Shown piece after piece: positions 1 through 64,000 of a DNA stretch of 64,000 nt (positions are counted from its first letter, which is position 1; each line of letters opens with the position of its first letter). Under the pieces are notes generated by a model. That model was not told the origin of the DNA. It saw nothing but the letters and a program-made list of their open reading frames with translations, and ran no database searches. The DNA is taken from contig DASUTC010000090.1 of NCBI GenBank assembly GCA_036374795.1, positions 1 to 64,000 of the forward strand. The letters run 5' to 3'. The translations under genes were made by a program, and so were the position numbers. The DNA is from Herpetosiphonaceae bacterium (GTDB lineage Bacteria > Chloroflexota > Chloroflexia > Chloroflexales > Kallotenuaceae).

Positions 1-94
1 GGCAAAGCTGGACGGCAACGATACCTTGAGCAAGGCGTTGAGCGACGATGCGCTGCGCGCGCTGCCCGGCCAGAGCGACGGCACCTCCCGGTAG
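1..94 (+). CDS. tssB: TssB (VipA) T6SS sheath small subunit, 3' end only
   Basis: Reading from base 2, an open frame enters from the left edge and stops at TAG 92-94. The last 30 residues begin AKLDGNDTLSKAL, which resembles the conserved C-terminal tail of TssB (family pattern: LxAKLEGNDxLxxLL). TssB and TssC together form the contractile T6SS sheath. Placement directly before tssC, 46 bases away, is the usual tssB-tssC order and supports the call. The gene is truncated by the window edge, so nothing can be said about its start or regulation. Confidence 0.75.
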   Translation, partial: AKLDGNDTLSKALSDDALRALPGQSDGTSR

Positions 95-140
95 CTGATC
101 CAGCGGAGCCTTCTTCCCATCAACTAAAAGGCAGAATGAT

Positions 141-2333
141 ATGAGCACTCTCACCGTGGAGCGACGCCCCGATCTGACCGCGCTCCTCGCACGCGATCCG
201 TCCCAGAAAGAGTATGCAGCGGAGCTGATCACCGAATTTCACCGCCTGCACGAAAAGATGCACGGTCGTCAGGCGGTCAAGCTGCTGTTTAGCATCGACG
301 ACTCCGATACCTTTAGCGTCAAGGAAGTCGTCGAGCATCTGAAGCCGTTTTATCCCGTGCCGGATACGCTCTCGCAGGAGTTTAACAAGGCCGGATTTCC
401 GCTGCCGCGCGACCGGATGGTGTCGATGGAGCGCAGCCGCTACGGGACGAGCTGGAAGATCGCGGCGCTGCTGCCCCACGATCGGGAGCAGGCCTACACC
501 AGCGGCACGATCGCGGCGGTCACGCCCACCAGCATCACCTTCGCGCCCGATGCGCGGCTGGCGGCGATGACGCTGCCGGGATGGACCGCGATCATCACGG
601 GCGGTCCCGGCAAGGGCCTGACGGGAACGATCGCGAGCTATGATCCGCAGACCCATACCGCCACGATGGAGGCCGACTGGGAGCCGCTGCCCGCGCCCGG
701 CTCGCGGTTTGCGATCGATACCGACGCGCCGGTCGAGGGCACGGTGGCCCAGATCGGCCAGAAGGATGGCGTCGCGACGATCACGCTGAATCCGGCGGAC
801 GAGGCGCTTCTGGACGCGAGCCAGCTTGCCGGTCGGCGCGTCCAGATCGTCGCGGGGCCGGGGACGGGCCTGCTCGGCACGATCGCCAGCTATGATGCCG
901 CGACCAAAACGGCGACGATGGCCGCCGACTGGCAGCCGCTGCCTACCGCCGAATCGACCTTTATCGTCACCAGGCTGACGAGCTACACACTCAAGCAGGC
1001 CGAGCGCCGCCTGGACGTGTACGGCGAGAGCGACGATCCCGCGCTGCTGATTCAGTATCGCATCGCCCAGATCGACGATCTGATCAGCCGCCAGCTCAGC
1101 CTGATCATGCATCACCCGGAGTTTCAACGGCTGGAGGCCTCGTGGCGCGGCCTGCACGATCTGGTCCATAAGACCGAGACGGGCACCCGCCTGAAGCTGC
1201 GCGTGCTCAACACGACCCGCCAGGAGCTACAGGACGATCTGGACAACGCGGTCGAGTTCGATCAGAGCGCGCTGTTCAAAAAGGTCTATGAGGAAGAGTA
1301 CGGCCTCTTCGGCGGCTCGCCCTACAGCGCGCTGCTGGCCGACTATGAGTTTGGCCGCCTGCCCCGCGATGTCAGCATGCTCCAAAAATTGTCGAATGTG
1401 GCCGCCGCAGCGCACGCGCCGCTGATCACCGCCGCGTCGCCTGGCCTCTTCGATCTGCAAAGCTTCCGCGATCTGGATAAGCCCCGCGATCTGGCGAAGA
1501 TCTTTGAGAGCGCCGAGCTGATCAAGTGGCGCTCCTTCCGCGACAGCGAGGATTCGCGCTATGTCGCGCTGGTGCTGCCCCACACGATGATGCGCCTGCC
1601 CTACGGCCCCAGCACGATCCCGGTGCATGAGTTCCATTTCGTGGAAGATGCGTCCCGGCCCGAATACTTCTTGTGGGGCAACGCGGCCTGGTCGCTGGCG
1701 CAGCGCATGACGGCGGCGTTCGCCCGCTACGGCTGGACGGCGGCGATCCGTGGCTATGAGGGCGGCGGCATGGTCGGCGGCCTGCCGATCTATACCTTCA
1801 AGAGCGACGACGGCGATATTGCGGTGCAGATCCCGACCGAGGTGGCGATCACCGACCGCCGCGAGAAAGAGCTGAGCGATCTTGGCTTTATCGCGCTCTG
1901 CTACCGCAAGGGCACCGACTCGGCGACCTTCTTCGGCGGCCAGACGGCCAACCGGCCCAAGGTCTATGTGCAGGACGACGCCACGGCCAACGCTCGGCTC
2001 TCCGCGCAGTTGCCGTATATCATGGCGACCTCGCGGTTCGCGCACTACATCAAGGTGATCATGCGCGATAAGATCGGCAGCTTCCTCACGCAGGGCAACG
2101 TCGCGACGCTGCTCAACAACTGGATTGCCCAGTATGTGATGCTGAACGACGATGCCGGACAAGAGCTGAAGGCGCTCTATCCCCTGCGGGAGGCCCGCGT
2201 CGATGTCACCGCCGATCCCGCCCGTCCCGGCTGCTACCGCGCCGTTGTCTTCCTCCGCCCGCACTTCCAGCTCGAAGAGCTCACCGTTTCGCTGCGCCTG
2301 GTCGCGACGCTGCCGCCTCCGGCTGCGGGCTAG
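141..2333 (+). CDS. tssC: TssC (VipB) T6SS sheath large subunit with a long repeat-bearing N-terminal extension
   Basis: Residues from about 302 to the end match the TssC family: the stretch HHPEFQRLEASWRGLHDLV near 324-342, the FGGSPYSALLADYEF region and the late FAHYIKVIMRDKIGSF segment are typical. TssC pairs with TssB to build the cytoplasmic contractile sheath. The protein has 730 residues, while ordinary TssC has about 490-510. The extra roughly 300 residues are N-terminal. Within them, residues about 120-193 and 199-277 are two copies of one module, each containing GPGxGLxGTIASYD, then TATMxADW and PLP. Residues 1-118 are of unknown type. Similar Gly-rich beta repeats occur in phage tail proteins, so the extension may decorate the sheath; that is inference. 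The ATG at 141 starts the long form without any frame break. Confidence 0.93.
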   Translation: MSTLTVERRPDLTALLARDPSQKEYAAELITEFHRLHEKMHGRQAVKLLFSIDDSDTFSVKEVVEHLKPFYPVPDTLSQEFNKAGFPLPRDRMVSMERSRYGTSWKIAALLPHDREQAYTSGTIAAVTPTSITFAPDARLAAMTLPGWTAIITGGPGKGLTGTIASYDPQTHTATMEADWEPLPAPGSRFAIDTDAPVEGTVAQIGQKDGVATITLNPADEALLDASQLAGRRVQIVAGPGTGLLGTIASYDAATKTATMAADWQPLPTAESTFIVTRLTSYTLKQAERRLDVYGESDDPALLIQYRIAQIDDLISRQLSLIMHHPEFQRLEASWRGLHDLVHKTETGTRLKLRVLNTTRQELQDDLDNAVEFDQSALFKKVYEEEYGLFGGSPYSALLADYEFGRLPRDVSMLQKLSNVAAAAHAPLITAASPGLFDLQSFRDLDKPRDLAKIFESAELIKWRSFRDSEDSRYVALVLPHTMMRLPYGPSTIPVHEFHFVEDASRPEYFLWGNAAWSLAQRMTAAFARYGWTAAIRGYEGGGMVGGLPIYTFKSDDGDIAVQIPTEVAITDRREKELSDLGFIALCYRKGTDSATFFGGQTANRPKVYVQDDATANARLSAQLPYIMATSRFAHYIKVIMRDKIGSFLTQGNVATLLNNWIAQYVMLNDDAGQELKALYPLREARVDVTADPARPGCYRAVVFLRPHFQLEELTVSLRLVATLPPPAAG

Positions 2334-2365
2334 TCTGCGCCTATCCATAGCTCAGGAGATCGATC

Positions 2366-2875
2366 ATGGACTATATGCTGTTGAAAATTCAGGACTCGGT
2401 AAAGATCAATGGAGAGACGAATCTTTCCGGCTTTACCAACTGTATCGAGATCACATCCTTCAGCCACGGCGTCGCCAACCCGATCCAGACATCGACCAGC
2501 AACACCGGGCGCACGATAGGCCGTCCGCAGTTGTCGGAGCTGACGCTGAACAAAGTGCTGGATGCGACGACGCCGCATTTGAACTTCCACTGCGCCAAAG
2601 GCACGAACCTCGGCAAAACCGAGCTGCATCTGGTGCGTCAGGATGGCTCGTCGGAGGGCAATAGCAAGAATGCCTTTGCCTACATGGTCTACGAGATGAC
2701 CGAGACGATGATCTCGTCGGTTGCGGTCGGCGGCGGCGGCGGCGGCACGCCGATGGAGACGATCTCGCTGAATTTTAGCCAGATCACCTGGACGTATAAG
2801 CCCCAGGAAACCAAGACCGGCGCGAAGGGCAATGTCACCCACTCCTGGGATCAGGCGAAGAACACCGGGAGCTAG
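2366..2875 (+). CDS. hcp: Hcp (TssD) T6SS tube protein
   Basis: 169 residues, the normal size of Hcp. The N-terminus (MDYMLLKIQDSVKINGE) and the segment ending in SFSHGV, followed by GRPQLSELTLNKVLD, follow the Hcp beta-barrel pattern. The last part carries the usual METISLNFSQITWTYKPQ strand. Hcp hexamers stack into the tube pushed out by sheath contraction and can carry effectors in the lumen. A run of Gly residues (VGGGGGGTP) lies in the loop before the final strands. AGGAG lies upstream of the ATG. The gene sits 32 bases after tssC and 6 bases before tssE, so it is probably co-transcribed with the sheath and baseplate genes. Confidence 0.95.
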   Translation: MDYMLLKIQDSVKINGETNLSGFTNCIEITSFSHGVANPIQTSTSNTGRTIGRPQLSELTLNKVLDATTPHLNFHCAKGTNLGKTELHLVRQDGSSEGNSKNAFAYMVYEMTETMISSVAVGGGGGGTPMETISLNFSQITWTYKPQETKTGAKGNVTHSWDQAKNTGS

Positions 2876-2881
2876 CGCGCC

Positions 2882-3364
2882 ATGCAGGATCACGATCGGC
2901 ATGCGCGGATGGTCGCGCCACTCTTTGATCGGCTGCGATCGACGAAATCGGCGGCAGAGCCCCAGCCGCTGGCAACGTTGAGTCGGCGCGAGCTCCACGA
3001 GTCGATCTGTCGGGAGCTCAGCGGGCTGCTGAATGTACGCAGCCCGCTGACCGCCGACCGCTACTGTGAGCAGCCGCTCACGGTGCTTGACTACGGTATC
3101 CCGGATCTCACGGCGCTGTCGCCCCAGCACAGCGACGATGCCAAACGGCTGTGTCGGCTGATCACCCGCGCGATCACGGCCTTTGAGCCCCGCCTGACGG
3201 GCGTGCAAACCAGCCTGACCGTGCTTGATGGTCGGGCCGGGCTGCTGCTGACCTGCACGGCGGCGCTGGTCAACGATTCGGAGCCACTGCATCTGACGGT
3301 GTTGATTCCGGGACCCGGCGGCGCGGATCAGCTCGTGAGCGTCGATCTGCCGCCGGAGGCGTGA
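2882..3364 (+). CDS. tssE: TssE, gp25-like T6SS baseplate wedge protein
   Basis: 160 residues. The central PLTVLDYGIPDLTAL matches the conserved TssE/gp25 signature (SVLNYGLPDLS in the family), and the N-terminal APLFDRLR is also typical of TssE. TssE is part of the TssEFGK wedge and starts sheath polymerisation around the Hcp tube. It lies 6 bases after hcp and 34 bases before tssF. The ribosome binding site before the ATG is poor, which suggests translation coupled to hcp. Confidence 0.9.
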   Translation: MQDHDRHARMVAPLFDRLRSTKSAAEPQPLATLSRRELHESICRELSGLLNVRSPLTADRYCEQPLTVLDYGIPDLTALSPQHSDDAKRLCRLITRAITAFEPRLTGVQTSLTVLDGRAGLLLTCTAALVNDSEPLHLTVLIPGPGGADQLVSVDLPPEA

Positions 3365-3398
3365 GCGAACGATGGTCGTGCGCGCGTGAAAGGATCGT

Positions 3399-5495
3399 AT
3401 GAGCGGGCATCGCGAGGATAACCTGCTGAAGTACTACCTGCGGGAGCTGGCCTACCTGCGGGCGATGGGCGCTCAGTTTGCCGAGCAGCATCCGGCGGTC
3501 GCGGGACGGCTGGACCTGGGCGAGCACCAGGGCAGCGATCCGCACGTGGAGCGGCTGCTGGAGTCGTTCGCGCTGCTGACCGGGCGGATCCAGCACCAGA
3601 TCGACAGCGAGTTTCCGGAAATTCCCTCGGCGCTGCTGGAGGTGCTGTATCCGCAGCTCCAGGCGCCGATCCCATCGATGTCGATCGCGCAGTTCGAGGT
3701 CGAGCCGAGCCAGGGCCAGCTCACGACGGGCTTTACGATTGCGCCGCAGACGCCGCTCTTCGCCACGACCCACGACGGCCAGACCTGCTGGTTTCGGACG
3801 TGCTACCCGCTGACGCTGTGGCCGCTGGAAGTGATCGACGCCGCGCTGAGCCTGGCGGCTCCCGGCGGGCCGGCGCTGCGGCTGCGGCTCGCAGCGGGGC
3901 CGGGCGTCGACCTGGCGGCGCTGTCGCTGGACCGGCTGCGCTTCCATCTGCGCGGCAATCAGCAGCTAGTTGCCGGGCTGTGCGATCTGCTGTTTGGCTA
4001 CGCCGACGCCGTGTATCTGGTGCCCGCGAGCGACCGGACAATGCCCGTGGACGATCGGTATCTGAGCGCGTCGTCGCGGCTGCCGTCCGGCGCGCTCAGG
4101 CCGGTTGGCTTTGGAGCCGACGAGGCGGTGCTGCCCTATCCCGGCCACGCGCATCCGGCCTACCGTCTGCTTCAGGAGTATTTCGCGTTTCCCAAGAAGT
4201 TCCATTTCTTCGAGATCGGCGGCATCGATCTGACCACGCTCAGCATTGCTCCGGGCACGTCGCCGACCGTGTTCGACCTGGTGATCACCTGCCGGAACGA
4301 GACGCGCGCCGAGCTGGCCGGTCTTGAGCAGGTGCGCGATCTCGTGCGGGCCGAGACGTTTAGCCTGGGCTGCACGCCAGTGATCAATCTCTTTCCCCAG
4401 ACATTGGAGCCGGTGCGCCTGGATCATACCCGGACCGAATACCCGCTGATCCCGGATGTGCAGCGCCAGAGCACGATCGAGGTTCACTCGATCGAGCGGG
4501 TCGTCGCCGTCTCGGAGCGCGGCACCGAGATGAAGACACTCGCGCCGCTTTATGGGCTGGACCACACGATGCAGCGGCGGAATCAAAAGGCGTTCTGGCA
4601 TGCCCGGCGGCTGCCGTACCGGCACCAGGGTCTGCCCGGCACGGAGATGACGCTGGCCTTCACGGATCTGATGTTCAATCCGCAGGCGCCCGCCGCGCAG
4701 ACGGTCTATGTCCACGCGCTCTGTACGAACCGCAGCCTGGCGGAGCACCTGCTGCCCGGCACGCGGCTTCAGTTCGAGCAGGCCGCTCCCCTGCGGCGGA
4801 TCACCTGCCTTGACCGGCCCACGCCGCCGATCACGCCGCCGCTGCGCGGCGCGACGCTGTGGCGCCTGGTTTCGCAGCTGTCGCTCAATCATCTATCGCT
4901 GATCGATCCGGTCCAGTTCAGCGTGCCCAGGCATCATCGCGCCGATCTGAATACCCGGCAGTTTTCGCCGGAGCTGCGGGCGATCTTTCAGGATCATGGC
5001 CTGCGGCTGTCGCCCAACGTCCTGGTGAGCGATCAGGCCACTGGTGAGACGGAGACGGCCCGGATCTGGACGATCCAGGATCAGGCGCATGGCAAGACCT
5101 ACCTGATCGTCGACGAGGCGCAGCAGCTTGCGGTGACGACGAATGCCGGGGCGCTGCACGCGCTCCGCGAGATCCTGAAGCTCTACAGCGTCGCCGACGA
5201 TCCGGTCAGGCACCGGCAGATCCAGGGTATCGTCGATCTAGCCTGCCGCCGGGTAATGCAGCGGGTCGGCACCGACGGCTGGGGTGGCTTCGGGCGCGGC
5301 ATCGAGATCACGCTGACCTTCGATCAGACGCTGTACCAGCACGAGAGCGCGCTGCTGCTGGCAGCCGTGCTCAATCACTTCTTCTCGCTGTATGTCGGGG
5401 CGAATCTGTTTACCCGGCTGGTGGCGCGGCGCAAGGATAGCAAGGGGATCTGGAAACGATGGCAACCGCTGGCTGGTGGTCAGATAGTGCTGTAG
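3399..5495 (+). CDS. tssF: TssF T6SS baseplate protein
   Basis: 698 residues. Start and early motifs (LLKYYLRELAYLRAMGAQFAEQHP) and the later ESFALLTGRIQHQIDSEFPE and LLEVLYPQL are hallmark TssF sequences. TssF with TssG forms the core of each baseplate wedge and contacts the spike. The length is slightly above the usual 580-640. The last 37 bases overlap the start of tssG in another frame, the common translational-coupling arrangement for this pair. The middle of the protein contains the expected FPKKFHFFEIGG motif. Confidence 0.95.
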   Translation: MSGHREDNLLKYYLRELAYLRAMGAQFAEQHPAVAGRLDLGEHQGSDPHVERLLESFALLTGRIQHQIDSEFPEIPSALLEVLYPQLQAPIPSMSIAQFEVEPSQGQLTTGFTIAPQTPLFATTHDGQTCWFRTCYPLTLWPLEVIDAALSLAAPGGPALRLRLAAGPGVDLAALSLDRLRFHLRGNQQLVAGLCDLLFGYADAVYLVPASDRTMPVDDRYLSASSRLPSGALRPVGFGADEAVLPYPGHAHPAYRLLQEYFAFPKKFHFFEIGGIDLTTLSIAPGTSPTVFDLVITCRNETRAELAGLEQVRDLVRAETFSLGCTPVINLFPQTLEPVRLDHTRTEYPLIPDVQRQSTIEVHSIERVVAVSERGTEMKTLAPLYGLDHTMQRRNQKAFWHARRLPYRHQGLPGTEMTLAFTDLMFNPQAPAAQTVYVHALCTNRSLAEHLLPGTRLQFEQAAPLRRITCLDRPTPPITPPLRGATLWRLVSQLSLNHLSLIDPVQFSVPRHHRADLNTRQFSPELRAIFQDHGLRLSPNVLVSDQATGETETARIWTIQDQAHGKTYLIVDEAQQLAVTTNAGALHALREILKLYSVADDPVRHRQIQGIVDLACRRVMQRVGTDGWGGFGRGIEITLTFDQTLYQHESALLLAAVLNHFFSLYVGANLFTRLVARRKDSKGIWKRWQPLAGGQIVL

Positions 5496-6478
5496 CAGAG
5501 GCGCTCCACGCCGAGGGGCCGCGCTTCGATTTTTACCAGGCGGTCAGGCTGCTGGAGCTGCTGCATCCGGCGACGACGCCGGTCGGCGACGGCATCAGGC
5601 CGGATCGCGAGGCGGTGCGCTTTCAATCGACGGTGGCGCAGGCGTTTACCGGCACCGACATTGCGGCGGTGGAGCCTGCCGCCGACGAGCACGACCAGGC
5701 GCTGATGCGGGTCAACTTCCTTGGCCTGGCGGGCGCGCTGGGACCATTGCCCGCGCCATACACCCGGCTGCTGCTGACGCGGCTTGACGACGGCGATCCG
5801 GCTACGCGCGATTTTCTGGACATCTTCAATCACCGGCTGATCTCGCTGATGTACCGGGTGCGCAAGAACCATCGCGCGGGCTTTGGCGGGGAGGCGCCGG
5901 GCGACGATCGCGTGGCCGGGTATCTCTTCGCGCTGCTTGGCCTGGGGACGGATGGCCTGCGCGACCGACAGGCGATCCCGGATGTTGCGCTGCTGCGCTA
6001 TGCCGGGCTGTTCGCGCAGCAGCCCCGCTCGGCGGCGGGCCTCGCATGTCTGCTGCGCGATTACTTCAAGGTTGGCGTCGAGGTCGGCCAGTTTTGCGGT
6101 CGCTGGGTGCGGCTCGACGAGGATCAGTGGACGGCGATCGGCGAGAGCGGGCGCAACCAGGCGCTTGGGCGCGGCGCGCTGCTCGGTCAGCGGATCTACG
6201 ACGTGCAGGGCAGGCTGGAGCTACGGCTCGGCCCGCTCGATCTGCGGGAATATCTGGATTTTCTGCCGATCGGCCACGGCTTTCGCTCGCTGTCCGCCCT
6301 GGCCCGCTTCTACCTTCAGGAGACGCTCGATTTCGATGTGCGGCTGACGCTCCGATCCGCCGACGTTCCCAGGTTTCGCCTTGGCAGCGCCGAGGGGGCG
6401 CGGCTCGGCTGGACGACGTTTCTCACGACGCAGCCAGCACAGACCGCTCCGGAGCTTCGGCTGTGCACCATCGGCTGA
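5459..6478 (+). CDS. tssG: TssG T6SS baseplate protein
   Basis: 339 residues. FDFYQAVRLLELLHP near the N-terminus, VRFQSTV, and the MRVNFLGLAGALGPLPAPYTR segment are diagnostic of TssG. TssG forms a heterotrimer with two TssF copies in the baseplate wedge. The gene begins inside the 3' end of tssF (overlap 5459-5495). After its stop there is a 251-base gap before vgrG, the largest break between T6SS genes here. Confidence 0.94.
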   Translation: MATAGWWSDSAVAEALHAEGPRFDFYQAVRLLELLHPATTPVGDGIRPDREAVRFQSTVAQAFTGTDIAAVEPAADEHDQALMRVNFLGLAGALGPLPAPYTRLLLTRLDDGDPATRDFLDIFNHRLISLMYRVRKNHRAGFGGEAPGDDRVAGYLFALLGLGTDGLRDRQAIPDVALLRYAGLFAQQPRSAAGLACLLRDYFKVGVEVGQFCGRWVRLDEDQWTAIGESGRNQALGRGALLGQRIYDVQGRLELRLGPLDLREYLDFLPIGHGFRSLSALARFYLQETLDFDVRLTLRSADVPRFRLGSAEGARLGWTTFLTTQPAQTAPELRLCTIG

Positions 6479-6593
6479 GCGCGCAGCCTGTGCGGAGGAC
6501 AAGCCCGGTCGCGTCTCGACCCAACCAGCGGAGGCAGCGCTATCATCAAAGCGTGAGCGCATCTGGCCGCAGATGTGGCGTCATCCCTAAGGC

Positions 6594-6686
6594 ATGTTCC
6601 GCCTCCAACAAGGCGCGTCCGTCCTGGGAAAGGTCGTCACCATCGACTTCAAAGGCGACATCAAGTACTACCAGATCAGCGGCTGA
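6594..6686 (+). other. unrecognised 30-codon ORF in the tssG-vgrG gap, possible gene remnant
   Basis: A 30-codon frame beginning MFRLQQGASVLGKVV and ending IKYYQISG lies between tssG and vgrG. The same frame is open upstream of 6588 and is interrupted by a TAA at 6588-6590, so this may be the 3' end of a decayed gene rather than an independent peptide gene. No good ribosome binding site precedes the ATG. The sequence looks protein-like (alternating hydrophobic residues), but I do not recognise a family. The rest of 6479-6729 shows nothing else I can name. Confidence 0.25.
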
Positions 6687-6729
6687 GCGATCACGTGTTC
6701 GCTATCCGTCATAAGGTGAGAGCCCTATC

Positions 6730-8676
6730 ATGTCCTATACGCAAGCCAACTCGTATCTTTCGGTGACAACGCCGCTTGGCAAGGATACGCTGCTGCTCAG
6801 GACGATGCACGGCGCGGAGACGATCTCTGGCCTGTTTCACTACACGCTGGAGATGATCTCCGAGGACAAAAACCTGAGCTTCGATACGATCGTGGGCAAG
6901 AGCGCGACGGTCAGCATCGGCATGGCGAACGACAGCACGCGCTATATCAACGGCATTGTCGGTCGTTTCTACCAGGCCGGGAGTGACGGACTGTTCACCA
7001 CCTACTACGCCGATCTGTATCCCTGGCTGTGGCTGCTGACGCTCACCTCCGACTGTCGGATCTTTCAGGCCAAGAGCGCGCCGGAGATCATCACCGCCGT
7101 GTTTGACGAGCTGGGCTTGAGCGACTACAAAAAATCGCTGTCGAAAACCTACGCCGCCCGCGAGTACTGCGTGCAGTATCAGGAGACGGCCTTTCAGTTC
7201 GTGTCGCGGCTGATGGAGGACGAGGGCATCTCCTACTTCTTTGAGCATGCCGACGGCAGCCACACGCTCGTGCTGGCCGACGACGCCGATGCCTACGCGG
7301 GCTGTCCCGGCCTGAGCGGCGCGGTGCGCTACCAGTCGTCGCTGAGCGGCGCGACGGAGGCCGACGCGATCACGCGCTGCACGTTCGAGCGGCAGGTCAC
7401 GCCCGTCAAGTATGCCGTGGATGACTTCAACTTTGAAACGCCCACCAATGATCTGCTGTCGAGCCAGCAGAGCGGCAGCGGCAAGCTGGCCCTCTACGAG
7501 TATCCTGCCGGGTTCAGCAGCAAAGATGCCGGGAGCACCAAGGCGAAGCTGCGCCTGGGCAGCCAGCAGGTTCCCAAAACCCTGCTGCGCGGCCAGGGCT
7601 TCAGCCCGGCGCTCACGTCCGGCCATACCTTTACGCTGGTCGGCCACGATCGGGATGAGGTCAACGCCGAGTATGTCGTCTGGCGCGTCTCGCACAGCGC
7701 GACCGCCGAGAGCTACACCAACAGCTTCGAGGCGTTTCCATCGAGCGTGCCGTTCTACCCGCTGCACCAGACGCCCAGGCCGGTGATCCCCGGCACGCAG
7801 ACCGCGATCGTCGTCGGGCCGTCGGGCGAGGAGATCTTGACCGATAGCTATGGCCGCGTCAAAGTGCAGTTCCACTGGGACCGGCTGGGCAAGAACGACG
7901 AGAACAGCTCCTGCTGGATCCGTGTCGCGCAGGGCTGGTCGGGCAAAAGCTGGGGCACGATCTTTATTCCGCGCATCGGCCAGGAGGTGGTGGTCAGCTT
8001 CCTCAACGGCGATCCCGACCGTCCGCTGATCACCGGCTGCGTGTATAACGCCGAGCAGACCGTGCCGTACGCGCTGCCGGGCGCGCAGACCAAAAGCACG
8101 ATCAAAAGCAACACCACCAAAGGCGGCGGCGGCTCTAACGAGATTCGCTTCGACGACCAGAAAGACGCCGAGGAGCTGTACATGCACGCCCAGAAGGACC
8201 TGAACATCACGGTCGAGAACAATCGCGCCACGACGCTGGTCGAGGGCAGCGATACCTTGACCGTGGAAAAAGGCAATCGGACGGTTGCGGTCAAGACCGG
8301 CAACGAAACCCACAGCGTGAAGGGCACGCGCGGCCTGACGATCACCGGCGACGAGACGCACACCAACGAGGCCAATTTTACGCAGAAGGTCACGGGCAGC
8401 TTCACGCTCAAGGTCGACGGCGATCTCACGATCGATGTGACCGGCTCGGTGACGATCAAGGCCGGACAATCGCTGACCAACCAGGCCGGGCAAAACCTGA
8501 GCAACAAAGCCGATATGAACCTGAGCAATCAGGCCGGGCAAAACCTGACCAACAAGGCGGGTATGTCGCTGACTAACGAGGCCAGCGTGGGCTTGACCAA
8601 TAAAGGCGGCGCGACGCATACCGTCGAGAGCGGCGGCATTCTCACCGTCAAAGGCGCGCTCGTCAAGATGAACTAA
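6730..8676 (+). CDS. vgrG: VgrG (TssI) T6SS spike protein
   Basis: 648 residues. The gp27-like half starts near residue 1 (LLLRTMHGAETISGLFHYTLEM), followed by the EYCVQYQETAFQFVSRLMEDEGISYFFEH motif. The gp5 OB-fold region includes DSYGRVKVQFHWDR, the SCWIRVAQGWSGKSWG stretch and GQEVVVSFLNGDPDRPLITG. The C-terminal part is a beta-prism needle ending in six eight-residue repeats. VgrG trimers form the puncturing tip and carry effectors or PAAR caps. No extra enzymatic C-terminal domain is seen, so this is a structural, not an evolved, VgrG. The PAAR-like gene follows 15 bases later, as expected for a tip pair. Confidence 0.96.
   Translation: MSYTQANSYLSVTTPLGKDTLLLRTMHGAETISGLFHYTLEMISEDKNLSFDTIVGKSATVSIGMANDSTRYINGIVGRFYQAGSDGLFTTYYADLYPWLWLLTLTSDCRIFQAKSAPEIITAVFDELGLSDYKKSLSKTYAAREYCVQYQETAFQFVSRLMEDEGISYFFEHADGSHTLVLADDADAYAGCPGLSGAVRYQSSLSGATEADAITRCTFERQVTPVKYAVDDFNFETPTNDLLSSQQSGSGKLALYEYPAGFSSKDAGSTKAKLRLGSQQVPKTLLRGQGFSPALTSGHTFTLVGHDRDEVNAEYVVWRVSHSATAESYTNSFEAFPSSVPFYPLHQTPRPVIPGTQTAIVVGPSGEEILTDSYGRVKVQFHWDRLGKNDENSSCWIRVAQGWSGKSWGTIFIPRIGQEVVVSFLNGDPDRPLITGCVYNAEQTVPYALPGAQTKSTIKSNTTKGGGGSNEIRFDDQKDAEELYMHAQKDLNITVENNRATTLVEGSDTLTVEKGNRTVAVKTGNETHSVKGTRGLTITGDETHTNEANFTQKVTGSFTLKVDGDLTIDVTGSVTIKAGQSLTNQAGQNLSNKADMNLSNQAGQNLTNKAGMSLTNEASVGLTNKGGATHTVESGGILTVKGALVKMN
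8467..8610 (+). repeat. six in-frame 24-bp repeats encoding the VgrG needle end
   Basis: From residue 580 of VgrG the protein repeats an eight-residue unit six times: QSLTNQAG, QNLSNKAD, MNLSNQAG, QNLTNKAG, MSLTNEAS, VGLTNKGG. The DNA copies are 24 bp long with only a few changes, so copy number could vary by slippage. Such short repeats build the triple-stranded beta needle beneath the PAAR cap. Confidence 0.85.
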
Positions 8677-8691
8677 TGGAGGGTATCGATC

Positions 8692-9078
8692 ATGGGAATG
8701 CAGGTGTGTATGGGCGCGACGCTGCAATGTAGCTTCGGCATCGCGCCAAGCTCGCTGGTGGTGCTGCCGCAGAACGCGGTGCTGACGACGACACCGGCGG
8801 CGAATATTCTGGACAATAAGCCGTTCGTCAACGTGGTGCCGTTCGGTATGTGCCAGTCGATGGCGAATCCGGCGGTCGCAGCGGCCACCGCCGCGGCGAT
8901 GGGCGCGCTCACGCCGATGCCCTGCACGCCAATGCTCAGCGCGCCGTGGATCCCTGGTGCTCCCACGGTGTTGCTCGGCAGCCTGCCCACGCTCGACAGC
9001 AACTCGAAGCTGATCTGCTCATTTGGCGGCGTGATCCAGGTGGTGAATCCCGGCCAGGTCACGGTTCAGCTCGGCTGA
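8692..9078 (+). CDS. PAAR-like (DUF4280-type) spike tip protein
   Basis: 128 residues. The opening MGMQVCMGATLQCSFG, the VPFGMCQSMANP block with CTP downstream, and the closing SNSKLICSFGGVIQVVNPGQ are typical of DUF4280 PAAR-like proteins. Four regularly placed Cys-containing segments suggest metal binding at the cone tip, as in PAAR. It would cap the VgrG trimer encoded immediately upstream. No extra toxin domain is fused. GGAGGG lies upstream of the ATG at 8692. Confidence 0.88.
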   Translation: MGMQVCMGATLQCSFGIAPSSLVVLPQNAVLTTTPAANILDNKPFVNVVPFGMCQSMANPAVAAATAAAMGALTPMPCTPMLSAPWIPGAPTVLLGSLPTLDSNSKLICSFGGVIQVVNPGQVTVQLG

Positions 9079-9099
9079 GCGTGGGAGCAGGAGTACACG

Positions 9100-10455
9100 A
9101 TGCCAGACGCAACCATCCAGGTCGGACGCGACACGAGCCAGCCCAGCGGCGACCAGCCCGACGGGGTGGTGCGCAGCTACGACGCGCAGCGTCGGCTGCT
9201 GCGCAGCACGATCTATCGCGATGGCCGGATCGACGGCTGGGATCTGCGCTTTGATCCTCCCGGCGAGCCGCTGTTTGCTCTTGCGCTGGACTTCCAGGCC
9301 GCGCTCGACGCGGGCGACATCAGGCGGCTACAGCCCGCATTTCGGCAGCACGGTCATGCGCTGGCCGACGATGCGCTGATCGTGGTGGATCTGGCCGACC
9401 GCGAGTGGCGGATCGTCCAGAACGAGCGGATGCTGAGCGTGCTGCGCGCCGACCACGGGCTCACGATCTATCCGGGCCGCGTCGCGTGGCGCGCGATCGT
9501 TGCCGATGGTCGGCTGATCGAAACGGCACACTACCGGGCGGGATGGCTCGATGGCGTCGTGACGAACTACGGCCCGCTCGGCCCCGCGCTGCTGCGCATC
9601 GATCTGTCTGTCTGCGCCGCGCTCGACGCCGGGGAGGTTGGCGCGCTGGCGCGGCTGCTGCCGCAGCACGGCCATCTGCTGGCCTCGGACGCGATCGTGA
9701 CCACGGTGCTGGAGGGTGATGAGTGGTTTATGGCGCAGGCCGGTCAGAGCTACACGATTCAACGCAGCGCGGATCAGCTCGTGCTGTTTCGCGGTCGCGT
9801 GATCAGCCAGAGCAGCTATCGGCGCGGGAAGCTGGACGGCACGACCGCGCTGTATGACGAGCAGGGCATGCTGGCGCAGCAGATCGGCTACCGCGACGGC
9901 CTGCTTCACGGCCCGATGACGCTCTATGCCGCTGGCGTGAAACAAACGCTGGTCACGTTTCAGCACGGCAAGAAGCACGGCCCGATGATCGCCTATGACA
10001 AGCAGGGCCGCCCCAGCATGATCAGCCACTACCACGAGGATGTGCTTGACGGCGAGCTGCGCCTCTACAAGGCGGGCAGCCTCCAGGCCGTCGCCACCTA
10101 TCGCGGCGGCGTCCAGCATGGGCCGACGATTGCCTATCATGCCAGTGGCCGGGAAAGTCTGGTGGAGGAGTATGCCGATGGCGTGCTCGACTCCGAGAGC
10201 GTGCTCTATAGCGAGACGGGCCAGGTGGTGAAAACAGCGCAGTACCGACAGGGCAAGCTCGAGGGAGCGGTGATCGAGTATTATCCTTCCGGCGCTGTTC
10301 GTACCCACGCGACCTACCACGACGATCAGCTGGACGGCATCGTCTATCTGTACGATGATCAGGGCCGCCTGAAAGAAAAGACCCACTATCGGAACGGCGA
10401 GCCGGTCGGCAAGCCCGAACGCCGCTCCTGGCGGCAGACACTCACGCAAAGGTAA
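9100..10455 (+). CDS. MORN-repeat (YwqK-like) protein of the T6SS locus
   Basis: 451 residues. From about residue 240 to 440 the protein is made of MORN-variant repeats with the pattern YxxGxLxGxxxxYxxxG, for example YRRGKLDGTTALYDEQG and YRDGLLHGPMTLY. The N-terminal half contains two diverged copies of another module: AALDAG, about ten residues, QHGHxLAxDA, then EW. Proteins of this type are often annotated as YwqK-family antitoxins or as T6SS accessory proteins. The position between the PAAR-like tip and tssK, in the same orientation with AGGAG before the ATG, suggests a cargo, adaptor or immunity role. None of these can be chosen from sequence. No signal peptide is seen. Confidence 0.7.
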   Translation: MPDATIQVGRDTSQPSGDQPDGVVRSYDAQRRLLRSTIYRDGRIDGWDLRFDPPGEPLFALALDFQAALDAGDIRRLQPAFRQHGHALADDALIVVDLADREWRIVQNERMLSVLRADHGLTIYPGRVAWRAIVADGRLIETAHYRAGWLDGVVTNYGPLGPALLRIDLSVCAALDAGEVGALARLLPQHGHLLASDAIVTTVLEGDEWFMAQAGQSYTIQRSADQLVLFRGRVISQSSYRRGKLDGTTALYDEQGMLAQQIGYRDGLLHGPMTLYAAGVKQTLVTFQHGKKHGPMIAYDKQGRPSMISHYHEDVLDGELRLYKAGSLQAVATYRGGVQHGPTIAYHASGRESLVEEYADGVLDSESVLYSETGQVVKTAQYRQGKLEGAVIEYYPSGAVRTHATYHDDQLDGIVYLYDDQGRLKEKTHYRNGEPVGKPERRSWRQTLTQR

Positions 10456-10462
10456 CGACCAT

Positions 10463-11884
10463 ATGGACGACAGCTCGCGTCGCAAGGTGATCTGGAGCGA
10501 GGGGCTGCTGATCGGGCCGCATCATTTCCAGCAGGCCGATCGCTATCACGAGCACACGCTCGATCTCCGGGTCCGCACGCTGGTCCCGTTTGGCTGGGGC
10601 GCGCTCGACCTCCAGATCGATCTGAGCACCTTAGAGCAGCGCAACGCCCTGCGGATCGAGCGGTTTCACGGCGTGCTGCCCTCCGGCGCGGTTGCGAGCA
10701 TTCCCGATGTGGATGACGTCCCCGCGACGCGGGTGATCCCGCCGGATCGGATACCGCTCTTCTCCGGGCATCTGGATGTGTATCTGGCGCTGCCGGTCGA
10801 TCGTCCGAATGGACAGAACTATCGCATGAGCGGCAGCGCGGCCAGCGCCGATACGCGCTACGTGCCGTCGTTCGTGAATCTGGTCGACGAGTGCAGCGGC
10901 GAGAATGAGCAGACGATCGTCACCGCCAAGCACCATTTCCGGCTGCTGCTCGGCGATGAGGACGATACGCAGCTCGAGCGGATCAAGATCGCGGAGCTGA
11001 TCCGGCTGCCCGATGGACGAGTCACGCTCAACCAGGAGTACGCGCCGCCGTGCCTGGTCGTTCAGGCATCGGCCACGCTCTCCGGGATGGTTCGGGAGCT
11101 TACGCGGCGGCTGAAGCTGATGATCCTCGCGGTCGCGGGCGCTCGGCAGCGCGGCGCTGGCGACACCGGCCTGGATCGGCTGGAGCTGGTATCGGTGCAG
11201 GCCAGCCTGAGCGGGGCGCTGGCAGTGCTCAATCACTTCAACCAGATTCGGCAGGTCCACCCGGAGGTGGTCTATCGGAGCCTGCTCCAGCTGGCCGGGC
11301 AGCTCCAGGTGCTACTGCCTGCGGCACAGATGCTCGATCTTCCCGCCTATGACCATGACGATCTGGTCGGCTGCTTCGGATCATTGATTCAGAGCATTGA
11401 GACGCTGCTGCATGCCGTGCCGACACCACCGCCGGGGCCGATGATCGCGATCGATCTGGAGCCTGCGCAGAGCGCGGCGGGCTATCCCGTGCTGCGCACC
11501 CGATCGCCGCTGGATGAGCGGCTGCTGGCGGCTGACTACGCGCTGTTTCTGGTCGTTGAGGTTTCCGGCGAGTATAGCGACCGCCTGCACTTCTTGAGCA
11601 AGCACCTGCCGGCAACCGTCACGATCGCCGCCTTCCATCAGATCGATCGGTATATTGAGCGGGCCTATGGCCTGCGCATCACCGCCGAGCAGCGACCGCC
11701 GGAAGCGCCGCTGCACGCGCATACCGTGTATTTTCAGCTCGAGCATACCGGCGCGGCCTGGGAGGGCATTCGAGCGGAGCGCTCGCTGGCGATTCAGATC
11801 CCGCGCGCCGTCTGGCAGGAGTTCAAACAGCTTGACGTAACGCTGATCGCGATTCACCGGCAGGCGCAGCAGCCAGCCGGCTAA
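10463..11884 (+). CDS. tssK: TssK T6SS baseplate-to-membrane connector
   Basis: 473 residues, normal for TssK. The start VIWSEGLLIGPHHFQQADRY is the classic TssK N-terminal signature, and the middle has the expected IKIAELIRL and PLLQ-like segments. TssK trimers link the TssFG wedge to the cytoplasmic parts of TssL and TssM. Here it lies directly upstream of tssL and the reduced tssM, so the docking side of the membrane complex appears to be kept. AAAGG precedes the ATG. Confidence 0.95.
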   Translation: MDDSSRRKVIWSEGLLIGPHHFQQADRYHEHTLDLRVRTLVPFGWGALDLQIDLSTLEQRNALRIERFHGVLPSGAVASIPDVDDVPATRVIPPDRIPLFSGHLDVYLALPVDRPNGQNYRMSGSAASADTRYVPSFVNLVDECSGENEQTIVTAKHHFRLLLGDEDDTQLERIKIAELIRLPDGRVTLNQEYAPPCLVVQASATLSGMVRELTRRLKLMILAVAGARQRGAGDTGLDRLELVSVQASLSGALAVLNHFNQIRQVHPEVVYRSLLQLAGQLQVLLPAAQMLDLPAYDHDDLVGCFGSLIQSIETLLHAVPTPPPGPMIAIDLEPAQSAAGYPVLRTRSPLDERLLAADYALFLVVEVSGEYSDRLHFLSKHLPATVTIAAFHQIDRYIERAYGLRITAEQRPPEAPLHAHTVYFQLEHTGAAWEGIRAERSLAIQIPRAVWQEFKQLDVTLIAIHRQAQQPAG

Positions 11885-11937
11885 GCAACGCTGTGCCACG
11901 GTCGCTCTCCGGGAGCGCGGGACGCACTAGGAGTCGT

Positions 11938-12684
11938 ATGTCCAACGTAGTGTATGCGCCGCCATCACTGGCTGCGACGCAGGGCCAGGAGCATCCGCAC
12001 GCCGCGACACAGGGCGCTCATCAGGAGGTGAGCGCCGCCCATCGCGTCGGCGCGCAGCCCGCGCCGCGCCTGGCCCAGCTCTGCGACCCAATGCTGAGCC
12101 TGATCCTCTCGCTCCAGAATCCTGAGCGTCTGGACAATGTTCCAGCGCTGTACGCCCAGCTTCAATCGCAGCACGCCGCGCTCTGCCACCAGGCGGCGCT
12201 GGCAGGCATCGACGAGCGCGACCTGCACCTGGCGACCTTTGCGCTGGTGGCGTTCGCCGACGAGACGATCGCCGAGTCCGCCTGGATCGATCGGGCGCAG
12301 TGGCCGTTTCTTCAGTACGAGTACTTCACCACGCGGCGCGCCGGAGAGCAGTTTTTTGAGCAGCTTCAGCAGATCCAGGGAAAGAAATACGATTACGCGA
12401 TCTGGAAGGACGCATCCAGGGCCGAGCTGCTCGAAGTCTACTATCTGTGTCTGCTGCTGGGCTTTCGGGGAGCGTGGGCGTTCGATCCGCCGCTGCGGGT
12501 GCAGCATGAGCTCGAGCAGATCCAGCGCCATGTGCGCGCCCGTCCTGCTGGACGGCTCGCACCGAATGTCGGGCCGCGCTCGTACCGCAACCGGGCGCAC
12601 GGCTCGGCGCACGGCTGGATGTGGCTGGCGATCCTGATCCAGATGGCGCTGATCGCCGGTCTGGTTATGATTCACGTGAAATAA
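11938..12684 (+). CDS. tssL: TssL (DotU-like) T6SS inner-membrane protein
   Basis: The ATG at 11938 is chosen because AGGAG lies 4 bases upstream; an in-frame GTG at 11893 has no such site. The 248-residue protein has the DotU helical core: FALVAFADETIAESAW, then WPFLQYEYF, GEQFFEQLQQI, and LEVYYLCLLLGFRGAW. A single C-terminal membrane helix (about the last 22 residues, WMWLAILIQMALIAGLVMI) anchors it with only a few residues outside. There is no C-terminal OmpA-like peptidoglycan-binding domain. TssL normally pairs with TssM, which starts 9 bases downstream. Confidence 0.92.
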   Translation: MSNVVYAPPSLAATQGQEHPHAATQGAHQEVSAAHRVGAQPAPRLAQLCDPMLSLILSLQNPERLDNVPALYAQLQSQHAALCHQAALAGIDERDLHLATFALVAFADETIAESAWIDRAQWPFLQYEYFTTRRAGEQFFEQLQQIQGKKYDYAIWKDASRAELLEVYYLCLLLGFRGAWAFDPPLRVQHELEQIQRHVRARPAGRLAPNVGPRSYRNRAHGSAHGWMWLAILIQMALIAGLVMIHVK

Positions 12685-12693
12685 AGGGAAGCC

Positions 12694-13683
12694 ATGAACC
12701 GAGAAGGTCTGCGCGATGACATGATCAATCTGGCGTTCTTCTGGCCGTCGATCCTTGGAGCCTGGATCATCGCCTGGCTGCGTTTTCGCAACGCCGATCA
12801 GGTCACGCCGCCGATTGTGCCGTCCCGCATCATGGCGCTCTGGATCGTGCTGGCGGTGATCCTGGGTCTGCTGAGCGTCTGCGTGCTCTGGCTGATCGTC
12901 AAGCGGGCGCGGATCGGTCGGCTGGACCCGCTGCCGTGGTATCTGGTGGTCGGGCCGCGCGGATCAGGCAAGACGGTGCTGCTCACGCAGGCGGGCGTGC
13001 GGCAGGTGGCCGCCTGGAACGATGACTCGTTTGTCGCGCACCACAGCATTATTCTCGATCAGGTGGGCGGCTATATCCTGGATGAGATCCAGCAGGCGGA
13101 CCCGAATACGCGCCGCGAATATCTGGCCGACGTGGAGGCGTTTCTGCGCGGCAAGTCGCTCAAGGGGATCATCGCCACGATCGAGGTCGACGCGGCGCTC
13201 GACGCGGCGGGCAGCGCCGCCCAGGCCCAGACGCTGCGGACGCACCTTGCCGAGATCACCCACCGCTTCGGCGTTCACCTGCCGGTCTATCTCGTGATCA
13301 CCCGCTGCGATCACCTGCCGGGCTTTCTGCCGTTCTTTCAGCACCTACCGCCCACCGATCGGGCCAACGCCTGGGGCGCGACCCTTTCGGGACAGCAGCG
13401 CGATGCGCTCACCGCGTTCGACCAGGAGTGCGCGCTGCTGCAGCGGGCGCTCGCCGATCGGCGGCTGGCGTTTCTCGATGCCCCGCATCCGGCGACCAAT
13501 CGGGCGATCTATCAGTTTCCGGCAGAGTTTGCCCTGCTCTGCGAGCGCCTGCGGAGTGCTGTTGAGACGATCTTCACCGGCTCCTCGCCGCAGGAGCGCC
13601 TGCTCTTCCGTGGCTTTTACTTTACCGGCGCGTCGCCTGCTGAGCGAGCGCTCGACGATCGCAGCGCGCGCGGGGGCGTATGA
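12694..13683 (+). CDS. tssM: TssM (IcmF-like), N-terminal membrane and GTPase part only
   Basis: 329 residues, against about 1100-1250 for a usual TssM. Two membrane helices lie at about 11-32 and 47-70. The cytoplasmic NTPase domain follows: Walker A GPRGSGKT at 87-94, a switch-like LDQVGGY near 128, and VITRCDHLPGF (family pattern TKCDLLxGF). The ending RGFYFTGASP is the normal end of the TssM GTPase domain. The frame then stops at TGA 13681-13683, overlapping the ATG of the next gene. All domains after the GTPase are absent from this ORF; part of them is in the next gene. The large domain that normally spans the periplasm and meets TssJ is not found in either. The reading frame looks intact, so this is probably a real short form rather than decay. 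Confidence 0.9.
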   Translation: MNREGLRDDMINLAFFWPSILGAWIIAWLRFRNADQVTPPIVPSRIMALWIVLAVILGLLSVCVLWLIVKRARIGRLDPLPWYLVVGPRGSGKTVLLTQAGVRQVAAWNDDSFVAHHSIILDQVGGYILDEIQQADPNTRREYLADVEAFLRGKSLKGIIATIEVDAALDAAGSAAQAQTLRTHLAEITHRFGVHLPVYLVITRCDHLPGFLPFFQHLPPTDRANAWGATLSGQQRDALTAFDQECALLQRALADRRLAFLDAPHPATNRAIYQFPAEFALLCERLRSAVETIFTGSSPQERLLFRGFYFTGASPAERALDDRSARGGV

Positions 13684-14243
13684 AGAGGTTTGACATGAGC
13701 AGCGCTGCGCGTCCAGCAGAATCGCACAGCCCGGCGAGCTATTTTAGCCACGGCCTGCTGTCAAAGATTATTCCCAGCGACCGGCACCTGGCCCGACCGA
13801 CCGATCAGGTATTGCGGCGGCGCTGGCTCAATCGAATGATCCTGGCGGAGCTTGGCTTTGTCGTCGGGGTGGTCCTGCTTCAGTTTTTCCCGGTGATCGA
13901 AACGTCGGCGACGACCCAGCCCGCGCCAACGGCGACGGTCGCCGCTGCCACCGTGACGGCGATTGCCAGCCCCGTCGCAACCGAGTCCGCGATGATCGTC
14001 GCTCCGACCGCCAGCGCCGAGCCGACGACGCTTACACCAGCGCAGCCTTCAGCCCCGGTCCCGGTTGCGCTGCCGGATACCGGGAGCGCCGCCGCGCTGG
14101 ATACCGGCTTCTACGCCGCTCCACTGCTCTGCCTTGGAGTCGGGCTTGTCGTGTGGCTGCTGGCCGGTACGCGATCGGCGCATGATTCGTCTGATGCGTC
14201 GCTGCCCGCTAACCTTCGGCGCGATGACGAAGGATTCGTCTGA
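13680..14243 (+). CDS. second TssM-derived piece: post-GTPase motif, membrane helix, Thr/Pro/Ala linker, LPDTG and a second helix
   Basis: 187 residues, starting in an ATGA overlap with the stop of the GTPase ORF. An alternative start at 13695 has a better ribosome binding site (AAGAGG). Residues 20-40 (SYFSHGLLSKIIPSDRHLARP) resemble the TssM motif after the GTPase domain (SYFLxxLFxxVIFPExxLA), and an Arg-rich stretch then leads into a membrane helix at about 51-72. This is where normal TssM crosses the membrane for the last time before its periplasmic domain. Here a low-complexity Ala/Thr/Pro segment (75-130) follows, then LPDTG (131-135), a helix (143-162) and a 25-residue polar tail. LPDTG plus helix resembles a sortase signal, but the long tail is atypical. 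I infer a split TssM whose outer domain was replaced. Confidence 0.75.
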   Translation: MKRFDMSSAARPAESHSPASYFSHGLLSKIIPSDRHLARPTDQVLRRRWLNRMILAELGFVVGVVLLQFFPVIETSATTQPAPTATVAAATVTAIASPVATESAMIVAPTASAEPTTLTPAQPSAPVPVALPDTGSAAALDTGFYAAPLLCLGVGLVVWLLAGTRSAHDSSDASLPANLRRDDEGFV

Positions 14244-15478
14244 TGCGCACATCCTTCCAGCCCCAGTGGCTGCTGCTGCTGCTGCTGCCGGTGCTCCTGA
14301 TGACGGCCTCGCTGATCAACCAGCAGCCGGGTGTGGTGCCGCGTGTGCCGACCGCGACGCCGACGAATACCGCCACGCCCACCAATACCGCCACGCCCAC
14401 CAATACCGCGACGCCCACCAATACCGCGACGCCCACCAATACGCCGACGGCGACTATCACGCCGACCGCCACGCTGACGCCGACCGCCACGCTCGTTCCC
14501 ACGGCGACGCTCGTTCCCACGGCGACCGCAACGCCGACCGCCACGCCGCGTCCGGCGGACGTGCTGAGCGGTCAGCAGCACTGGGGCGGGGCGAATCGGC
14601 GCCTGGTGCTGAGCCGCGATCTGATCGTGGCCGCCGACTCGTCACTGACGATCGATCCCGGCGTTGAGATCCGCTTTGGGCCAGGTGTTCGGCTGACGGT
14701 TCTCGGCAAGCTCTTCGCCCAGGGCAGCCAGGCAGCGCCGATTCGGATGATCGGCAGCGCTGAAGGCTGGGAGGGCGTGATGGGCTTGAGCGGCAGCATG
14801 ATCGTGCTGGATCATGTGCAGATGCGGCAGGCCGGCAGCGCAGGCGTCGCGCTGAGCAGCATGGATGGTACGCTGATCGTCCGCAGCGCGTCGGTGCAGC
14901 AGAGCGCGGGCGGGATCGTCGCGCGGGGCAGCCAGATTGAGCTGCGCAGCACCACGATCAGCGCCAATACGATCGCCGGCCCTGCCGTCAACATTCAGGC
15001 GGTGCGGCACGCGACGACCGTGCTCGTCGGCAATACGATCGGTGGGAATGAGACGCCTGCGGGTGCGCCACAACTGCTGGTCGACGTCTCCGGCGCGTCC
15101 GGGCAGCTGACCGTGGAGGGCAATAGCGTGCTTGCCAGCAGCGCGGGCGCGGGATTCGTGCTCACTACGGACCTGCCGATCCAGGGGATCATCCGCTGCA
15201 ACAGCTTTCGCAACGGCACCATCGGCCTCCAGATCGGAACGCAGCGCGATGACCCGGATGGCTTTCGCCTGCTGATCGATCAGAACTCGTTCACCGGGCA
15301 GCTTCGCTATGGCGCGACCGGGCCGCTCGCGTTCAATCTCACAAACAACTGGTGGGAGGCTGCGTCCGGTCCCACGGCTGCCGGACGCAATCCCGGCGGC
15401 GGCGGCGTGCCGGTCGGCATCAATCTGTTGTTCGAGCCCTGGCTTGCGGCGCGTCCAGGCTGTGCTCCCGGCGGCTAG
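14243..15478 (+). CDS. membrane-anchored or secreted right-handed beta-helix protein, last gene of the T6SS operon
   Basis: 411 residues. A hydrophobic N-terminal segment (about 9-25) acts as signal or anchor. Residues 37-103 are Thr/Pro-rich, with five perfect TATPTN units. From about 110 to 400 the protein has short beta-strand repeats of the pectate-lyase-like parallel beta-helix kind: LTIDPGVEIRFGPGVRLTV, then a VLGKL step, and a final NNWWEAASGP that is common in such helices. No catalytic signature is evident. Its ATG overlaps the stop of the preceding TssM-like gene by one base, so it is translationally coupled to the T6SS. It may serve as an outer scaffold in place of the missing TssM/TssJ periplasmic part; that role is a hypothesis. 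Confidence 0.75.
   Translation: MRTSFQPQWLLLLLLPVLLMTASLINQQPGVVPRVPTATPTNTATPTNTATPTNTATPTNTATPTNTPTATITPTATLTPTATLVPTATLVPTATATPTATPRPADVLSGQQHWGGANRRLVLSRDLIVAADSSLTIDPGVEIRFGPGVRLTVLGKLFAQGSQAAPIRMIGSAEGWEGVMGLSGSMIVLDHVQMRQAGSAGVALSSMDGTLIVRSASVQQSAGGIVARGSQIELRSTTISANTIAGPAVNIQAVRHATTVLVGNTIGGNETPAGAPQLLVDVSGASGQLTVEGNSVLASSAGAGFVLTTDLPIQGIIRCNSFRNGTIGLQIGTQRDDPDGFRLLIDQNSFTGQLRYGATGPLAFNLTNNWWEAASGPTAAGRNPGGGGVPVGINLLFEPWLAARPGCAPGG
14351..14440 (+). repeat. five in-frame 18-bp tandem repeats encoding TATPTN
   Basis: Codons 37-66 of the beta-helix gene repeat an 18-bp unit five times (TATPTN in protein). Copies differ only at a few third positions. The unit extends the extracytoplasmic linker, and slippage could change its length. 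Confidence 0.9.
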
Positions 15479-15567
15479 GGCTGACCTACCATGCCGCTGG
15501 CTCGGCGATCGTCCCGCCCCGCGCAGGCGATCGGGCGTGCTCTGCCCGGCACCCTGCTCGACAGGAG

Positions 15568-16434
15568 CTAGGCGTGCTCAGCAGTGGGGGTAGGTCCGGC
15601 GTGTGCGGGCGGGGTCGCCTTCCTGGCGACGTAGGCGTAGAAGTTGCTGGCACCAAAGAACTGTCCCACGTCTGAATCATGCGCCAGGCGGCCGGCCCAG
15701 GCATCGGCCTGCGCCTCGGTCATCGTGCCCGACCTGGGCACCAGTCGGCGGTAGGCCTCGATGCCTGAAGCCCAAAAATCCGCCTGTCCCACCTCCGCCA
15801 GGACGTAGGGAAAACAGGCGATGATCGTCAGCCCGGCCCGGCGCAACAATCGCGGCATCTGCCGCATCACGCGGGGATTGGCGACCAGCGCCGTGATGAG
15901 CGCTTCATCATCGGCGCGGCCTTGCACGAGATCTTCCTGGTCGAAGGTCAAGGAGGCATAGTCTCCATCAAAGATGCCCACCATACCTCCGGGCCTGACC
16001 AGCCGGGCCGCCTCCTGGACCACCGCGCCGGGATCGGTCACGTGACTCAGCAGGGTGTGCGCCACCACCGCGTCGAACTGGGCGTCTGGCAGATCCAGGT
16101 GATGCGTATCTCCGACCTGAAACGTGACTCGGCTCGCGACTCCCGCCTCGGCGGCGAGGCGGGTCGCCGCGTCCAGCAGATACGCGCTGAGATCGATGCC
16201 GACAATCGTGCCGACGAAGCGGGCGCGCAGGGCGATCGTGCGCGCCGCGAGGCCGGTGCCACAGCCCAGATCCAGCACGGTGCGCGCCGAGTCAATCGCC
16301 ATCGCCTCCAGATACTCCTGTAACATCGTGCTGAAGAACGGATGCCGTCCGCGAGCTTCCAGCCGCGTCACCATCACGTCGAGCATCTGCTGATCGAGGT
16401 GGTCGGTCATGCTAAAGATATCCTGGGGCGGCAT
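15568..16434 (-). CDS. SAM-dependent class I methyltransferase (UbiE-like)
   Basis: The start at 16434 (MPPQDIF) is chosen because GGGAGG lies 6 bases upstream on the minus strand; the frame is open further upstream but lacks a site. The 288-residue protein has motif I VLDLGCGTGLAARTIAL, then VGIDLSAYLLDAA, a post-I DLPDAQFDAVVAHTLLSHV and LVRPGGMVGIFDGDY. These are the SAM-binding features of the Methyltransf_11/25 group. The substrate cannot be read from the sequence. It ends 90 bases from the end of the T6SS operon and converges with it; no function in secretion is implied. Confidence 0.85.
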   Translation of the reverse strand: MPPQDIFSMTDHLDQQMLDVMVTRLEARGRHPFFSTMLQEYLEAMAIDSARTVLDLGCGTGLAARTIALRARFVGTIVGIDLSAYLLDAATRLAAEAGVASRVTFQVGDTHHLDLPDAQFDAVVAHTLLSHVTDPGAVVQEAARLVRPGGMVGIFDGDYASLTFDQEDLVQGRADDEALITALVANPRVMRQMPRLLRRAGLTIIACFPYVLAEVGQADFWASGIEAYRRLVPRSGTMTEAQADAWAGRLAHDSDVGQFFGASNFYAYVARKATPPAHAGPTPTAEHA

Positions 16435-16691
16435 ACGCAGCCTCCCTTGCCTGATCCTGGGAGCCTCAGGACAGCCACACCGCTGTCGTCGTCGGCGCGC
16501 TGGATTGCCCAGGCTCCGGCTGATGCGCATCATGCGCCACTGGCTTCACAGGTATGGCGCGGATACGATGCTGGACCCGTCGAGGCCGCAGCGGGAATCC
16601 TCTCGTCCAGCGTAGCACAGCGGTCTATCAACGACCTTGCAAACGGCGGCGAGCGCGCACTGTGCCTGTCGATTTCCCCGACCTCTGGGGT

Positions 16692-16883
16692 GTCTGCCTC
16701 GGCGCGATCCGGCTCAAAGAATCAGTGTCTCGTGTCGCCGTAGCGATAGCACGTCACCGGGCGGCCAGCACGCTTGAGCGATTCCTTCAGCTCGGCGACC
16801 TGAGATAGCGGCTCAAACTCATCGTTCGCGGCAAAATGACCGAGGCAGGCCGCGCGTGGCACGGATGTGGCCGGGATCGGCGG
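16692..16883 (-). pseudogene. remnant of a dienelactone-hydrolase-family gene
   Basis: On the minus strand a short frame reads SVPRAACLGHFAANDEFEPL, then ELKESLKRAGRPVTCYRYG and TRH, a TGA stop at 16722-16724, then FFEPDRAEAD in the same frame. Dienelactone hydrolases have a matching C-terminal order (LGLFGxxDEFVP, ELExxLKxAGxxV, GHWFFEPDR), with Trp where the stop lies here; TGG to TGA would explain it. The N-terminal and core parts are missing. The rest of 16435-16915 holds nothing I recognise. Confidence 0.6.
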
Positions 16884-16915
16884 CACAGCAACGCTGCATG
16901 TCGGCGGGTTAAGCT

Positions 16916-19168
16916 TCAAGAATCTTCCGCCAGAGCGTGCCCGGCAGGACCCGCCTGCGCCATGATCTTGGCAATGGGCCGGAGATCGAGCCACCACTGC
17001 TCGCGCGGTCGCCGCGCCCTGGCGTCGAGCATGTGCGGCAGATCCTCAAGCCGGTGGAACCGTGCCTCACCCTCCTGCATCCCAATGAACGCCGCCCCCG
17101 CTACGGCCTTGCCAACTTCGTCGATCAGCCAGTCAATGCAGGCCGCCGCCAGCCGTGTCGCGTGGATTCGGTCGAAGGGCGTTGGATTGCCGCCTTGCTG
17201 GAGATGGCCCAGGATGGCCTGCCCGACATCAAACAGGCTGCCGCCCTCTTCCTCAAACAGCGCGGCGATGAAGCCGGTGGTGTAGACCGGGTTGGCGGAA
17301 TCATTGCGCACGATCAGGCTGAGCCGCTTGCCCTGTTGGAAGTTCTGGATCAGATTCGCCACATCGCGCGCGAGGTCGTGCAAGGTGATCCCTTCTTCCG
17401 GCAGATAGATCCGCTCGGCGCCGGTTGCCATGCCGCTCATCAACGCCAGGTAGCCTGAGTCACGCCCCATCACCTCGACGACGTAGGTGCGGCGATGCGC
17501 CACGGCGGACTGTTTGATCTTATCGACCGCTTCCACAATGTTGTTGAGCGCCGTATCCGCCCCGATGCTCAGCTCGGAGCCGGGCAGGTCGTTGTTGATC
17601 GAGGCCGGTAAGCAGACGATCGGCAGGCGAAAGACCGGAAACGCGGCGCGCTGCCGCACCAGCTGGTAGGCGGCCTGGTAGGCCGACCAGCCGCCGATGA
17701 TTAGCAGCCCATCGATCGCATGTGCCTCGATCGTGCGGGCGATGGCGGCGAAATCATCGTCCTGCGGGATGGTCCGATTGGTTCCCAGCTCGGCCCCACC
17801 CCAGGACACCCATCCGTTGACGCTCAACCACTCTAGCTCCTGGATCTCGCCACGTATCAGACCCTCGACGCCGTTGCCGACGCCGAGCATCTGATGGCCC
17901 TGGTCGATTCCGAGTCTGACCGCCGCGCGCACCGCCGTGTTCATTCCGGGCGCCAGCGTGCCAGCGTGCATCACCGCCAGGCGAAAGCGCGGCTGCGTCT
18001 CGGTCGGTTGGTGCGGCAGCGCGCGCACGAGCGTCTGGTGGGTGCGGTAGGCCGCCTTGAAGCTGCGGCCACGCAGATCCATCGCCCGCTCATAGTCGTG
18101 CGCCGCGATCGCCGCCGCCACCGCATGCGTCTGCTCCACACAGTGCATCAGGGGCGTCCGGGTAATGCGGTTGCCGCGAATGCCGAAGACCTGCGGCTCG
18201 CTCGTCGCGCTGTCGTCCAGCAGATGCTCGACGGCAGCATAGCCGAGGATTGTGCTCAAGTTGCGATCGAAGGCGCTGGGACTACCGCCGCGCTGCACAT
18301 GACCGAGAATCGTCACGCGGGTATCGTCGCCGGTGCGCGCTTCCAATACCTGCTTGACATAGGCGCTGCTGATCGGGTTGCCGTGCCGGTCCTGCGCGCC
18401 CTCGGCCACGATCACGATCGTGTCGCGCCGACCTGCGGCACGGCCAGCCTTGAGGCGTCGACACATCGTCTCCTCCCAATCGTCCACATCCGGCGGACTC
18501 TCCGGGATCAGCACCCACTCGGCCCCCGTTGCGAGCGCCGCCATGACTGCCAGGTAGCCGCAGTGGCGGCCCATGACTTCGACGACGAAGCTTCGCTGAT
18601 GGCTGGCTGCCGTGCTGCTGATCGCGTCGATCGCGTCGGTGATGCGGTGTAGCGCCGTATCCGCGCCGATCGTCATATCGGTGCCAAACATATCGTTGTC
18701 GATCGAGCCGACCAGCCCGGCGATGCGCAGCTCGCGATGGCGCTCAGCCAGCGCCGGCGCGACGGCACCCTGCTGCATCAGCGCATCCAGGATCTGCGGC
18801 CACTCCTGGCGAAAGATGTTGGCGCCGGTAAGGCTCCCGTCGCCGCCGATCACCACAAGGCTATCGATCTCGCGCTCCAGCAAGTTGCGGACGGCGGTCA
18901 TGCGTCCCTCGGCGGTGCGAAAAGCGGCGCTCCGGGCGGTGCCAATCACGGTGCCACCCCGATGCAAGATACCGCCAACCGCGCTCCACGTCAGTTTGCG
19001 GATCCGCTCGCCCCCATCGACCATCCCCTGGTAGCCCTCGTAGATGGCGTAGACCTCCACACCACGGTTGAGCGCCGTGCGGACGACCGCACGGACCGCC
19101 GCATTCATGCCCTGCGCATCGCCCCCACTGGTCAGGACCCCCAGGCTTCGCTTACTGTTGGTTGACAT
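16916..19168 (-). CDS. tandem-fused (eukaryote-like) 6-phosphofructokinase with a degenerate second half
   Basis: The start at 19168 (MSTNSKRSLG) has GAGAGG upstream. The 750-residue protein is two fused PFK domains, twice the normal bacterial size. The N-half (about 1-395) keeps GVLTSGGDAQGMNAA, GGDGS at 108-112, SIDND at 155-159 with the catalytic Asp at 157, EVMGRHCGYLA and GHVQRGGSPSAFDR, so it should phosphorylate fructose 6-phosphate. In the C-half, GGDGS is replaced by GGWSA (about 492-496) and the catalytic motif reads SINND, with Asn525 in place of the catalytic Asp. EVMGRDSGYLA and GHLQQGGNPTPFDR remain. Loss of catalysis in the C-half with retention of sugar-phosphate motifs is the pattern of animal and fungal PFKs, where that half became an effector site. 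Allosteric control is therefore likely, but inferred. Confidence 0.93.
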   Translation of the reverse strand: MSTNSKRSLGVLTSGGDAQGMNAAVRAVVRTALNRGVEVYAIYEGYQGMVDGGERIRKLTWSAVGGILHRGGTVIGTARSAAFRTAEGRMTAVRNLLEREIDSLVVIGGDGSLTGANIFRQEWPQILDALMQQGAVAPALAERHRELRIAGLVGSIDNDMFGTDMTIGADTALHRITDAIDAISSTAASHQRSFVVEVMGRHCGYLAVMAALATGAEWVLIPESPPDVDDWEETMCRRLKAGRAAGRRDTIVIVAEGAQDRHGNPISSAYVKQVLEARTGDDTRVTILGHVQRGGSPSAFDRNLSTILGYAAVEHLLDDSATSEPQVFGIRGNRITRTPLMHCVEQTHAVAAAIAAHDYERAMDLRGRSFKAAYRTHQTLVRALPHQPTETQPRFRLAVMHAGTLAPGMNTAVRAAVRLGIDQGHQMLGVGNGVEGLIRGEIQELEWLSVNGWVSWGGAELGTNRTIPQDDDFAAIARTIEAHAIDGLLIIGGWSAYQAAYQLVRQRAAFPVFRLPIVCLPASINNDLPGSELSIGADTALNNIVEAVDKIKQSAVAHRRTYVVEVMGRDSGYLALMSGMATGAERIYLPEEGITLHDLARDVANLIQNFQQGKRLSLIVRNDSANPVYTTGFIAALFEEEGGSLFDVGQAILGHLQQGGNPTPFDRIHATRLAAACIDWLIDEVGKAVAGAAFIGMQEGEARFHRLEDLPHMLDARARRPREQWWLDLRPIAKIMAQAGPAGHALAEDS

Positions 19169-19202
19169 AATGGCTATCCTCTCGATCAGGCAGCGATCAG
19201 CG

Positions 19203-19244
19203 CTATTCTTGCGCAAACGTATGCGAATTCGCAAGTGACGGCAT
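19203..19244 (-). CDS. possible 13-residue upstream ORF before the phosphofructokinase
   Basis: On the minus strand a near-ideal ribosome binding site AAGGAGGTGA (19251-19260) lies 6 bases before an ATG at 19244. The frame codes MPSLANSHTFAQE and stops at TAG, 34 bases before the PFK start. The site is better than the one used by PFK itself, so the peptide may be translated as a leader. A 12-bp palindrome TGCGAATTCGCA (19222-19233) lies within it. No family is known to me. Confidence 0.45.
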   Translation of the reverse strand: MPSLANSHTFAQE

Positions 19245-19260
19245 GGAGCGTCACCTCCTT

Positions 19261-19729
19261 ATCCCCTCCCGATCCGACGACAGGCGCATCGTGTACACAG
19301 TGGCCCCTTGCTCGTAGGTCCTCCCAGTCGGGACTCCAGGCAGCTCAACCATGATGGAGCCGTCTCGTTGTCGCGGTCGTTGCCGCTCGGGGGCGAATGT
19401 CCTTACCATCAGGAGCGTCGATCTATTATACAAGCAGGGGGCCGAGGACGACGGCTGCTGCGGGGCGCGGAGGGCCGGGGGCTGTGGGAGCGCCACGGTG
19501 TTATTCTCACCCCCTGCCTTCCTACCGCCGCCTGCCACGCGGGTAACGGCTTCTTCGCCCCCCGTGGTCGTTCCTTTTCGCCACCCACCGCCCTGCTGTT
19601 GTATGGTGATCCTGAGCTCGGATGGGCGTTCTGCGCTCGTCTTTCCCCCACCATGCGCAGAGCGCTGCGGCCATCCCACACAACGACACCGCCTGCGGGC
19701 ATGTGTTCGCAGGCACAAGGAGGCACCTT
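19261..19729. other. divergent intergenic region between pfk and the DUF998-like gene
   Basis: No convincing gene is seen. On the minus strand a perfect TATAAT hexamer (19425-19430) could be the -10 box of the phosphofructokinase, but no good -35 is visible; it would give an untranslated leader of roughly 250 bases containing the short upstream ORF. On the plus strand AAGGAGG at 19717-19723 serves the next gene. Confidence 0.35.
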
Positions 19730-20464
19730 ATGGCGACGATAACGACACCAATGATGGCTCCCCATGTGGGACGAAGCTGGTGGCGGCAGGGCTTGCTCAG
19801 CTGCGGCATCATCGCGTCGGTGTGGTGGGTCGCGATGGACGTGGTTGGCAGCCTGCGCTATCCCGGCTACAGCTATATCGATCAAACGATCAGTGAGCTG
19901 GGGGCGGAGGGCGCGCCGACACGGGCTTTCATGACGGTGCTGAGCGGTATCCCGTACTTCGTGCTGATGATCGCCTTCGGGATAGGCATCTGGATCACGG
20001 CGGGTGGGAGACGGACTCAGCGCATCACCGCAGCTCTGTTGATTGGCGAAGTGGTGTGGGGCTTCGTCGGGGGGCTCGCCTTCCCGATGGCAACCCGCGA
20101 GGTCATCGCCGCCGGCCAGGACACGCTGCGCAACCAGATGCATGCCTGGTATGGGATCGGGATGCCGATCTTCTTCGTGCTGGCTATCGCCTTCGGGTCG
20201 CGGTTGTTCGGCACGCGGTTCTGGTACTTCTCGTATGCGACCATCCTTGTGATGCTCGTGGGTGGCCTGCTGGTGGGCTTGCAGACCAGTGCCTTGACCG
20301 TAAACCAACCGACCCCGTGGCTGGGAGTTGAGGAGCGCATGAACGCCTACGCCTCCTTGCTCTGGTTCGCGGTGCTGGCTATTGGCCTGTTGCGTGCGCG
20401 GGGTGCCACAGCGCCGAAACCCCTGGACAATCCGACGGAAACCCCGCAGCCGCAAGCACCGTGA
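19730..20464 (+). CDS. DUF998-like multi-pass membrane protein
   Basis: The ATG at 19730 is chosen because AAGGAGG lies 6 bases upstream; the frame is open further left without a site. The 244-residue protein has about six membrane helices, starting with LLSCGIIASVWWVAMDVVG. The early YPGYSYIDQTISELGAEGAPTR segment is the typical DUF998 loop (family pattern: YxxxxxxxSELGAxGAP). The function of the family is unknown. The tail (PTETPQPQAP) is Pro-rich. It stands alone, transcribed away from the phosphofructokinase. Confidence 0.8.
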   Translation: MATITTPMMAPHVGRSWWRQGLLSCGIIASVWWVAMDVVGSLRYPGYSYIDQTISELGAEGAPTRAFMTVLSGIPYFVLMIAFGIGIWITAGGRRTQRITAALLIGEVVWGFVGGLAFPMATREVIAAGQDTLRNQMHAWYGIGMPIFFVLAIAFGSRLFGTRFWYFSYATILVMLVGGLLVGLQTSALTVNQPTPWLGVEERMNAYASLLWFAVLAIGLLRARGATAPKPLDNPTETPQPQAP

Positions 20465-21076
20465 GTCGAGCAATGCGGCACGTCGGCAGGCACCACCTGA
20501 CCAGCCCGGTCAGCCTTACGCACGGTTGCAGCTAGGTTGGGTATCGGTTGAAGGTACCGTCGTAAAACTATCGTGTCTTCTGAGCGCTCGGTCGACGCCG
20601 GTGGTGGGAGCTTATCGAGTGCCATATGCGGGCGGTGCAGGCAGCATCGAGGTGTCATGGCGTTGATACGCGCTCGCGCCATCAACCAGCCAACCGGGCG
20701 AACGGATCGCTGCCTGGTGTGCCGGCTGGTATGCGATTGGGAGGCCAACGGTGCGGCGAATCACGCGAGCGCGGCGCGGTACAGGGGGTATCACCACGTG
20801 CAGCCGCGCTGGATCACGTATGGGCGGTTTTGCGGCATCGTTCCGCTGACACGCGGCACGAAGCTTGCGGACACCTGTAAGCAACTGCGCGGTCGTTCGA
20901 TCGTGCGCTGGGTCGCCACGATGCGCCGCAAGACGAGGCTGGCGGCGCTATCCGTCGGCGCGGTCGCTGCCCACCCGCCACCGCTGAACGAGCGCGCGGT
21001 GGTCTGATCGGAGGAGCGGGAGCCATGATCCGCGAGGATGCTGGCAACCGTGGGAGCGCTCGGTGAGGAGGCAGAG
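20465..21076. other. intergenic region, no supported gene
   Basis: Several overlapping open frames exist here, but none shows a recognisable family, a good ribosome binding site or a consistent composition. The last 15 bases hold the GAGGAGG site of the aldo/keto reductase. I see no tRNA, clear terminator or repeat. Confidence 0.5.
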
Positions 21077-22048
21077 ATGCAGTACACGCATTTGGGCCGC
21101 ACCGGCCTGCAGGTCAGCCGCTTGTGCCTTGGCACGATGAACTTTGGCCCGCAGACCAGCGAGGCGGACAGCTTCGCGATCATGGATCGGGCGCTGGAGC
21201 TGGGCATCAACTTCTTCGACACGGCCAATGTCTACGGCTGGAAGCTCGGCGAAGGCGTCACCGAGCAGATCATTGGCCGTTGGCTGGCGCAGGGTGGTGG
21301 ACGGCGCGACCAGGTCGTCCTGGCGACCAAGGTCTACAACGCGATGGGCGAGCGATCCAACGAGCGTGGCTTGTCGGCCTACCACATCCGTAAGGCGTGC
21401 GAGGACAGCCTACGACGCCTCCAGACCGACCACATCGACCTGTACCAGATGCACCATATCGAGCGCACGACGCCCTGGGAGGAGATCTGGCAGGCGATGG
21501 AGATCCTGGTCCAGCAGGGCAAAGTTCTCTACGTGGGCAGCAGCAACTTTGCGGGCTGGGATCTGGCGACCGCCCAATGCACAGCCACCGCGCGGCACTT
21601 CATGGGCCTGGTTTCGGAACAGAGCCTTTACAACCTCAACGCCCGCATGATCGAGCTGGAAGTGATTCCGGCGTGTCGTCACTATGGCCTTGGGCTGATC
21701 CCCTGGAGTCCCCTGGCGGGCGGGCTGCTCGGCGGCGCGCTCCAGCAGGCGAGCGCGGGGCGACGCGCCGATCCCGGCAGGCAGCAGGAGATCGAGCAGC
21801 GCCGCTCCCAGCTCGAAGCCTACGAGGATCTCTGTCAGGGCCTGGGCGAGTCGCCGGCGGATGTCGCGCTGGCCTGGCTGCTCCACAATCCGGTGGTCAC
21901 TGGGCCGATCATCGGGCCGCGTACGCTCGACCAGCTCGACGGCAGCCTGCGCGCGCTTGAGATCCAGCTATCGCCGGAAACGCTGACGCGGCTCGACGAG
22001 ATCTGGCCGGGGCCGGGGGGGGAAGCGCCGAATGCGTATGCCTGGTGA
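21077..22048 (+). CDS. aldo/keto reductase (AKR family)
   Basis: 323 residues from the ATG at 21077, preceded by GAGGAGGC. The protein starts MQYTHLGRTGLQVSRLCLGTM, the standard AKR opening. The catalytic tetrad can be placed: Asp and Tyr in FFDTANVYG, Lys in VVLATKVY, His in LYQMHHIERTTPWEEI. The late segment PIIGPRTLDQLDGSLRALE is the usual cofactor-binding end. It would reduce a carbonyl or sugar aldehyde with NADPH; the substrate is unknown. The upstream in-frame start at 21038 lacks a site. Confidence 0.9.
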   Translation: MQYTHLGRTGLQVSRLCLGTMNFGPQTSEADSFAIMDRALELGINFFDTANVYGWKLGEGVTEQIIGRWLAQGGGRRDQVVLATKVYNAMGERSNERGLSAYHIRKACEDSLRRLQTDHIDLYQMHHIERTTPWEEIWQAMEILVQQGKVLYVGSSNFAGWDLATAQCTATARHFMGLVSEQSLYNLNARMIELEVIPACRHYGLGLIPWSPLAGGLLGGALQQASAGRRADPGRQQEIEQRRSQLEAYEDLCQGLGESPADVALAWLLHNPVVTGPIIGPRTLDQLDGSLRALEIQLSPETLTRLDEIWPGPGGEAPNAYAW

Positions 22049-22190
22049 TCGCACCGACCGTCTCCGGCACGGCGTCTGGGTCTGCCGCAGCATCACGGGA
22101 GCCGGTCGCGTGCGGCGTGAGCGCCAGTCTTTCTTGGAGTTTCCTGCCATACAGTATGTGTGCCAGGTATGAGGAAACCGTAGCCCTGCA

Positions 22191-22248
22191 TGCAGCGACC
22201 AATGACGCTGGCCGTATTCGGATCATTCCTAACGCCTTGGTCGCTGCA
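22191..22248. repeat. inverted repeat with perfect 12-bp arms between convergent genes
   Basis: TGCAGCGACCAA (22191-22202) is matched exactly by its reverse complement TTGGTCGCTGCA (22237-22248), with a 34-base loop. It lies in the 340-base gap (22049-22388) between the aldo/keto reductase and the convergent lyase gene. It could fold in RNA of either direction or be a trace of a small mobile element. Nothing else was recognised in that gap. Confidence 0.6.
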
Positions 22249-22388
22249 ACCAGTGGGTAGATCAGCTTCATCGCGCGTACAATTGGAGGCCATGCGGGCG
22301 GGAGGTCGCTCACCCCGCCCGATCGCCGCGCAAGACACGCCAGACAGGACCGCTCTCCCGAAGGCTGTCCCGTCCCACGCCGCACCTC

Positions 22389-25300
22389 CTACTCCTGCGT
22401 GTGAACGATCTGCACCAGGTCACTCCCGGCGAAGGCGCGACCGTCGACGAAGTAGCCGATGATGCTCACCTCGACGCTGCCGCTATACCCGGCGAGGACG
22501 CTCCCGAACGCACGACCATCAACCTTGAGCATCAGATCAGGAATCCCGTTGCCGTTGTAGTCGCCCCGCTCCATCGGGGATGGCTGCACCTCGATCGCCT
22601 TGCCGTCGGCGAAGACGCGCACCGTGGAGCCGACTACATGTGCTACATCGTCGCCGTGAGGAAGCTCGACATACAGCGTCGCGCTGCGCGGGCTTGTATT
22701 GGGCGTCTTGACGTTCCAGACGTCGGGATCGATGTCGACCGAGGCTGGAACTACCGAGCCTGTGCGTATGCGTGGCCGCGCAGGCTGCGCCATGCCTTCG
22801 CCCAGATAGTAGCTGACGTGCGGCGGCTGGTTGTAGCCGATGTTCTGCCACGCAATGCCCAGCCGGTACACCGGATCGTGCATCAGCGTTGTGAAGCGGT
22901 GCTCCGTGACGTAGGGTGTCGTGAACAACCGCAGCGCGCTGCTGTCCTCGGTTCGCCAGATCACCTCCTCGCGCCAGTCGCCCAGGATGTCGGCCTGGAG
23001 GCTGGGATTTCCCTTCGTCCCGTTGTTCGAGTACGTTCCCTCGGCGGTCAGCAGGTTAACCGTCCGGCTATTCTGGTAATCCCACTTGCCGATCGTGCCG
23101 ACGCCCGCGCCGAGTGCATCTGCATAGCTATGGTCGAGCACTTCGCGGAGCAGATCGCCGTCCCACCAGATCGCGAAGTTGGCGGGCGGAATGCTGGTGG
23201 AGAGTTTCTGGCCCTGGGCGGTGTAGAGGCCACCGACCGGACTATTCCACGCACCGCTGATCGCCCACGCCTCAGCACCGTTGTGACGCGGATCGACGTC
23301 GGCGGCCACGCCACGGCCAGTGTCCTGCCCGGTGAAGACGCCCCAGATCGTCTCGCCGGTGTCGGCGTCACGGAACTCGATCCCAGAGCGCGCATTTCGG
23401 TCCTCGTGGACCTGGAACACCTCCAGACCGGGCCGCGCAGGGTCGAGATCGCTCAGGTGCATCGCGTCGCCGTGGCCCAGGCCGGTGGTGTAGAGCGGGG
23501 TGCCGTCGTCGTCCACCGCCATCGCGCCATAGGTGATCTCATCGTGTCCATCGCCATCGACATCGGCAACGCTGAGATTATGATTGCCTTGCCCGGCGTA
23601 GGCGCTGCCTGCCACGTTGCTATCGAAGACCCACCGCTTCGTAAGCTGCCCATCGCGCCAGTCGTAGGCCGCCAGAACTGTCCGCGTGTAGTAGCCGCGC
23701 GCCATCACAAAGCTCGGTCGTTCGCCGTCGAGATACGCCACGCCCGCCAGGAAGCGGTCGACCCGGTTGCCGTAGCTGTCGCCCCAGGCGCTCACGTTCC
23801 CACGCGGCGGCTCGTAGTTCGTCGTCGCCAGCGCGCGCCCGGTCGCTCCGTCGAAGACCGTCAGATATTCCGGCCCCGACAGAATGTAGCCGCTGGCGTT
23901 GCGGTAGTCGGCTGCGGCATTCCCGATCACGGCTCCCGCTCCGTCCGTCGTGCCGTCGGCGGTCTTCGCCACCACCTCAGCCCTACCATCGCCGTCGAAA
24001 TCGTAGACCAGGAACTGCGTGTAGTGCGCGCCAGCGCGAATGTTCTTGCCGAGGCCGATCCGCCACAGCCGCGCACCTGCAAGCGTGTAAGCGTCGAGGA
24101 AGACGTCGCCGGTGTAACCTGCCTGCGAGTTATCCTTTGAGTTGGACGGGTCCCACTTGAGCACGATCTCGTACTGCCCATCGCCGTCGAGATCGCCGAC
24201 GCTGGCGTCATTCGCGCGGTAGCTGTAGGCGACACCATCCGGCGTTGTGCCGTCGGCAGGCCGCTGGAGCGGAATGTCACGGTAGTTGGTTGCCCACACG
24301 CCCACGCTCTCCGAGCTTGCCTGCTCGGTCCCGTTGACGATCGCCCGTACCGAGTAGGTCGCGCTGTCGGCTCCGGTCGCATCGAGATAGGTGGTGCTCG
24401 ACGTGATCGGCGTGGGATGTACCATCTGTCCATCGCGGTACAGGTTGAAGGCGATATTCGGCGGATCGGTACCGAGCATGCGCCAGCTCACCAGCACGCC
24501 GCCGTCGACGCGCACGGCAACCAGGCCACGGTCGAGCTGCTCCATCTGCCGCAGGGGAGTCCTGGTGATCGGCGTGCGGAGGATGTTCGATGGGCTGGAC
24601 AATCCGCCCTGGTTTACGGCGACGACGTGATAATATGCGTTCGCCGTTTTCGGCGTCGTGCTATCGGCGTAGGTCGGCTCCACGGTGGTCGCGACCTTGA
24701 CGAACGGGCCATCTGCGGCGCTCGACTGGTACACATAGTAGCGCAGCGCATCGGCAACCGCGTTCCATGCAAGCGTGATCGTGTCCTGCCGCGCCGCTTC
24801 GATGCGCAGACCTGTTGGCGCGCGTGGTGCCGGTACCGTGGTGTCTTTCACGGCGACAGTCAGCGGCTCGCTCTGGGCCGACTCGATCCCCGTGCTGCCG
24901 ACCTGCGTGACCGTATACACATAGGTCAGTCCCAGCTCGACGCTCGTATCGGTGTATGCGGTGTTGGGCGAGCTGCCGATCCGGATAAAGGCTGTCTGGC
25001 CTGCGAGCGCGCGGTAGATACGGTAGCTGGCCGCGCCGTCCACGGCATCCCAGCCGATCGTCACCGACGGCTCGGTGGTCGGGGACATTCCAACAATATG
25101 CAGGCCGGCTGGCGCGAAGGATGGAACGATCTCGATCGCGTTAACGCGACCATCCCGGCCAAAGCTGAAGTTCATCTGGCCGTCCGCCACGTTGACAATC
25201 GTAGTCAGCGCAGAGAAATTGCCGGTCGTCGACGAGATCGTGCCCCGCGCTACGCCCTCGATCGCGACGGTGGTTGCATTGGACGCGATGTGGTCGCCGG

Positions 25301-25658
25301 AGATAACGTTGACGGCGTAGTCGCCGCTCGGCAGGTCAACCGTGAAGCCGTAGGTGCCGTTGGTAAAATCGCGGCGCAGATCGTCAGGCGCGCCTCGGTC
25401 GCGAAAGGTCGCCGTACCTTCGATCCCAAATCCGCGCTCGGCGGTGTAGAGCATCGTGTTCGTAACCTGCTGATACCCCGCCGCGACCGGACTCGATGCT
25501 GAGCCAAAGTCGAAGTTCAGGTTCATGACCGTCGCTGATGACGATGCTGCCAGCGCCGTGGCGCTGCTGCCCGCGACGCTCAACGGCACGGTCGTCACCA
25601 TCAGAATCGCGGAGACAACGATCTGGATCGCTCGAAGGATCGTATGGCGCTGCTTCAC
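22389..25658 (-). CDS. secreted rhamnogalacturonan lyase, PL11-type, with N-terminal carbohydrate-binding-like and two FnIII domains
   Basis: 1089 residues. A signal peptide occupies about 1-37. Residues about 43-178 form a jelly-roll-like module (LNFDFGSASSPVAAGY to FGRDGRVNAIEIVP). Two fibronectin III domains follow at about 180-270 and 278-363 (VTIGWDAVDGAASYRIYRA; ITLAWNAVADALRYYVYQS). From about 368 the YesW/YesX-type catalytic propeller begins with QMEQLDRGLVAV, followed by DLDGDGQYEIVLKWDPSNS, DFDGDGRAEVVAKTADG, DVDGDGHDEITYG and GHGDAMHLSDLDP. The repeated DxDGDG loops bind calcium in this family. It would cleave the rhamnose-galacturonate backbone of pectin outside the cell. GGAGG lies upstream of the start. 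Confidence 0.92.
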   Translation of the reverse strand: MKQRHTILRAIQIVVSAILMVTTVPLSVAGSSATALAASSSATVMNLNFDFGSASSPVAAGYQQVTNTMLYTAERGFGIEGTATFRDRGAPDDLRRDFTNGTYGFTVDLPSGDYAVNVISGDHIASNATTVAIEGVARGTISSTTGNFSALTTIVNVADGQMNFSFGRDGRVNAIEIVPSFAPAGLHIVGMSPTTEPSVTIGWDAVDGAASYRIYRALAGQTAFIRIGSSPNTAYTDTSVELGLTYVYTVTQVGSTGIESAQSEPLTVAVKDTTVPAPRAPTGLRIEAARQDTITLAWNAVADALRYYVYQSSAADGPFVKVATTVEPTYADSTTPKTANAYYHVVAVNQGGLSSPSNILRTPITRTPLRQMEQLDRGLVAVRVDGGVLVSWRMLGTDPPNIAFNLYRDGQMVHPTPITSSTTYLDATGADSATYSVRAIVNGTEQASSESVGVWATNYRDIPLQRPADGTTPDGVAYSYRANDASVGDLDGDGQYEIVLKWDPSNSKDNSQAGYTGDVFLDAYTLAGARLWRIGLGKNIRAGAHYTQFLVYDFDGDGRAEVVAKTADGTTDGAGAVIGNAAADYRNASGYILSGPEYLTVFDGATGRALATTNYEPPRGNVSAWGDSYGNRVDRFLAGVAYLDGERPSFVMARGYYTRTVLAAYDWRDGQLTKRWVFDSNVAGSAYAGQGNHNLSVADVDGDGHDEITYGAMAVDDDGTPLYTTGLGHGDAMHLSDLDPARPGLEVFQVHEDRNARSGIEFRDADTGETIWGVFTGQDTGRGVAADVDPRHNGAEAWAISGAWNSPVGGLYTAQGQKLSTSIPPANFAIWWDGDLLREVLDHSYADALGAGVGTIGKWDYQNSRTVNLLTAEGTYSNNGTKGNPSLQADILGDWREEVIWRTEDSSALRLFTTPYVTEHRFTTLMHDPVYRLGIAWQNIGYNQPPHVSYYLGEGMAQPARPRIRTGSVVPASVDIDPDVWNVKTPNTSPRSATLYVELPHGDDVAHVVGSTVRVFADGKAIEVQPSPMERGDYNGNGIPDLMLKVDGRAFGSVLAGYSGSVEVSIIGYFVDGRAFAGSDLVQIVHTQE

Positions 25659-25776
25659 TAGCTACCTCCTTAGTCTTAGTTCGTCGGCTTGACCGCCTAT
25701 CGCTGCGATCATTCCTTAGCGGTCCTGGCACGCTTGAAGTGGCTGGGGATGTCGAGGGCCTGCGGGCGAAGGAAAA

Positions 25777-25820
25777 TTAGATATTATATATAATTGGATG
25801 ATATAATATATAATATAGCT
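25777..25820. promoter_or_regulatory. AT-rich imperfect inverted repeat upstream of the PL11 gene
   Basis: A 44-base run of almost pure A/T stands in otherwise G+C-rich DNA. It contains ATATTATATA and, about 20 bases on, its complement TATATAATAT, centred near a TTGGATGA core. It lies about 120 bases upstream of the lyase start. It could be an operator, a promoter UP element or a melting site. No regulator gene is adjacent. Confidence 0.4.
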
Positions 25821-26286
25821 GATGATTTGTCAATGGTGCTGGCGAACGACAATCGTTTCAGGTCATTGCGAGCGCGTATCGTCGAGGAGGCGACTCAGCA
25901 GCCTTCTGGTGTAATGCCGTGGTCGCGGCGGTGCTTATCCCGCTGGCGTGGCGATCTTCTCGGACGCGCCCGGCACCCGCGCGAACGCACGCCACGCAGC
26001 GGCAGGAGGTGAGCCACCCCCGTGGCTGGATGGGGCAGCGTCCGTGGATCTCGCACAGCCCCACACGAGCGCTCCGATGATTTTTGGTTCACGCCCGCAT
26101 TGATCTTCCATGGAACCGGTCCGCGTGATCTACGGTCGTGAACCACGCCGCCTGTTGCGGCGTACGATCTGCCGATGCTCGACGATACATCTGCTGGGCC
26201 GCGATCCACCGCGCCGGGTGCGCGTCCGCGGACATACCGCCTCCGACCGACGACCTTCGGACAGCACGCGCACGGGAAAGGTTGAC
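25821..26286. other. intergenic region, no supported gene
   Basis: Short overlapping frames are present on both strands, but none is recognisable or has a good ribosome binding site. AAAGG at about 26278-26282 probably serves the following gene. Confidence 0.45.
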
Positions 26287-27177
26287 ATGATGCTCATCCC
26301 ACCCCACATCGAGAATCCCGCCGATGCGGACTTTGCCGCGGCCAGGCGCCGGGCACGTGTGGACGCGCTCCTCGACCGCCTCCACCGCACCCCGCGTGAG
26401 CTGCTGCCGTTTGCCGAGGTGCGCGCCCGCCTCGTGGTCCGTGGTCAGTACGACCGAGGTATCCGAATGGTGCCCCTGGCCGCGATTGTCGGGAGCCAGG
26501 GTCGCTATCGCGAGTTCGATCGCCGATTTCGACCGCGCACAGCACGCACGGCGGATCGCTGGAAACAGGTGAGCCGCGCCCGCGCGCGGCATATGGAACT
26601 CCCCCCGGTGGACCTGTATCAACTGAGCGGGATCTACTTCGTCACCGATGGCAACCACCGCGTCTCCGTCGCGCGACAATCAGGGCAAGTTGACATCCGG
26701 GCGCATGTGACGGAGCTGGTGATTGACGTACCGCTCACGCCGGATCTGGCGGTGACGGATCTGATCCGCCTGGAAGAGCAGGCCGATTTCTTCGCGTGGA
26801 CCAACCTTGGCCTGCTGCGGCCAGGGAGCGGCATAGAAGTGAGCGACCTGGGCGGGTACCTGGAGCTGATCCGACATATCAACTGGCAACGCATCTGCCA
26901 GAGCGCGGTGCGCGGGGTGTCCGTGAGCAGCGAGGAGGCCGTCTGTGACTGGTACGACACGGTCTATGCCCCGCTCGTGTCGGTGATCCGCGCCAGCGAC
27001 GTGCGGCGGCACCTCCCCGATCGCACCGATACCGACCTCTACCTGTGGGTGATGGAACACGGCACCAGCCCCCTCCGACAACCTCCGCGCCACGCCCGCC
27101 GCTGGCAGTGGCGGTTCCCTAAGATCCGCTGGGGTGAGGCGATGCGCACGTGGCTCCCCACCCGCCTCTACCGCTAA
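26287..27177 (+). CDS. ParB/sulfiredoxin-like domain protein of unknown function
   Basis: 296 residues from the ATG at 26287; a second ATG follows at 26290. The segment YFVTDGNHRVSVARQSG near residues 122-138 is the conserved ParB-like motif (DGNHRxxxAR), which in ParB and Srx proteins handles a nucleotide. The N-terminus is Arg-rich and may bind nucleic acid. No helix-turn-helix of plasmid ParB type is obvious and no parA is nearby, so a role in chromosome partition is not supported. Proteins like this in Chloroflexota are often labelled transcriptional regulators; I cannot confirm that. Confidence 0.65.
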   Translation: MMLIPPHIENPADADFAAARRRARVDALLDRLHRTPRELLPFAEVRARLVVRGQYDRGIRMVPLAAIVGSQGRYREFDRRFRPRTARTADRWKQVSRARARHMELPPVDLYQLSGIYFVTDGNHRVSVARQSGQVDIRAHVTELVIDVPLTPDLAVTDLIRLEEQADFFAWTNLGLLRPGSGIEVSDLGGYLELIRHINWQRICQSAVRGVSVSSEEAVCDWYDTVYAPLVSVIRASDVRRHLPDRTDTDLYLWVMEHGTSPLRQPPRHARRWQWRFPKIRWGEAMRTWLPTRLYR

Positions 27178-27201
27178 CAGCAACGAACCCGCCGCCAGAC
27201 G

Positions 27202-27232
27202 CAGGCCGTCGACTCACAGGGCGGCCTGTTTC
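27202..27232. terminator. possible terminator hairpin between convergent genes
   Basis: CAGGCCG (27202-27208) and CGGCCTG (27222-27228) form a 7-bp stem with a 13-base loop, followed by TTTCT. It follows the ParB-like gene by 24 bases. The large loop makes it weak. Confidence 0.35.
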
Positions 27233-27331
27233 TGGTGCTCACTGGACGCGCGTGGGTGGGGCGGCTGCCTTGCGCGACCGTTCGCAGCGGTCGGGTCGAT
27301 CGCCTGGTTCGGTGGCTGCCCGCTGTCCCCC

Positions 27332-27955
27332 TCACGCTAAGCGAGGCCGTATCCAATCTCGCGCCAGCGCAACAGTGTGCTCGATGGTACGGCCTGTGGT
27401 ATCCAGCAAGCTCAGGGGTGGATTCGTCGTTGCCGCATGCATCTTCAGCCACTGGTTGAATGTCACCATCGCCTGGATAAACGCTGTCGTATCAGCGCCC
27501 CGCCAGGGTGGACGCGCCGCGAGGCGGTGCATCAAGACCGCATCATCACAGACCAGGGCAAGGTAGTGGAGCGCGGTGAAGTACCGCCGTTCGGGACACG
27601 ACTCGAACTGCTCCGGCAATGCCGTGCCGCATAACACCACCGGTCGTCCGGCCTGCCCAATATTCTTGGCGACCCGAAGCCACATATTCCGATAACTCCG
27701 GTACTGATCTGCGGGCGTCGCAAACTCTGGCCGCCATAAGATGTCGCTGTCCAGCACGACGCATTCAGGGAGCGCCGGAGCGAGCGCGAGAGCGATGGCT
27801 GATTTCCCGGCTCCACTGGCCCCCGTGACGATGAATAACGGCAATTGGACAAAGCGATGCTGATAGCCGCAGGCAGGACATATCGCAAACGGCCCGCGTG
27901 GGTCAATGGTTTTCTCGTCTGAGTACAGGCCGCAGTGAGGACAGACATTGAACAT
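27332..27955 (-). CDS. P-loop kinase-like ATPase with an N-terminal zinc ribbon
   Basis: The start at 27955 (MFNVCPHCGLY) is chosen because the zinc ribbon begins there and GGAG lies upstream; the longer frame is low-complexity. The 207-residue protein has two Cys pairs (CPHC at 5-8 and CPAC about 20 residues later) that should bind zinc. A Walker A motif GASGAGKS follows, then VVLDSDILW, a Walker-B-like strand. The arrangement resembles small nucleoside or metabolite kinases and AAA-like ATPases. The substrate is unknown. Confidence 0.7.
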   Translation of the reverse strand: MFNVCPHCGLYSDEKTIDPRGPFAICPACGYQHRFVQLPLFIVTGASGAGKSAIALALAPALPECVVLDSDILWRPEFATPADQYRSYRNMWLRVAKNIGQAGRPVVLCGTALPEQFESCPERRYFTALHYLALVCDDAVLMHRLAARPPWRGADTTAFIQAMVTFNQWLKMHAATTNPPLSLLDTTGRTIEHTVALARDWIRPRLA

Positions 27956-28121
27956 GGAGCCACTCCAGCGATAGCACGACTGTTGAGAGCGCAGCACCGA
28001 TGAACATGGCCCACGGTTTGGGGCGCGGAGCGGCAGCGCGGGCACCGATGCGTTGGGCGTGAGCAGTGCAGTTGTGCAGCATCGGAGATAAAACTGAAAA
28101 CGCCAGCACTGCGCTGCCTCA

Positions 28122-28448
28122 TTAGTCGCAATTCGGAACACCCAGAAAGCAAGGCAGTTGGTCAAGCAGGATGCTGCCCCACAGCCAGGTGAGGAGGATC
28201 ACACACGCGCCCCTGAGCACCAGGCTGCGGGGATTGACCATAATGCTCTTTCCCGCCCGTAGGTTGTTTACGATTGGCGTGAGGAGGAGCATGACGCCTA
28301 CAGGCAGGAGCCACAATATGCCGAAGAGCATGATCGGAAACGCCTCATGGAAACCGCTCCTGTTAACCAATTCAAGGATCAGGAACGGAAGCACGAGGAT
28401 TGCGCCGATGATCGCGGATGACCTGAGGTTGGTAAGGATCGTGTTCAT
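28122..28448 (-). CDS. small membrane protein of unknown function
   Basis: 108 residues from the start at 28448, which has GGAGG 5 bases upstream. Three hydrophobic helices are visible: SSAIIGAILVLPFLILELV, FPIMLFGILWLLPVGVMLLL and VLRGACVILLTWLWGSILL. The C-terminus has two Cys (CFLGVPNCD). I do not recognise a family. It lies 166 bases upstream of the zinc-ribbon kinase gene in the same direction. Confidence 0.6.
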   Translation of the reverse strand: MNTILTNLRSSAIIGAILVLPFLILELVNRSGFHEAFPIMLFGILWLLPVGVMLLLTPIVNNLRAGKSIMVNPRSLVLRGACVILLTWLWGSILLDQLPCFLGVPNCD

Positions 28449-29192
28449 ACAACCTCCACCAGGATTCGTCAGAGTCCGTGCTGATCGCAATGGTCAGTGT
28501 ACCAAACATCATACGCACACGAGCGTCCAACGAGGCGCTGGTGCGCTGGTGACGCGGCAGGCTGCGGGATGAGGAGAGGCTGCTGATGGCCGGGATAGCC
28601 TCGTCGGCGTATGGTCGGTTCACCTTCCAGCACAACCCTGTCCTGGTTGAAACACCAGCGCCAGCGCCGATCGGTTTACAGCGCCCCAATCGGGGCTGCC
28701 ACAGACAGAGCGACCGGGATCGCCGATGACGCTGGGAACGCCCTTCATGCATCACGCCGTTCGAGAGCGGACCGTTTCTCGCTGATTGGGTCATTCCATC
28801 TACAACGTCAGGCCCATCGACGGGGCAGGCGAATGGACTACGTCGCGCATCCGCCCCGATCAGGAAACCCAGGCACCAGGAATGCCGCACGACACGCCCT
28901 GGCGCTCGGAGCCGTCACCATCGGTTCGATTCCTGCCCTCCGCTCAAAGCCGTCACCATTGGCTCGATTCCTGCTATCACCGTGGGCAATGCGGTGCTGG
29001 TTGACGGGGCAGGTACGATTGCAGCACAGGCTGGCACGCGGCAAAACCTGCTCCTGGCGAGAACAACGAGCAGGCACGAACATCGACCGGTCGCGCCCTG
29101 GTGTTCGTGGTTTTCTCATCGTCGCTCTCACGTCTTGAGCTGGTTTCGATCCGCGCCTATCGCGCCGCGATGGACGAGAAAAGGAGCACGCC
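28449..29192. other. gene-poor region with one short direct repeat
   Basis: No supported gene. A 26-base sequence at 28911-28936 recurs at 28949-28974 with two mismatches, a period of 38 bases. Several overlapping frames cover the region without a family match. GAAAAGGAG at the right end is the ribosome binding site of the next gene. Confidence 0.5.
28911..28974. repeat. two-copy direct repeat, 26 bp, period 38
   Basis: Both copies start GCCGTCACCAT and end TCGATTCCTGC, differing at two positions. The TTCGATTCC core looks like a tRNA T-loop, but no acceptor or anticodon arm can be drawn. Confidence 0.55.
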
Positions 29193-29492
29193 ATGTACGC
29201 AGCTCTGCGGTGGTACAACGTCGAGCCTGGCTTGGTCAACGAAATGGCACGTCGCGTCAACGAGGGCTTCGTGCCGATCATCCGCACTGGTCCGGGATTC
29301 GTAGCCTACTACCTCATCAACGCCGGAAACAGCGTCGTCGTGACCGTGAGCGTCTTTGAAGATCGAGCCGGGGCGGAAGCATCGCACGACATGGCTGCCG
29401 ACTGGGTTGCGAGGAATTTAATATCGGTTATCCTTGGCCCGCCCACGATGACGGCGGGTGAGGTGCTGGTGCAGAGCATCGGCGGCCAGTAG
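29193..29492 (+). CDS. small ABM-like (dimeric alpha-beta barrel) protein
   Basis: 99 residues with a strong AAGGAG upstream of the ATG. The pattern MYAALRWYNVEPG, then NEGFVPIIRTGPGFVAYYLI, VVTVSVFEDRAGAEASHDMAADWV, fits the single-domain dimeric alpha-beta barrel fold of antibiotic-biosynthesis-monooxygenase-like proteins. Most such proteins are of unknown function. A possible promoter (TTGAGC 29135, TATCGC 29158, 17 bases apart) lies upstream but is only moderately convincing. Confidence 0.7.
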   Translation: MYAALRWYNVEPGLVNEMARRVNEGFVPIIRTGPGFVAYYLINAGNSVVVTVSVFEDRAGAEASHDMAADWVARNLISVILGPPTMTAGEVLVQSIGGQ

Positions 29493-29608
29493 CGCGCCGA
29501 CGTTCGTCACGCCCTGATCGGTGGTGCCGCCATGCTCCGCCAGCCGGTCGCCTGATCGGTGCGCGCGCCTGCCAGACATTGACGACGCACGCAACCGAGA
29601 TGATATGA

Positions 29609-29637
29609 TTGACACCTCATCAAGATACGTATAAGAT
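29609..29637 (+). promoter_or_regulatory. sigma70-type promoter of the alternative complex III operon
   Basis: TTGACA (29609-29614) and TAAGAT (29632-29637) are separated by 17 bases, 85 bases upstream of actA. The fit and position make it the likely promoter for the respiratory operon. Confidence 0.7.
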
Positions 29638-29721
29638 GGATAGCGTCGGTTTTGTCGGCATATAACACACCGCCGCAATTGCGTCCCAGACATCGCCTTG
29701 AAAACGCGGTAAGGGGGCGCA

Positions 29722-30377
29722 ATGTCTCAAGTCTTCCATCCTGCCGCCAATACCATCGCCAAAGTCAGTATCATCGGCGGTATCGCATTCCTGGCCGGCC
29801 TCGCCTGGTTCGCCGGAACGTACACCCGATCGCCGTATCGAACTGCCGTCACGACGCATGTTGAGCAGCCCGTGCCCTTCAGCCACCAGACCCACGTCGG
29901 GGGCGACGGGATTAGCTGCTTCTACTGTCACACCTCGGTAGAAACGTCATCCTCCGCTGGCATTCCCCCAACCGAAACCTGCATGACCTGCCACTCGCAG
30001 ATCTGGGCCGACGCGCCCATGCTCCAGCCGGTGCGCGATAGCTTCCAGACCGGCCAGCCGATCGAGTGGAACCGGGTCCACGATCTGCCTGATTTCGTGT
30101 ACTTCAATCATAGTATCCATGTGCAGAAGGGCGTCGGCTGTGTCACCTGCCACGGGCGGGTTGATCAGATGCCGTTGATGCGCAGGGCACAGCCCATGAC
30201 CATGGAGTGGTGCGTCGCGTGCCACCGTGAGCCAGAGCGCTTTATCCGACCGCGCGAGGAGGTGCTCAACATGGAATGGGTACCGGAGGAGGATCAGCTT
30301 GCCCTCGGACAGAGGCTCGTGCAGGAATATCAGATCAACAAGGCGCAGTTGCTGAACTGTTCTATTTGCCACCGGTG

Positions 30378-30378
<1 letters not shown>
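29722..30378 (+). CDS. actA: ActA, pentahaem cytochrome c subunit of alternative complex III
   Basis: 218 residues with an N-terminal membrane helix (about 13-31) and five CxxCH motifs: CFYCH at 66-70, CMTCH at 87-91, CVTCH at 140-144, CVACH at 164-168 and CSICH at 213-217. This is the pentahaem ActA of alternative complex III, which passes electrons from quinol oxidation toward the terminal oxidase. The early FSHQTHV and later YFNHSIHVQ provide distal haem ligands. Its TGA overlaps the ATG of actB. A well-formed promoter lies upstream. Confidence 0.95.
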
Positions 30379-33488
<3,110 letters not shown>

Positions 33489-33508
33489 GAGCGGAACGGA
33501 GAAGCGCG

Positions 33509-34921
33509 ATGGCAACCGAACCTATCCAAGAACCGGGCGACGTGAGACGAGCCGCACCCCTGATCGGTCCGGGCCATACCTACGGATCGATCACCGACCA
33601 TATCAGCTCGATCGTGCTGACCCGGCGCACGCCCATCGCCTGGTTCGTCGGCTTCGCCATCAGCTTTTCCCTGATGATGCTGTTGCTGCTGGCGATCACC
33701 TGGCTACTGGTGCGTGGGCCGGGCATCTGGGGCAATAACATCCCCGTCGCCTGGGCGTTCGATATTCTCAACTTCGTGTGGTGGATCGGCATCGGCCACG
33801 CCGGAACGCTGATCTCGGCGATCTTGCTGCTGCTGCGCCAGGAGTGGCGCACCTCGATCAATCGGTTCGCCGAGGCGATGACCCTGTTCGCGGTGTCCTG
33901 CGCCGGATTGTATCCCCTGCTGCACACGGGCCGACCCTGGCTGGACTACTGGCTGTTTCCGTATCCGAACACCCTGGCGCTGTGGCCGCAATGGCGCAGC
34001 CCGCTGCTCTGGGACGTGTTCGCCGTCTCGACCTATGCCACTGTCTCGCTGCTGTTCTGGTACGTCGGGCTGATCCCCGACCTGGCGACGCTGCGTGATC
34101 GGACGCGCAGCCGAGGGGCCAAGATTGTGTATGGCCTGCTCTCGATGGGCTGGCGCGGCTCGGCCAGGCACTGGCAGCGCTACCAGACGGCCTATCTGCT
34201 GCTGGCCGCAATGTCGACGCCGCTGGTGCTGTCGGTGCATACGATCGTCAGCTTTGACTTTGCCGTCGCGATCATCCCCGGCTGGCACGCCACATTCTTT
34301 CCGCCCTACTTCGTCGCCGGCGCGATCTTTGCCGGCTTCGCGATGGTGCTGACGATCTCGATTCCGCTGCGCCGATTTTATCGGCTGCAAGACTTCATCA
34401 CGATGCGTCACCTGGAGAATATGGCGTGGATCATGCTGGCGACCGGCCTGATCGTCTTTTACAGCTACATGGTCGAGCTGTTCATGGCCTGGTACAGCGC
34501 CAACGAGTTCGAGCAGTACATGCTCTTCAACCGGATCAACGGCCCGTACGGCCCCTACTACTGGGCGCTGATCATCTGCAACGGGCTCGCGCCGCAGCTC
34601 CTCTGGTTCAAGCGCTTCCGCACCAACACGATCGCGCTGTGGATCATCGCCATGTTCGTCAACGTCGGCATGTGGCTGGAGCGCTTTGTGATCATCGTCA
34701 CCAGCCTGCACCGCGATTTCCTCCCGTCGTCGTGGGCGATGTACTCCCCGACGGTCTGGGACTGGTCGATGTTCGTGGGAACGATCGGACTCTTCTTGAC
34801 GCTGACCTTCTTGTTCGTGCGGGTGCTGCCGGTGATCTCGATCTTTGAGATGCGCGAGCTGCTCACCGAAACAGAAGAGCGCGCGGAGCGGCAAAAGCTC
34901 ATGCCTGAGCAGGCACATTGA
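33509..34921 (+). CDS. actC: ActC, NrfD-like membrane subunit of alternative complex III
   Basis: The ATG at 33509 has GGAGAAG upstream; an earlier GTG at 33485 overlaps the actB stop. The 470-residue protein has about ten membrane helices and belongs to the NrfD/PsrC group. Early DHISSIVLTRRT and WWIGIGHAGTLISAILLLLRQEWR are characteristic of ActC, the quinol-binding subunit next to ActB. It lies 20 bases downstream of actB. Confidence 0.94.
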   Translation: MATEPIQEPGDVRRAAPLIGPGHTYGSITDHISSIVLTRRTPIAWFVGFAISFSLMMLLLLAITWLLVRGPGIWGNNIPVAWAFDILNFVWWIGIGHAGTLISAILLLLRQEWRTSINRFAEAMTLFAVSCAGLYPLLHTGRPWLDYWLFPYPNTLALWPQWRSPLLWDVFAVSTYATVSLLFWYVGLIPDLATLRDRTRSRGAKIVYGLLSMGWRGSARHWQRYQTAYLLLAAMSTPLVLSVHTIVSFDFAVAIIPGWHATFFPPYFVAGAIFAGFAMVLTISIPLRRFYRLQDFITMRHLENMAWIMLATGLIVFYSYMVELFMAWYSANEFEQYMLFNRINGPYGPYYWALIICNGLAPQLLWFKRFRTNTIALWIIAMFVNVGMWLERFVIIVTSLHRDFLPSSWAMYSPTVWDWSMFVGTIGLFLTLTFLFVRVLPVISIFEMRELLTETEERAERQKLMPEQAH

Positions 34922-34937
34922 GGAGTGAGGTCCGGCT

Positions 34938-35480
34938 ATGGCGAAGCGCAAGCCTTCTCTCTACGGCATGGTGGCCGTCTTCGACCATCCTGAGGAGCTG
35001 CTGACGGCAGCGGAGCGAGCCTATGCGGCAGGATACCGGCGCATGGATGCCTATACGCCGTTTCCCGTGCATGGGTTGCCTGAGGTCCTGGGCCACCGTG
35101 GTGTTCGCCTGCCGTGGATCGTCTTGATCGGCGGTATTCTGGGCGCGCTCGTCGGGTTTTTCATGCAATATTACTCGGCGACGATCAGCTATCCGCTCAA
35201 TATCGGCGGTCGTCCGTATAATAGCTGGCCGCAGTTCATCCCCGTGACCTTTGAGCTGACGATCCTGTTTGGCGCGCTTGCGGCAGTAGTCGGGATGCTC
35301 GGCCTCAACGGCCTGCCGGAGCCGTATCACCCGCTCTTCAACGTGCCAAGCTTCGAGCTGGCGTCGCGAACCCATTTCTTTCTGTGCATCGAAGCTACCG
35401 ATCCCAAGTTCGATCGCAGCGCGACCAGACAATTTCTTGAGAGTCTGGAGCCTCACGAGGTATCCGAGGTTGAACCGTGA
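34938..35480 (+). CDS. actD: ActD, membrane subunit of alternative complex III (DUF3341)
   Basis: 180 residues. [39 protein letters not shown] is the conserved DUF3341/ActD beginning. Two membrane helices follow ([21 protein letters not shown] and [19 protein letters not shown]). GAGG lies upstream of the ATG, 16 bases after actC. The protein packs against ActC and ActF in known complexes. Confidence 0.93.
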
Positions 35481-35540
35481 GCTGGCAGGCTGCCGGAAGG
35501 GACCGGTGCGGCTCCTGCCCGGCAGCGTCGAGGACAAGCT

Positions 35541-36155
35541 ATGACGGCTATCAGGCGATCTTCACGCTTCAGGCTGCGATCTCGGAGGCTCCTCGGAGCC
35601 GGGTGGATCACGCTGTGCCTGCTCTTCATGGTCGGGTGCGGCATGAATATGCGCGATCAATATCGCTACGAGCCGTATGAGCGCAGCACGTTCTTCGCGG
35701 ATCGACAATCCTCGCGCCAGCCGGTGGCTAATACGGTCGCGCGCGGCCAGCTTCGGCCCGACGCGCAGCTTACCACCGGCAAGGACGGCGATCAGCTAGT
35801 CAACGAACTGCCGTTTCCGGCGACTCGTGAGGTGCTGGAGCGCGGCCAGCAGCGCTACAACGTCTTCTGCGCGCCGTGTCATGGTCTGTCGGGCAACGGC
35901 AACGGCGTGGTTGTGCAGCGTGGCTTTCCGGCTCCGCCATCCTTGCACCAGGATCGCCTGCGCGATGCTCCGGTCGGCCACTACTTCGACGTGATCACCA
36001 ACGGCTTTGGCCGGATGTATCCCTACGACTACCGCATTCCGGTGGAGGATCGCTGGGCGATCGTCGCCTATATTCGCGCGCTGCAACTGAGCCAGAACGC
36101 GCAGATCGAGGATGTGCCGCCGGAGGAACGCCAACAGCTACAGGGAGCGCCATGA
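35541..36155 (+). CDS. actE: ActE, monohaem cytochrome c lipoprotein of alternative complex III
   Basis: 204 residues. A hydrophobic signal ends in a lipobox-like LLFMVGC at about 27-33, so the protein is probably a lipoprotein. One CAPCH haem site lies at 110-114, and a Met ligand is possible in FGRMYPYDYRI. It is the electron exit of the complex toward the oxidase. GAGG precedes the start, and its stop overlaps the ATG of actF. Confidence 0.92.
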   Translation: MTAIRRSSRFRLRSRRLLGAGWITLCLLFMVGCGMNMRDQYRYEPYERSTFFADRQSSRQPVANTVARGQLRPDAQLTTGKDGDQLVNELPFPATREVLERGQQRYNVFCAPCHGLSGNGNGVVVQRGFPAPPSLHQDRLRDAPVGHYFDVITNGFGRMYPYDYRIPVEDRWAIVAYIRALQLSQNAQIEDVPPEERQQLQGAP

Positions 36156-37324
36156 TGGACCAGCCTGACATGCTGCGACCGCCGCTGGATCGGATTCAGC
36201 GGGGCGCACTGATCGCCGGTGTGATCGGCGTGGCGCTCTGCCTGCTGGGCGCCTTCCTCAGCCCGGCGCAGTTCTTCCAGTCCTACCTCTTCGCCTATCT
36301 ATTCTGGGCTGGCCTTGCGCTCGGCTGCTTCTCGGTGCTGCTGCTTCAGCATGTCTCAGGCGGCGGCTGGGGCCTGCTGATCCGCCGCCTGCTTGAGGCG
36401 GGCGCGCGCACGCTGCCGCTGATGCTGCTCCTGTTCGTGCCGCTCGTCTTCGGCATGCAGCAGGTGTACGAGTGGGCGCGGCCTGAGGTGCTTGAGCGCG
36501 ATGCGGTGCTGCGGCAAAAGAGCGTGTATCTGAACGTTCCCTTCTTTCTGATCCGCACGGCGATCTACTTCGGCGTGTGGATCGCGCTGCTGGCCGTCTG
36601 GAACCGGTGGTCGTCCGAGCAGGATCGGACGGGCAATCCCGCGCTGGATGATCGGCTGAAAATGCTGAGCCGGTTCGGGCTGCTGGTGTACTTCATCACG
36701 ATGACCTTCGCGGCCTTCGACTGGGGCATGTCGCTTGAGCCGCACTGGTTTTCGACGATGTACGGCATCATCTTTGTCATCGGGCAGGGGCTGCTGACCT
36801 TCGCGTTTATGATCATGGTCGTGGCGCTCTTCGGCGACCGCAGGCCGCTTGCGGATCTGGTGACGCCGCAGCGCTTCAACGACCTGGGCAACCTGCTGCT
36901 GGCGTTTACGATGCTGTGGGCGTATGTGTCGTTCTCGCAGTATCTGATCGCCTGGTCGGGGAACTTGCCGGAGGAGGTGCCGTGGTTTCTCCGCCGTCAG
37001 TCGGGCGGCTGGGAGTGGATTGCTCTGGCGCTGATCGTGTTTCAGTTCGTGCTCCCGTTTCTGCTGCTGCTCTCCCGCCAGAACAAGCGCCGGATTCGCG
37101 TGCTGGGGCGCGTCGCGGCCTTGATCTTCGTGATGCATCTGATCGAGGTCTTCTGGCTGATCGTTCCGGCGTTTCATCAGTCGGGGCTGAGCATTCACTG
37201 GCTGGATCTGGCGGCGATCCTTGGCATCGGCGGTCTGTGGCTGGCCGTCTTCGTGTGGCAGCTCAAGGGGCGTCCAATCATTCCGGCGCATGACGTCCGT
37301 CTGCGCGAGGCAGCGCATCATTAG
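36152..37324 (+). CDS. actF: ActF, multi-pass membrane subunit of alternative complex III
   Basis: 390 residues from the ATG at 36152 (AGGGAG upstream), overlapping the actE stop as ATGA. About ten membrane helices are visible. Motifs such as FAAFDWGMSLEPHWFSTMYG and FTMLWAYVSFSQYLIAWSGNLPEE are typical of ActF, a relative of ActC that lacks an iron-sulfur partner. The longer upstream frame only shadows actE. Confidence 0.94.
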   Translation: MMDQPDMLRPPLDRIQRGALIAGVIGVALCLLGAFLSPAQFFQSYLFAYLFWAGLALGCFSVLLLQHVSGGGWGLLIRRLLEAGARTLPLMLLLFVPLVFGMQQVYEWARPEVLERDAVLRQKSVYLNVPFFLIRTAIYFGVWIALLAVWNRWSSEQDRTGNPALDDRLKMLSRFGLLVYFITMTFAAFDWGMSLEPHWFSTMYGIIFVIGQGLLTFAFMIMVVALFGDRRPLADLVTPQRFNDLGNLLLAFTMLWAYVSFSQYLIAWSGNLPEEVPWFLRRQSGGWEWIALALIVFQFVLPFLLLLSRQNKRRIRVLGRVAALIFVMHLIEVFWLIVPAFHQSGLSIHWLDLAAILGIGGLWLAVFVWQLKGRPIIPAHDVRLREAAHH

Positions 37325-37362
37325 CGCCGCCGCAGCCGGCGGGCGCGTGTGGTAGGCGTCAT

Positions 37363-38010
37363 ATGAAGCTGAAGGTTCGCGAGATTATACGGTTCGTCAT
37401 CGGCCTACTTGTCTTCCTTGGCATAGGTCGTCTGGTCAACAAGCAGCCGAACAGGCAAGAAGCGAGGCCACCCGTGGATCAACCAGGACAACAGACCGTC
37501 GTGGACGAGCCGCACCATGTCGATCATGAGTTTCGGGATGCGACGCCCGCAGGGATCACCATGGTCGGGATCGGCATGCTCGTCATGCTCGTTGTCACCT
37601 ACCTGATCGTGTGGGGCCTGTTCAGCTACTTGAGCGCGCGTCGGGCGCAGGCGGATCAAGCGCCGCCGCTGCTGGCGACCACGCCGCAGGCCGCCCAGGG
37701 ACCGCGCCTTCAGGTCGATCCGTCCCAGGATCTTCAGCAGGCGACCGCCGCCGAGCACGAGCTGCTGACCACGTACGGATGGGTCGATCGTGCGACCGGA
37801 GTCGTCAGAATCCCGATCGACCGCGCGCTGGAGATGATGGCGCAGCCCGGTCGCATCCCGGCCAGGCCAGACGGCACCGTACCGTTCGTCATCGAAGAGG
37901 GCCATGAGCTGGAAAGCGAAGGGGGCCAGGAGGCGGAGGGCACGCCGGAGCCAGCGCTGGAAGCAACCGTGGAGCCGGAGGTCGAGGCAACAGCGGAGCC
38001 AACGAGGTGA
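37363..38010 (+). CDS. conserved two-helix protein of the respiratory cluster, function unknown
   Basis: 215 residues. Membrane helices at about 8-24 and 64-91 are joined by a polar loop. The C-terminal region has a motif that I recall from many ACIII and oxidase clusters but without a known role: LQVDPSQDLQQ, AEHELLTTYGWVDR, GVVRIPIDRALEMM. The tail is acidic and Thr/Pro-rich. It overlaps the start of the SCO gene and lies between actF and the oxidase genes, so a role in assembly of the complex or oxidase is likely but unproven. Confidence 0.7.
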   Translation: MKLKVREIIRFVIGLLVFLGIGRLVNKQPNRQEARPPVDQPGQQTVVDEPHHVDHEFRDATPAGITMVGIGMLVMLVVTYLIVWGLFSYLSARRAQADQAPPLLATTPQAAQGPRLQVDPSQDLQQATAAEHELLTTYGWVDRATGVVRIPIDRALEMMAQPGRIPARPDGTVPFVIEEGHELESEGGQEAEGTPEPALEATVEPEVEATAEPTR

Positions 38011-38900
38011 TGCGCCGGAATGGAACAATCGGCAGCGCGGATCGCCGCGCGCGGATCGGCGGGCGGAGCGTCTGGACGCGCCGCGCCGCGCTGGTGGTCA
38101 TGCCGCTGCTGCTGCTCGTCGCGCTGGCTAGCCCGGCGCGGGCCGACCCTGGCCGACCCGAAGATCTGCTGGCTGCGGCGGCCTTCGACCAGCAGGTCGG
38201 CGCGCAGGTGCCGCTCGATCTCGCGTTTCGGGATGAGATGGGACGCTCGACTCAGCTTGGCCGCTACCTTGGCGCGCGGCCCACAATCCTGGTGCTGGCC
38301 TACTACGAGTGCCCGAATCTGTGCGGCGTGGTGCTCAACGAGCTGGCTGCCAACCTGCGCCGCCTTTCGCTGCGGATCGGCCAGCACTTCGACGTGGTGA
38401 CGGTCAGCATCGATCCGCGCGAAACGCCGATGCTCGCGGCGGCCAAGAAGCAGGCGCTCCTCCAGCACCACGGCCTGGCGCGCACCGCCGACGGCTGGCA
38501 TTTTCTCACCGGCACCCACGAGGCGATCGATCGTCTGGCGCAGACCGTCGGTTTCCGCTACGCCTACGATCCCCGGCAGGATCAGTACTCGCATCCGGGC
38601 GGCCTGCTGGTTCTGACGCCCCAGGGCAAGATCGCCCGGTACCTGTATGGGTTGCAGTATTCCTTGACCGATCTGCGGCTCAGTCTGGTAGAGGCATCCG
38701 CCGGTAAGATCGGCTCGCCGATCGACAAGGTGCTGCTGCGGTGCTATCGCTACGACCCGACCACCGGAACGTATCAGGTCGTCGTGCTGAGCGTCGTGCG
38801 CCTGGCGAGCCTCGCGATGCTGCTGGTGGTCGGCGGCTTTGTTGCCGTGCTGGTCCGCCGTGAGCGGCGGGTGAAGGTGCGGGCCGTGCCCGGAGGATAG
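38010..38900 (+). CDS. SCO1/SenC-type copper chaperone for oxidase assembly
   Basis: 296 residues from the ATG at 38010; a GTG lies 3 bases earlier. The signal segment is at about 25-45. The copper site can be placed: CPNLC at 101-105 and His195 in QYSHPGG, within a thioredoxin-like fold. A C-terminal membrane helix (SVVRLASLAMLLVVGGFVAVLV) is also present. SCO proteins deliver copper to the CuA centre of oxidase subunit II, which is the next gene. Its start overlaps the stop of the preceding gene. Confidence 0.93.
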   Translation: MRRNGTIGSADRRARIGGRSVWTRRAALVVMPLLLLVALASPARADPGRPEDLLAAAAFDQQVGAQVPLDLAFRDEMGRSTQLGRYLGARPTILVLAYYECPNLCGVVLNELAANLRRLSLRIGQHFDVVTVSIDPRETPMLAAAKKQALLQHHGLARTADGWHFLTGTHEAIDRLAQTVGFRYAYDPRQDQYSHPGGLLVLTPQGKIARYLYGLQYSLTDLRLSLVEASAGKIGSPIDKVLLRCYRYDPTTGTYQVVVLSVVRLASLAMLLVVGGFVAVLVRRERRVKVRAVPGG

Positions 38901-39068
38901 CGGCTCGCGGAGCGCAGATCGCGGCGCGCGCCTCTCGCGCGGTGCTCGTCGATTGGCTATCCGGTACCAGGCCGTGTTTCGGTGTCGATGTTTGTTGTGC
39001 CCTATCAGCAACGGGAGCGCTGGGCGAGTCCCCGGCTCTCAGCCCTGACGGGGAGCGGGTGAGGGAGT

Positions 39069-40112
39069 ATGTGGGGATTTCCGCTGTTTCCTGATCAAGC
39101 CTCCACGGTCGCGCCGCAGGTGGATGCCTTATATTTTGTCCTGATCGGGCTCTCCGCCGTGTTCACGCTGCTCGTCGTGGGCCTGCTGGTGTACTTCGGC
39201 GTCAAATACCGGCGCGGCGCGAGGGCCGACCGATCGCGGCCTGTCTCGCACAACACCAGGTTTGAGCTTGTCCTGCTGACCGTTCCGACGGTGCTGGCGC
39301 TGGCGGTGTATGCCTGGGCGGCGATCCTCTACTTCAACATGCAGCGCGCGCCCGCCAACGCGCTTGAGTTCACGGCCACCGGAAAACAATGGATGTGGAA
39401 GTTGCAGCACCCGACGGGGCAGCGGGAAATTAACGAGCTGCACATCCCGGTTGGCCGTCCGATCAAGCTCACCATGATCTCACAGGATGTTATTCATAGC
39501 TTCTACATCCCGGCGTTTCGGATCAAGCAGGACGTGCTGCCGGGACGCTACAGTACGCTCTGGTTTCAGGCCACCAAGCCGGGCGAGTACCATCTCTTCT
39601 GCACGGAGTATTGCGGCACCGAGCACTCCGAGATGATTGGCCGGGTGGTAGTGATGGAGCCTGCGCAGTACGAGGCCTGGCTGGGCGGCGCGGAGGTGGC
39701 GCAGGCACCGGCACAGGGAGCAGGATCGGCGGCCAGCGCCGGGGAGCAGCAATTTCAGCAGCTCGGCTGCGCAAGCTGTCATCGGCTCGAAGGCGGCGGG
39801 GCCGGGCCGGCGCTGGCCGGCATCTTCGGCCAGGAGGTGCGGCTTCAGGACGGGCAGAGCGTGACCGCCGATGAGAGCTACATCCGCGAGTCGATCCTGA
39901 ACCCGAACGCGAAGATCGTCGAGGGCTACCAGCCGGTCATGCCCTCCTTCCAGGGCCAGGTCAGCGAAGAGCAAATCCTGGAGCTGATCAACTATATCCG
40001 GTCGCTGGGGACGACCGCAGGACCGTTCGAGCCGGAGGAGACGACCGAGCCGGAGGGGACAACCGAGCCGGAGGAGACGACCGAGCCGGCAATCACGGCA
40101 ACGCCCGAATGA
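39069..40112 (+). CDS. coxB: cytochrome c oxidase subunit II with fused cytochrome c (caa3 type)
   Basis: 347 residues, starting after AGGGAG. Two membrane helices (about 22-46 and 64-90) precede the CuA domain, whose ligands are His143, Cys178, Glu180, Cys182, His186 and Met189 (CTEYCGTEHSEM). A fused haem c domain follows with CASCH at 234-238 and a PVMPSF Met ligand. The acidic tail repeats TTEPE units. The fused haem marks a caa3-type oxidase. The 168-base gap before it is the longest in the operon; no promoter was recognised there. Confidence 0.95.
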   Translation: MWGFPLFPDQASTVAPQVDALYFVLIGLSAVFTLLVVGLLVYFGVKYRRGARADRSRPVSHNTRFELVLLTVPTVLALAVYAWAAILYFNMQRAPANALEFTATGKQWMWKLQHPTGQREINELHIPVGRPIKLTMISQDVIHSFYIPAFRIKQDVLPGRYSTLWFQATKPGEYHLFCTEYCGTEHSEMIGRVVVMEPAQYEAWLGGAEVAQAPAQGAGSAASAGEQQFQQLGCASCHRLEGGGAGPALAGIFGQEVRLQDGQSVTADESYIRESILNPNAKIVEGYQPVMPSFQGQVSEEQILELINYIRSLGTTAGPFEPEETTEPEGTTEPEETTEPAITATPE

Positions 40113-40127
40113 ATTGGAGGCTGAGGG

Positions 40128-41774
40128 ATGGCGGCTATTACAGCGCCGGTGAGCGCGCGCAAGCATTATCTCAACATCGACTACTCGTGGCGATCGTGGC
40201 TCCTGACCGTCGATCATAAGCGGATCGCGATCCTCTACCTGCTCTCGATCACGCTGTTCTTTTTCGTTGGCGGCTTCTTCGCCACGCTTCTGCGCCTCGA
40301 GCTGGTCACGCCCCAGGGCGATGTGGTTCAGGCCGAAACCTATAACAAGCTGTTTACGATGCACGGCGTGACGATGATCTTCTTTTTCCTGATCCCGTCG
40401 ATCCCGGCGGTGCTGGGAAACTTTCTGCTCCCGCTGATGATCGGGGCGCGTGACCTCGCGTTCCCGCGACTCAACCTCCTGAGCTGGTATCTCTTCATGC
40501 TGGGTGCCCTGTCTGCGGTGGCGGCGATGGCGGCGGGCGGTGTGGACACCGGCTGGACCTTCTATCCGCCGTATAGCACCAGATCGTCGAACAGCCAGGT
40601 CGTTCTGACCGGCCTTGGCGCGTTCATCGCCGGGTTCTCGTCGATCCTGACCGGGCTCAACTTCATCGTCACGATCCATACGATGCGCGCGCCCGGCCTG
40701 ACGTGGTTCCGCCTGCCGCTTTTCGTCTGGGCGCACTACGCCACCAGCCTGATCATGCTGCTGGGCACGCCCGTGATCGCGATCACGATCGCCCTGGCGG
40801 GGATCGAGCGGCTGCTGCGCATCGGCATCTTCGATCCGGCGCTGGGCGGCGATCCGGTGCTGTTCCAGCACCTGTTCTGGTTCTACTCGCATCCGGCGGT
40901 GTATATCATGATCCTGCCCGGCATGGGCGTGATCAGCGAGATCATCCCCTGCTTTGCGCGGCGGCGCATCTTCGGCTACCGATTTATCGCTTTCTCCAGC
41001 TTTGCGATTGCGATCATCGGGTTTCTCGCCTGGGGCCATCACCTGTTCGTCAGCGGCCAGTCGGTGTACGCGAGCATGACCTTCTCGGCAATCACCTATC
41101 TGGTGGCGATTCCATCGGCGATTAAAACCTTTAACTGGACGGCGACGCTCTACAAAGGCTCGATCGCGTACCGGACGCCGCTCTGGTACGCTCTGTGGTT
41201 CATCGGCCTGTTCGTGATCGGCGGCCTTACCGGCCTGTTTGTCGCCGCGCTGCCGGTGGATGTCCATGTGCATGATACCTACTTTGTCGTCGCGCACTTC
41301 CACTATATCATGGTGGGCGGGCAGGTGATGGCGTATCTGGCCGCGCTGCACTTCTGGTGGCCCAAGTTCAGCGGGCGGATGTATCCCGAAGGGCTGGCGA
41401 AGTTCGCGGCGTTCACGATCTTCATCGGCTTCAACCTGACCTTCTTTCCTCAATTCATTCTCGGCTACCTGGGCATGCCGCGCCGCTACTACACGTACGC
41501 GCCGGAGTTTCAGGTGTTGAACGTTCTGTCCACGGCGGGCGCGTCGATCCTGGCGTTTGGCTTCATCCTCCCGATGGTCTATTTCGTCTGGTCGCTGCGC
41601 TACGGACGGAAGGCTGACCCGAACCCGTGGGAGGCAACCGGCCTGGAGTGGCAGACCTCGTCACCGCCGACGACGCACAACTTCGAGCAGACGCCGGTGG
41701 TGACGCACGGGCCGTATGCGTACTCGCCTCAGGAGCCGCACGACTATTTACCGCAGGGGGTTGCTCGTGTCTGA
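40128..41774 (+). CDS. coxA: cytochrome c oxidase subunit I, A2-type
   Basis: 548 residues with about 12 membrane helices and GGAGG upstream. The haem and CuB ligands are in [18 protein letters not shown] (H255 and the cross-linked Y259), WGHHLF (H304, H305) and [15 protein letters not shown]. In place of the XGHPEV of A1 oxidases it has YSHPAV at 253-258, so the helix VI Glu is missing and Tyr-Ser are present, the signature of A2-type oxidases. It reduces oxygen at the haem a3-CuB centre and pumps protons. Confidence 0.96.
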
Positions 41775-42519
41775 GAGTGGTATAGCTCGCGGCCAGGTGG
41801 GCGTGGACGACGCACGAACGCGGATGGACGAGCCGAATCCTCTATCCGCGACCGTTGATCGGCATGGCTCGCCGTACCTGGCGCATCATTTCGACGATCT
41901 CGAACAGCAGTTTGAGTCCGCGCGGCTGGGAACCTGGGCCTTCCTGGCGACGGAGGTCATGTTCTTTGGCGGCATGTTCCTGGCGTACACGGTCTATCGC
42001 GGCGCGTATCCAGAGGCGTTTGCCGAGGCCAGCCACCACCTCGATTGGCGGCTTGGAGCGCTCAACACGATCGTGCTGCTGACCAGCAGCCTGACGATGG
42101 CGCTGGCCGTCTGGGCCGGGCAGACCGGCAGGCGCAGGCCGCTGATCATCTTTCTGGCGATCACGATGCTGCTGGGCCTGGTGTTCCTTGGCGTCAAGAG
42201 CGTCGAGTACACGGAGAAGTATCTTGAGGGCCATATGCCGCTGCTGGGCCTGCCCTTTGCCTGGGAGGGCGAGCACGCAGGCCAGGCCGCGCTCTTCTTT
42301 GACCTGTACTTCGTGATGACCGGGTTTCATGCGCTGCACATGATTATTGGCATCGGGATTATAGCGGTGCTGATCGGGCTGGCGTGGCGCGGTCGGTTCA
42401 ACGCCCACTACTTCACGCCGATCGAGATGACCGGGCTCTACTGGCACTTTGTCGATATTGTCTGGGTGTTTCTGTATCCGCTGCTCTATCTGATCGGTGG
42501 AATCGCGCTGGGGGAGTAA
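41767..42519 (+). CDS. coxC: cytochrome c oxidase subunit III
   Basis: 250 residues from a GTG at 41767 preceded by AGGGGG; an ATG at 41824 is the alternative. It overlaps the coxA stop. The protein has the family features [53 protein letters not shown] and [20 protein letters not shown]. About five to six membrane helices are present. It supports stability and proton uptake by subunit I. Confidence 0.94.
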
Positions 42520-42523
42520 GGCC

Positions 42524-42874
42524 ATGGGACCATACGAGCAGCGGATACCGCGTGAGCAATCGTCGCACCATGATCCGATGGTGCATCACATCATTCCGGT
42601 CAGAACGTACCTGCTGGTCTTCGGGGTGCTCTTTGTCCTGTTCATTCTGACCGTGGTGGTCGCCTTCTTCGACCTGGGGCTGCTGAATTTTGTGGTGGCG
42701 ATCTCGATCGCCGCCGCCAAGGCGGTCTTGATCATTCTGTACTTCATGCATGTGCGCTACAGCAGCCGCATGACCTGGGTCTTCGCCGGAGCGGCCTTCG
42801 TCTGGCTGGCGCTGATGCTGGGCATGACTATGGCGGACTATATCAGCCGATCCTGGCTGCCGATCTATCGCTGA
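42524..42874 (+). CDS. coxD: cytochrome c oxidase subunit IV-like small membrane protein
   Basis: 116 residues from the ATG at 42524, with GGGGGAGT upstream and 4 bases after coxC. Three membrane helices follow a His-rich start (SSHHDPMVHHIIPVRTYLLVF), and LLNFVVAISIAAAKAVLIILYFMHVRY is the hallmark of COX4_pro-like and CyoD-like proteins. It is the last gene of the oxidase operon. Confidence 0.92.
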   Translation: MGPYEQRIPREQSSHHDPMVHHIIPVRTYLLVFGVLFVLFILTVVVAFFDLGLLNFVVAISIAAAKAVLIILYFMHVRYSSRMTWVFAGAAFVWLALMLGMTMADYISRSWLPIYR

Positions 42875-42878
42875 GCGG

Positions 42879-42909
42879 CAGCGCGCGTCGCTTAGCCCGA
42901 CGCGCGCTG
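42879..42909. terminator. bidirectional hairpin between coxD and ccmF
   Basis: CAGCGCGCGTCG (42879-42890) and its exact complement CGACGCGCGCTG (42898-42909) enclose a 7-base loop. The loop contains the ccmF stop codon (minus strand). It lies 4 bases after the coxD stop, so both convergent operons end at it. There is no T-run. Confidence 0.6.
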
Positions 42910-45225
42910 GCTCCACGGCTCCGCCGCCGACACCAGCGGCACGCGCGCCCCTGCGACCTCCCAGCGCCGCCGAGCAACGGCGATACCGCCGCCGACCGTG
43001 ATCAGCACGGCGCCGAGCCACACGAGCGCGATTGCTGGCTTGACGCTGACCGTGAACACGGCGCGGGCTGGCAGCACCGGCAGGTCGAGCCCCAGCACGC
43101 GCAGGCGGATCAGCTCGTCGCCTGCGCTGACGCGCTCCAGCACCAGATCGTTGCCGCCCGGCAGCCGCACCGGCAGCGATGTTCGTCCACGATCCGGCTC
43201 CAGACGCAGCCAGGGCGTGAGCACCTGCACCGTGCTCTCGTGGGTGATCGTCACGGTGCTGCCAATCAGCGCATACTCGGCGCTCGCCATATGATCCTGA
43301 AGGGCAAATCGATCGAAGCGGATTGCGTATGGGCCGATCTGCGCGTGCTCGCCCGGCGCGAGGATCGCCGTGCTGGGATCATCGGCTGGCACGTACTCCT
43401 CTGGCGAGATGTACAGATCTTGCCACAGCGAGCGCCGGATCGCCGGGGTGCGCACCCAGGCTCCCATGCGCTCGTTGAAGTACAGCTCAGGCAGGGCGAC
43501 AAACGGCGTGTCGGTATCCCTGTCGGCGGTGAGGCGCAGCACGTGTTTGTTGTCGGGCCGTCCCTCGAAGCCCTCGAAGGTGAAGCTATGCCCATAGATC
43601 CGCTGTGTCTCGCCCTGGGGAAGGACCAGCTTTTCTTCGGGCGATGCATACGCCGACGAGCCGATCACGCCGACCAGCAGCACCGCCATGCCGACGTGCG
43701 CCAGATACCCGCCGATGCGCAGCCAGCCTGCGCGCAGCGTCTGCACGATCATCAGCAGGTTGGTTCCAGCGGCAAACGTGGCGATCAGCAAAAATGCCAT
43801 CGAGCGCGGATCGCGCACGCCGAGCAGGATGCCGACGCTGGTCAGCAGCACCGCCAGCGCAAACGGCCAGCGCAGCAGACGCAGCAGCCGTGGCGCGCTC
43901 GTATCGCGCCAGCCGAGCAGCGGGCCGATCGCCATCAGCATCGCCAGGACGAGCGCCAGCGGCGGCGTTGTCTGCGTGAAGAACTCCGGCGTGAGCGAAA
44001 ACCGTCCATCGCCGAGCGGCTGCCCGTTGAAGAGGGTCCCATCATCGATCGGAAACACCTGACGCACGATGCGCTCCAGCCGGAAGCTCAGGCCAGGGAT
44101 CGAGGTGATCCACGGCATCGAGTTGCCAAAGGAGATCACCACGCCCAGCACCACAAACGTCAGGATCATCAGCACGAACATCGTATGGCGCGACAGCAGG
44201 ACCTCGGAGAGCGGCCTGCGCGGAATATCGCGCCAGCGCAGCAGCAGCAGCAGCACGCTCGCGCTCAGGATCACGATCATCGTGCCGAGCATGATGCCCT
44301 TGAGTCCTTCTTCGACGAACGAGTGAACCGAGAAGTTCGACAGCACGCCGGAGCGCGTCAGGAACGAGGCGTACAGGACGAAGCCGTAGGTAAGGATCGC
44401 CAGCGCGACGTTTGTCCGCCGCAGGCCGCCGTGCGTCCGCTGGAGCAGCAGGCCATGCACCAGCGCCGTGCTCGTGAGCCACGGCACCAGCGCGGCGTTC
44501 TCCACCGGGTCCCAGCCCCAGTAGCCGCCCCAGCCCAGCGACTCATACGCCCAGTAGCCGCCCATCGTCAGCGCCAGCCCCAGCACGCCCCAGCCGGCGA
44601 TCGTCCAGGGCATGGCGGCACGCACCCAGCCGTCGTAGTCGCGCCGCCACAGGCCGGCCAGCGCCATGCAGAACGGCACGCCAAGCAGCCCATAGCCGGT
44701 AAAGAGCGTTGGCGGATGGATCACCATCCAGACGTTGTGCAGGATCGGGTTCAGGCCGCGCCCATCATCCGGTCGACTGGCGACGCCATCGATGACCGTG
44801 GGCGTGAACGGGTTTCGCGCCAGCACAAACACCAGGATTAGCGCCTGGAGCAGCATCAGCGTCGCAAGCACATAGGGCTCAAGCTGACGGGTCCGCCGGA
44901 TCAGCAGCGGGGCGCAGAGCAGGCCCACCAGCGCCCAGACAACGAGGCTGCCGGGCTGCCCGGCCCACACGGCGGCGACGCGAAAGCGCAGCTCAAGGTC
45001 AGTCGAAGAGTAGTCGTAGACGTAGCGGACATCATACCGTTGCAGCACAAACAGCGCCAGCAGCAGCAGCGCTGCCGCGCAGGCACCCACCACGGCGCTC
45101 CACACACCGGCCCGGCCCCAGCGCAAGAGCGCGGTGCGCCCACTGACGACCAGCGTGAAACATGCTGAGGCTATGAGTGCCGAGAGGATCACGAGCACGA
45201 TCAGGGTCGTACCAAGCAGATACAT
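42892..45225 (-). CDS. ccmF: CcmF, cytochrome c haem lyase component
   Basis: 777 residues. Many membrane helices surround the WWD haem-handling motif WGGYWGWDPVENAALVPWL at 232-250, and WMVIHPPTLFTGYG (about 166-179) supplies a further conserved His. The C-terminal third carries a large extracytoplasmic domain (FEGFEGRPDNKHVLRLTA). CcmF attaches haem to CxxCH motifs outside the membrane, and the facing operon encodes at least seven such haem sites. No other ccm gene is in the window. An extended -10 (45309-45317) lies upstream. Confidence 0.94.
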   Translation of the reverse strand: MYLLGTTLIVLVILSALIASACFTLVVSGRTALLRWGRAGVWSAVVGACAAALLLLALFVLQRYDVRYVYDYSSTDLELRFRVAAVWAGQPGSLVVWALVGLLCAPLLIRRTRQLEPYVLATLMLLQALILVFVLARNPFTPTVIDGVASRPDDGRGLNPILHNVWMVIHPPTLFTGYGLLGVPFCMALAGLWRRDYDGWVRAAMPWTIAGWGVLGLALTMGGYWAYESLGWGGYWGWDPVENAALVPWLTSTALVHGLLLQRTHGGLRRTNVALAILTYGFVLYASFLTRSGVLSNFSVHSFVEEGLKGIMLGTMIVILSASVLLLLLRWRDIPRRPLSEVLLSRHTMFVLMILTFVVLGVVISFGNSMPWITSIPGLSFRLERIVRQVFPIDDGTLFNGQPLGDGRFSLTPEFFTQTTPPLALVLAMLMAIGPLLGWRDTSAPRLLRLLRWPFALAVLLTSVGILLGVRDPRSMAFLLIATFAAGTNLLMIVQTLRAGWLRIGGYLAHVGMAVLLVGVIGSSAYASPEEKLVLPQGETQRIYGHSFTFEGFEGRPDNKHVLRLTADRDTDTPFVALPELYFNERMGAWVRTPAIRRSLWQDLYISPEEYVPADDPSTAILAPGEHAQIGPYAIRFDRFALQDHMASAEYALIGSTVTITHESTVQVLTPWLRLEPDRGRTSLPVRLPGGNDLVLERVSAGDELIRLRVLGLDLPVLPARAVFTVSVKPAIALVWLGAVLITVGGGIAVARRRWEVAGARVPLVSAAEPWSQRASG

Positions 45226-45308
45226 AGCGACCTCCGCGCCTAAACCGTGGGTGCATGGCGGGCAAGGGTGCAGTGATCAGTTTGGGATGTCGTGCTGGAA
45301 TTCCACCC

Positions 45309-45317
45309 AGTATAACA
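45309..45317 (-). promoter_or_regulatory. extended -10 promoter of ccmF
   Basis: On the minus strand TGTTATACT (TGn followed by TATACT) lies about 85 bases upstream of the ccmF start. A -35 box is not clear, as is common for extended -10 promoters. The rest of 45318-45596 has a weak TTGACG (45438) / TATACT (45458) pair with only 14 bases between, possibly for the next gene. Confidence 0.5.
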
Positions 45318-45596
45318 CGGGAAGCTCCCCACGGTCGAGCGACGGTGCGCTGCTCCGGTCGGTCCGCGGCGGGGTCGACCACTGGCGTGGTCGGGGTGGG
45401 TGAAGCTTCATTTACGCTTGGTGGCGCTTCCTTTCTGTTGACGCCGCGATCCGCCTGTATACTGGCCTCACGAGGAGAGGCATGCTGCCTGCTCCGGCCC
45501 CGCCCCACCTGTCGCCGCCCCGTACGCCCCTCCTCACGTGCGACCGACACCACGCTGACGCTTCAGCCAGCGCATGGAACCAGCAGGAGGAAGGCG

Positions 45597-46004
45597 ATGA
45601 AAACGGTACATACGGCGAGTCCTGGCAGCACAGCCCACTATCGTCCAGCGATCGGCGATTGGCTCGGCAGCGCGGTCCAGCGCCTGCACGTGGCGCGCAG
45701 GCCAAGGCGGGATAAGGAACCGACCGTGCAGTATATCGTCGATCAGATTATGGATACGGCAGGTGGCGGGCAATGCGAGGTGCGCCTCGATCCGCGCATC
45801 ACCCGCATCGAGCAGATGAAATGGTTACTGCCGATCTGTGTGCAGCAGCTCGGCTCGCAGATCGAGATCGACGAGCAGCCCGCCGGCGATCAGGTCGTGC
45901 TGATCATCTCGGTGATCGCGAACACCCGGTACCCGGCGCACCAGGGCGCGGCCCGTCGCAACGACATGAGCATCCACGCGGACATGGCGGAAGCCGTCGC
46001 CTGA
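45597..46004 (+). CDS. hypothetical 135-residue protein
   Basis: The ATG at 45597 is chosen because AGGAGG lies 6 bases upstream; the longer frame has no site. The protein has an Arg-rich first part (LHVARRPRRDKEP) and a conserved-looking C-terminal part with TVQYIVDQIMDTAGGGQCEV and MKWLLPICVQQLGS. I do not recognise a family. It lies between ccmF and the glycosidase gene. Confidence 0.55.
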   Translation: MKTVHTASPGSTAHYRPAIGDWLGSAVQRLHVARRPRRDKEPTVQYIVDQIMDTAGGGQCEVRLDPRITRIEQMKWLLPICVQQLGSQIEIDEQPAGDQVVLIISVIANTRYPAHQGAARRNDMSIHADMAEAVA

Positions 46005-46088
46005 CGCTGCTTCAGCCTGAGGCGGCGCGCTTCACGCCACCTCCTGCTACTGACGAGCAGCCTCTATGCGGCATTCGCCAGGCATAAG

Positions 46089-46125
46089 GTTAAATTTGAT
46101 TAAATTTTAACCATCCCCTATACTG
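46089..46125 (+). promoter_or_regulatory. promoter with overlapping palindromic operator before the glycosidase
   Basis: TTGATT (46097-46102) and TATACT (46120-46125) are 17 bases apart, about 80 bases upstream of the start. The -35 lies in an imperfect inverted repeat (46089-46113): GGTTAAATTT and AAATTTTAACC, with one base skipped. A repressor bound here would block the -35 box. Confidence 0.6.
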
Positions 46126-46206
46126 ATCTCGCCCACCCTCGACGGGATCGGAACATCATTCCGCCGTGATCGCCATCGCAGCATTTGTAGGGAGGCTCTG
46201 GAACGT

Positions 46207-47784
46207 ATGCGCCACCACCATCGCCGTAGCTCGTTCGCCTTGCTCGTTCTTGCCATGCTTATGCTCGCAGCACAAGCGCCTGTCGTAACCGCGCGCCAGC
46301 CTCAGGGTAGCAGCCACGTGTCAACGCAGACCATCTGGATCAAACGTCAGTTACGGGCAGCCTGGATCGCCACTGTAACCAACATCAACTGGCCGTCGGC
46401 TCCCGGCTTATCGATCGATCAGCAAAAGCAGGAGCTGATTCGCCTGCTGGATTCGTCGAGGCAGATGGGCATGAATGCGGTGATTCTGCAAATTCGTCCC
46501 ACCGACGATACCTTCTACCCATCGACGATCAACCCGTGGTCGAAGTATCTGACCGGCACGCCTGGCAAGCATCCCGGCTACGATCCGCTGGCCTTTGCGA
46601 TCTCGGCTGCTCATGCCCGGAATCTTGAATTTCATGCCTGGTTCAATCCATATCGCGTCAGCATGGATACGAACCTGAACGCGCTGGCATCGACAAGCTG
46701 GGCGCGACTCAACCCGCAGTATGTGGTCAGCTACGGCGGGAAGCTCTGGTACGATCCCGGCCATCCGGCAGTGCGCAAGCATGTGGTCGATAGCATTGTG
46801 GAAGTGGTGCGCAACTACGACATCGACGCCGTCCACTTCGACGACTATTTCTATCCGTATCCGTCCGGCAGCACTGAGTTTCCTGACAACACGACGTATC
46901 AGACCTATGGCGCAAGCCAGTTTCCGGTCAAGGCCGACTGGCGACGTCATAACGTCAACACGCTGGTGCGCGAGGTTTCCATCGCGGTCAAGCAGGCCAA
47001 GGCGTATGTCAAGTTTGGCATTAGCCCGTTCGGCATCTGGCGCAACCGTTCCACCGATCCGACCGGCTCGGATACGTCGGGCTTTCAGGCGTACGATGGA
47101 ATCTATGCCGACTCCCGCACCTGGATTCGTCAAGGCTGGCTCGACTATATCGCGCCGCAGATCTACTGGAGCTTCGGCTATGCTCCTGCCGCCTATGAAA
47201 AGCTGGTAACATGGTGGACCACCGAAGTGCGTGGCTATCGGGTCAAGCTCTACATTGGTCATGCCGCGTACAAGATCGGCAACGATACCGCCGCGTGGGA
47301 TAATCCCGACGAGCTGCCGAACCAGCTCGCCTACAACCTGCAATTTCCTGAAACCATGGGCAGCATGCTCTACAACATCGACAGCGTGATCGCGAATCCG
47401 CTTGGCTTCCGCGACCGCCTGACCAACGACATATGGCGCTATCCGGCGCTGGTTGATCCGTATCTCTGGATCGACAGCACGGCTCCCAGCGCGCCGAACG
47501 CGGTGGCGGCGACGCGATCGGCAAGCGGGGTGCGGGTGGACTGGACCAGCACGGCCAGCGATGACACCGCGTTTGCCGTGTATCGCTTCAACCCTGGCGA
47601 GGCGGTGAGCCTTGCCGATCCGGCCAAGATCCTGGTTGTTCAGCGCGCCACGACAAGTACGACGCAGAGCTACCTGGATACGCGCGCCGCCGTGGGCTCC
47701 GCCTACACCTATGTCGTGACGGCGCTGGATCGGCTGCATAACGAGAGCGCGGCCAGCAATGCGCTTTCCGCACCCGCCAATTAG
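46207..47784 (+). CDS. secreted GHL10/DUF187-type glycosidase with a C-terminal FnIII-like domain
   Basis: 525 residues. The signal peptide covers about 1-29 (AMLMLAAQAPVVTA). Residues about 45-410 form the GHL10 (glycosyl-hydrolase-like 10) barrel: LRAAWIATVTNINWPS, MGMNAVILQIRPTDDTFYPS, LEFHAWFNPYRV, YDIDAVHFDDYFYPYP and YIAPQIYWSF. A C-terminal Fn3-like part (APNAVAATRSASGVRVDWTS) follows. Such enzymes act on extracellular polysaccharide; the exact bond is unknown. A promoter with overlapping palindrome lies upstream and a strong hairpin follows the stop. Confidence 0.9.
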   Translation: MRHHHRRSSFALLVLAMLMLAAQAPVVTARQPQGSSHVSTQTIWIKRQLRAAWIATVTNINWPSAPGLSIDQQKQELIRLLDSSRQMGMNAVILQIRPTDDTFYPSTINPWSKYLTGTPGKHPGYDPLAFAISAAHARNLEFHAWFNPYRVSMDTNLNALASTSWARLNPQYVVSYGGKLWYDPGHPAVRKHVVDSIVEVVRNYDIDAVHFDDYFYPYPSGSTEFPDNTTYQTYGASQFPVKADWRRHNVNTLVREVSIAVKQAKAYVKFGISPFGIWRNRSTDPTGSDTSGFQAYDGIYADSRTWIRQGWLDYIAPQIYWSFGYAPAAYEKLVTWWTTEVRGYRVKLYIGHAAYKIGNDTAAWDNPDELPNQLAYNLQFPETMGSMLYNIDSVIANPLGFRDRLTNDIWRYPALVDPYLWIDSTAPSAPNAVAATRSASGVRVDWTSTASDDTAFAVYRFNPGEAVSLADPAKILVVQRATTSTTQSYLDTRAAVGSAYTYVVTALDRLHNESAASNALSAPAN

Positions 47785-47798
47785 CCACTCGTTCGCGC

Positions 47799-47829
47799 GC
47801 CCTCGAAGACACCGGCTGTCTTCGAGGGC
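47799..47829 (+). terminator. terminator hairpin after the glycosidase gene
   Basis: GCCCTCGAAGACA (47799-47811) pairs perfectly with TGTCTTCGAGGGC (47817-47829) around a 5-base loop, 15 bases after the stop. A partial T-run (CGTTCGTTAAT) follows. Confidence 0.75.
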
Positions 47830-47913
47830 CGTTCGTTAATCTTCCCTTCGGCGGTCCGAACAACCGCTGGCTCGTCGTCAGGCGCGTATGGCCCGATCCT
47901 CGCCCAGCCCAGC

Positions 47914-48129
47914 GCCGCGCTCGATAAGCTCCTTCAAACGCTGCGTACACTAGGCCGCCCGTGCGCCGTCGACGAGCGCGTGGTCGAACGCCACCCTCAG
48001 GCTGATGGTCGGCTCGTCGGCCCACCATCCCGTATGCTTCCATATCTCATCGTACACCGCAACCCTCTGCGGCACGCGACCTTTGCGTGCCACACCGATC
48101 GCGTGGCCTGGCATTCGCAGCTTGACAGA
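47914..48129 (-). pseudogene. remnant of a 2-oxoacid dehydrogenase acyltransferase (E2) catalytic domain
   Basis: The minus-strand frame reads HAIGVARKGRVPQRV, then PTISLRVAFDHALVDGARAA, a TAG at 47950-47952, then CTQRLKELIERG. E2 acyltransferases have the matching order (IGxxxxRPVV, LSLxFDHRVVDGAxAA, RFLxxLKELIE); the usual DHR is changed to DHA here. The in-frame stop and loss of all upstream domains mark it as broken. Its 5' end runs into the ROK promoter. Nothing else was recognised in 47830-48121. Confidence 0.6.
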
Positions 48130-48150
48130 TCAGGTGCCTTCCACTATAGT
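48122..48150 (+). promoter_or_regulatory. sigma70-type promoter of the ROK repressor gene
   Basis: A consensus TTGACA (48122-48127) and TATAGT (48145-48150) are 17 bases apart, 36 bases upstream of the ATG. This is among the best promoters in the window. Confidence 0.75.
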
Positions 48151-48152
48151 TG

Positions 48153-48171
48153 TTTCATTCACTGAATGAAA
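48153..48171 (+). promoter_or_regulatory. perfect 19-bp palindromic operator, likely for the ROK repressor
   Basis: TTTCATTCACTGAATGAAA is a perfect inverted repeat with 9-bp arms and a central C. It covers the expected transcription start just after the -10 box and 15 bases before the repressor gene, so autorepression is likely. Confidence 0.65.
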
Positions 48172-48186
48172 TAAAGCGGATCAACG

Positions 48187-49470
48187 ATGAGTCAGACACA
48201 GAAGAGTGACCGGGCACTGATGAAACAGAGCAATCAGTCCCTAGTCTTGCAACTCATCCAGCGCCGCGGCCCGATCTCGCGCAAGGCGATTGCCACAGTC
48301 TCAGGACTCAGCCCGGCGTCGGTGACGGGCATTACCGGCGAGCTGATCACGCGCGGTCTTGTCCACGAGGTCGGCGAGGCCGATGGGGATGGACGGGCGG
48401 GTCGCCGCGCTGTCCTGCTTCGCCTGAATCCGCACGCTGGCTTTGTCGTCGGCGTCAAGCTCACAACGCAATCCGTAGACTGTGTGCTCACCGATCTTGA
48501 TGCCAATATCCTCCAGGCGGCCAGCACACCCCTGCGGTTCGACGACAACACCGCTCCTTCTCAGGTATCGTACGCACCCCATGCGATGATCGAGGCAACC
48601 ATTCAAGCGGTTGAGCACCTGCTGTCGATGACGGAGATCGACCGCAAACGACTTCTGGGGATGGGAGTCGGAGTCAATGGCATTGTCGACGCCAACACGG
48701 GCGTCAGCCACTTCGCGCCGCACTACGGCTGGCGCAACGTCCCACTCGCCGATCCGCTCGCGGCGCACTTCGGCATTCCAGTCTATCTCGAAAACGATGC
48801 CCGGACGCTCACCATTGCCGAGCAGTGGTTTGGGGCGGCGCGCGGGGTCGATCATTTCGCTGCCGTGGCCGTCGGGCACGGGATTGGCGCAGGGGTTGTC
48901 ACGAACGGTCGGATATATCGTGGCGCGCTTGGCGGCGCTGGCGAGTTCGGCCATACCGTCCTCCAGCCGGATGGCCCGCCATGCTCGTGCGGAAGGCGCG
49001 GCTGCGTCGAGGCGCTCGCGGCTGCACCCGCGATCATGCGACAGATCGAGGAGGCCCTTGCACGGGGCGAGCCAAGCTTGCTTGGCGCAACGGAACAACG
49101 AACCATGCAGCACGTCGCGGACGCTGCGGATCGTGGTGATGAGCTTGCCCGGCGCGTGCTAGCGGCAGCCGGTCACTGGCTTGGAGTCGGCGTGTCCAGC
49201 CTGGTGAATATTCTCAATCCCCAGCTGCTGATCATCACCGGCGAGGCCGTGCAGTGCGGACGCTGGTATTTTGAGCCGATGGAGGCCACGCTGCGTGCCC
49301 TCGCCTTCGACGGCCTGGCCGAGACGCTCCGAATTCATATCGAGCCTGCCGACAATAACATGTGGGCACGGGGTGCCGCCTGTGTTGTCCTGAATGCGCT
49401 CTTCACCTCACCGATGCACCAGCCCCATCCTGCGTTCCATCCTGATACGCGCGCATTGGCGCTGCCCTGA
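48187..49470 (+). CDS. ROK-family transcriptional repressor with N-terminal winged helix
   Basis: 427 residues. The DNA-binding region is about 10-75 (QSLVLQLIQRRGPISRKAIATVSGLSPASVTGITGELITRGLV). The ROK sugar-kinase-like domain follows, with MGVGVNGIVD, YLENDARTLTIAEQWFG, GALGGAGEFGH and the zinc site CSCGRRGCVEALA. The type is XylR/NagC-like, in which a sugar ligand releases DNA. The perfect palindrome upstream is its probable operator. Position next to the sugar importer suggests that it controls the downstream locus; the ligand is unknown. Confidence 0.92.
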   Translation: MSQTQKSDRALMKQSNQSLVLQLIQRRGPISRKAIATVSGLSPASVTGITGELITRGLVHEVGEADGDGRAGRRAVLLRLNPHAGFVVGVKLTTQSVDCVLTDLDANILQAASTPLRFDDNTAPSQVSYAPHAMIEATIQAVEHLLSMTEIDRKRLLGMGVGVNGIVDANTGVSHFAPHYGWRNVPLADPLAAHFGIPVYLENDARTLTIAEQWFGAARGVDHFAAVAVGHGIGAGVVTNGRIYRGALGGAGEFGHTVLQPDGPPCSCGRRGCVEALAAAPAIMRQIEEALARGEPSLLGATEQRTMQHVADAADRGDELARRVLAAAGHWLGVGVSSLVNILNPQLLIITGEAVQCGRWYFEPMEATLRALAFDGLAETLRIHIEPADNNMWARGAACVVLNALFTSPMHQPHPAFHPDTRALALP

Positions 49471-49624
49471 TCCGTCGACTGACTGAAGCGCTGAGGGACA
49501 CCGCAGCGCACGTCATCGCCACACGGCAAGCGTATGGAGACAGCACGCGCCTGACGAAGGAGCGGTCCGTCAAGCGCGTACCGGGCCGGTGAGACGACCG
49601 TCAACGTTACGAGGCGAATCGATC

Positions 49625-50470
49625 ATGGATATTGCTCAGCGACAACCACGAGAAACGGGGCGCGCTCCGGAGCACGTGATGTGGACCGGCGCGGGCCATG
49701 ACGAGGCATCGTGGCCGATCATGATTTGCTTGCTGGGCAATTTTCGCCTGTTCCGAGCGGGCGAGTTTGTGCCCATCCGTGCCGGTGGCAAGCGCGAGGC
49801 GCTCCTGGCGCAGCTCGCGCTCCACGCGGGACGGCGAGTTTCGCGCGAGCGACTCGTGCATGCGATCTGGCCCACCCGTGATCGCGCCCTCGGCCTCAAC
49901 TCGCTTAATAATCTGGTCCATAGCCTCCACAAGCACCTCGGCCACGCGCTGCATGACGCAGCGCCCGTCCTTCACGAGGACGGCTATTACCGGCTCAACG
50001 TCGAAGCAGGCATCGGCGTCGATGTAACGTGCTTCGACAGCCTGGTTGAAACCGGCGACTGTAAGATGCAGCGGGGCAATGCCTGTGTTGCGGTCGAGTG
50101 CTATCGCCGCGCCGCCGCGCTGTATCGCGACGATCTATGTCTGGCAGCGGATGCACCGACGATCGTGGAGCGCGAGCGCTTGCGGGCACGCTACCTGTGG
50201 GTGCTGGCGCAATTGAGCGATCAGGCCTATCGCACGGGCGATTACCATGGGGCGCTTGAGCATCTCTGGCGCCTGCTGGCCCGCGATCCCTATCGGGAGG
50301 ACGCCCACCGTCTGGTGATGCGCTGCTATGTGCGGCGCGGCGAGCGCGCGGCGGCGCTGCACCAGTTCCAGGTTTGCGTCGCTCTGCTGCGCGATGAGTT
50401 CGATGCACCACCAGAGCCAGCCACGGTCGCATTGTTTGACCAGATTCGGCTACAGCCGGACCTTCTTTAA
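49625..50470 (+). CDS. BTAD-domain (SARP-like) transcriptional regulator
   Basis: 281 residues from the ATG at 49625, with GAGG 10 bases upstream. The N-terminal winged helix (ICLLGNFRLFRAGEF, RVSRERLVHAIWP, SLNNLVHSLHKHLG) and the C-terminal BTAD helices (YRDDLCLAADAP, ALEHLWRLLARDPYREDAHRLVMRCYVRRGERAAALHQFQV) fit the SARP architecture without extra ATPase domains. Such proteins usually activate nearby genes. It stands between the ROK gene and the sugar importer. Confidence 0.88.
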   Translation: MDIAQRQPRETGRAPEHVMWTGAGHDEASWPIMICLLGNFRLFRAGEFVPIRAGGKREALLAQLALHAGRRVSRERLVHAIWPTRDRALGLNSLNNLVHSLHKHLGHALHDAAPVLHEDGYYRLNVEAGIGVDVTCFDSLVETGDCKMQRGNACVAVECYRRAAALYRDDLCLAADAPTIVERERLRARYLWVLAQLSDQAYRTGDYHGALEHLWRLLARDPYREDAHRLVMRCYVRRGERAAALHQFQVCVALLRDEFDAPPEPATVALFDQIRLQPDLL

Positions 50471-50581
50471 GCCAAACTTAATGCACATTTAAGGTCGGCG
50501 ACCACGCTGACTTCGATAGCACTTAAGCGTCGACCGGTAGGATGGAACGATAGACAGAAGGCATCGCACAGAGGTCATGCC

Positions 50582-50788
50582 ATGCCGGATTTCACAGATG
50601 ACGCTATCGCCAATCGCCTGTACATCACGCTCATTCTGCGCCTGGCGCTGGATGAGCGGGGCCGACTGATCCTGGGCGAGCTAGTCGACACCACAGATGC
50701 ACCGCCCCAGCGCTTTCGCGGCGTCGTCGGCTTGAACCAGGTCGTACAGAACTGGCTTGTGCAGCACGCCCGCCCGGAGGATGACTGA
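50582..50788 (+). CDS. small hypothetical protein, 68 residues
   Basis: The ATG at 50582 has GAGGT upstream. The sequence (ITLILRLALDERGRLILGELVDT, then GLNQVVQNWLVQHA) looks like a real small protein with alternating helix and strand. No family is recognised. It follows the BTAD gene by 111 bases. Confidence 0.55.
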   Translation: MPDFTDDAIANRLYITLILRLALDERGRLILGELVDTTDAPPQRFRGVVGLNQVVQNWLVQHARPEDD

Positions 50789-51042
50789 GCGTGATGAGCG
50801 TCCCGGCTCAAGGATGCACCATCCATCGCTCCCACGTCATTGGCCGGATGAGACGGCTCAGGCATGGATGATCCGCGCCAGCACATCTTCTGGAACCGAA
50901 CGCCGTGCGCGGGAGCGACCGTGATGGATGGCTGTGGAGCGCAGGGAGAGCATGTTCTTCGCCAACGATCACGCGACCGTCGTGTCGTAGCGTATCTGTG
51001 ACCGTTGCACGGCTGATACGATGCTCAATGGAGGAACCCAGG

Positions 51043-52443
51043 ATGTTCAACCTCAGAAACAGCTTCGTTCCGAGGCTCATGCTCCTGATCGCCGTGGTCG
51101 CCCTGCTCGCTGCGTGTGGGAGCGCCTCACCCGGTACCTCGTCCACCGGCGCGTCCCCGGGCGCGTCGCCAGCATCCTCAGGCAGCGCGGCAGCATCCGA
51201 GGCTGCGTCGCCGCCCGCCGCCGCATCCGCCGCCACCGGCGAGCCGGTCACGATCAGGTACCTGACGCCCGGACAAGAGACGGAAGGCCTGGAGAGCGTG
51301 ATTAGCACGCTGTCCAAGTCGTACACCGAACAACATCCCAATGTAACCTATGAGCACGAAGTCGCACCCCAGACTGACCTGATCCAGCGCGTGCAACTGC
51401 TGGCCGGAAGCAATAACTTGCCCACGATGTTCGCGTACGAGTCCGGCGCGCCGCTGCTGCCGCTGATTGAGGCCAAGAAGGTGCTCGACGTCGAAAAAAC
51501 GTTCACGGAGCTTGGGATCTTCGACCAGCTCAACCCGGCGACGGTCGCGCTGCTGAAGAGTCTGGTTAACGATCAAGGACTGTATGCGATCCCGGTTGAG
51601 CTGAACATCGAAGGATTCTGGTACAACAAAAAGCTGTTCGCCGATAACGGCCTTCAGGAGCCGAAAACATGGGATGAGCTGCTACAGGTCGCCGAAGCGC
51701 TTCATGCGAAAGGCATCCAGCCCTTCTCGGCATCCGGCCAGCAGGGCTGGCCGCTCACCCGGCTGATCAACGGCTACGCGATTCGCAAATACGGCCCCGA
51801 CGTGATGGAGCGGGTGGCGCAGGGCGAGCTGAAGCTGACCGATCCGGGGTTTATCGAGGCAGCGAAGATCGTGCAAGACATGGGCACCAAGGGCTATTTC
51901 GGCGAAGGTGTCGCCACGATCGATTACGACACGGCGGTTGATCAGTTCCTGCAAGGCACTGCCGCTATGCTCTACATGGGTAGCTGGGAACTGCGGACGT
52001 TCAACGATCCCGCACGCAACCAGATCGGCGCGGAAAATGTTGGCCTCTTCAACATTCCAACCGTCGATGGCGGCGCGGGAACAGCCGATGCGTGGTCGAT
52101 GAACGCCGGTCTGACGCGGTCGTTCTCCCAGGCGGCCTACGATGCGAATCCCCAGGCCGTTGGCGACTGGATCAAAGGGGTCTTTAGCCAGTACGGCCAG
52201 CAAGCCGCCGACGCCGGCCTGGTGACAGGCTTTACGGTTGCCAATCCGCCGACCAACCAGCCGGAACTCACCAAGATGGTCGTGCAGCAGATTGCGGGAG
52301 CCAAGACCGGCGTGCTGTGGTTCGAAGCCCGCTTCGATCCCGAAGCGACGACGCTGTCGCAGACCAACGCCGCGCTGCTGGCGACGGGCGACATGACCCC
52401 TGAGCAATTCATGACCGACTTGCAGCAGGCACTGGATTCATAA
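51043..52443 (+). CDS. extracellular sugar-binding lipoprotein of an ABC importer
   Basis: 466 residues from the ATG at 51043, with GGAGG upstream. The lipoprotein signal ends LLAAC (Cys about 23), followed by a Ser/Ala/Pro linker (about 25-65). The rest is a family 1 solute-binding protein: ITIRYLTPGQETEG-like start, YAIPVELNIEGFWYNKKLF, NLPTMFAYESG and AAMLYMGSWELRTF. It would deliver an oligosaccharide to the two permeases that follow. The exact sugar is not readable; the adjacent rhamnosidase makes a rhamnose-containing oligosaccharide plausible. Confidence 0.9.
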   Translation: MFNLRNSFVPRLMLLIAVVALLAACGSASPGTSSTGASPGASPASSGSAAASEAASPPAAASAATGEPVTIRYLTPGQETEGLESVISTLSKSYTEQHPNVTYEHEVAPQTDLIQRVQLLAGSNNLPTMFAYESGAPLLPLIEAKKVLDVEKTFTELGIFDQLNPATVALLKSLVNDQGLYAIPVELNIEGFWYNKKLFADNGLQEPKTWDELLQVAEALHAKGIQPFSASGQQGWPLTRLINGYAIRKYGPDVMERVAQGELKLTDPGFIEAAKIVQDMGTKGYFGEGVATIDYDTAVDQFLQGTAAMLYMGSWELRTFNDPARNQIGAENVGLFNIPTVDGGAGTADAWSMNAGLTRSFSQAAYDANPQAVGDWIKGVFSQYGQQAADAGLVTGFTVANPPTNQPELTKMVVQQIAGAKTGVLWFEARFDPEATTLSQTNAALLATGDMTPEQFMTDLQQALDS

Positions 52444-52512
52444 CAACGAGCGCGTGACCGCGAAGGTCCACCAGGCAGCCTTCGCGGCACGGCACCTCAA
52501 GGAGCGACCCCT

Positions 52513-53391
52513 GTGGAGAAAGTATTGCGTGATCCGAAAGCCGTACTGGTATTCGTCGGGCCTGCTTTGCTGGTGTACGCCCTGGTGCTGCTGATCCCGA
52601 TCGTCTGGTCCATCGGCTACACATTTTTTGAAGGCTCGGCGATTAGCGGCTTTACCTTTGTCGGCTTCGCTAATTTTGTGCGGCTGATGCAGGACCGGCG
52701 CTTCTGGAATGCGCTCTGGTTCAGCACTAAATACATGCTCGTCGTCTCCAGCGGACAGGTGCTCCTTGGCCTCCTGCTGGCTCTGCTCTTTCACTTCTAC
52801 CTCAAGCGTGCCTCGTCGGTGGTGCGGACACTGGTATTCTTTCCGGTCGTCCTGCCAACCGTCGCGGTGGCCGCGATCTTTTCAAAGCTGTTTGCGATTG
52901 CGCCGCAGTATGGCATCGTCAACGCCGTGCTGGAGCTGTTTGGCCTCCAGGCCGTATCGTGGCTTGGGCGCGGCACCACGGCGTTCTGGGTGCTTGCGAT
53001 CATGGATATCTGGCGCGCGATGGGCTTTTACGCCGTGCTGCTGTACGCCGGACTGGTCGATATTCCGGGCGATATTCTCGAAGCGGCCAGCCTGGATGGC
53101 GCCAAAGGCTGGCGGCTCGTGCAGTTTATTGTGCTGCCACTGCTCGTCCCGCTGCTGATCTCGTCGCTGATCTTCAGCATGAACGGCACCTTGAAAGTCT
53201 TCGATTCCGTGCTCGCTCTCACCAACGGCGGGCCGGGCCAGGCGACAACCCCGCTGACGCTGTACATGTATCGGGCGTCATTCCAAAACAACCAATACGG
53301 CTACGGCAGCACCGTCGCCCTGATGCTGACGCTGTACTGTTTACTGGTTTCGCTGCTGGCGTTTCGCTTTGCCCGGCGCGATGTGGCGTAA
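52513..53391 (+). CDS. sugar ABC transporter permease (MalF-like)
   Basis: 292 residues from a GTG start with AAGGAG upstream. Six membrane helices are visible. The EAA loop EAASLDGAKGWRLVQFIVLPLL, which contacts the ATPase, is near residues 193-214, and NGGPGQATTPLTLYMY is typical of MalF-like permeases. It is the first of a pair of permeases. No ATPase gene is in the locus, so a shared MsmX-like ATPase encoded elsewhere is likely. Confidence 0.93.
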   Translation: MEKVLRDPKAVLVFVGPALLVYALVLLIPIVWSIGYTFFEGSAISGFTFVGFANFVRLMQDRRFWNALWFSTKYMLVVSSGQVLLGLLLALLFHFYLKRASSVVRTLVFFPVVLPTVAVAAIFSKLFAIAPQYGIVNAVLELFGLQAVSWLGRGTTAFWVLAIMDIWRAMGFYAVLLYAGLVDIPGDILEAASLDGAKGWRLVQFIVLPLLVPLLISSLIFSMNGTLKVFDSVLALTNGGPGQATTPLTLYMYRASFQNNQYGYGSTVALMLTLYCLLVSLLAFRFARRDVA

Positions 53392-53412
53392 TCACCGATG
53401 GGAGGATTCGAC

Positions 53413-54294
53413 ATGGCGACCACCACATCACGCAGGCTCAACACGACGACCGCAGTGTCTCGCAGACGCTTCAAGGTCGCTTCGATCCTGATGGGCGGGC
53501 TGATCGGGCTGCTGCTGGTGATTGAAGTCTATCCGATCATCTGGCTGCTGCTGTCCTCGATCAAAGCGCCGCGCGAGTTCAATACGCGGCCCATCTATGC
53601 GCTGCCCGACGGCTTCTACTGGCAGAACTACACCGATGCCTGGACGCGGGGAAACATGAGCATCTACTTCCGCAACAGCATCCTCGTCACCCTTCCGTCG
53701 CTGTTCCTGATTATTCTGCTCAGCGTGAGCGCCGCGTTTTCGATCGAGATTATGCGCTGGAAAGGCCGCAACATCGTGCTGCTGATCTTCCTGGCGGGGA
53801 TCATGATTCCCCTGCAAATGGTCCTGCTGCCGCTATTCACCATCTACTACCGCGTCAAGCTGCTCGATAATCTCCTCGCCTTGATCCTGACCTATGTCGC
53901 CTTCGGTCTGCCATTGAACGTGTTCCTGTTTACCGGCTTTTTGAAGCCCGTGCCGCGCGAAGTACTGGAGTCGGCGATCGTTGACGGCGCGACCATCTAT
54001 CAAGCTTTTTTCAGCGTGGTGCTGCCGATGGTCAAGAATGCGATCGTCACGGTCGCCCTGACTCAATTTTTCTTCATCTGGAACGATCTGATTCTGTCGC
54101 TGACCTTTATCAGCGAAACTGAGCTGCGGACACTTCAGACCGGGCTGTTGAGCTTTGTGGGTCAGTACGGTCAGCGGCAGTGGGGGCCGACCTTCGCCGC
54201 GATCGCGATGTCGGTCATTCCCGTGCTAGTGCTGTATCTGGCGCTGAATAATCTCGTGATCAAGGGTCTGACCAGCGGCGCGGTGAAGGGCTGA
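53413..54294 (+). CDS. sugar ABC transporter permease (MalG-like)
   Basis: 293 residues from the ATG at 53413, which has GGGAGG upstream; an ATG at 53398 has none. Six membrane helices are present, with the EAA loop ESAIVDGATIYQAFFSVVLPMVKNAI and the MalG-like NYTDAWTRGNMSIYFRNSILV. It forms the transmembrane pore with the preceding permease. The 133 bases after it contain no gene. Confidence 0.93.
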   Translation: MATTTSRRLNTTTAVSRRRFKVASILMGGLIGLLLVIEVYPIIWLLLSSIKAPREFNTRPIYALPDGFYWQNYTDAWTRGNMSIYFRNSILVTLPSLFLIILLSVSAAFSIEIMRWKGRNIVLLIFLAGIMIPLQMVLLPLFTIYYRVKLLDNLLALILTYVAFGLPLNVFLFTGFLKPVPREVLESAIVDGATIYQAFFSVVLPMVKNAIVTVALTQFFFIWNDLILSLTFISETELRTLQTGLLSFVGQYGQRQWGPTFAAIAMSVIPVLVLYLALNNLVIKGLTSGAVKG

Positions 54295-54427
54295 TCGGCA
54301 CACGGGCGTGGCACAAGCCAGGTGACAAGGAGGTCACAGCCAGCGTGGTCTAGGCACCGACGATGCTTGCGGCAGACGGATCGTTGGCCGACATGCAAGC
54401 CCGGCTACACAAGAGGAAAAGGATACC

Positions 54428-57337
54428 GTGACTCAGGAACTACCTCACCAGAACATATCGTTAAGGGGTGCTGCGGAAGCGGCGGCCATCACCGAGGTGC
54501 GGTTTGAGCACCGCGACGATGCGCTTGGGATCGGCACTGCGCGCCCCCGGCTGTCGTGGATCGTTGACACGGAAACCGAGGGCTGGCTTCAGGCCGGCTA
54601 TGAGCTTGAATGCTACGGTGTCGATGGTCTGCTTCGCGAACAGACCGGGCAGATCGCATCGGGCCAGTCGGTCCTCGTGCCGTGGCCGTTCGCGCCGCTC
54701 GCATCCCGTGAGCGGCTCCACGTCCGGGCTCGGGCCTGGAGTACCGAGGGACATCCGTCAGCATGGAGCGCGCAGTTTCCCGTCGAGGCCGGGCTGCTCG
54801 ATCCCCATGACTGGACCGCACGGTTTGTGACGCCGGACTGGGACGAGGATACGACCACGCCGCAGCCCGCGCCCCTGCTGCGCCATGAGTTCGACATACG
54901 ACCGGGTGTGAGACACGCCCGGCTCTACATCACCGCGCTCGGCGTGTACGAGGCGCAGCTCAACGGCGTCGACGTCGGCGATCACGTCCTTGCTCCGGGC
55001 TGGACCAGCTACGACCATCGGCTGCGCTACCAGACGTTTGACGTAACCACAATGCTGCGCGAAGGCCGCAACGCGCTGGGCGCGCTGCTTGGCGACGGCT
55101 GGCTTCGCGGACGGCTCGGCTTCAGCGGCGGGTGGCGCAATACCTACGGCGATCGGCTCGCGCTGCTGGCCCAGCTTGAGATCAGCTATGCCGACGGCAC
55201 CAGCGCGCGCATCGTCACCGATGAGCGCTGGCGGGCTGCGACCGGCCCCATCCTCGCCAGCGAGCTCTACGACGGCGAGACGTATGACGCCCGCCTGGAG
55301 CGGCCCGGCTGGTCGTCTGCGGGCTACGACGACCGCGATTGGAGCGCCGTGCGGCCCATCGACCGCGATCTTGCCACACTCGTGGCGCCGACCGGGCCGC
55401 CGGTGCGGCGCATCGAGTTGATCGCGCCGGTCGGCATCACCACGTCGCCATCAGGACGTACGCTCGTCGACTTTGGTCAGAACCTCGTCGGTCGGCTGCG
55501 TCTGACGGTCCAGGGCAGCGCCGGGCAGACGATCACCCTGAGCCACGCTGAGGTGCTTGAGCACGGCGAGCTGGGGACGCGCCCGCTTCGGTACGCCGCC
55601 GCCATCGACCGCTACACGCTGCGCGGTGATGGTGTGGAAACCTGGGAGCCGCGCTTCACCTTCCACGGCTTCCGCTACGCTGACATCGAGGGCTGGCCTG
55701 GGGCGATCGACGCGGATCGTCTTCGTGCGGTCGTGTGCCACTCCGATCTTGAGCGGACCGGCTGGTTCGAGTGCTCCGATCCGCTGATCAACCGGCTGCA
55801 CGAGAATGTCGTCTGGAGCATGCGCGGCAACTTCCTCGACCTCCCGACCGATTGCCCCCAGCGCGATGAGCGACTCGGCTGGACCGGCGATATTCAGGTG
55901 TTTGCGCCTACCGCATGCTTCCTGTACGACAGCGCCGGGTTTCTCGAATCGTGGCTTCAGGATCTGGCTTCTGACCAGCACGATCTCGATGGCGTGGTGC
56001 CGTTCGTGGTGCCGAACATTCTGGGAGCAACACCACCCGCTGCGGCGTGGAGCGACGCGGCGGTGATTGTACCCTGGGTGCTCTATCAGCGGTACGGCGA
56101 CGCGGGCGTGCTGGCGCAGCAGTGGGAGAGCATGCGGACCTGGGTAGACGTTGTGGCCGGAGCGGCGGGCAAGCGACGCTTGTGGGACCGTGGATTCCAG
56201 TTCGGCGACTGGCTCGATCCGGCGGCACCACCGGACCGCCCAGCCGATGCCCGCACCGACAAATCGGTTGTCGCCACGGCGTACTTCGCGCGCTCCGCCG
56301 AGCTGCTCGGCCAGGCGGCAGAGGTGCTTGGACGCACAGCCGAGGCCGTGCGCTATCTCGCGCTCGCGGCTGAGGTCCGCGCGGCGTTCAACAATGAGTA
56401 CGTCACGCCCAACGGTCGCGTGATCAGCGATTCCTCGACGGCCTATGCGCTCGCGCTTACGTTCGCCCTGCTCCCTGGCGCCGAGCAGCGGCTTCATGCC
56501 GGCGCTCGACTCGCCGCGCTTGTCCGAGACAACGAGTACCGTATCAGCACGGGCTTTGTGGGCACGCCGCTGATCTGCGATGCGCTGTGCAGTGTGGGCG
56601 AGACGGACGCGGCGTTCCGGCTGCTGACCGAGCGCGCCTGTCCGTCGTGGCTGTATCCGGTGACGATGGGCGCAACCACGATCTGGGAGCGCTGGGATAG
56701 TATGCTCCCGGATGGCACGATTAATCCGGGCGAGATGACCTCGTTCAATCACTACGCGCTCGGCGCTATCGCGGACTGGCTGCACCGCACCGTGGGTGGC
56801 CTCGCACCTGCCGCTCCGGGGTATCGTCGCCTCGACATCCGGCCACGTCCGGGCGGTGGCATCTCAAGCGCTCGTACGCGGCATCGAACGCCCTACGGCA
56901 TCGCCGAATGCGCCTGGGAGATCCGAGCGGGGCAGATGACGGTCGACGTGGTGGTGCCGCCCAACACGACGGCCAGCGTCACGCTGCCAGGTGTCGCTAC
57001 CCAGCGGTTCGAGGTGAGAGCCGGGACGCACCGCTGGTCAGTGCCGTATCAGGCGTTGCCTCCGCTGCGACCGCCGCTTTCGCTCGACAGCACGCTCGGT
57101 GAGATCCTCGACGACCCGGAGGCATGGGTGGTGGTCCGTGCGACGATCGCGCGGCATGCGCCGGAGCTTGTCGACCAGATCGAAGCCCGGAACGGGATAG
57201 CGGGAAACCGAGGACTGACGCTGCGCCAGCTCCTTGCGATGCGGGCGAAGATCGGCACGTTGCGCGCCGATCTCGACACCGCGCTGGCGGAGATGCAGCA
57301 CGACGCAGCACCACGCAGCGATCAAGGGTCGTCATGA
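54428..57337 (+). CDS. GH78 alpha-L-rhamnosidase with C-terminal helical extension
   Basis: 969 residues from a GTG start with GAGGAAAAGG upstream. Domains in order: Fn3-like start (about 20-125), the Bac_rhamnosid_N module (about 130-300, LYITALGVYEAQLNGVDVGDHVLAPGWTSY), a beta domain (LVDFGQNLVGRLRL), the (alpha/alpha)6 barrel with DLPTDCPQRDERLGWTGDIQVF (about 474-495, containing likely catalytic acids), and a C-terminal beta domain. The last about 80 residues (TLGEILDDPEAW to LRQLLAM) are an added helical segment. It would release terminal rhamnose from oligosaccharides. No signal peptide is seen, so it is cytoplasmic, consistent with import of oligosaccharide by the upstream transporter. 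Confidence 0.94.
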   Translation: MTQELPHQNISLRGAAEAAAITEVRFEHRDDALGIGTARPRLSWIVDTETEGWLQAGYELECYGVDGLLREQTGQIASGQSVLVPWPFAPLASRERLHVRARAWSTEGHPSAWSAQFPVEAGLLDPHDWTARFVTPDWDEDTTTPQPAPLLRHEFDIRPGVRHARLYITALGVYEAQLNGVDVGDHVLAPGWTSYDHRLRYQTFDVTTMLREGRNALGALLGDGWLRGRLGFSGGWRNTYGDRLALLAQLEISYADGTSARIVTDERWRAATGPILASELYDGETYDARLERPGWSSAGYDDRDWSAVRPIDRDLATLVAPTGPPVRRIELIAPVGITTSPSGRTLVDFGQNLVGRLRLTVQGSAGQTITLSHAEVLEHGELGTRPLRYAAAIDRYTLRGDGVETWEPRFTFHGFRYADIEGWPGAIDADRLRAVVCHSDLERTGWFECSDPLINRLHENVVWSMRGNFLDLPTDCPQRDERLGWTGDIQVFAPTACFLYDSAGFLESWLQDLASDQHDLDGVVPFVVPNILGATPPAAAWSDAAVIVPWVLYQRYGDAGVLAQQWESMRTWVDVVAGAAGKRRLWDRGFQFGDWLDPAAPPDRPADARTDKSVVATAYFARSAELLGQAAEVLGRTAEAVRYLALAAEVRAAFNNEYVTPNGRVISDSSTAYALALTFALLPGAEQRLHAGARLAALVRDNEYRISTGFVGTPLICDALCSVGETDAAFRLLTERACPSWLYPVTMGATTIWERWDSMLPDGTINPGEMTSFNHYALGAIADWLHRTVGGLAPAAPGYRRLDIRPRPGGGISSARTRHRTPYGIAECAWEIRAGQMTVDVVVPPNTTASVTLPGVATQRFEVRAGTHRWSVPYQALPPLRPPLSLDSTLGEILDDPEAWVVVRATIARHAPELVDQIEARNGIAGNRGLTLRQLLAMRAKIGTLRADLDTALAEMQHDAAPRSDQGSS

Positions 57338-57763
57338 CGCGCCCTCCATTGGAGAGGCCCACGCAGATGCGCCCTGACTGATGCCTGGCCGACGAGGGGG
57401 AATATGCTTCCATGAACAACCGGATTACCTGCGGCACGACCGCTTCGCTGTCGGCTCAGGCGCTAGTGCCGCAGGTAAGCGGACGGGCCGCCGTGATGAT
57501 CGAAGTCCGGGCATCGTTGTGTGCTGTCCAACCACGATCTCAGGGGCCAGATCGCGGTGGCGGGGGCTGCATTCGTGGACGTGACGGGCTGGAGACTCCA
57601 GTTCCAGCCCGCATAGCGCGCGGTTGGGCGTGTGCCTGGCCGATGGGGAGCCGCTGCTCGCGCTGCCCTTCACGGTGATGAATGTCACGTCTCCCCTCAG
57701 CGGCACGAATGCCGTTCACGTTCCCCTGCGGTCGGCCCGACGAGCGCGAGATCGGCAATTCTC
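57338..57763. other. intergenic region, no supported gene
   Basis: Overlapping frames on both strands lack family matches and good ribosome binding sites. No repeat or RNA gene was recognised. Confidence 0.5.
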
Positions 57764-57792
57764 CTGTGCGCGGTACCAGACCCTGCTACAAT
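57764..57792 (+). promoter_or_regulatory. possible extended -10 promoter of the beta-propeller gene
   Basis: TGCTACAAT (57784-57792) has the TGn extension before TACAAT, about 40 bases upstream of the ATG. The -35 region (near 57764) is poor. Confidence 0.4.
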
Positions 57793-57831
57793 ACTCAGGA
57801 GGACTAGCCTGTCAGCCAAGGAGTGGAGGGT

Positions 57832-58764
57832 ATGCGACGATTACTGTGGATCGTAGTTGGTGGACTGGTTGCGACCGTGTTTGTCGTCGGTGCGGTGCGG
57901 GCACAAGGCACAGACACGTTTCCATCGGTAATCAGTCTGCCGAACGGGTGGTTGCCTGAGGGCGTCGTAACGGGGCGCGGGCCGATCATCTACTCCGGGT
58001 CGCGCGCGAACGGCGCGATCTATGCCGCTGATCTGCGGACCGGCGAGGGGAGCATTCTGGTCGCTGGTGCGACGGGTCGTGTCGCGGTTGGTCTTGATTT
58101 TGATCGCCGGAGCAACTACATCTTTGTAGCGGGCGGCGCGACGGGCGATGCGTATGTGTACGATGCCGCAACCGGCGCGGAGGTAGCCTACTATGATTTC
58201 ACGTCGAGCACGGCAACCTTCATTAACGATGTGATCGTGACGCGCGACGCCGCCTACTTCACCGACTCGCGGCAACCTGTGCTCTACCGGGTGCCGTTGG
58301 GTCCGGCTGGGGAGGTTTCGGCAGCCGATGGATTCGAGGCCATTCCGCTGAGCGGCGCGTGGCAGCAAGGAACTGGTAACAATGCCAACGGGATCGAAGC
58401 GACCGCCGACGGGAAATCGCTCATCGTGGTTAACTCGTCCTTAGGCCGTCTGTTCGAGGTCGATCCCCAGAGCGGCGTTGCCACAGTGATCGACCTGGGC
58501 GGTGCCTCAGTCACGAATGGCGATGGCATTTTATTAAGCGGGCAGACCTTGTATGTGGTGCGCAACCGGCTTAATCAGATTGCCGTCGTTGAGCTGGCAC
58601 CCGATCTCAGCACCGGGACCGTCGTCGATACGATAACCAATCCGGCGTTTGATGTGCCCACGACGGTGGCCGCGTTTGGCAACAGCCTGTACGCGGTGAA
58701 TGCTCGCTTTGGCACGCCGAACACACCCGAAACGACCTACACGATTGTGCGTGTATCCCGCTAG
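57832..58764 (+). CDS. secreted SMP-30/YncE-like beta-propeller protein
   Basis: 310 residues from the ATG at 57832, with AAGGAG upstream; a GTG lies 9 bases earlier. The signal peptide covers about 1-25. Blade-like repeats follow, such as IYAADLRTGEGSILVAG, YVYDAATGAEVAYYDF, LFEVDPQSGVATVIDL and NANGIEATADGKSLIVVN. This is a six-bladed propeller of the SMP-30/gluconolactonase group, where the superfamily includes lactonases. The metal ligands of true lactonases cannot be assigned with confidence, so the activity is open. Confidence 0.75.
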   Translation: MRRLLWIVVGGLVATVFVVGAVRAQGTDTFPSVISLPNGWLPEGVVTGRGPIIYSGSRANGAIYAADLRTGEGSILVAGATGRVAVGLDFDRRSNYIFVAGGATGDAYVYDAATGAEVAYYDFTSSTATFINDVIVTRDAAYFTDSRQPVLYRVPLGPAGEVSAADGFEAIPLSGAWQQGTGNNANGIEATADGKSLIVVNSSLGRLFEVDPQSGVATVIDLGGASVTNGDGILLSGQTLYVVRNRLNQIAVVELAPDLSTGTVVDTITNPAFDVPTTVAAFGNSLYAVNARFGTPNTPETTYTIVRVSR

Positions 58765-58775
58765 CGCAGCGGGAT
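58755..58775 (+). terminator. short hairpin overlapping the stop of the beta-propeller gene
   Basis: ATCCCGCT (58755-58762) and AGCGGGAT (58768-58775) form an 8-bp stem with a 5-base loop that includes the end of the stop codon. There is no T-run. Confidence 0.4.
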
Positions 58776-58906
58776 CGTCGAGCCGCATCTTGCGCAGGGA
58801 CGAGGACTCGCCGGATCGTGTTCCGCCAGACCGCATCGGCGGCGTAGCCCTTCGCAGCGCAGCGCCACCCGGCGAGCAGCGCTGGAAGGAGGAGCTGGAT
58901 GCCTGG

Positions 58907-59875
58907 CTATGACTGATCTCGCCAGTGTGCGAGCGCCTGCTCAATCCTGGCGAGGTCGTCGTTGGTCAAGTCCCAATCGATGCCCTCGACCATCGCGCGC
59001 GCTTCGTAGGCATTGCGAATGCCAATGATCGCGCCCGTCACTGACGGTTGCCGGAGCACCCAGGCGATTGCGAGATCGCGTAGCGTGCGGCCATGGCGCT
59101 GGGCGATGCGCTGCAACATCGCGCGGAGCTGGCTGAGCTGCTGATAGGCGGGTGGCTGCGCGTACGCAAGGCGACGGCGAAAGTCAGTGGCGCTCAGCCG
59201 ATGCACATCAAACGAGTCAACCAGAAACCCACTGGCGAGGGGCGCCCAGGCGAGGACGCCAATGTGATGCTGCGCCGAGAACGGGAGCACGCTCTGTTCG
59301 ATGGCGCGGTTGAGCAGGTTATACTGATGCTGATTCGCGATCACGGGCGCGACGGCTAAGGCGCGCTCCACAAGCTCCACGGGGTGATTCGACAAACCGC
59401 CATATCGCACTTTGCCTTCGTCGATCAGCGCTTGCATGGCCTGCCACGACTCCTCGATCGGCGTGGTGGGATCGGGGTCGTGCAACTGGTAGAGGTCGAT
59501 ATAGTCGGTCTGGAGGTTGCGCAGACTCGCTTCTACTTCGCGGCGTATACTCGCCGGTGTGAGATTCTCATACCATGCGCCGCTCCGCGTGGGCAGCGTG
59601 CCACATTTCGTAAAAATCAGCATGCCGTCCCGTCGACCGCGCAGGGCGCGGCCAACGAGCTGCTCAGCCCGCCCCCAGCCGTAAAAGGGAGCGGTGTCGA
59701 TCCAGTTGATCCCCAGATCCATGGCGGTATGAATCGCCCGCAGGGCATCCGTCTCATCCTGGGGACCCCAGTCGATGGACCAGCCGGGCGATGAGCCGAT
59801 CGGGGCGGTGCCGATTCCGACGCGGGTAATCGCAAGGGTACTGCCGCCAAGTGGTCGCAGGGCAAGGGCGCTCAT
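58907..59875 (-). CDS. aldo/keto reductase
   Basis: 322 residues, TTGGAGG upstream on the minus strand. LRPLGGSTLAITRVGIGTAP is a typical opening. The tetrad residues lie in WIDTAPFYGWG (Asp, Tyr), IFTKCG (Lys) and LYQLHDPDPTTP (His). TGAIIGIRNAYEARAMVEG is the cofactor end. It differs clearly from the aldo/keto reductase at 21077. Near the rhamnosidase it could act on a sugar or sugar acid, but no substrate can be named. Confidence 0.9.
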   Translation of the reverse strand: MSALALRPLGGSTLAITRVGIGTAPIGSSPGWSIDWGPQDETDALRAIHTAMDLGINWIDTAPFYGWGRAEQLVGRALRGRRDGMLIFTKCGTLPTRSGAWYENLTPASIRREVEASLRNLQTDYIDLYQLHDPDPTTPIEESWQAMQALIDEGKVRYGGLSNHPVELVERALAVAPVIANQHQYNLLNRAIEQSVLPFSAQHHIGVLAWAPLASGFLVDSFDVHRLSATDFRRRLAYAQPPAYQQLSQLRAMLQRIAQRHGRTLRDLAIAWVLRQPSVTGAIIGIRNAYEARAMVEGIDWDLTNDDLARIEQALAHWRDQS

Positions 59876-60186
59876 ATGGCCTCCAAGGGTGCTGCTGGCG
59901 CAATGCCGGGTACGACATCAAGCGTACCGCGCCTGTCCCGACCTGCCTTCGGGCGTTGGTACAGGATCAACCTGACACGTGGTACACCTGTTACGTCGCC
60001 AGAAGCCGCCCAAGGGAACGCGCTGCCCACTGTGCGCAGCGCGAGCCGAGCAATCCATCCACGTACGGCCATGTTGAGCAGCCTCACGTCTCGTCGTGTG
60101 CGGCAGCGCGAATCATCGGCGTCCTGGTCCCCACAGGTCGTCGGTGTGTGTGGCCGCACGACGTGGGCAGCGGTGCGGTATCGGGA
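59876..60186. other. intergenic region between two minus-strand genes, nothing recognised
   Basis: The 311 bases separate the aldo/keto reductase from the esterase. No gene, hairpin or clear promoter was recognised. The ribosome binding site of the aldo/keto reductase lies at its left end. Confidence 0.5.
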
Positions 60187-61032
60187 CTACGAGGCGCTCA
60201 CAAAGCCATAGATCTGCAACCACTCCCTAAGCGTCGTGGTCCACGGATGGGCCTGATGGAACGGTGGCCCATCTCCAAGACCAAGCCCGTGCTGCCCGCG
60301 CTGATAGATATGCAGGTCAAAGGGGACGCCATGACGCCGCAGGGCAGCAGCAAACTCCAGGCTATTCTCGACTTTCACCGCCGGATCTTCCCAGGTGTGC
60401 CAGATGAAACAGGGCGGTGTTTGTGGAGTCACATGCAGCTCGTTTGAAAGCAGGTGGACCAGATCGGCTGACGGATGATCTCCGAGCAGGTTCTGCCTCG
60501 ACCCCTCGTGAGTAACGGGTCCCATCGAGATGACGGGATAGCACAGAATGCCGAGATCTGGTCGTGAGCTTTGCCGGTCAATCGGATCGGCGGCATCGGC
60601 GCGTCCCGCATCCCAGCGCGTGAGCAGGGTAGCGGCAAGATGACCGCCAGCCGACGATCCCATGACTCCAATCCGTGCGGCATCAAGCTGCCATTCCTCG
60701 GCCCGTGCCCGTACCAGCCGCAGCGCGCGGGTCACGTCATCCAGCATTGCGGGGTGGCGATAGCCCTCGGCGCCAAGCCGATACCGCAGGACAAAGGCGG
60801 TGATCCCATGCAGCGTGAGCCAGAGCGCATAATCATGTCCTTCATGGGGCGCCAGGTGGTGGTACCCACCGCCGGGGCAGACGACGATCGCCGCACCGGT
60901 CGGGGTTTCTCGCTGTGGCACGTAGGGCGTGAGGCTCGGATCGTCGTGGGGCGTCGCCCCACGGGCACGCGGTGGACTACCGTGCCAGAGGGGAATGGCG
61001 GGATATTGCAGGGTATGCGTACGGTCGTTCAT
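60187..61032 (-). CDS. alpha/beta-hydrolase, acetyl-esterase-like
   Basis: 281 residues. VVCPGGGYHHLAPHEG is the oxyanion-hole segment, GSSAGG (125-130) contains the nucleophile Ser127, and WEDPAVKVENSLEFAAALRRHGVPF followed by QRGQHGLGL provides the acid and His. This is the pattern of xylan or pectin acetyl esterases and BD-FAE-like enzymes. No signal peptide is present. Next to a rhamnosidase and a sugar importer it may remove acetyl groups from imported pectin oligosaccharides. Confidence 0.88.
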   Translation of the reverse strand: MNDRTHTLQYPAIPLWHGSPPRARGATPHDDPSLTPYVPQRETPTGAAIVVCPGGGYHHLAPHEGHDYALWLTLHGITAFVLRYRLGAEGYRHPAMLDDVTRALRLVRARAEEWQLDAARIGVMGSSAGGHLAATLLTRWDAGRADAADPIDRQSSRPDLGILCYPVISMGPVTHEGSRQNLLGDHPSADLVHLLSNELHVTPQTPPCFIWHTWEDPAVKVENSLEFAAALRRHGVPFDLHIYQRGQHGLGLGDGPPFHQAHPWTTTLREWLQIYGFVSAS

Positions 61033-61195
61033 CGCCGCGCTCCAATCCGCAGAACAAGGACCGGATCATGATACCGAACACATGCAACACGAGTTGGCGT
61101 CACGCGAGCGGGGAGCGCCGCCGCGAGATACGGCTACCCGCAGCGGTGCGTGTGTCCGGTTCACGCGCGCCCTCGGACGACTCAGCATCCACGCG

Positions 61196-62077
61196 CTACA
61201 GCGCTGCCACCTCTGGAATAATCTCGCGGCCAAACGTCTCAATCGGGGCGATCTCATGCGTATTTGGCATATTGAAGATGATATGCTGGATGCCGATGTC
61301 AGCCATCTCGCGGCAATACGCGACCACCTGGCTCGGCGTCATCCCATCGCTCGCCAGGTGAACCGTGCTGAGGACGGTGCGCTCGATCGCATCGTAGCTG
61401 CGGCCAACCGCGTCGCAGTGGCGGCGCAGCACCTCCAGCTTGCCGCGTAGCTCGTCGATGCCCAGTCGCCCGAAGAGATTACAGGCGTCGGCGTACTGTG
61501 CCACCAGGCGCAGCGTCTTCTGCTCGCCGCCGCCGCCGATCATAATCGGTGGGTGGGGCCTGCTTAACGGCTGGGGGCGGTTCAGCGGCTCGGCTAGCTG
61601 GTAGTGCGTTCCCTGATACGGCTGCGTGTCGTCGCGCCACATCTGCTGCGCGATCTTCAACGTCTCCTCAAGCTGCTCGAAGCGCTCCTTCAGCGGCGGG
61701 AAGGGCACCCCCAGGCCACGCGACTCGTGCTCATTCCAGGCTGCGCCGATGCCCAGATAGGCCCGGCCACCGGAGAGCACATCGAGCGTCGTCGCGGTTT
61801 TAATCAACACGCCGGGGTAGCGGTAGATCACGCCTGTCACCAGGGCGCCGAGCTTCACGCGCCTGGTCACGGCAGCCAGGTAGCTCAGCGCGGCGTACGC
61901 TTCCAGCATCGGCTCGTCGGGCGAGCCAATCACCGGAATCTGGAAAAAGTGATCCATGACCCACAGGCTGGCAAAGCCCGCGTTATCCGCCGCACGGCCA
62001 ATCTCGGCCAGCGTTGGTCCGATCGTGGCTGGCTGACCCGGCCAGGTGAACGAGGGAACTTGCAACCCGATCTGCAT
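61196..62077 (-). CDS. LLM-class F420-dependent oxidoreductase
   Basis: The start at 62077 is chosen because GGAAAGG lies 9 bases upstream. The 293-residue protein has the luciferase-like barrel: IGLQVPSFTW, AEIGRAADNAGFASLWVMDHFFQIP, LGALVTGVIYRYPGVLIKTATTLDVLSGGRAYLGIGAAWNEHE and PIMIGGGGEQKTLRLVAQYADACNLFG. The usual cofactor in such Chloroflexota and Actinobacteria proteins is F420; the substrate is unknown. An 18-bp palindrome lies 28 bases upstream. Confidence 0.9.
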   Translation of the reverse strand: MQIGLQVPSFTWPGQPATIGPTLAEIGRAADNAGFASLWVMDHFFQIPVIGSPDEPMLEAYAALSYLAAVTRRVKLGALVTGVIYRYPGVLIKTATTLDVLSGGRAYLGIGAAWNEHESRGLGVPFPPLKERFEQLEETLKIAQQMWRDDTQPYQGTHYQLAEPLNRPQPLSRPHPPIMIGGGGEQKTLRLVAQYADACNLFGRLGIDELRGKLEVLRRHCDAVGRSYDAIERTVLSTVHLASDGMTPSQVVAYCREMADIGIQHIIFNMPNTHEIAPIETFGREIIPEVAAL

Positions 62078-62104
62078 GACGTTCATCCTTTCCACAAGGG
62101 CAGG

Positions 62105-62122
62105 TGTGGACGCGCGTCCACA
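62105..62122 (-). promoter_or_regulatory. perfect 18-bp palindrome upstream of the LLM oxidoreductase
   Basis: TGTGGACGCGCGTCCACA is fully self-complementary and lies between the likely promoter region and the ribosome binding site of the gene. A TetR- or MarR-type operator is plausible. No regulator gene is adjacent. Confidence 0.5.
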
Positions 62123-62510
62123 TCGATGTTGTATGTGCCGCTACCATAGCACGGGCTGCAACTGCGAGATAGGTACGCGCCTGGAGTTGACGGTAGAAGA
62201 ATCACGAGTCTCCGTTGCGTGGGTTACTTTTTTCGCTGCTTAACATAAACTATTAGCTCTGGTAGGAGCGATGCGCGCTCGGTACACTACGTCGCGCTTA
62301 TGGCATGACGCCATAGAACACATCCATAGGATCATCGCCACGTACATCGATGGCCCATGCGCTATCAGACGCTTCCTGGTGCCAGTGACGAGTCTTGCCC
62401 ACCGGGTGTGATTCGTTGATTGGCCTGCCTGTATCGTACTCGTTGACGCACCGCACATCATAGCAGCCCACTGTGGCCTATGGTCGCTCGCTCGTAAAAG
62501 GATCCCCCCA
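62123..62510. other. divergent intergenic region, no supported gene
   Basis: No gene is supported. A second palindrome ACATCGATGT (62120-62129) abuts the operator-like site. Near 62311 a short TATGGC/GCCATA hairpin occurs. The permease start is preceded by AAAAGG. Confidence 0.4.
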
Positions 62511-63998
62511 ATGGTAGATTCCGTTCCTTCCGAACCTACCCACCCGGCCAACACCACGCTGAAAGCGCGTCTTTCCGACCTGTTGATCGTTGAACAGCAT
62601 GGTCTTGACCCAATTCCGGCGGATCAGCGGTACGGACAGCCGCGTGCCTTATTTTGGACCTGGCTTGGCGGCGCCTATAACTACGTGACGCTTGCCGCTG
62701 GCGCGCTCCTGATTCTGCTAGGCCTCAGCTTATGGCAGGCGCTGCTGGCTGTCGTGCTCGGCAATATCCTCGGCGCGATTGTTTTTGGCCTGTGTGCGCT
62801 GCCTGGGCCAATCACCGCAACAGCCACGATCGTCAACACCCGCGCGGCCTTTGGACACAAGGGCAACCTGTTCGCCGCAGCCATTAGCTTTGTGTCGGTG
62901 TCGGGATGGGTAGCAGTGAACTCGGTCTTTGCTGCGTTTGCGCTGTTTCAGGTGCTCCAGGTGGCGGGCATTTCACCCGGCACGACGCTCAAGGCCATCC
63001 TCGTCGCTGTGGTCCTGGTAGTACAAATGATCATCGCGATCGTCGGTCATGCGCTGGTGATGGCGCTTGAGCGTGTGTTTGCGGTTGGCGTGTCGATCGT
63101 GCTGACCGGCCTGCTCGTGGTGATTCTTCCGCGCGTCAATTGGGCATATCCCGCAGCCGCGACGCTGGCCGACAGCAGCGTCCTTGGCACATGGCTCCTG
63201 GCGGTGAGCCTGATGTTCGCCGGACCCCTAGCGTGGACAAACTATGCCGCCGATTATGCGCGCTACCTTCCACGCCAGACGAAAGGCACGCGCGTCGCGT
63301 TCTACAGCGCGCTCGGCATGGGTGCCGCCAATATCCTGGGCTGCTCGATCGGCGCGCTGCTGGCTACGCTCGTAGACATGAACGATCCGCTCGCCAATGT
63401 TCCGCATCTGCTGCCCGTCTGGTACATCCTGATCTTTCTCGCGGCGGTGCTGATCGGCGCGGTTGCGAACAACGTCATGAACCTGTACACCGCAGGGCTG
63501 GGCCTCTTAGCCTTACGAGTCCATGCGCCGCGCTGGATAGCGGTTCTGGTCATCGGCGTGATCGCCAGCATGATGACGTACATCGCCGTCTTTATGGTCG
63601 ATTTCATGACGTTCTATGCCCAATTGCTGTTGCTTTCCCTGTGCTTTCTTGCGCCGTGGGCCGCGATTCTGATTGTCGACTACTGGCTTCGAGGTGGTCG
63701 CTACCATATACGTGGCTTGCACACCTGGGGAAGTGGACCGTACTGGTTTCGCAACGGCGTGAACCGGTCAGCCGTCGTGGTGTACCTTGCAGGCATTATC
63801 GCGTCGTTCGCGTTTTCTAACTCCACGCTGTGGGCCAGCCCGCTGGTGATCGCCTACCTCGGAGGCGCAGATCTCAGCCTGTTTGTAGGCATGGTGCTGA
63901 CAGGAACGCTGTATTATGTTACGGAGCGCCGCACGATCGGGTCCGCGCGCTCAGCCGTACGAGCCGCTGAGGATGAGCACGTGAACGTTTCTCGCTAG
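62511..63998 (+). CDS. NCS1-family purine/cytosine-type permease
   Basis: 495 residues with about 12 membrane helices. VEQHGLDPIPADQRYGQPRALFWTWLGGAYNYVTLAAGALL is the typical NCS1 N-terminal segment, and SLMFAGPLAWTNYAADYARYLPRQT is a conserved loop of the family. Members import purines, cytosine, allantoin, hydantoins or thiamine precursors with Na+ or H+. The substrate cannot be read. The gene ends 2 bases before the window edge. Confidence 0.92.
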   Translation: MVDSVPSEPTHPANTTLKARLSDLLIVEQHGLDPIPADQRYGQPRALFWTWLGGAYNYVTLAAGALLILLGLSLWQALLAVVLGNILGAIVFGLCALPGPITATATIVNTRAAFGHKGNLFAAAISFVSVSGWVAVNSVFAAFALFQVLQVAGISPGTTLKAILVAVVLVVQMIIAIVGHALVMALERVFAVGVSIVLTGLLVVILPRVNWAYPAAATLADSSVLGTWLLAVSLMFAGPLAWTNYAADYARYLPRQTKGTRVAFYSALGMGAANILGCSIGALLATLVDMNDPLANVPHLLPVWYILIFLAAVLIGAVANNVMNLYTAGLGLLALRVHAPRWIAVLVIGVIASMMTYIAVFMVDFMTFYAQLLLLSLCFLAPWAAILIVDYWLRGGRYHIRGLHTWGSGPYWFRNGVNRSAVVVYLAGIIASFAFSNSTLWASPLVIAYLGGADLSLFVGMVLTGTLYYVTERRTIGSARSAVRAAEDEHVNVSR

Positions 63999-64000
63999 GA

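Follow-up and report, generated by a model that had tools for sequence, protein, structure and literature searches.

The type VI secretion system (T6SS) is regarded as a Gram-negative machine, in which an arm formed by TssM and TssJ crosses the periplasm to reach the outer membrane. Whether such a machine can be refitted to another kind of cell envelope is the question raised by a T6SS operon in a Chloroflexales genome of 7.75 Mb (373 contigs; completeness 100, contamination 4.9). The window, meaning the whole stretch of DNA that was analysed, covers the first 64 kb of contig C90, which is 92 kb long, and the operon occupies the window from the contig edge to position 15478. Its order is tssA-B-C-hcp-E-F-G-vgrG-PAAR-like-MORN-K-L, followed by tssM1, tssM2 and a gene for a beta-helix protein, with the profile matches given in brackets:

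Contig C284, upstream of tssB, reverse strand of C284: tssA (TIGR03363, 297.7 bits)
1-94, + strand: 3' end of tssB (PF05591, 146.6 bits on C284:3-374)
141-2333, + strand: tssC, large sheath subunit, 730 aa (TIGR03355, 637 bits; sheath domain 297-725)
2366-2875, + strand: hcp/tssD, tube protein (PF05638, 7.6e-31)
2882-3364, + strand: tssE, baseplate (TIGR03357, 7.6e-21)
3399-5495, + strand: tssF, baseplate (PF05947, 8.4e-195)
5459-6478, + strand: tssG, baseplate (PF06996, 7.3e-104)
6730-8676, + strand: vgrG/tssI, spike (TIGR03361, 622 bits)
8692-9078, + strand: DUF4280 PAAR-like spike tip, IglG-like (PF14107, 4.9e-34; NF041248, 1.3e-20, below cut-off)
9100-10455, + strand: MORN_2-repeat protein, 451 aa (PF07661, 1.8e-11)
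10463-11884, + strand: tssK, adaptor from baseplate to membrane complex (TIGR03353, 272 bits)
11893-12684, + strand: tssL (DotU), 263 aa (PF09850, 2.8e-30; TM 242-260)
12694-13683, + strand: tssM1, 329 aa (PF14331, 8.2e-42; TIGR03348 positions 106-367 of 1168)
13680-14243, + strand: tssM2, 187 aa (PF14331 positions 203-256, 2e-7; TIGR03348 positions 382-450)
14243-15478, + strand: beta-helix protein gene, last of the operon (PF13229, 25.1 bits against a cut-off of 25.9)

The 5' start of the operon, tssA and the beginning of tssB, lies on the reverse strand of C284. A 3-base overlap between C284 and C90 joins tssB into one unbroken frame, so no gene has been lost between the two contigs; an explanation by genes missing at the contig edge is thereby ruled out, since C284 abuts C90 within tssB. 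All core T6SS genes have open frames, and TssB/C, Hcp, TssE/F/G/K, VgrG, the PAAR-type tip and TssA are each matched by profiles, in keeping with the original prediction of a complete sheath, tube, baseplate and spike set. Upstream of tssA, C284 also encodes a 293-aa protein (L016 2106-2987, - strand) that looks DarT/DUF4433-like by eye and has no NCBIfam match. Downstream of the operon, the window holds a 772-aa protein with two tandem phosphofructokinase domains (16916-19234, - strand), together with a Family-11 rhamnogalacturonan lyase (22389-25658, - strand) and an alpha-L-rhamnosidase (54428-57337, + strand), the last two pointing to plant-polysaccharide use.

The tail resembles that of the T6SS-i type. 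The closest solved chain to TssC is 9n4v (676 bits), which places it nearer to T6SS-i sheaths than to Francisella IglB (224 bits), while an IglG-like DUF4280 PAAR protein is common to this operon and the Francisella T6SS-ii. Approximately 250 extra amino acids with KOW-like stretches (residues ~36-298) separate the N-terminal segment of TssC from its sheath domain. This N-terminal region is the ClpV-binding one in other systems, and the extra residues sit just behind it in a genome where no dedicated ClpV/TssH was found. The best ClpV candidate was rejected as ClpB, with 1290 bits to TIGR03346 versus 826 to the ClpV model, the latter under the ClpV cut-off. ClpB may serve this T6SS, as it is described to do in Francisella (PMC5481754). 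TssF carries an insertion of ~70 aa near profile position 495, between two matching segments of one open frame. Elsewhere in the genome, weak VgrG-like matches on C158 and C65 may be parts of a distinct extracellular contractile injection system (eCIS), and a 538-aa protein on C240 (L072 997-2613) combines an OmpA domain with the motif HELAHVVQQ, which by eye is DUF4157 eCIS-associated-like.

The core genes are shared with the T6SS-i of EAEC and of the Rhodobacter sp. CZR27 plasmid, and the order from tssA to tssM matches that of Rhodobacter apart from the position of tagH-tssJ. There, tagH-tssJ lies between tssG and tssK; here, vgrG, the PAAR-like gene and the MORN_2 gene take that place, the MORN_2 gene itself lying between the PAAR-like gene and tssK. 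The MORN_2 protein possibly has an immunity role or acts as an effector-associated partner.

The membrane complex is where this operon departs from the T6SS-i TssJLM, with no TssJ, no TssM periplasmic domain, a split TssM, a TssL without an OmpA domain, no dedicated ClpV found and an extra beta-helix protein. TssM1 carries TM1 and TM2 together with the larger part of the cytoplasmic NTPase-like domain, including the P-loop GPRGSGKT, and matches positions 23-195 of the 259 in IcmF-related_N (PF14331). TssM2 contributes the end of that domain, TM3, a 69-residue linker (71% T/P/A/S, containing LPDTG) and a fourth hydrophobic segment. Together the two span positions 106-450 of the 1168 in the TssM profile (TIGR03348) and, when joined, align to residues 112-459 of the 1173-aa Rhodobacter plasmid TssM at 33% identity. 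They thus carry the cytoplasmic domain and TM1-TM3 of a T6SS-i TssM, with everything beyond TM3 replaced by the linker and the fourth hydrophobic segment. The prediction had described a TssM cut to its membrane and GTPase region plus a short second frame; the profiles confirm the truncation, but the second frame is no unrelated ORF: it completes, at the C-terminal side, the cytoplasmic domain begun in TssM1 and adds TM3. The genes overlap by four bases (ATGA) between tssM1 and tssM2 and by one base (in TGATG) between tssM2 and the beta-helix gene, an arrangement of start and stop codons that resembles translationally coupled genes. The predicted structure of TssM1, built on a two-sequence alignment, is too poor for use (pLDDT 46).

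The absences extend to the genome as a whole. Across the host genome there was no match to PF06761, the TssM region past TM3, and, with the alignment ending at residue 459 of 1173, the claimed loss of the periplasmic part holds. No second IcmF-related_N locus was found elsewhere in the host genome. The TssJ profile (PF12790) had no match there either, and reached only 14.6 bits, against a cut-off of 27, in the genome of a congeneric species, G055; the possibility that a full-length tssM or a tssJ lay elsewhere in the host was thus checked, and neither was found. TssL, a DotU-family protein of 263 aa with a single C-terminal TM, lacks an OmpA or other peptidoglycan-binding domain, as had been proposed, and the sole OmpA domain of the genome lies in an unrelated protein. 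TssL, TssM1 and TssM2 most likely form a reduced inner-membrane dock.

Other systems have lost or exchanged parts of this complex in other ways. The Bacteroidota T6SS-iii has none of tssJ, tssL and tssM, and five other proteins, TssNQOPR, take their place (PMC10781749); the likeness is that another phylum, too, has exchanged the canonical complex, the difference that TssL and the cytoplasmic part of TssM are retained here. The Acinetobacter T6SS likewise has no TssJ, but its TssM keeps the large periplasmic domain (PMC10564176) that is absent here. The open-access literature yielded no Chloroflexota T6SS of this layout, which agrees with the view that no such system had been described.

Contractile injectors in cells without an outer membrane are represented by the Streptomyces system, which is eCIS-type, lies free in the cytoplasm and has no TssK, TssL or TssM. 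Like the present locus, its locus encodes a bitopic membrane protein, the adaptor CisA (PMC12237407). By analogy with this cytoplasmic system, the sheath might dock on the membrane and then fire at the producer itself, into its membrane or across it, for instance in programmed cell death. The lack of a transenvelope conduit fits this idea, as does the fact that no dedicated ClpV was found for recycling, which could mean single use. The parts, however, are T6SS-type (TssK, TssL, TssM, TssF, TssG) rather than eCIS-type, and a possible immunity protein, the MORN_2 protein, is encoded in the vgrG neighbourhood; firing on the producer itself is considered quite improbable.

The congeneric genome G055 shows whether the layout is a stable one. 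On a 9,607-base contig of that genome, the 3' part of tssK is followed by tssL, tssM1, tssM2 and the beta-helix gene, whose boundaries and overlaps agree with those of the host; the other T6SS genes were not recovered, so that the sister locus is partial. The tssL-M1-M2-beta-helix layout sought in relatives is thus present in a second species, and the identical tssM split with the same 4-base overlap in another species' assembly rules out a recent frameshift of a long gene or an assembly error. Between host and sister, protein identity is 70% for TssL, 78% for TssM1, 61% for TssM2 and 75% for the beta-helix protein. The dN/dS values of 0.14-0.33 for tssK, tssL, tssM1, tssM2 and the beta-helix gene indicate that the five tested genes are under purifying selection. 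One P-loop residue differs: GPRGSGKT in the host is GPRGSGKR in G055, where the Thr is lost, so TssM1 may not hydrolyse NTP in both species. That lost Thr, along with the missing domains and the split gene, could be read as decay, with tssM truncated and broken up in a degenerating, dead system. Against this stand the boundaries and overlap shared by two species whose proteins are 61-78% identical, the dN/dS below 0.35 in all five tested genes and the open core frames, which make a remnant very improbable.

The envelope may explain the form of the reduced dock. Omp85/BamA and LpxC models found no match in the host or in G055, although the same models do match diderm control genomes. In the Chloroflexales studied, no crucial LPS-pathway or bamA genes were reported, and cryo-tomography of Roseiflexus castenholzii showed no apparent outer membrane, whereas two further Chloroflexales possess a layer resembling an outer membrane (PMC7332563). 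The loss of the transenvelope part, namely the TssM periplasmic domain and TssJ, is probably explained by a cell envelope that lacks an LPS/Bam-type outer membrane. A T6SS rebuilt for a different envelope, as originally proposed, gains support from the missing Omp85/BamA and LpxC, from the Roseiflexus tomograms and from the recruitment of a resident protein as the last gene of the operon.

This last protein has an N-terminal TM or signal, a TP-repeat linker and a putative right-handed beta-helix domain. Homologs of the 307-residue domain occur in 30 of 31 Chloroflexales genomes (the host included), mostly as one full-length copy, and among these homolog-bearing genomes only the host and G055 have an IcmF-related_N match. 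The ancestral role of the beta-helix family was therefore not secretion, since resident copies exist in relatives without a T6SS. The resident paralog of the host, on C50, scores 29.8 bits to PF13229, compared with 25.1 (cut-off 25.9) for the T6SS copy, and crosses the membrane once, its short N-terminus being followed by a TM and then, ahead of the beta-helix, by a Pro/Thr-rich linker of ~200 residues. In its neighbourhood (L083 1342-11478), the gene is flanked by glpX-rho on one side and, on the other, by peptidoglycan-hydrolase genes: Amidase_2/Golvesin, glucosaminidase-like and M23 peptidase. The T6SS domain and the resident paralog are 50-53% identical in each genome, with 53-54% for the C50 copy of the host. 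In an iqtree phylogeny, the T6SS copies of host and sister group together (support 100), next to resident copies from their own genus and family, with a weakly supported branching point (49-79). Because the resident pair and the T6SS pair are each 74% identical between host and sister, duplication and recruitment are older than the species split. The beta-helix protein of the operon was recruited by duplication of a membrane protein that is resident in Chloroflexales. This derivation also makes contamination of the locus unlikely; a foreign contig had been considered, but the last operon gene is closest to Chloroflexales proteins, including the host's own paralog, and tetranucleotide usage falls inside the range seen for the genome.

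The part played by this protein at the dock admits two readings. It could be an accessory protein at the cell surface, a sensor or adhesin by which a neighbouring cell is detected or held, with TssL, TssM1 and TssM2 alone forming the dock. The resident copies in relatives without a T6SS are compatible with such a role, as is the Streptomyces CisA, a bitopic membrane adaptor and possible sensor (PMC12237407). A homolog from another family (G042 C4, L088 4108-9000), which carries four FHA domains and a TM as fusion partners, favours it as well, hinting at a signalling role of the resident family. The low-confidence, strand-rich model of the protein (mean pLDDT 52, from a two-sequence alignment) has generic beta-helix neighbours in Foldseek that include surface adhesins and polysaccharide lyases, all with E > 0.1 and none significant. 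An accessory role, however, leaves no component to bridge the wall, and the beta-helix gene closes the set of dock genes and overlaps tssM2 in both species; this reading is held to be rather unlikely.

The preferred reading, which we hold somewhat likelier to be right than wrong, is a T6SS-i-type system, probably transferred, with a dock of TssL and an arm-less, two-piece TssM, and with the duplicated resident beta-helix protein standing in for TssJ and for the periplasmic domain of TssM. In this scheme TssM would be made as two polypeptides from the overlapping genes, its periplasmic arm having been lost. By homology, TssK on the baseplate would dock on the cytoplasmic faces of TssL, TssM1 and TssM2, which are kept, and sheath polymerisation and contraction would then push Hcp-VgrG-PAAR across the single membrane and the wall. 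The recruited beta-helix protein, with a membrane helix, a flexible Thr/Pro linker that might reach across the wall and a predicted external beta-helix, may mark, position or open the site in the wall, or sense contact. Only ~6 residues precede its hydrophobic segment, so contact with TssL and TssM would have to run through the membrane helices or take place outside.

A further element, compatible with the preferred reading as an addition to it, would be a covalent anchor of the dock, in which a sortase links TssM2 to the wall through its tail of LPDTG, hydrophobic stretch and Arg. The LPDTG is kept in both species within a diverged linker, the host genome has four sortase-family matches, and such matches occurred in all 21 genomes searched. 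On the other hand, three of the four sortases fall under the curated class cut-offs, and no other LPxTG-type C-terminus was found in 687 kb (~9%) of the host genome. The TssM2 tail behind the hydrophobic stretch is also long for the LPxTG-hydrophobic-positive-tail pattern. Such anchoring is judged unlikely.

The system is rare among its relatives. IcmF-related_N was found in 2 of 158 genomes of the class, the host and G055, and TssF scored above cut-off in the host alone among 400 sampled genomes of the phylum. A scan of genome contigs found only the sister species, with two seed peptides that are specific to this pair and have little bearing on other phyla. Viral contigs held no relative of TssM1 or of the beta-helix protein, and plasmids and phages held none of the beta-helix domain. 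Plasmid matches to TssM1 were all below 60% identity, and the annotated ones among the matches listed are tssM genes. This rarity, taken with the similarity to proteobacterial systems, suggests that the T6SS was gained by horizontal transfer.

The layout suggests that a T6SS can be refitted to another envelope type. It is quite conceivable, if a little short of probable, that this is the first T6SS refitted to fire without a Gram-negative outer membrane, its reduced TssL/TssM dock joining a wall-spanning beta-helix protein of local origin, and perhaps a sortase-linked TssM2, in a new kind of membrane complex. A conserved and selected arm-less T6SS would reveal the indispensable part of the membrane complex, TssL and the cytoplasmic domain of TssM, and would show how a transferred machine is refitted by duplicating a local membrane protein. 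It also makes it possible to test directly if a T6SS can function when what it has to cross is one membrane and a wall.
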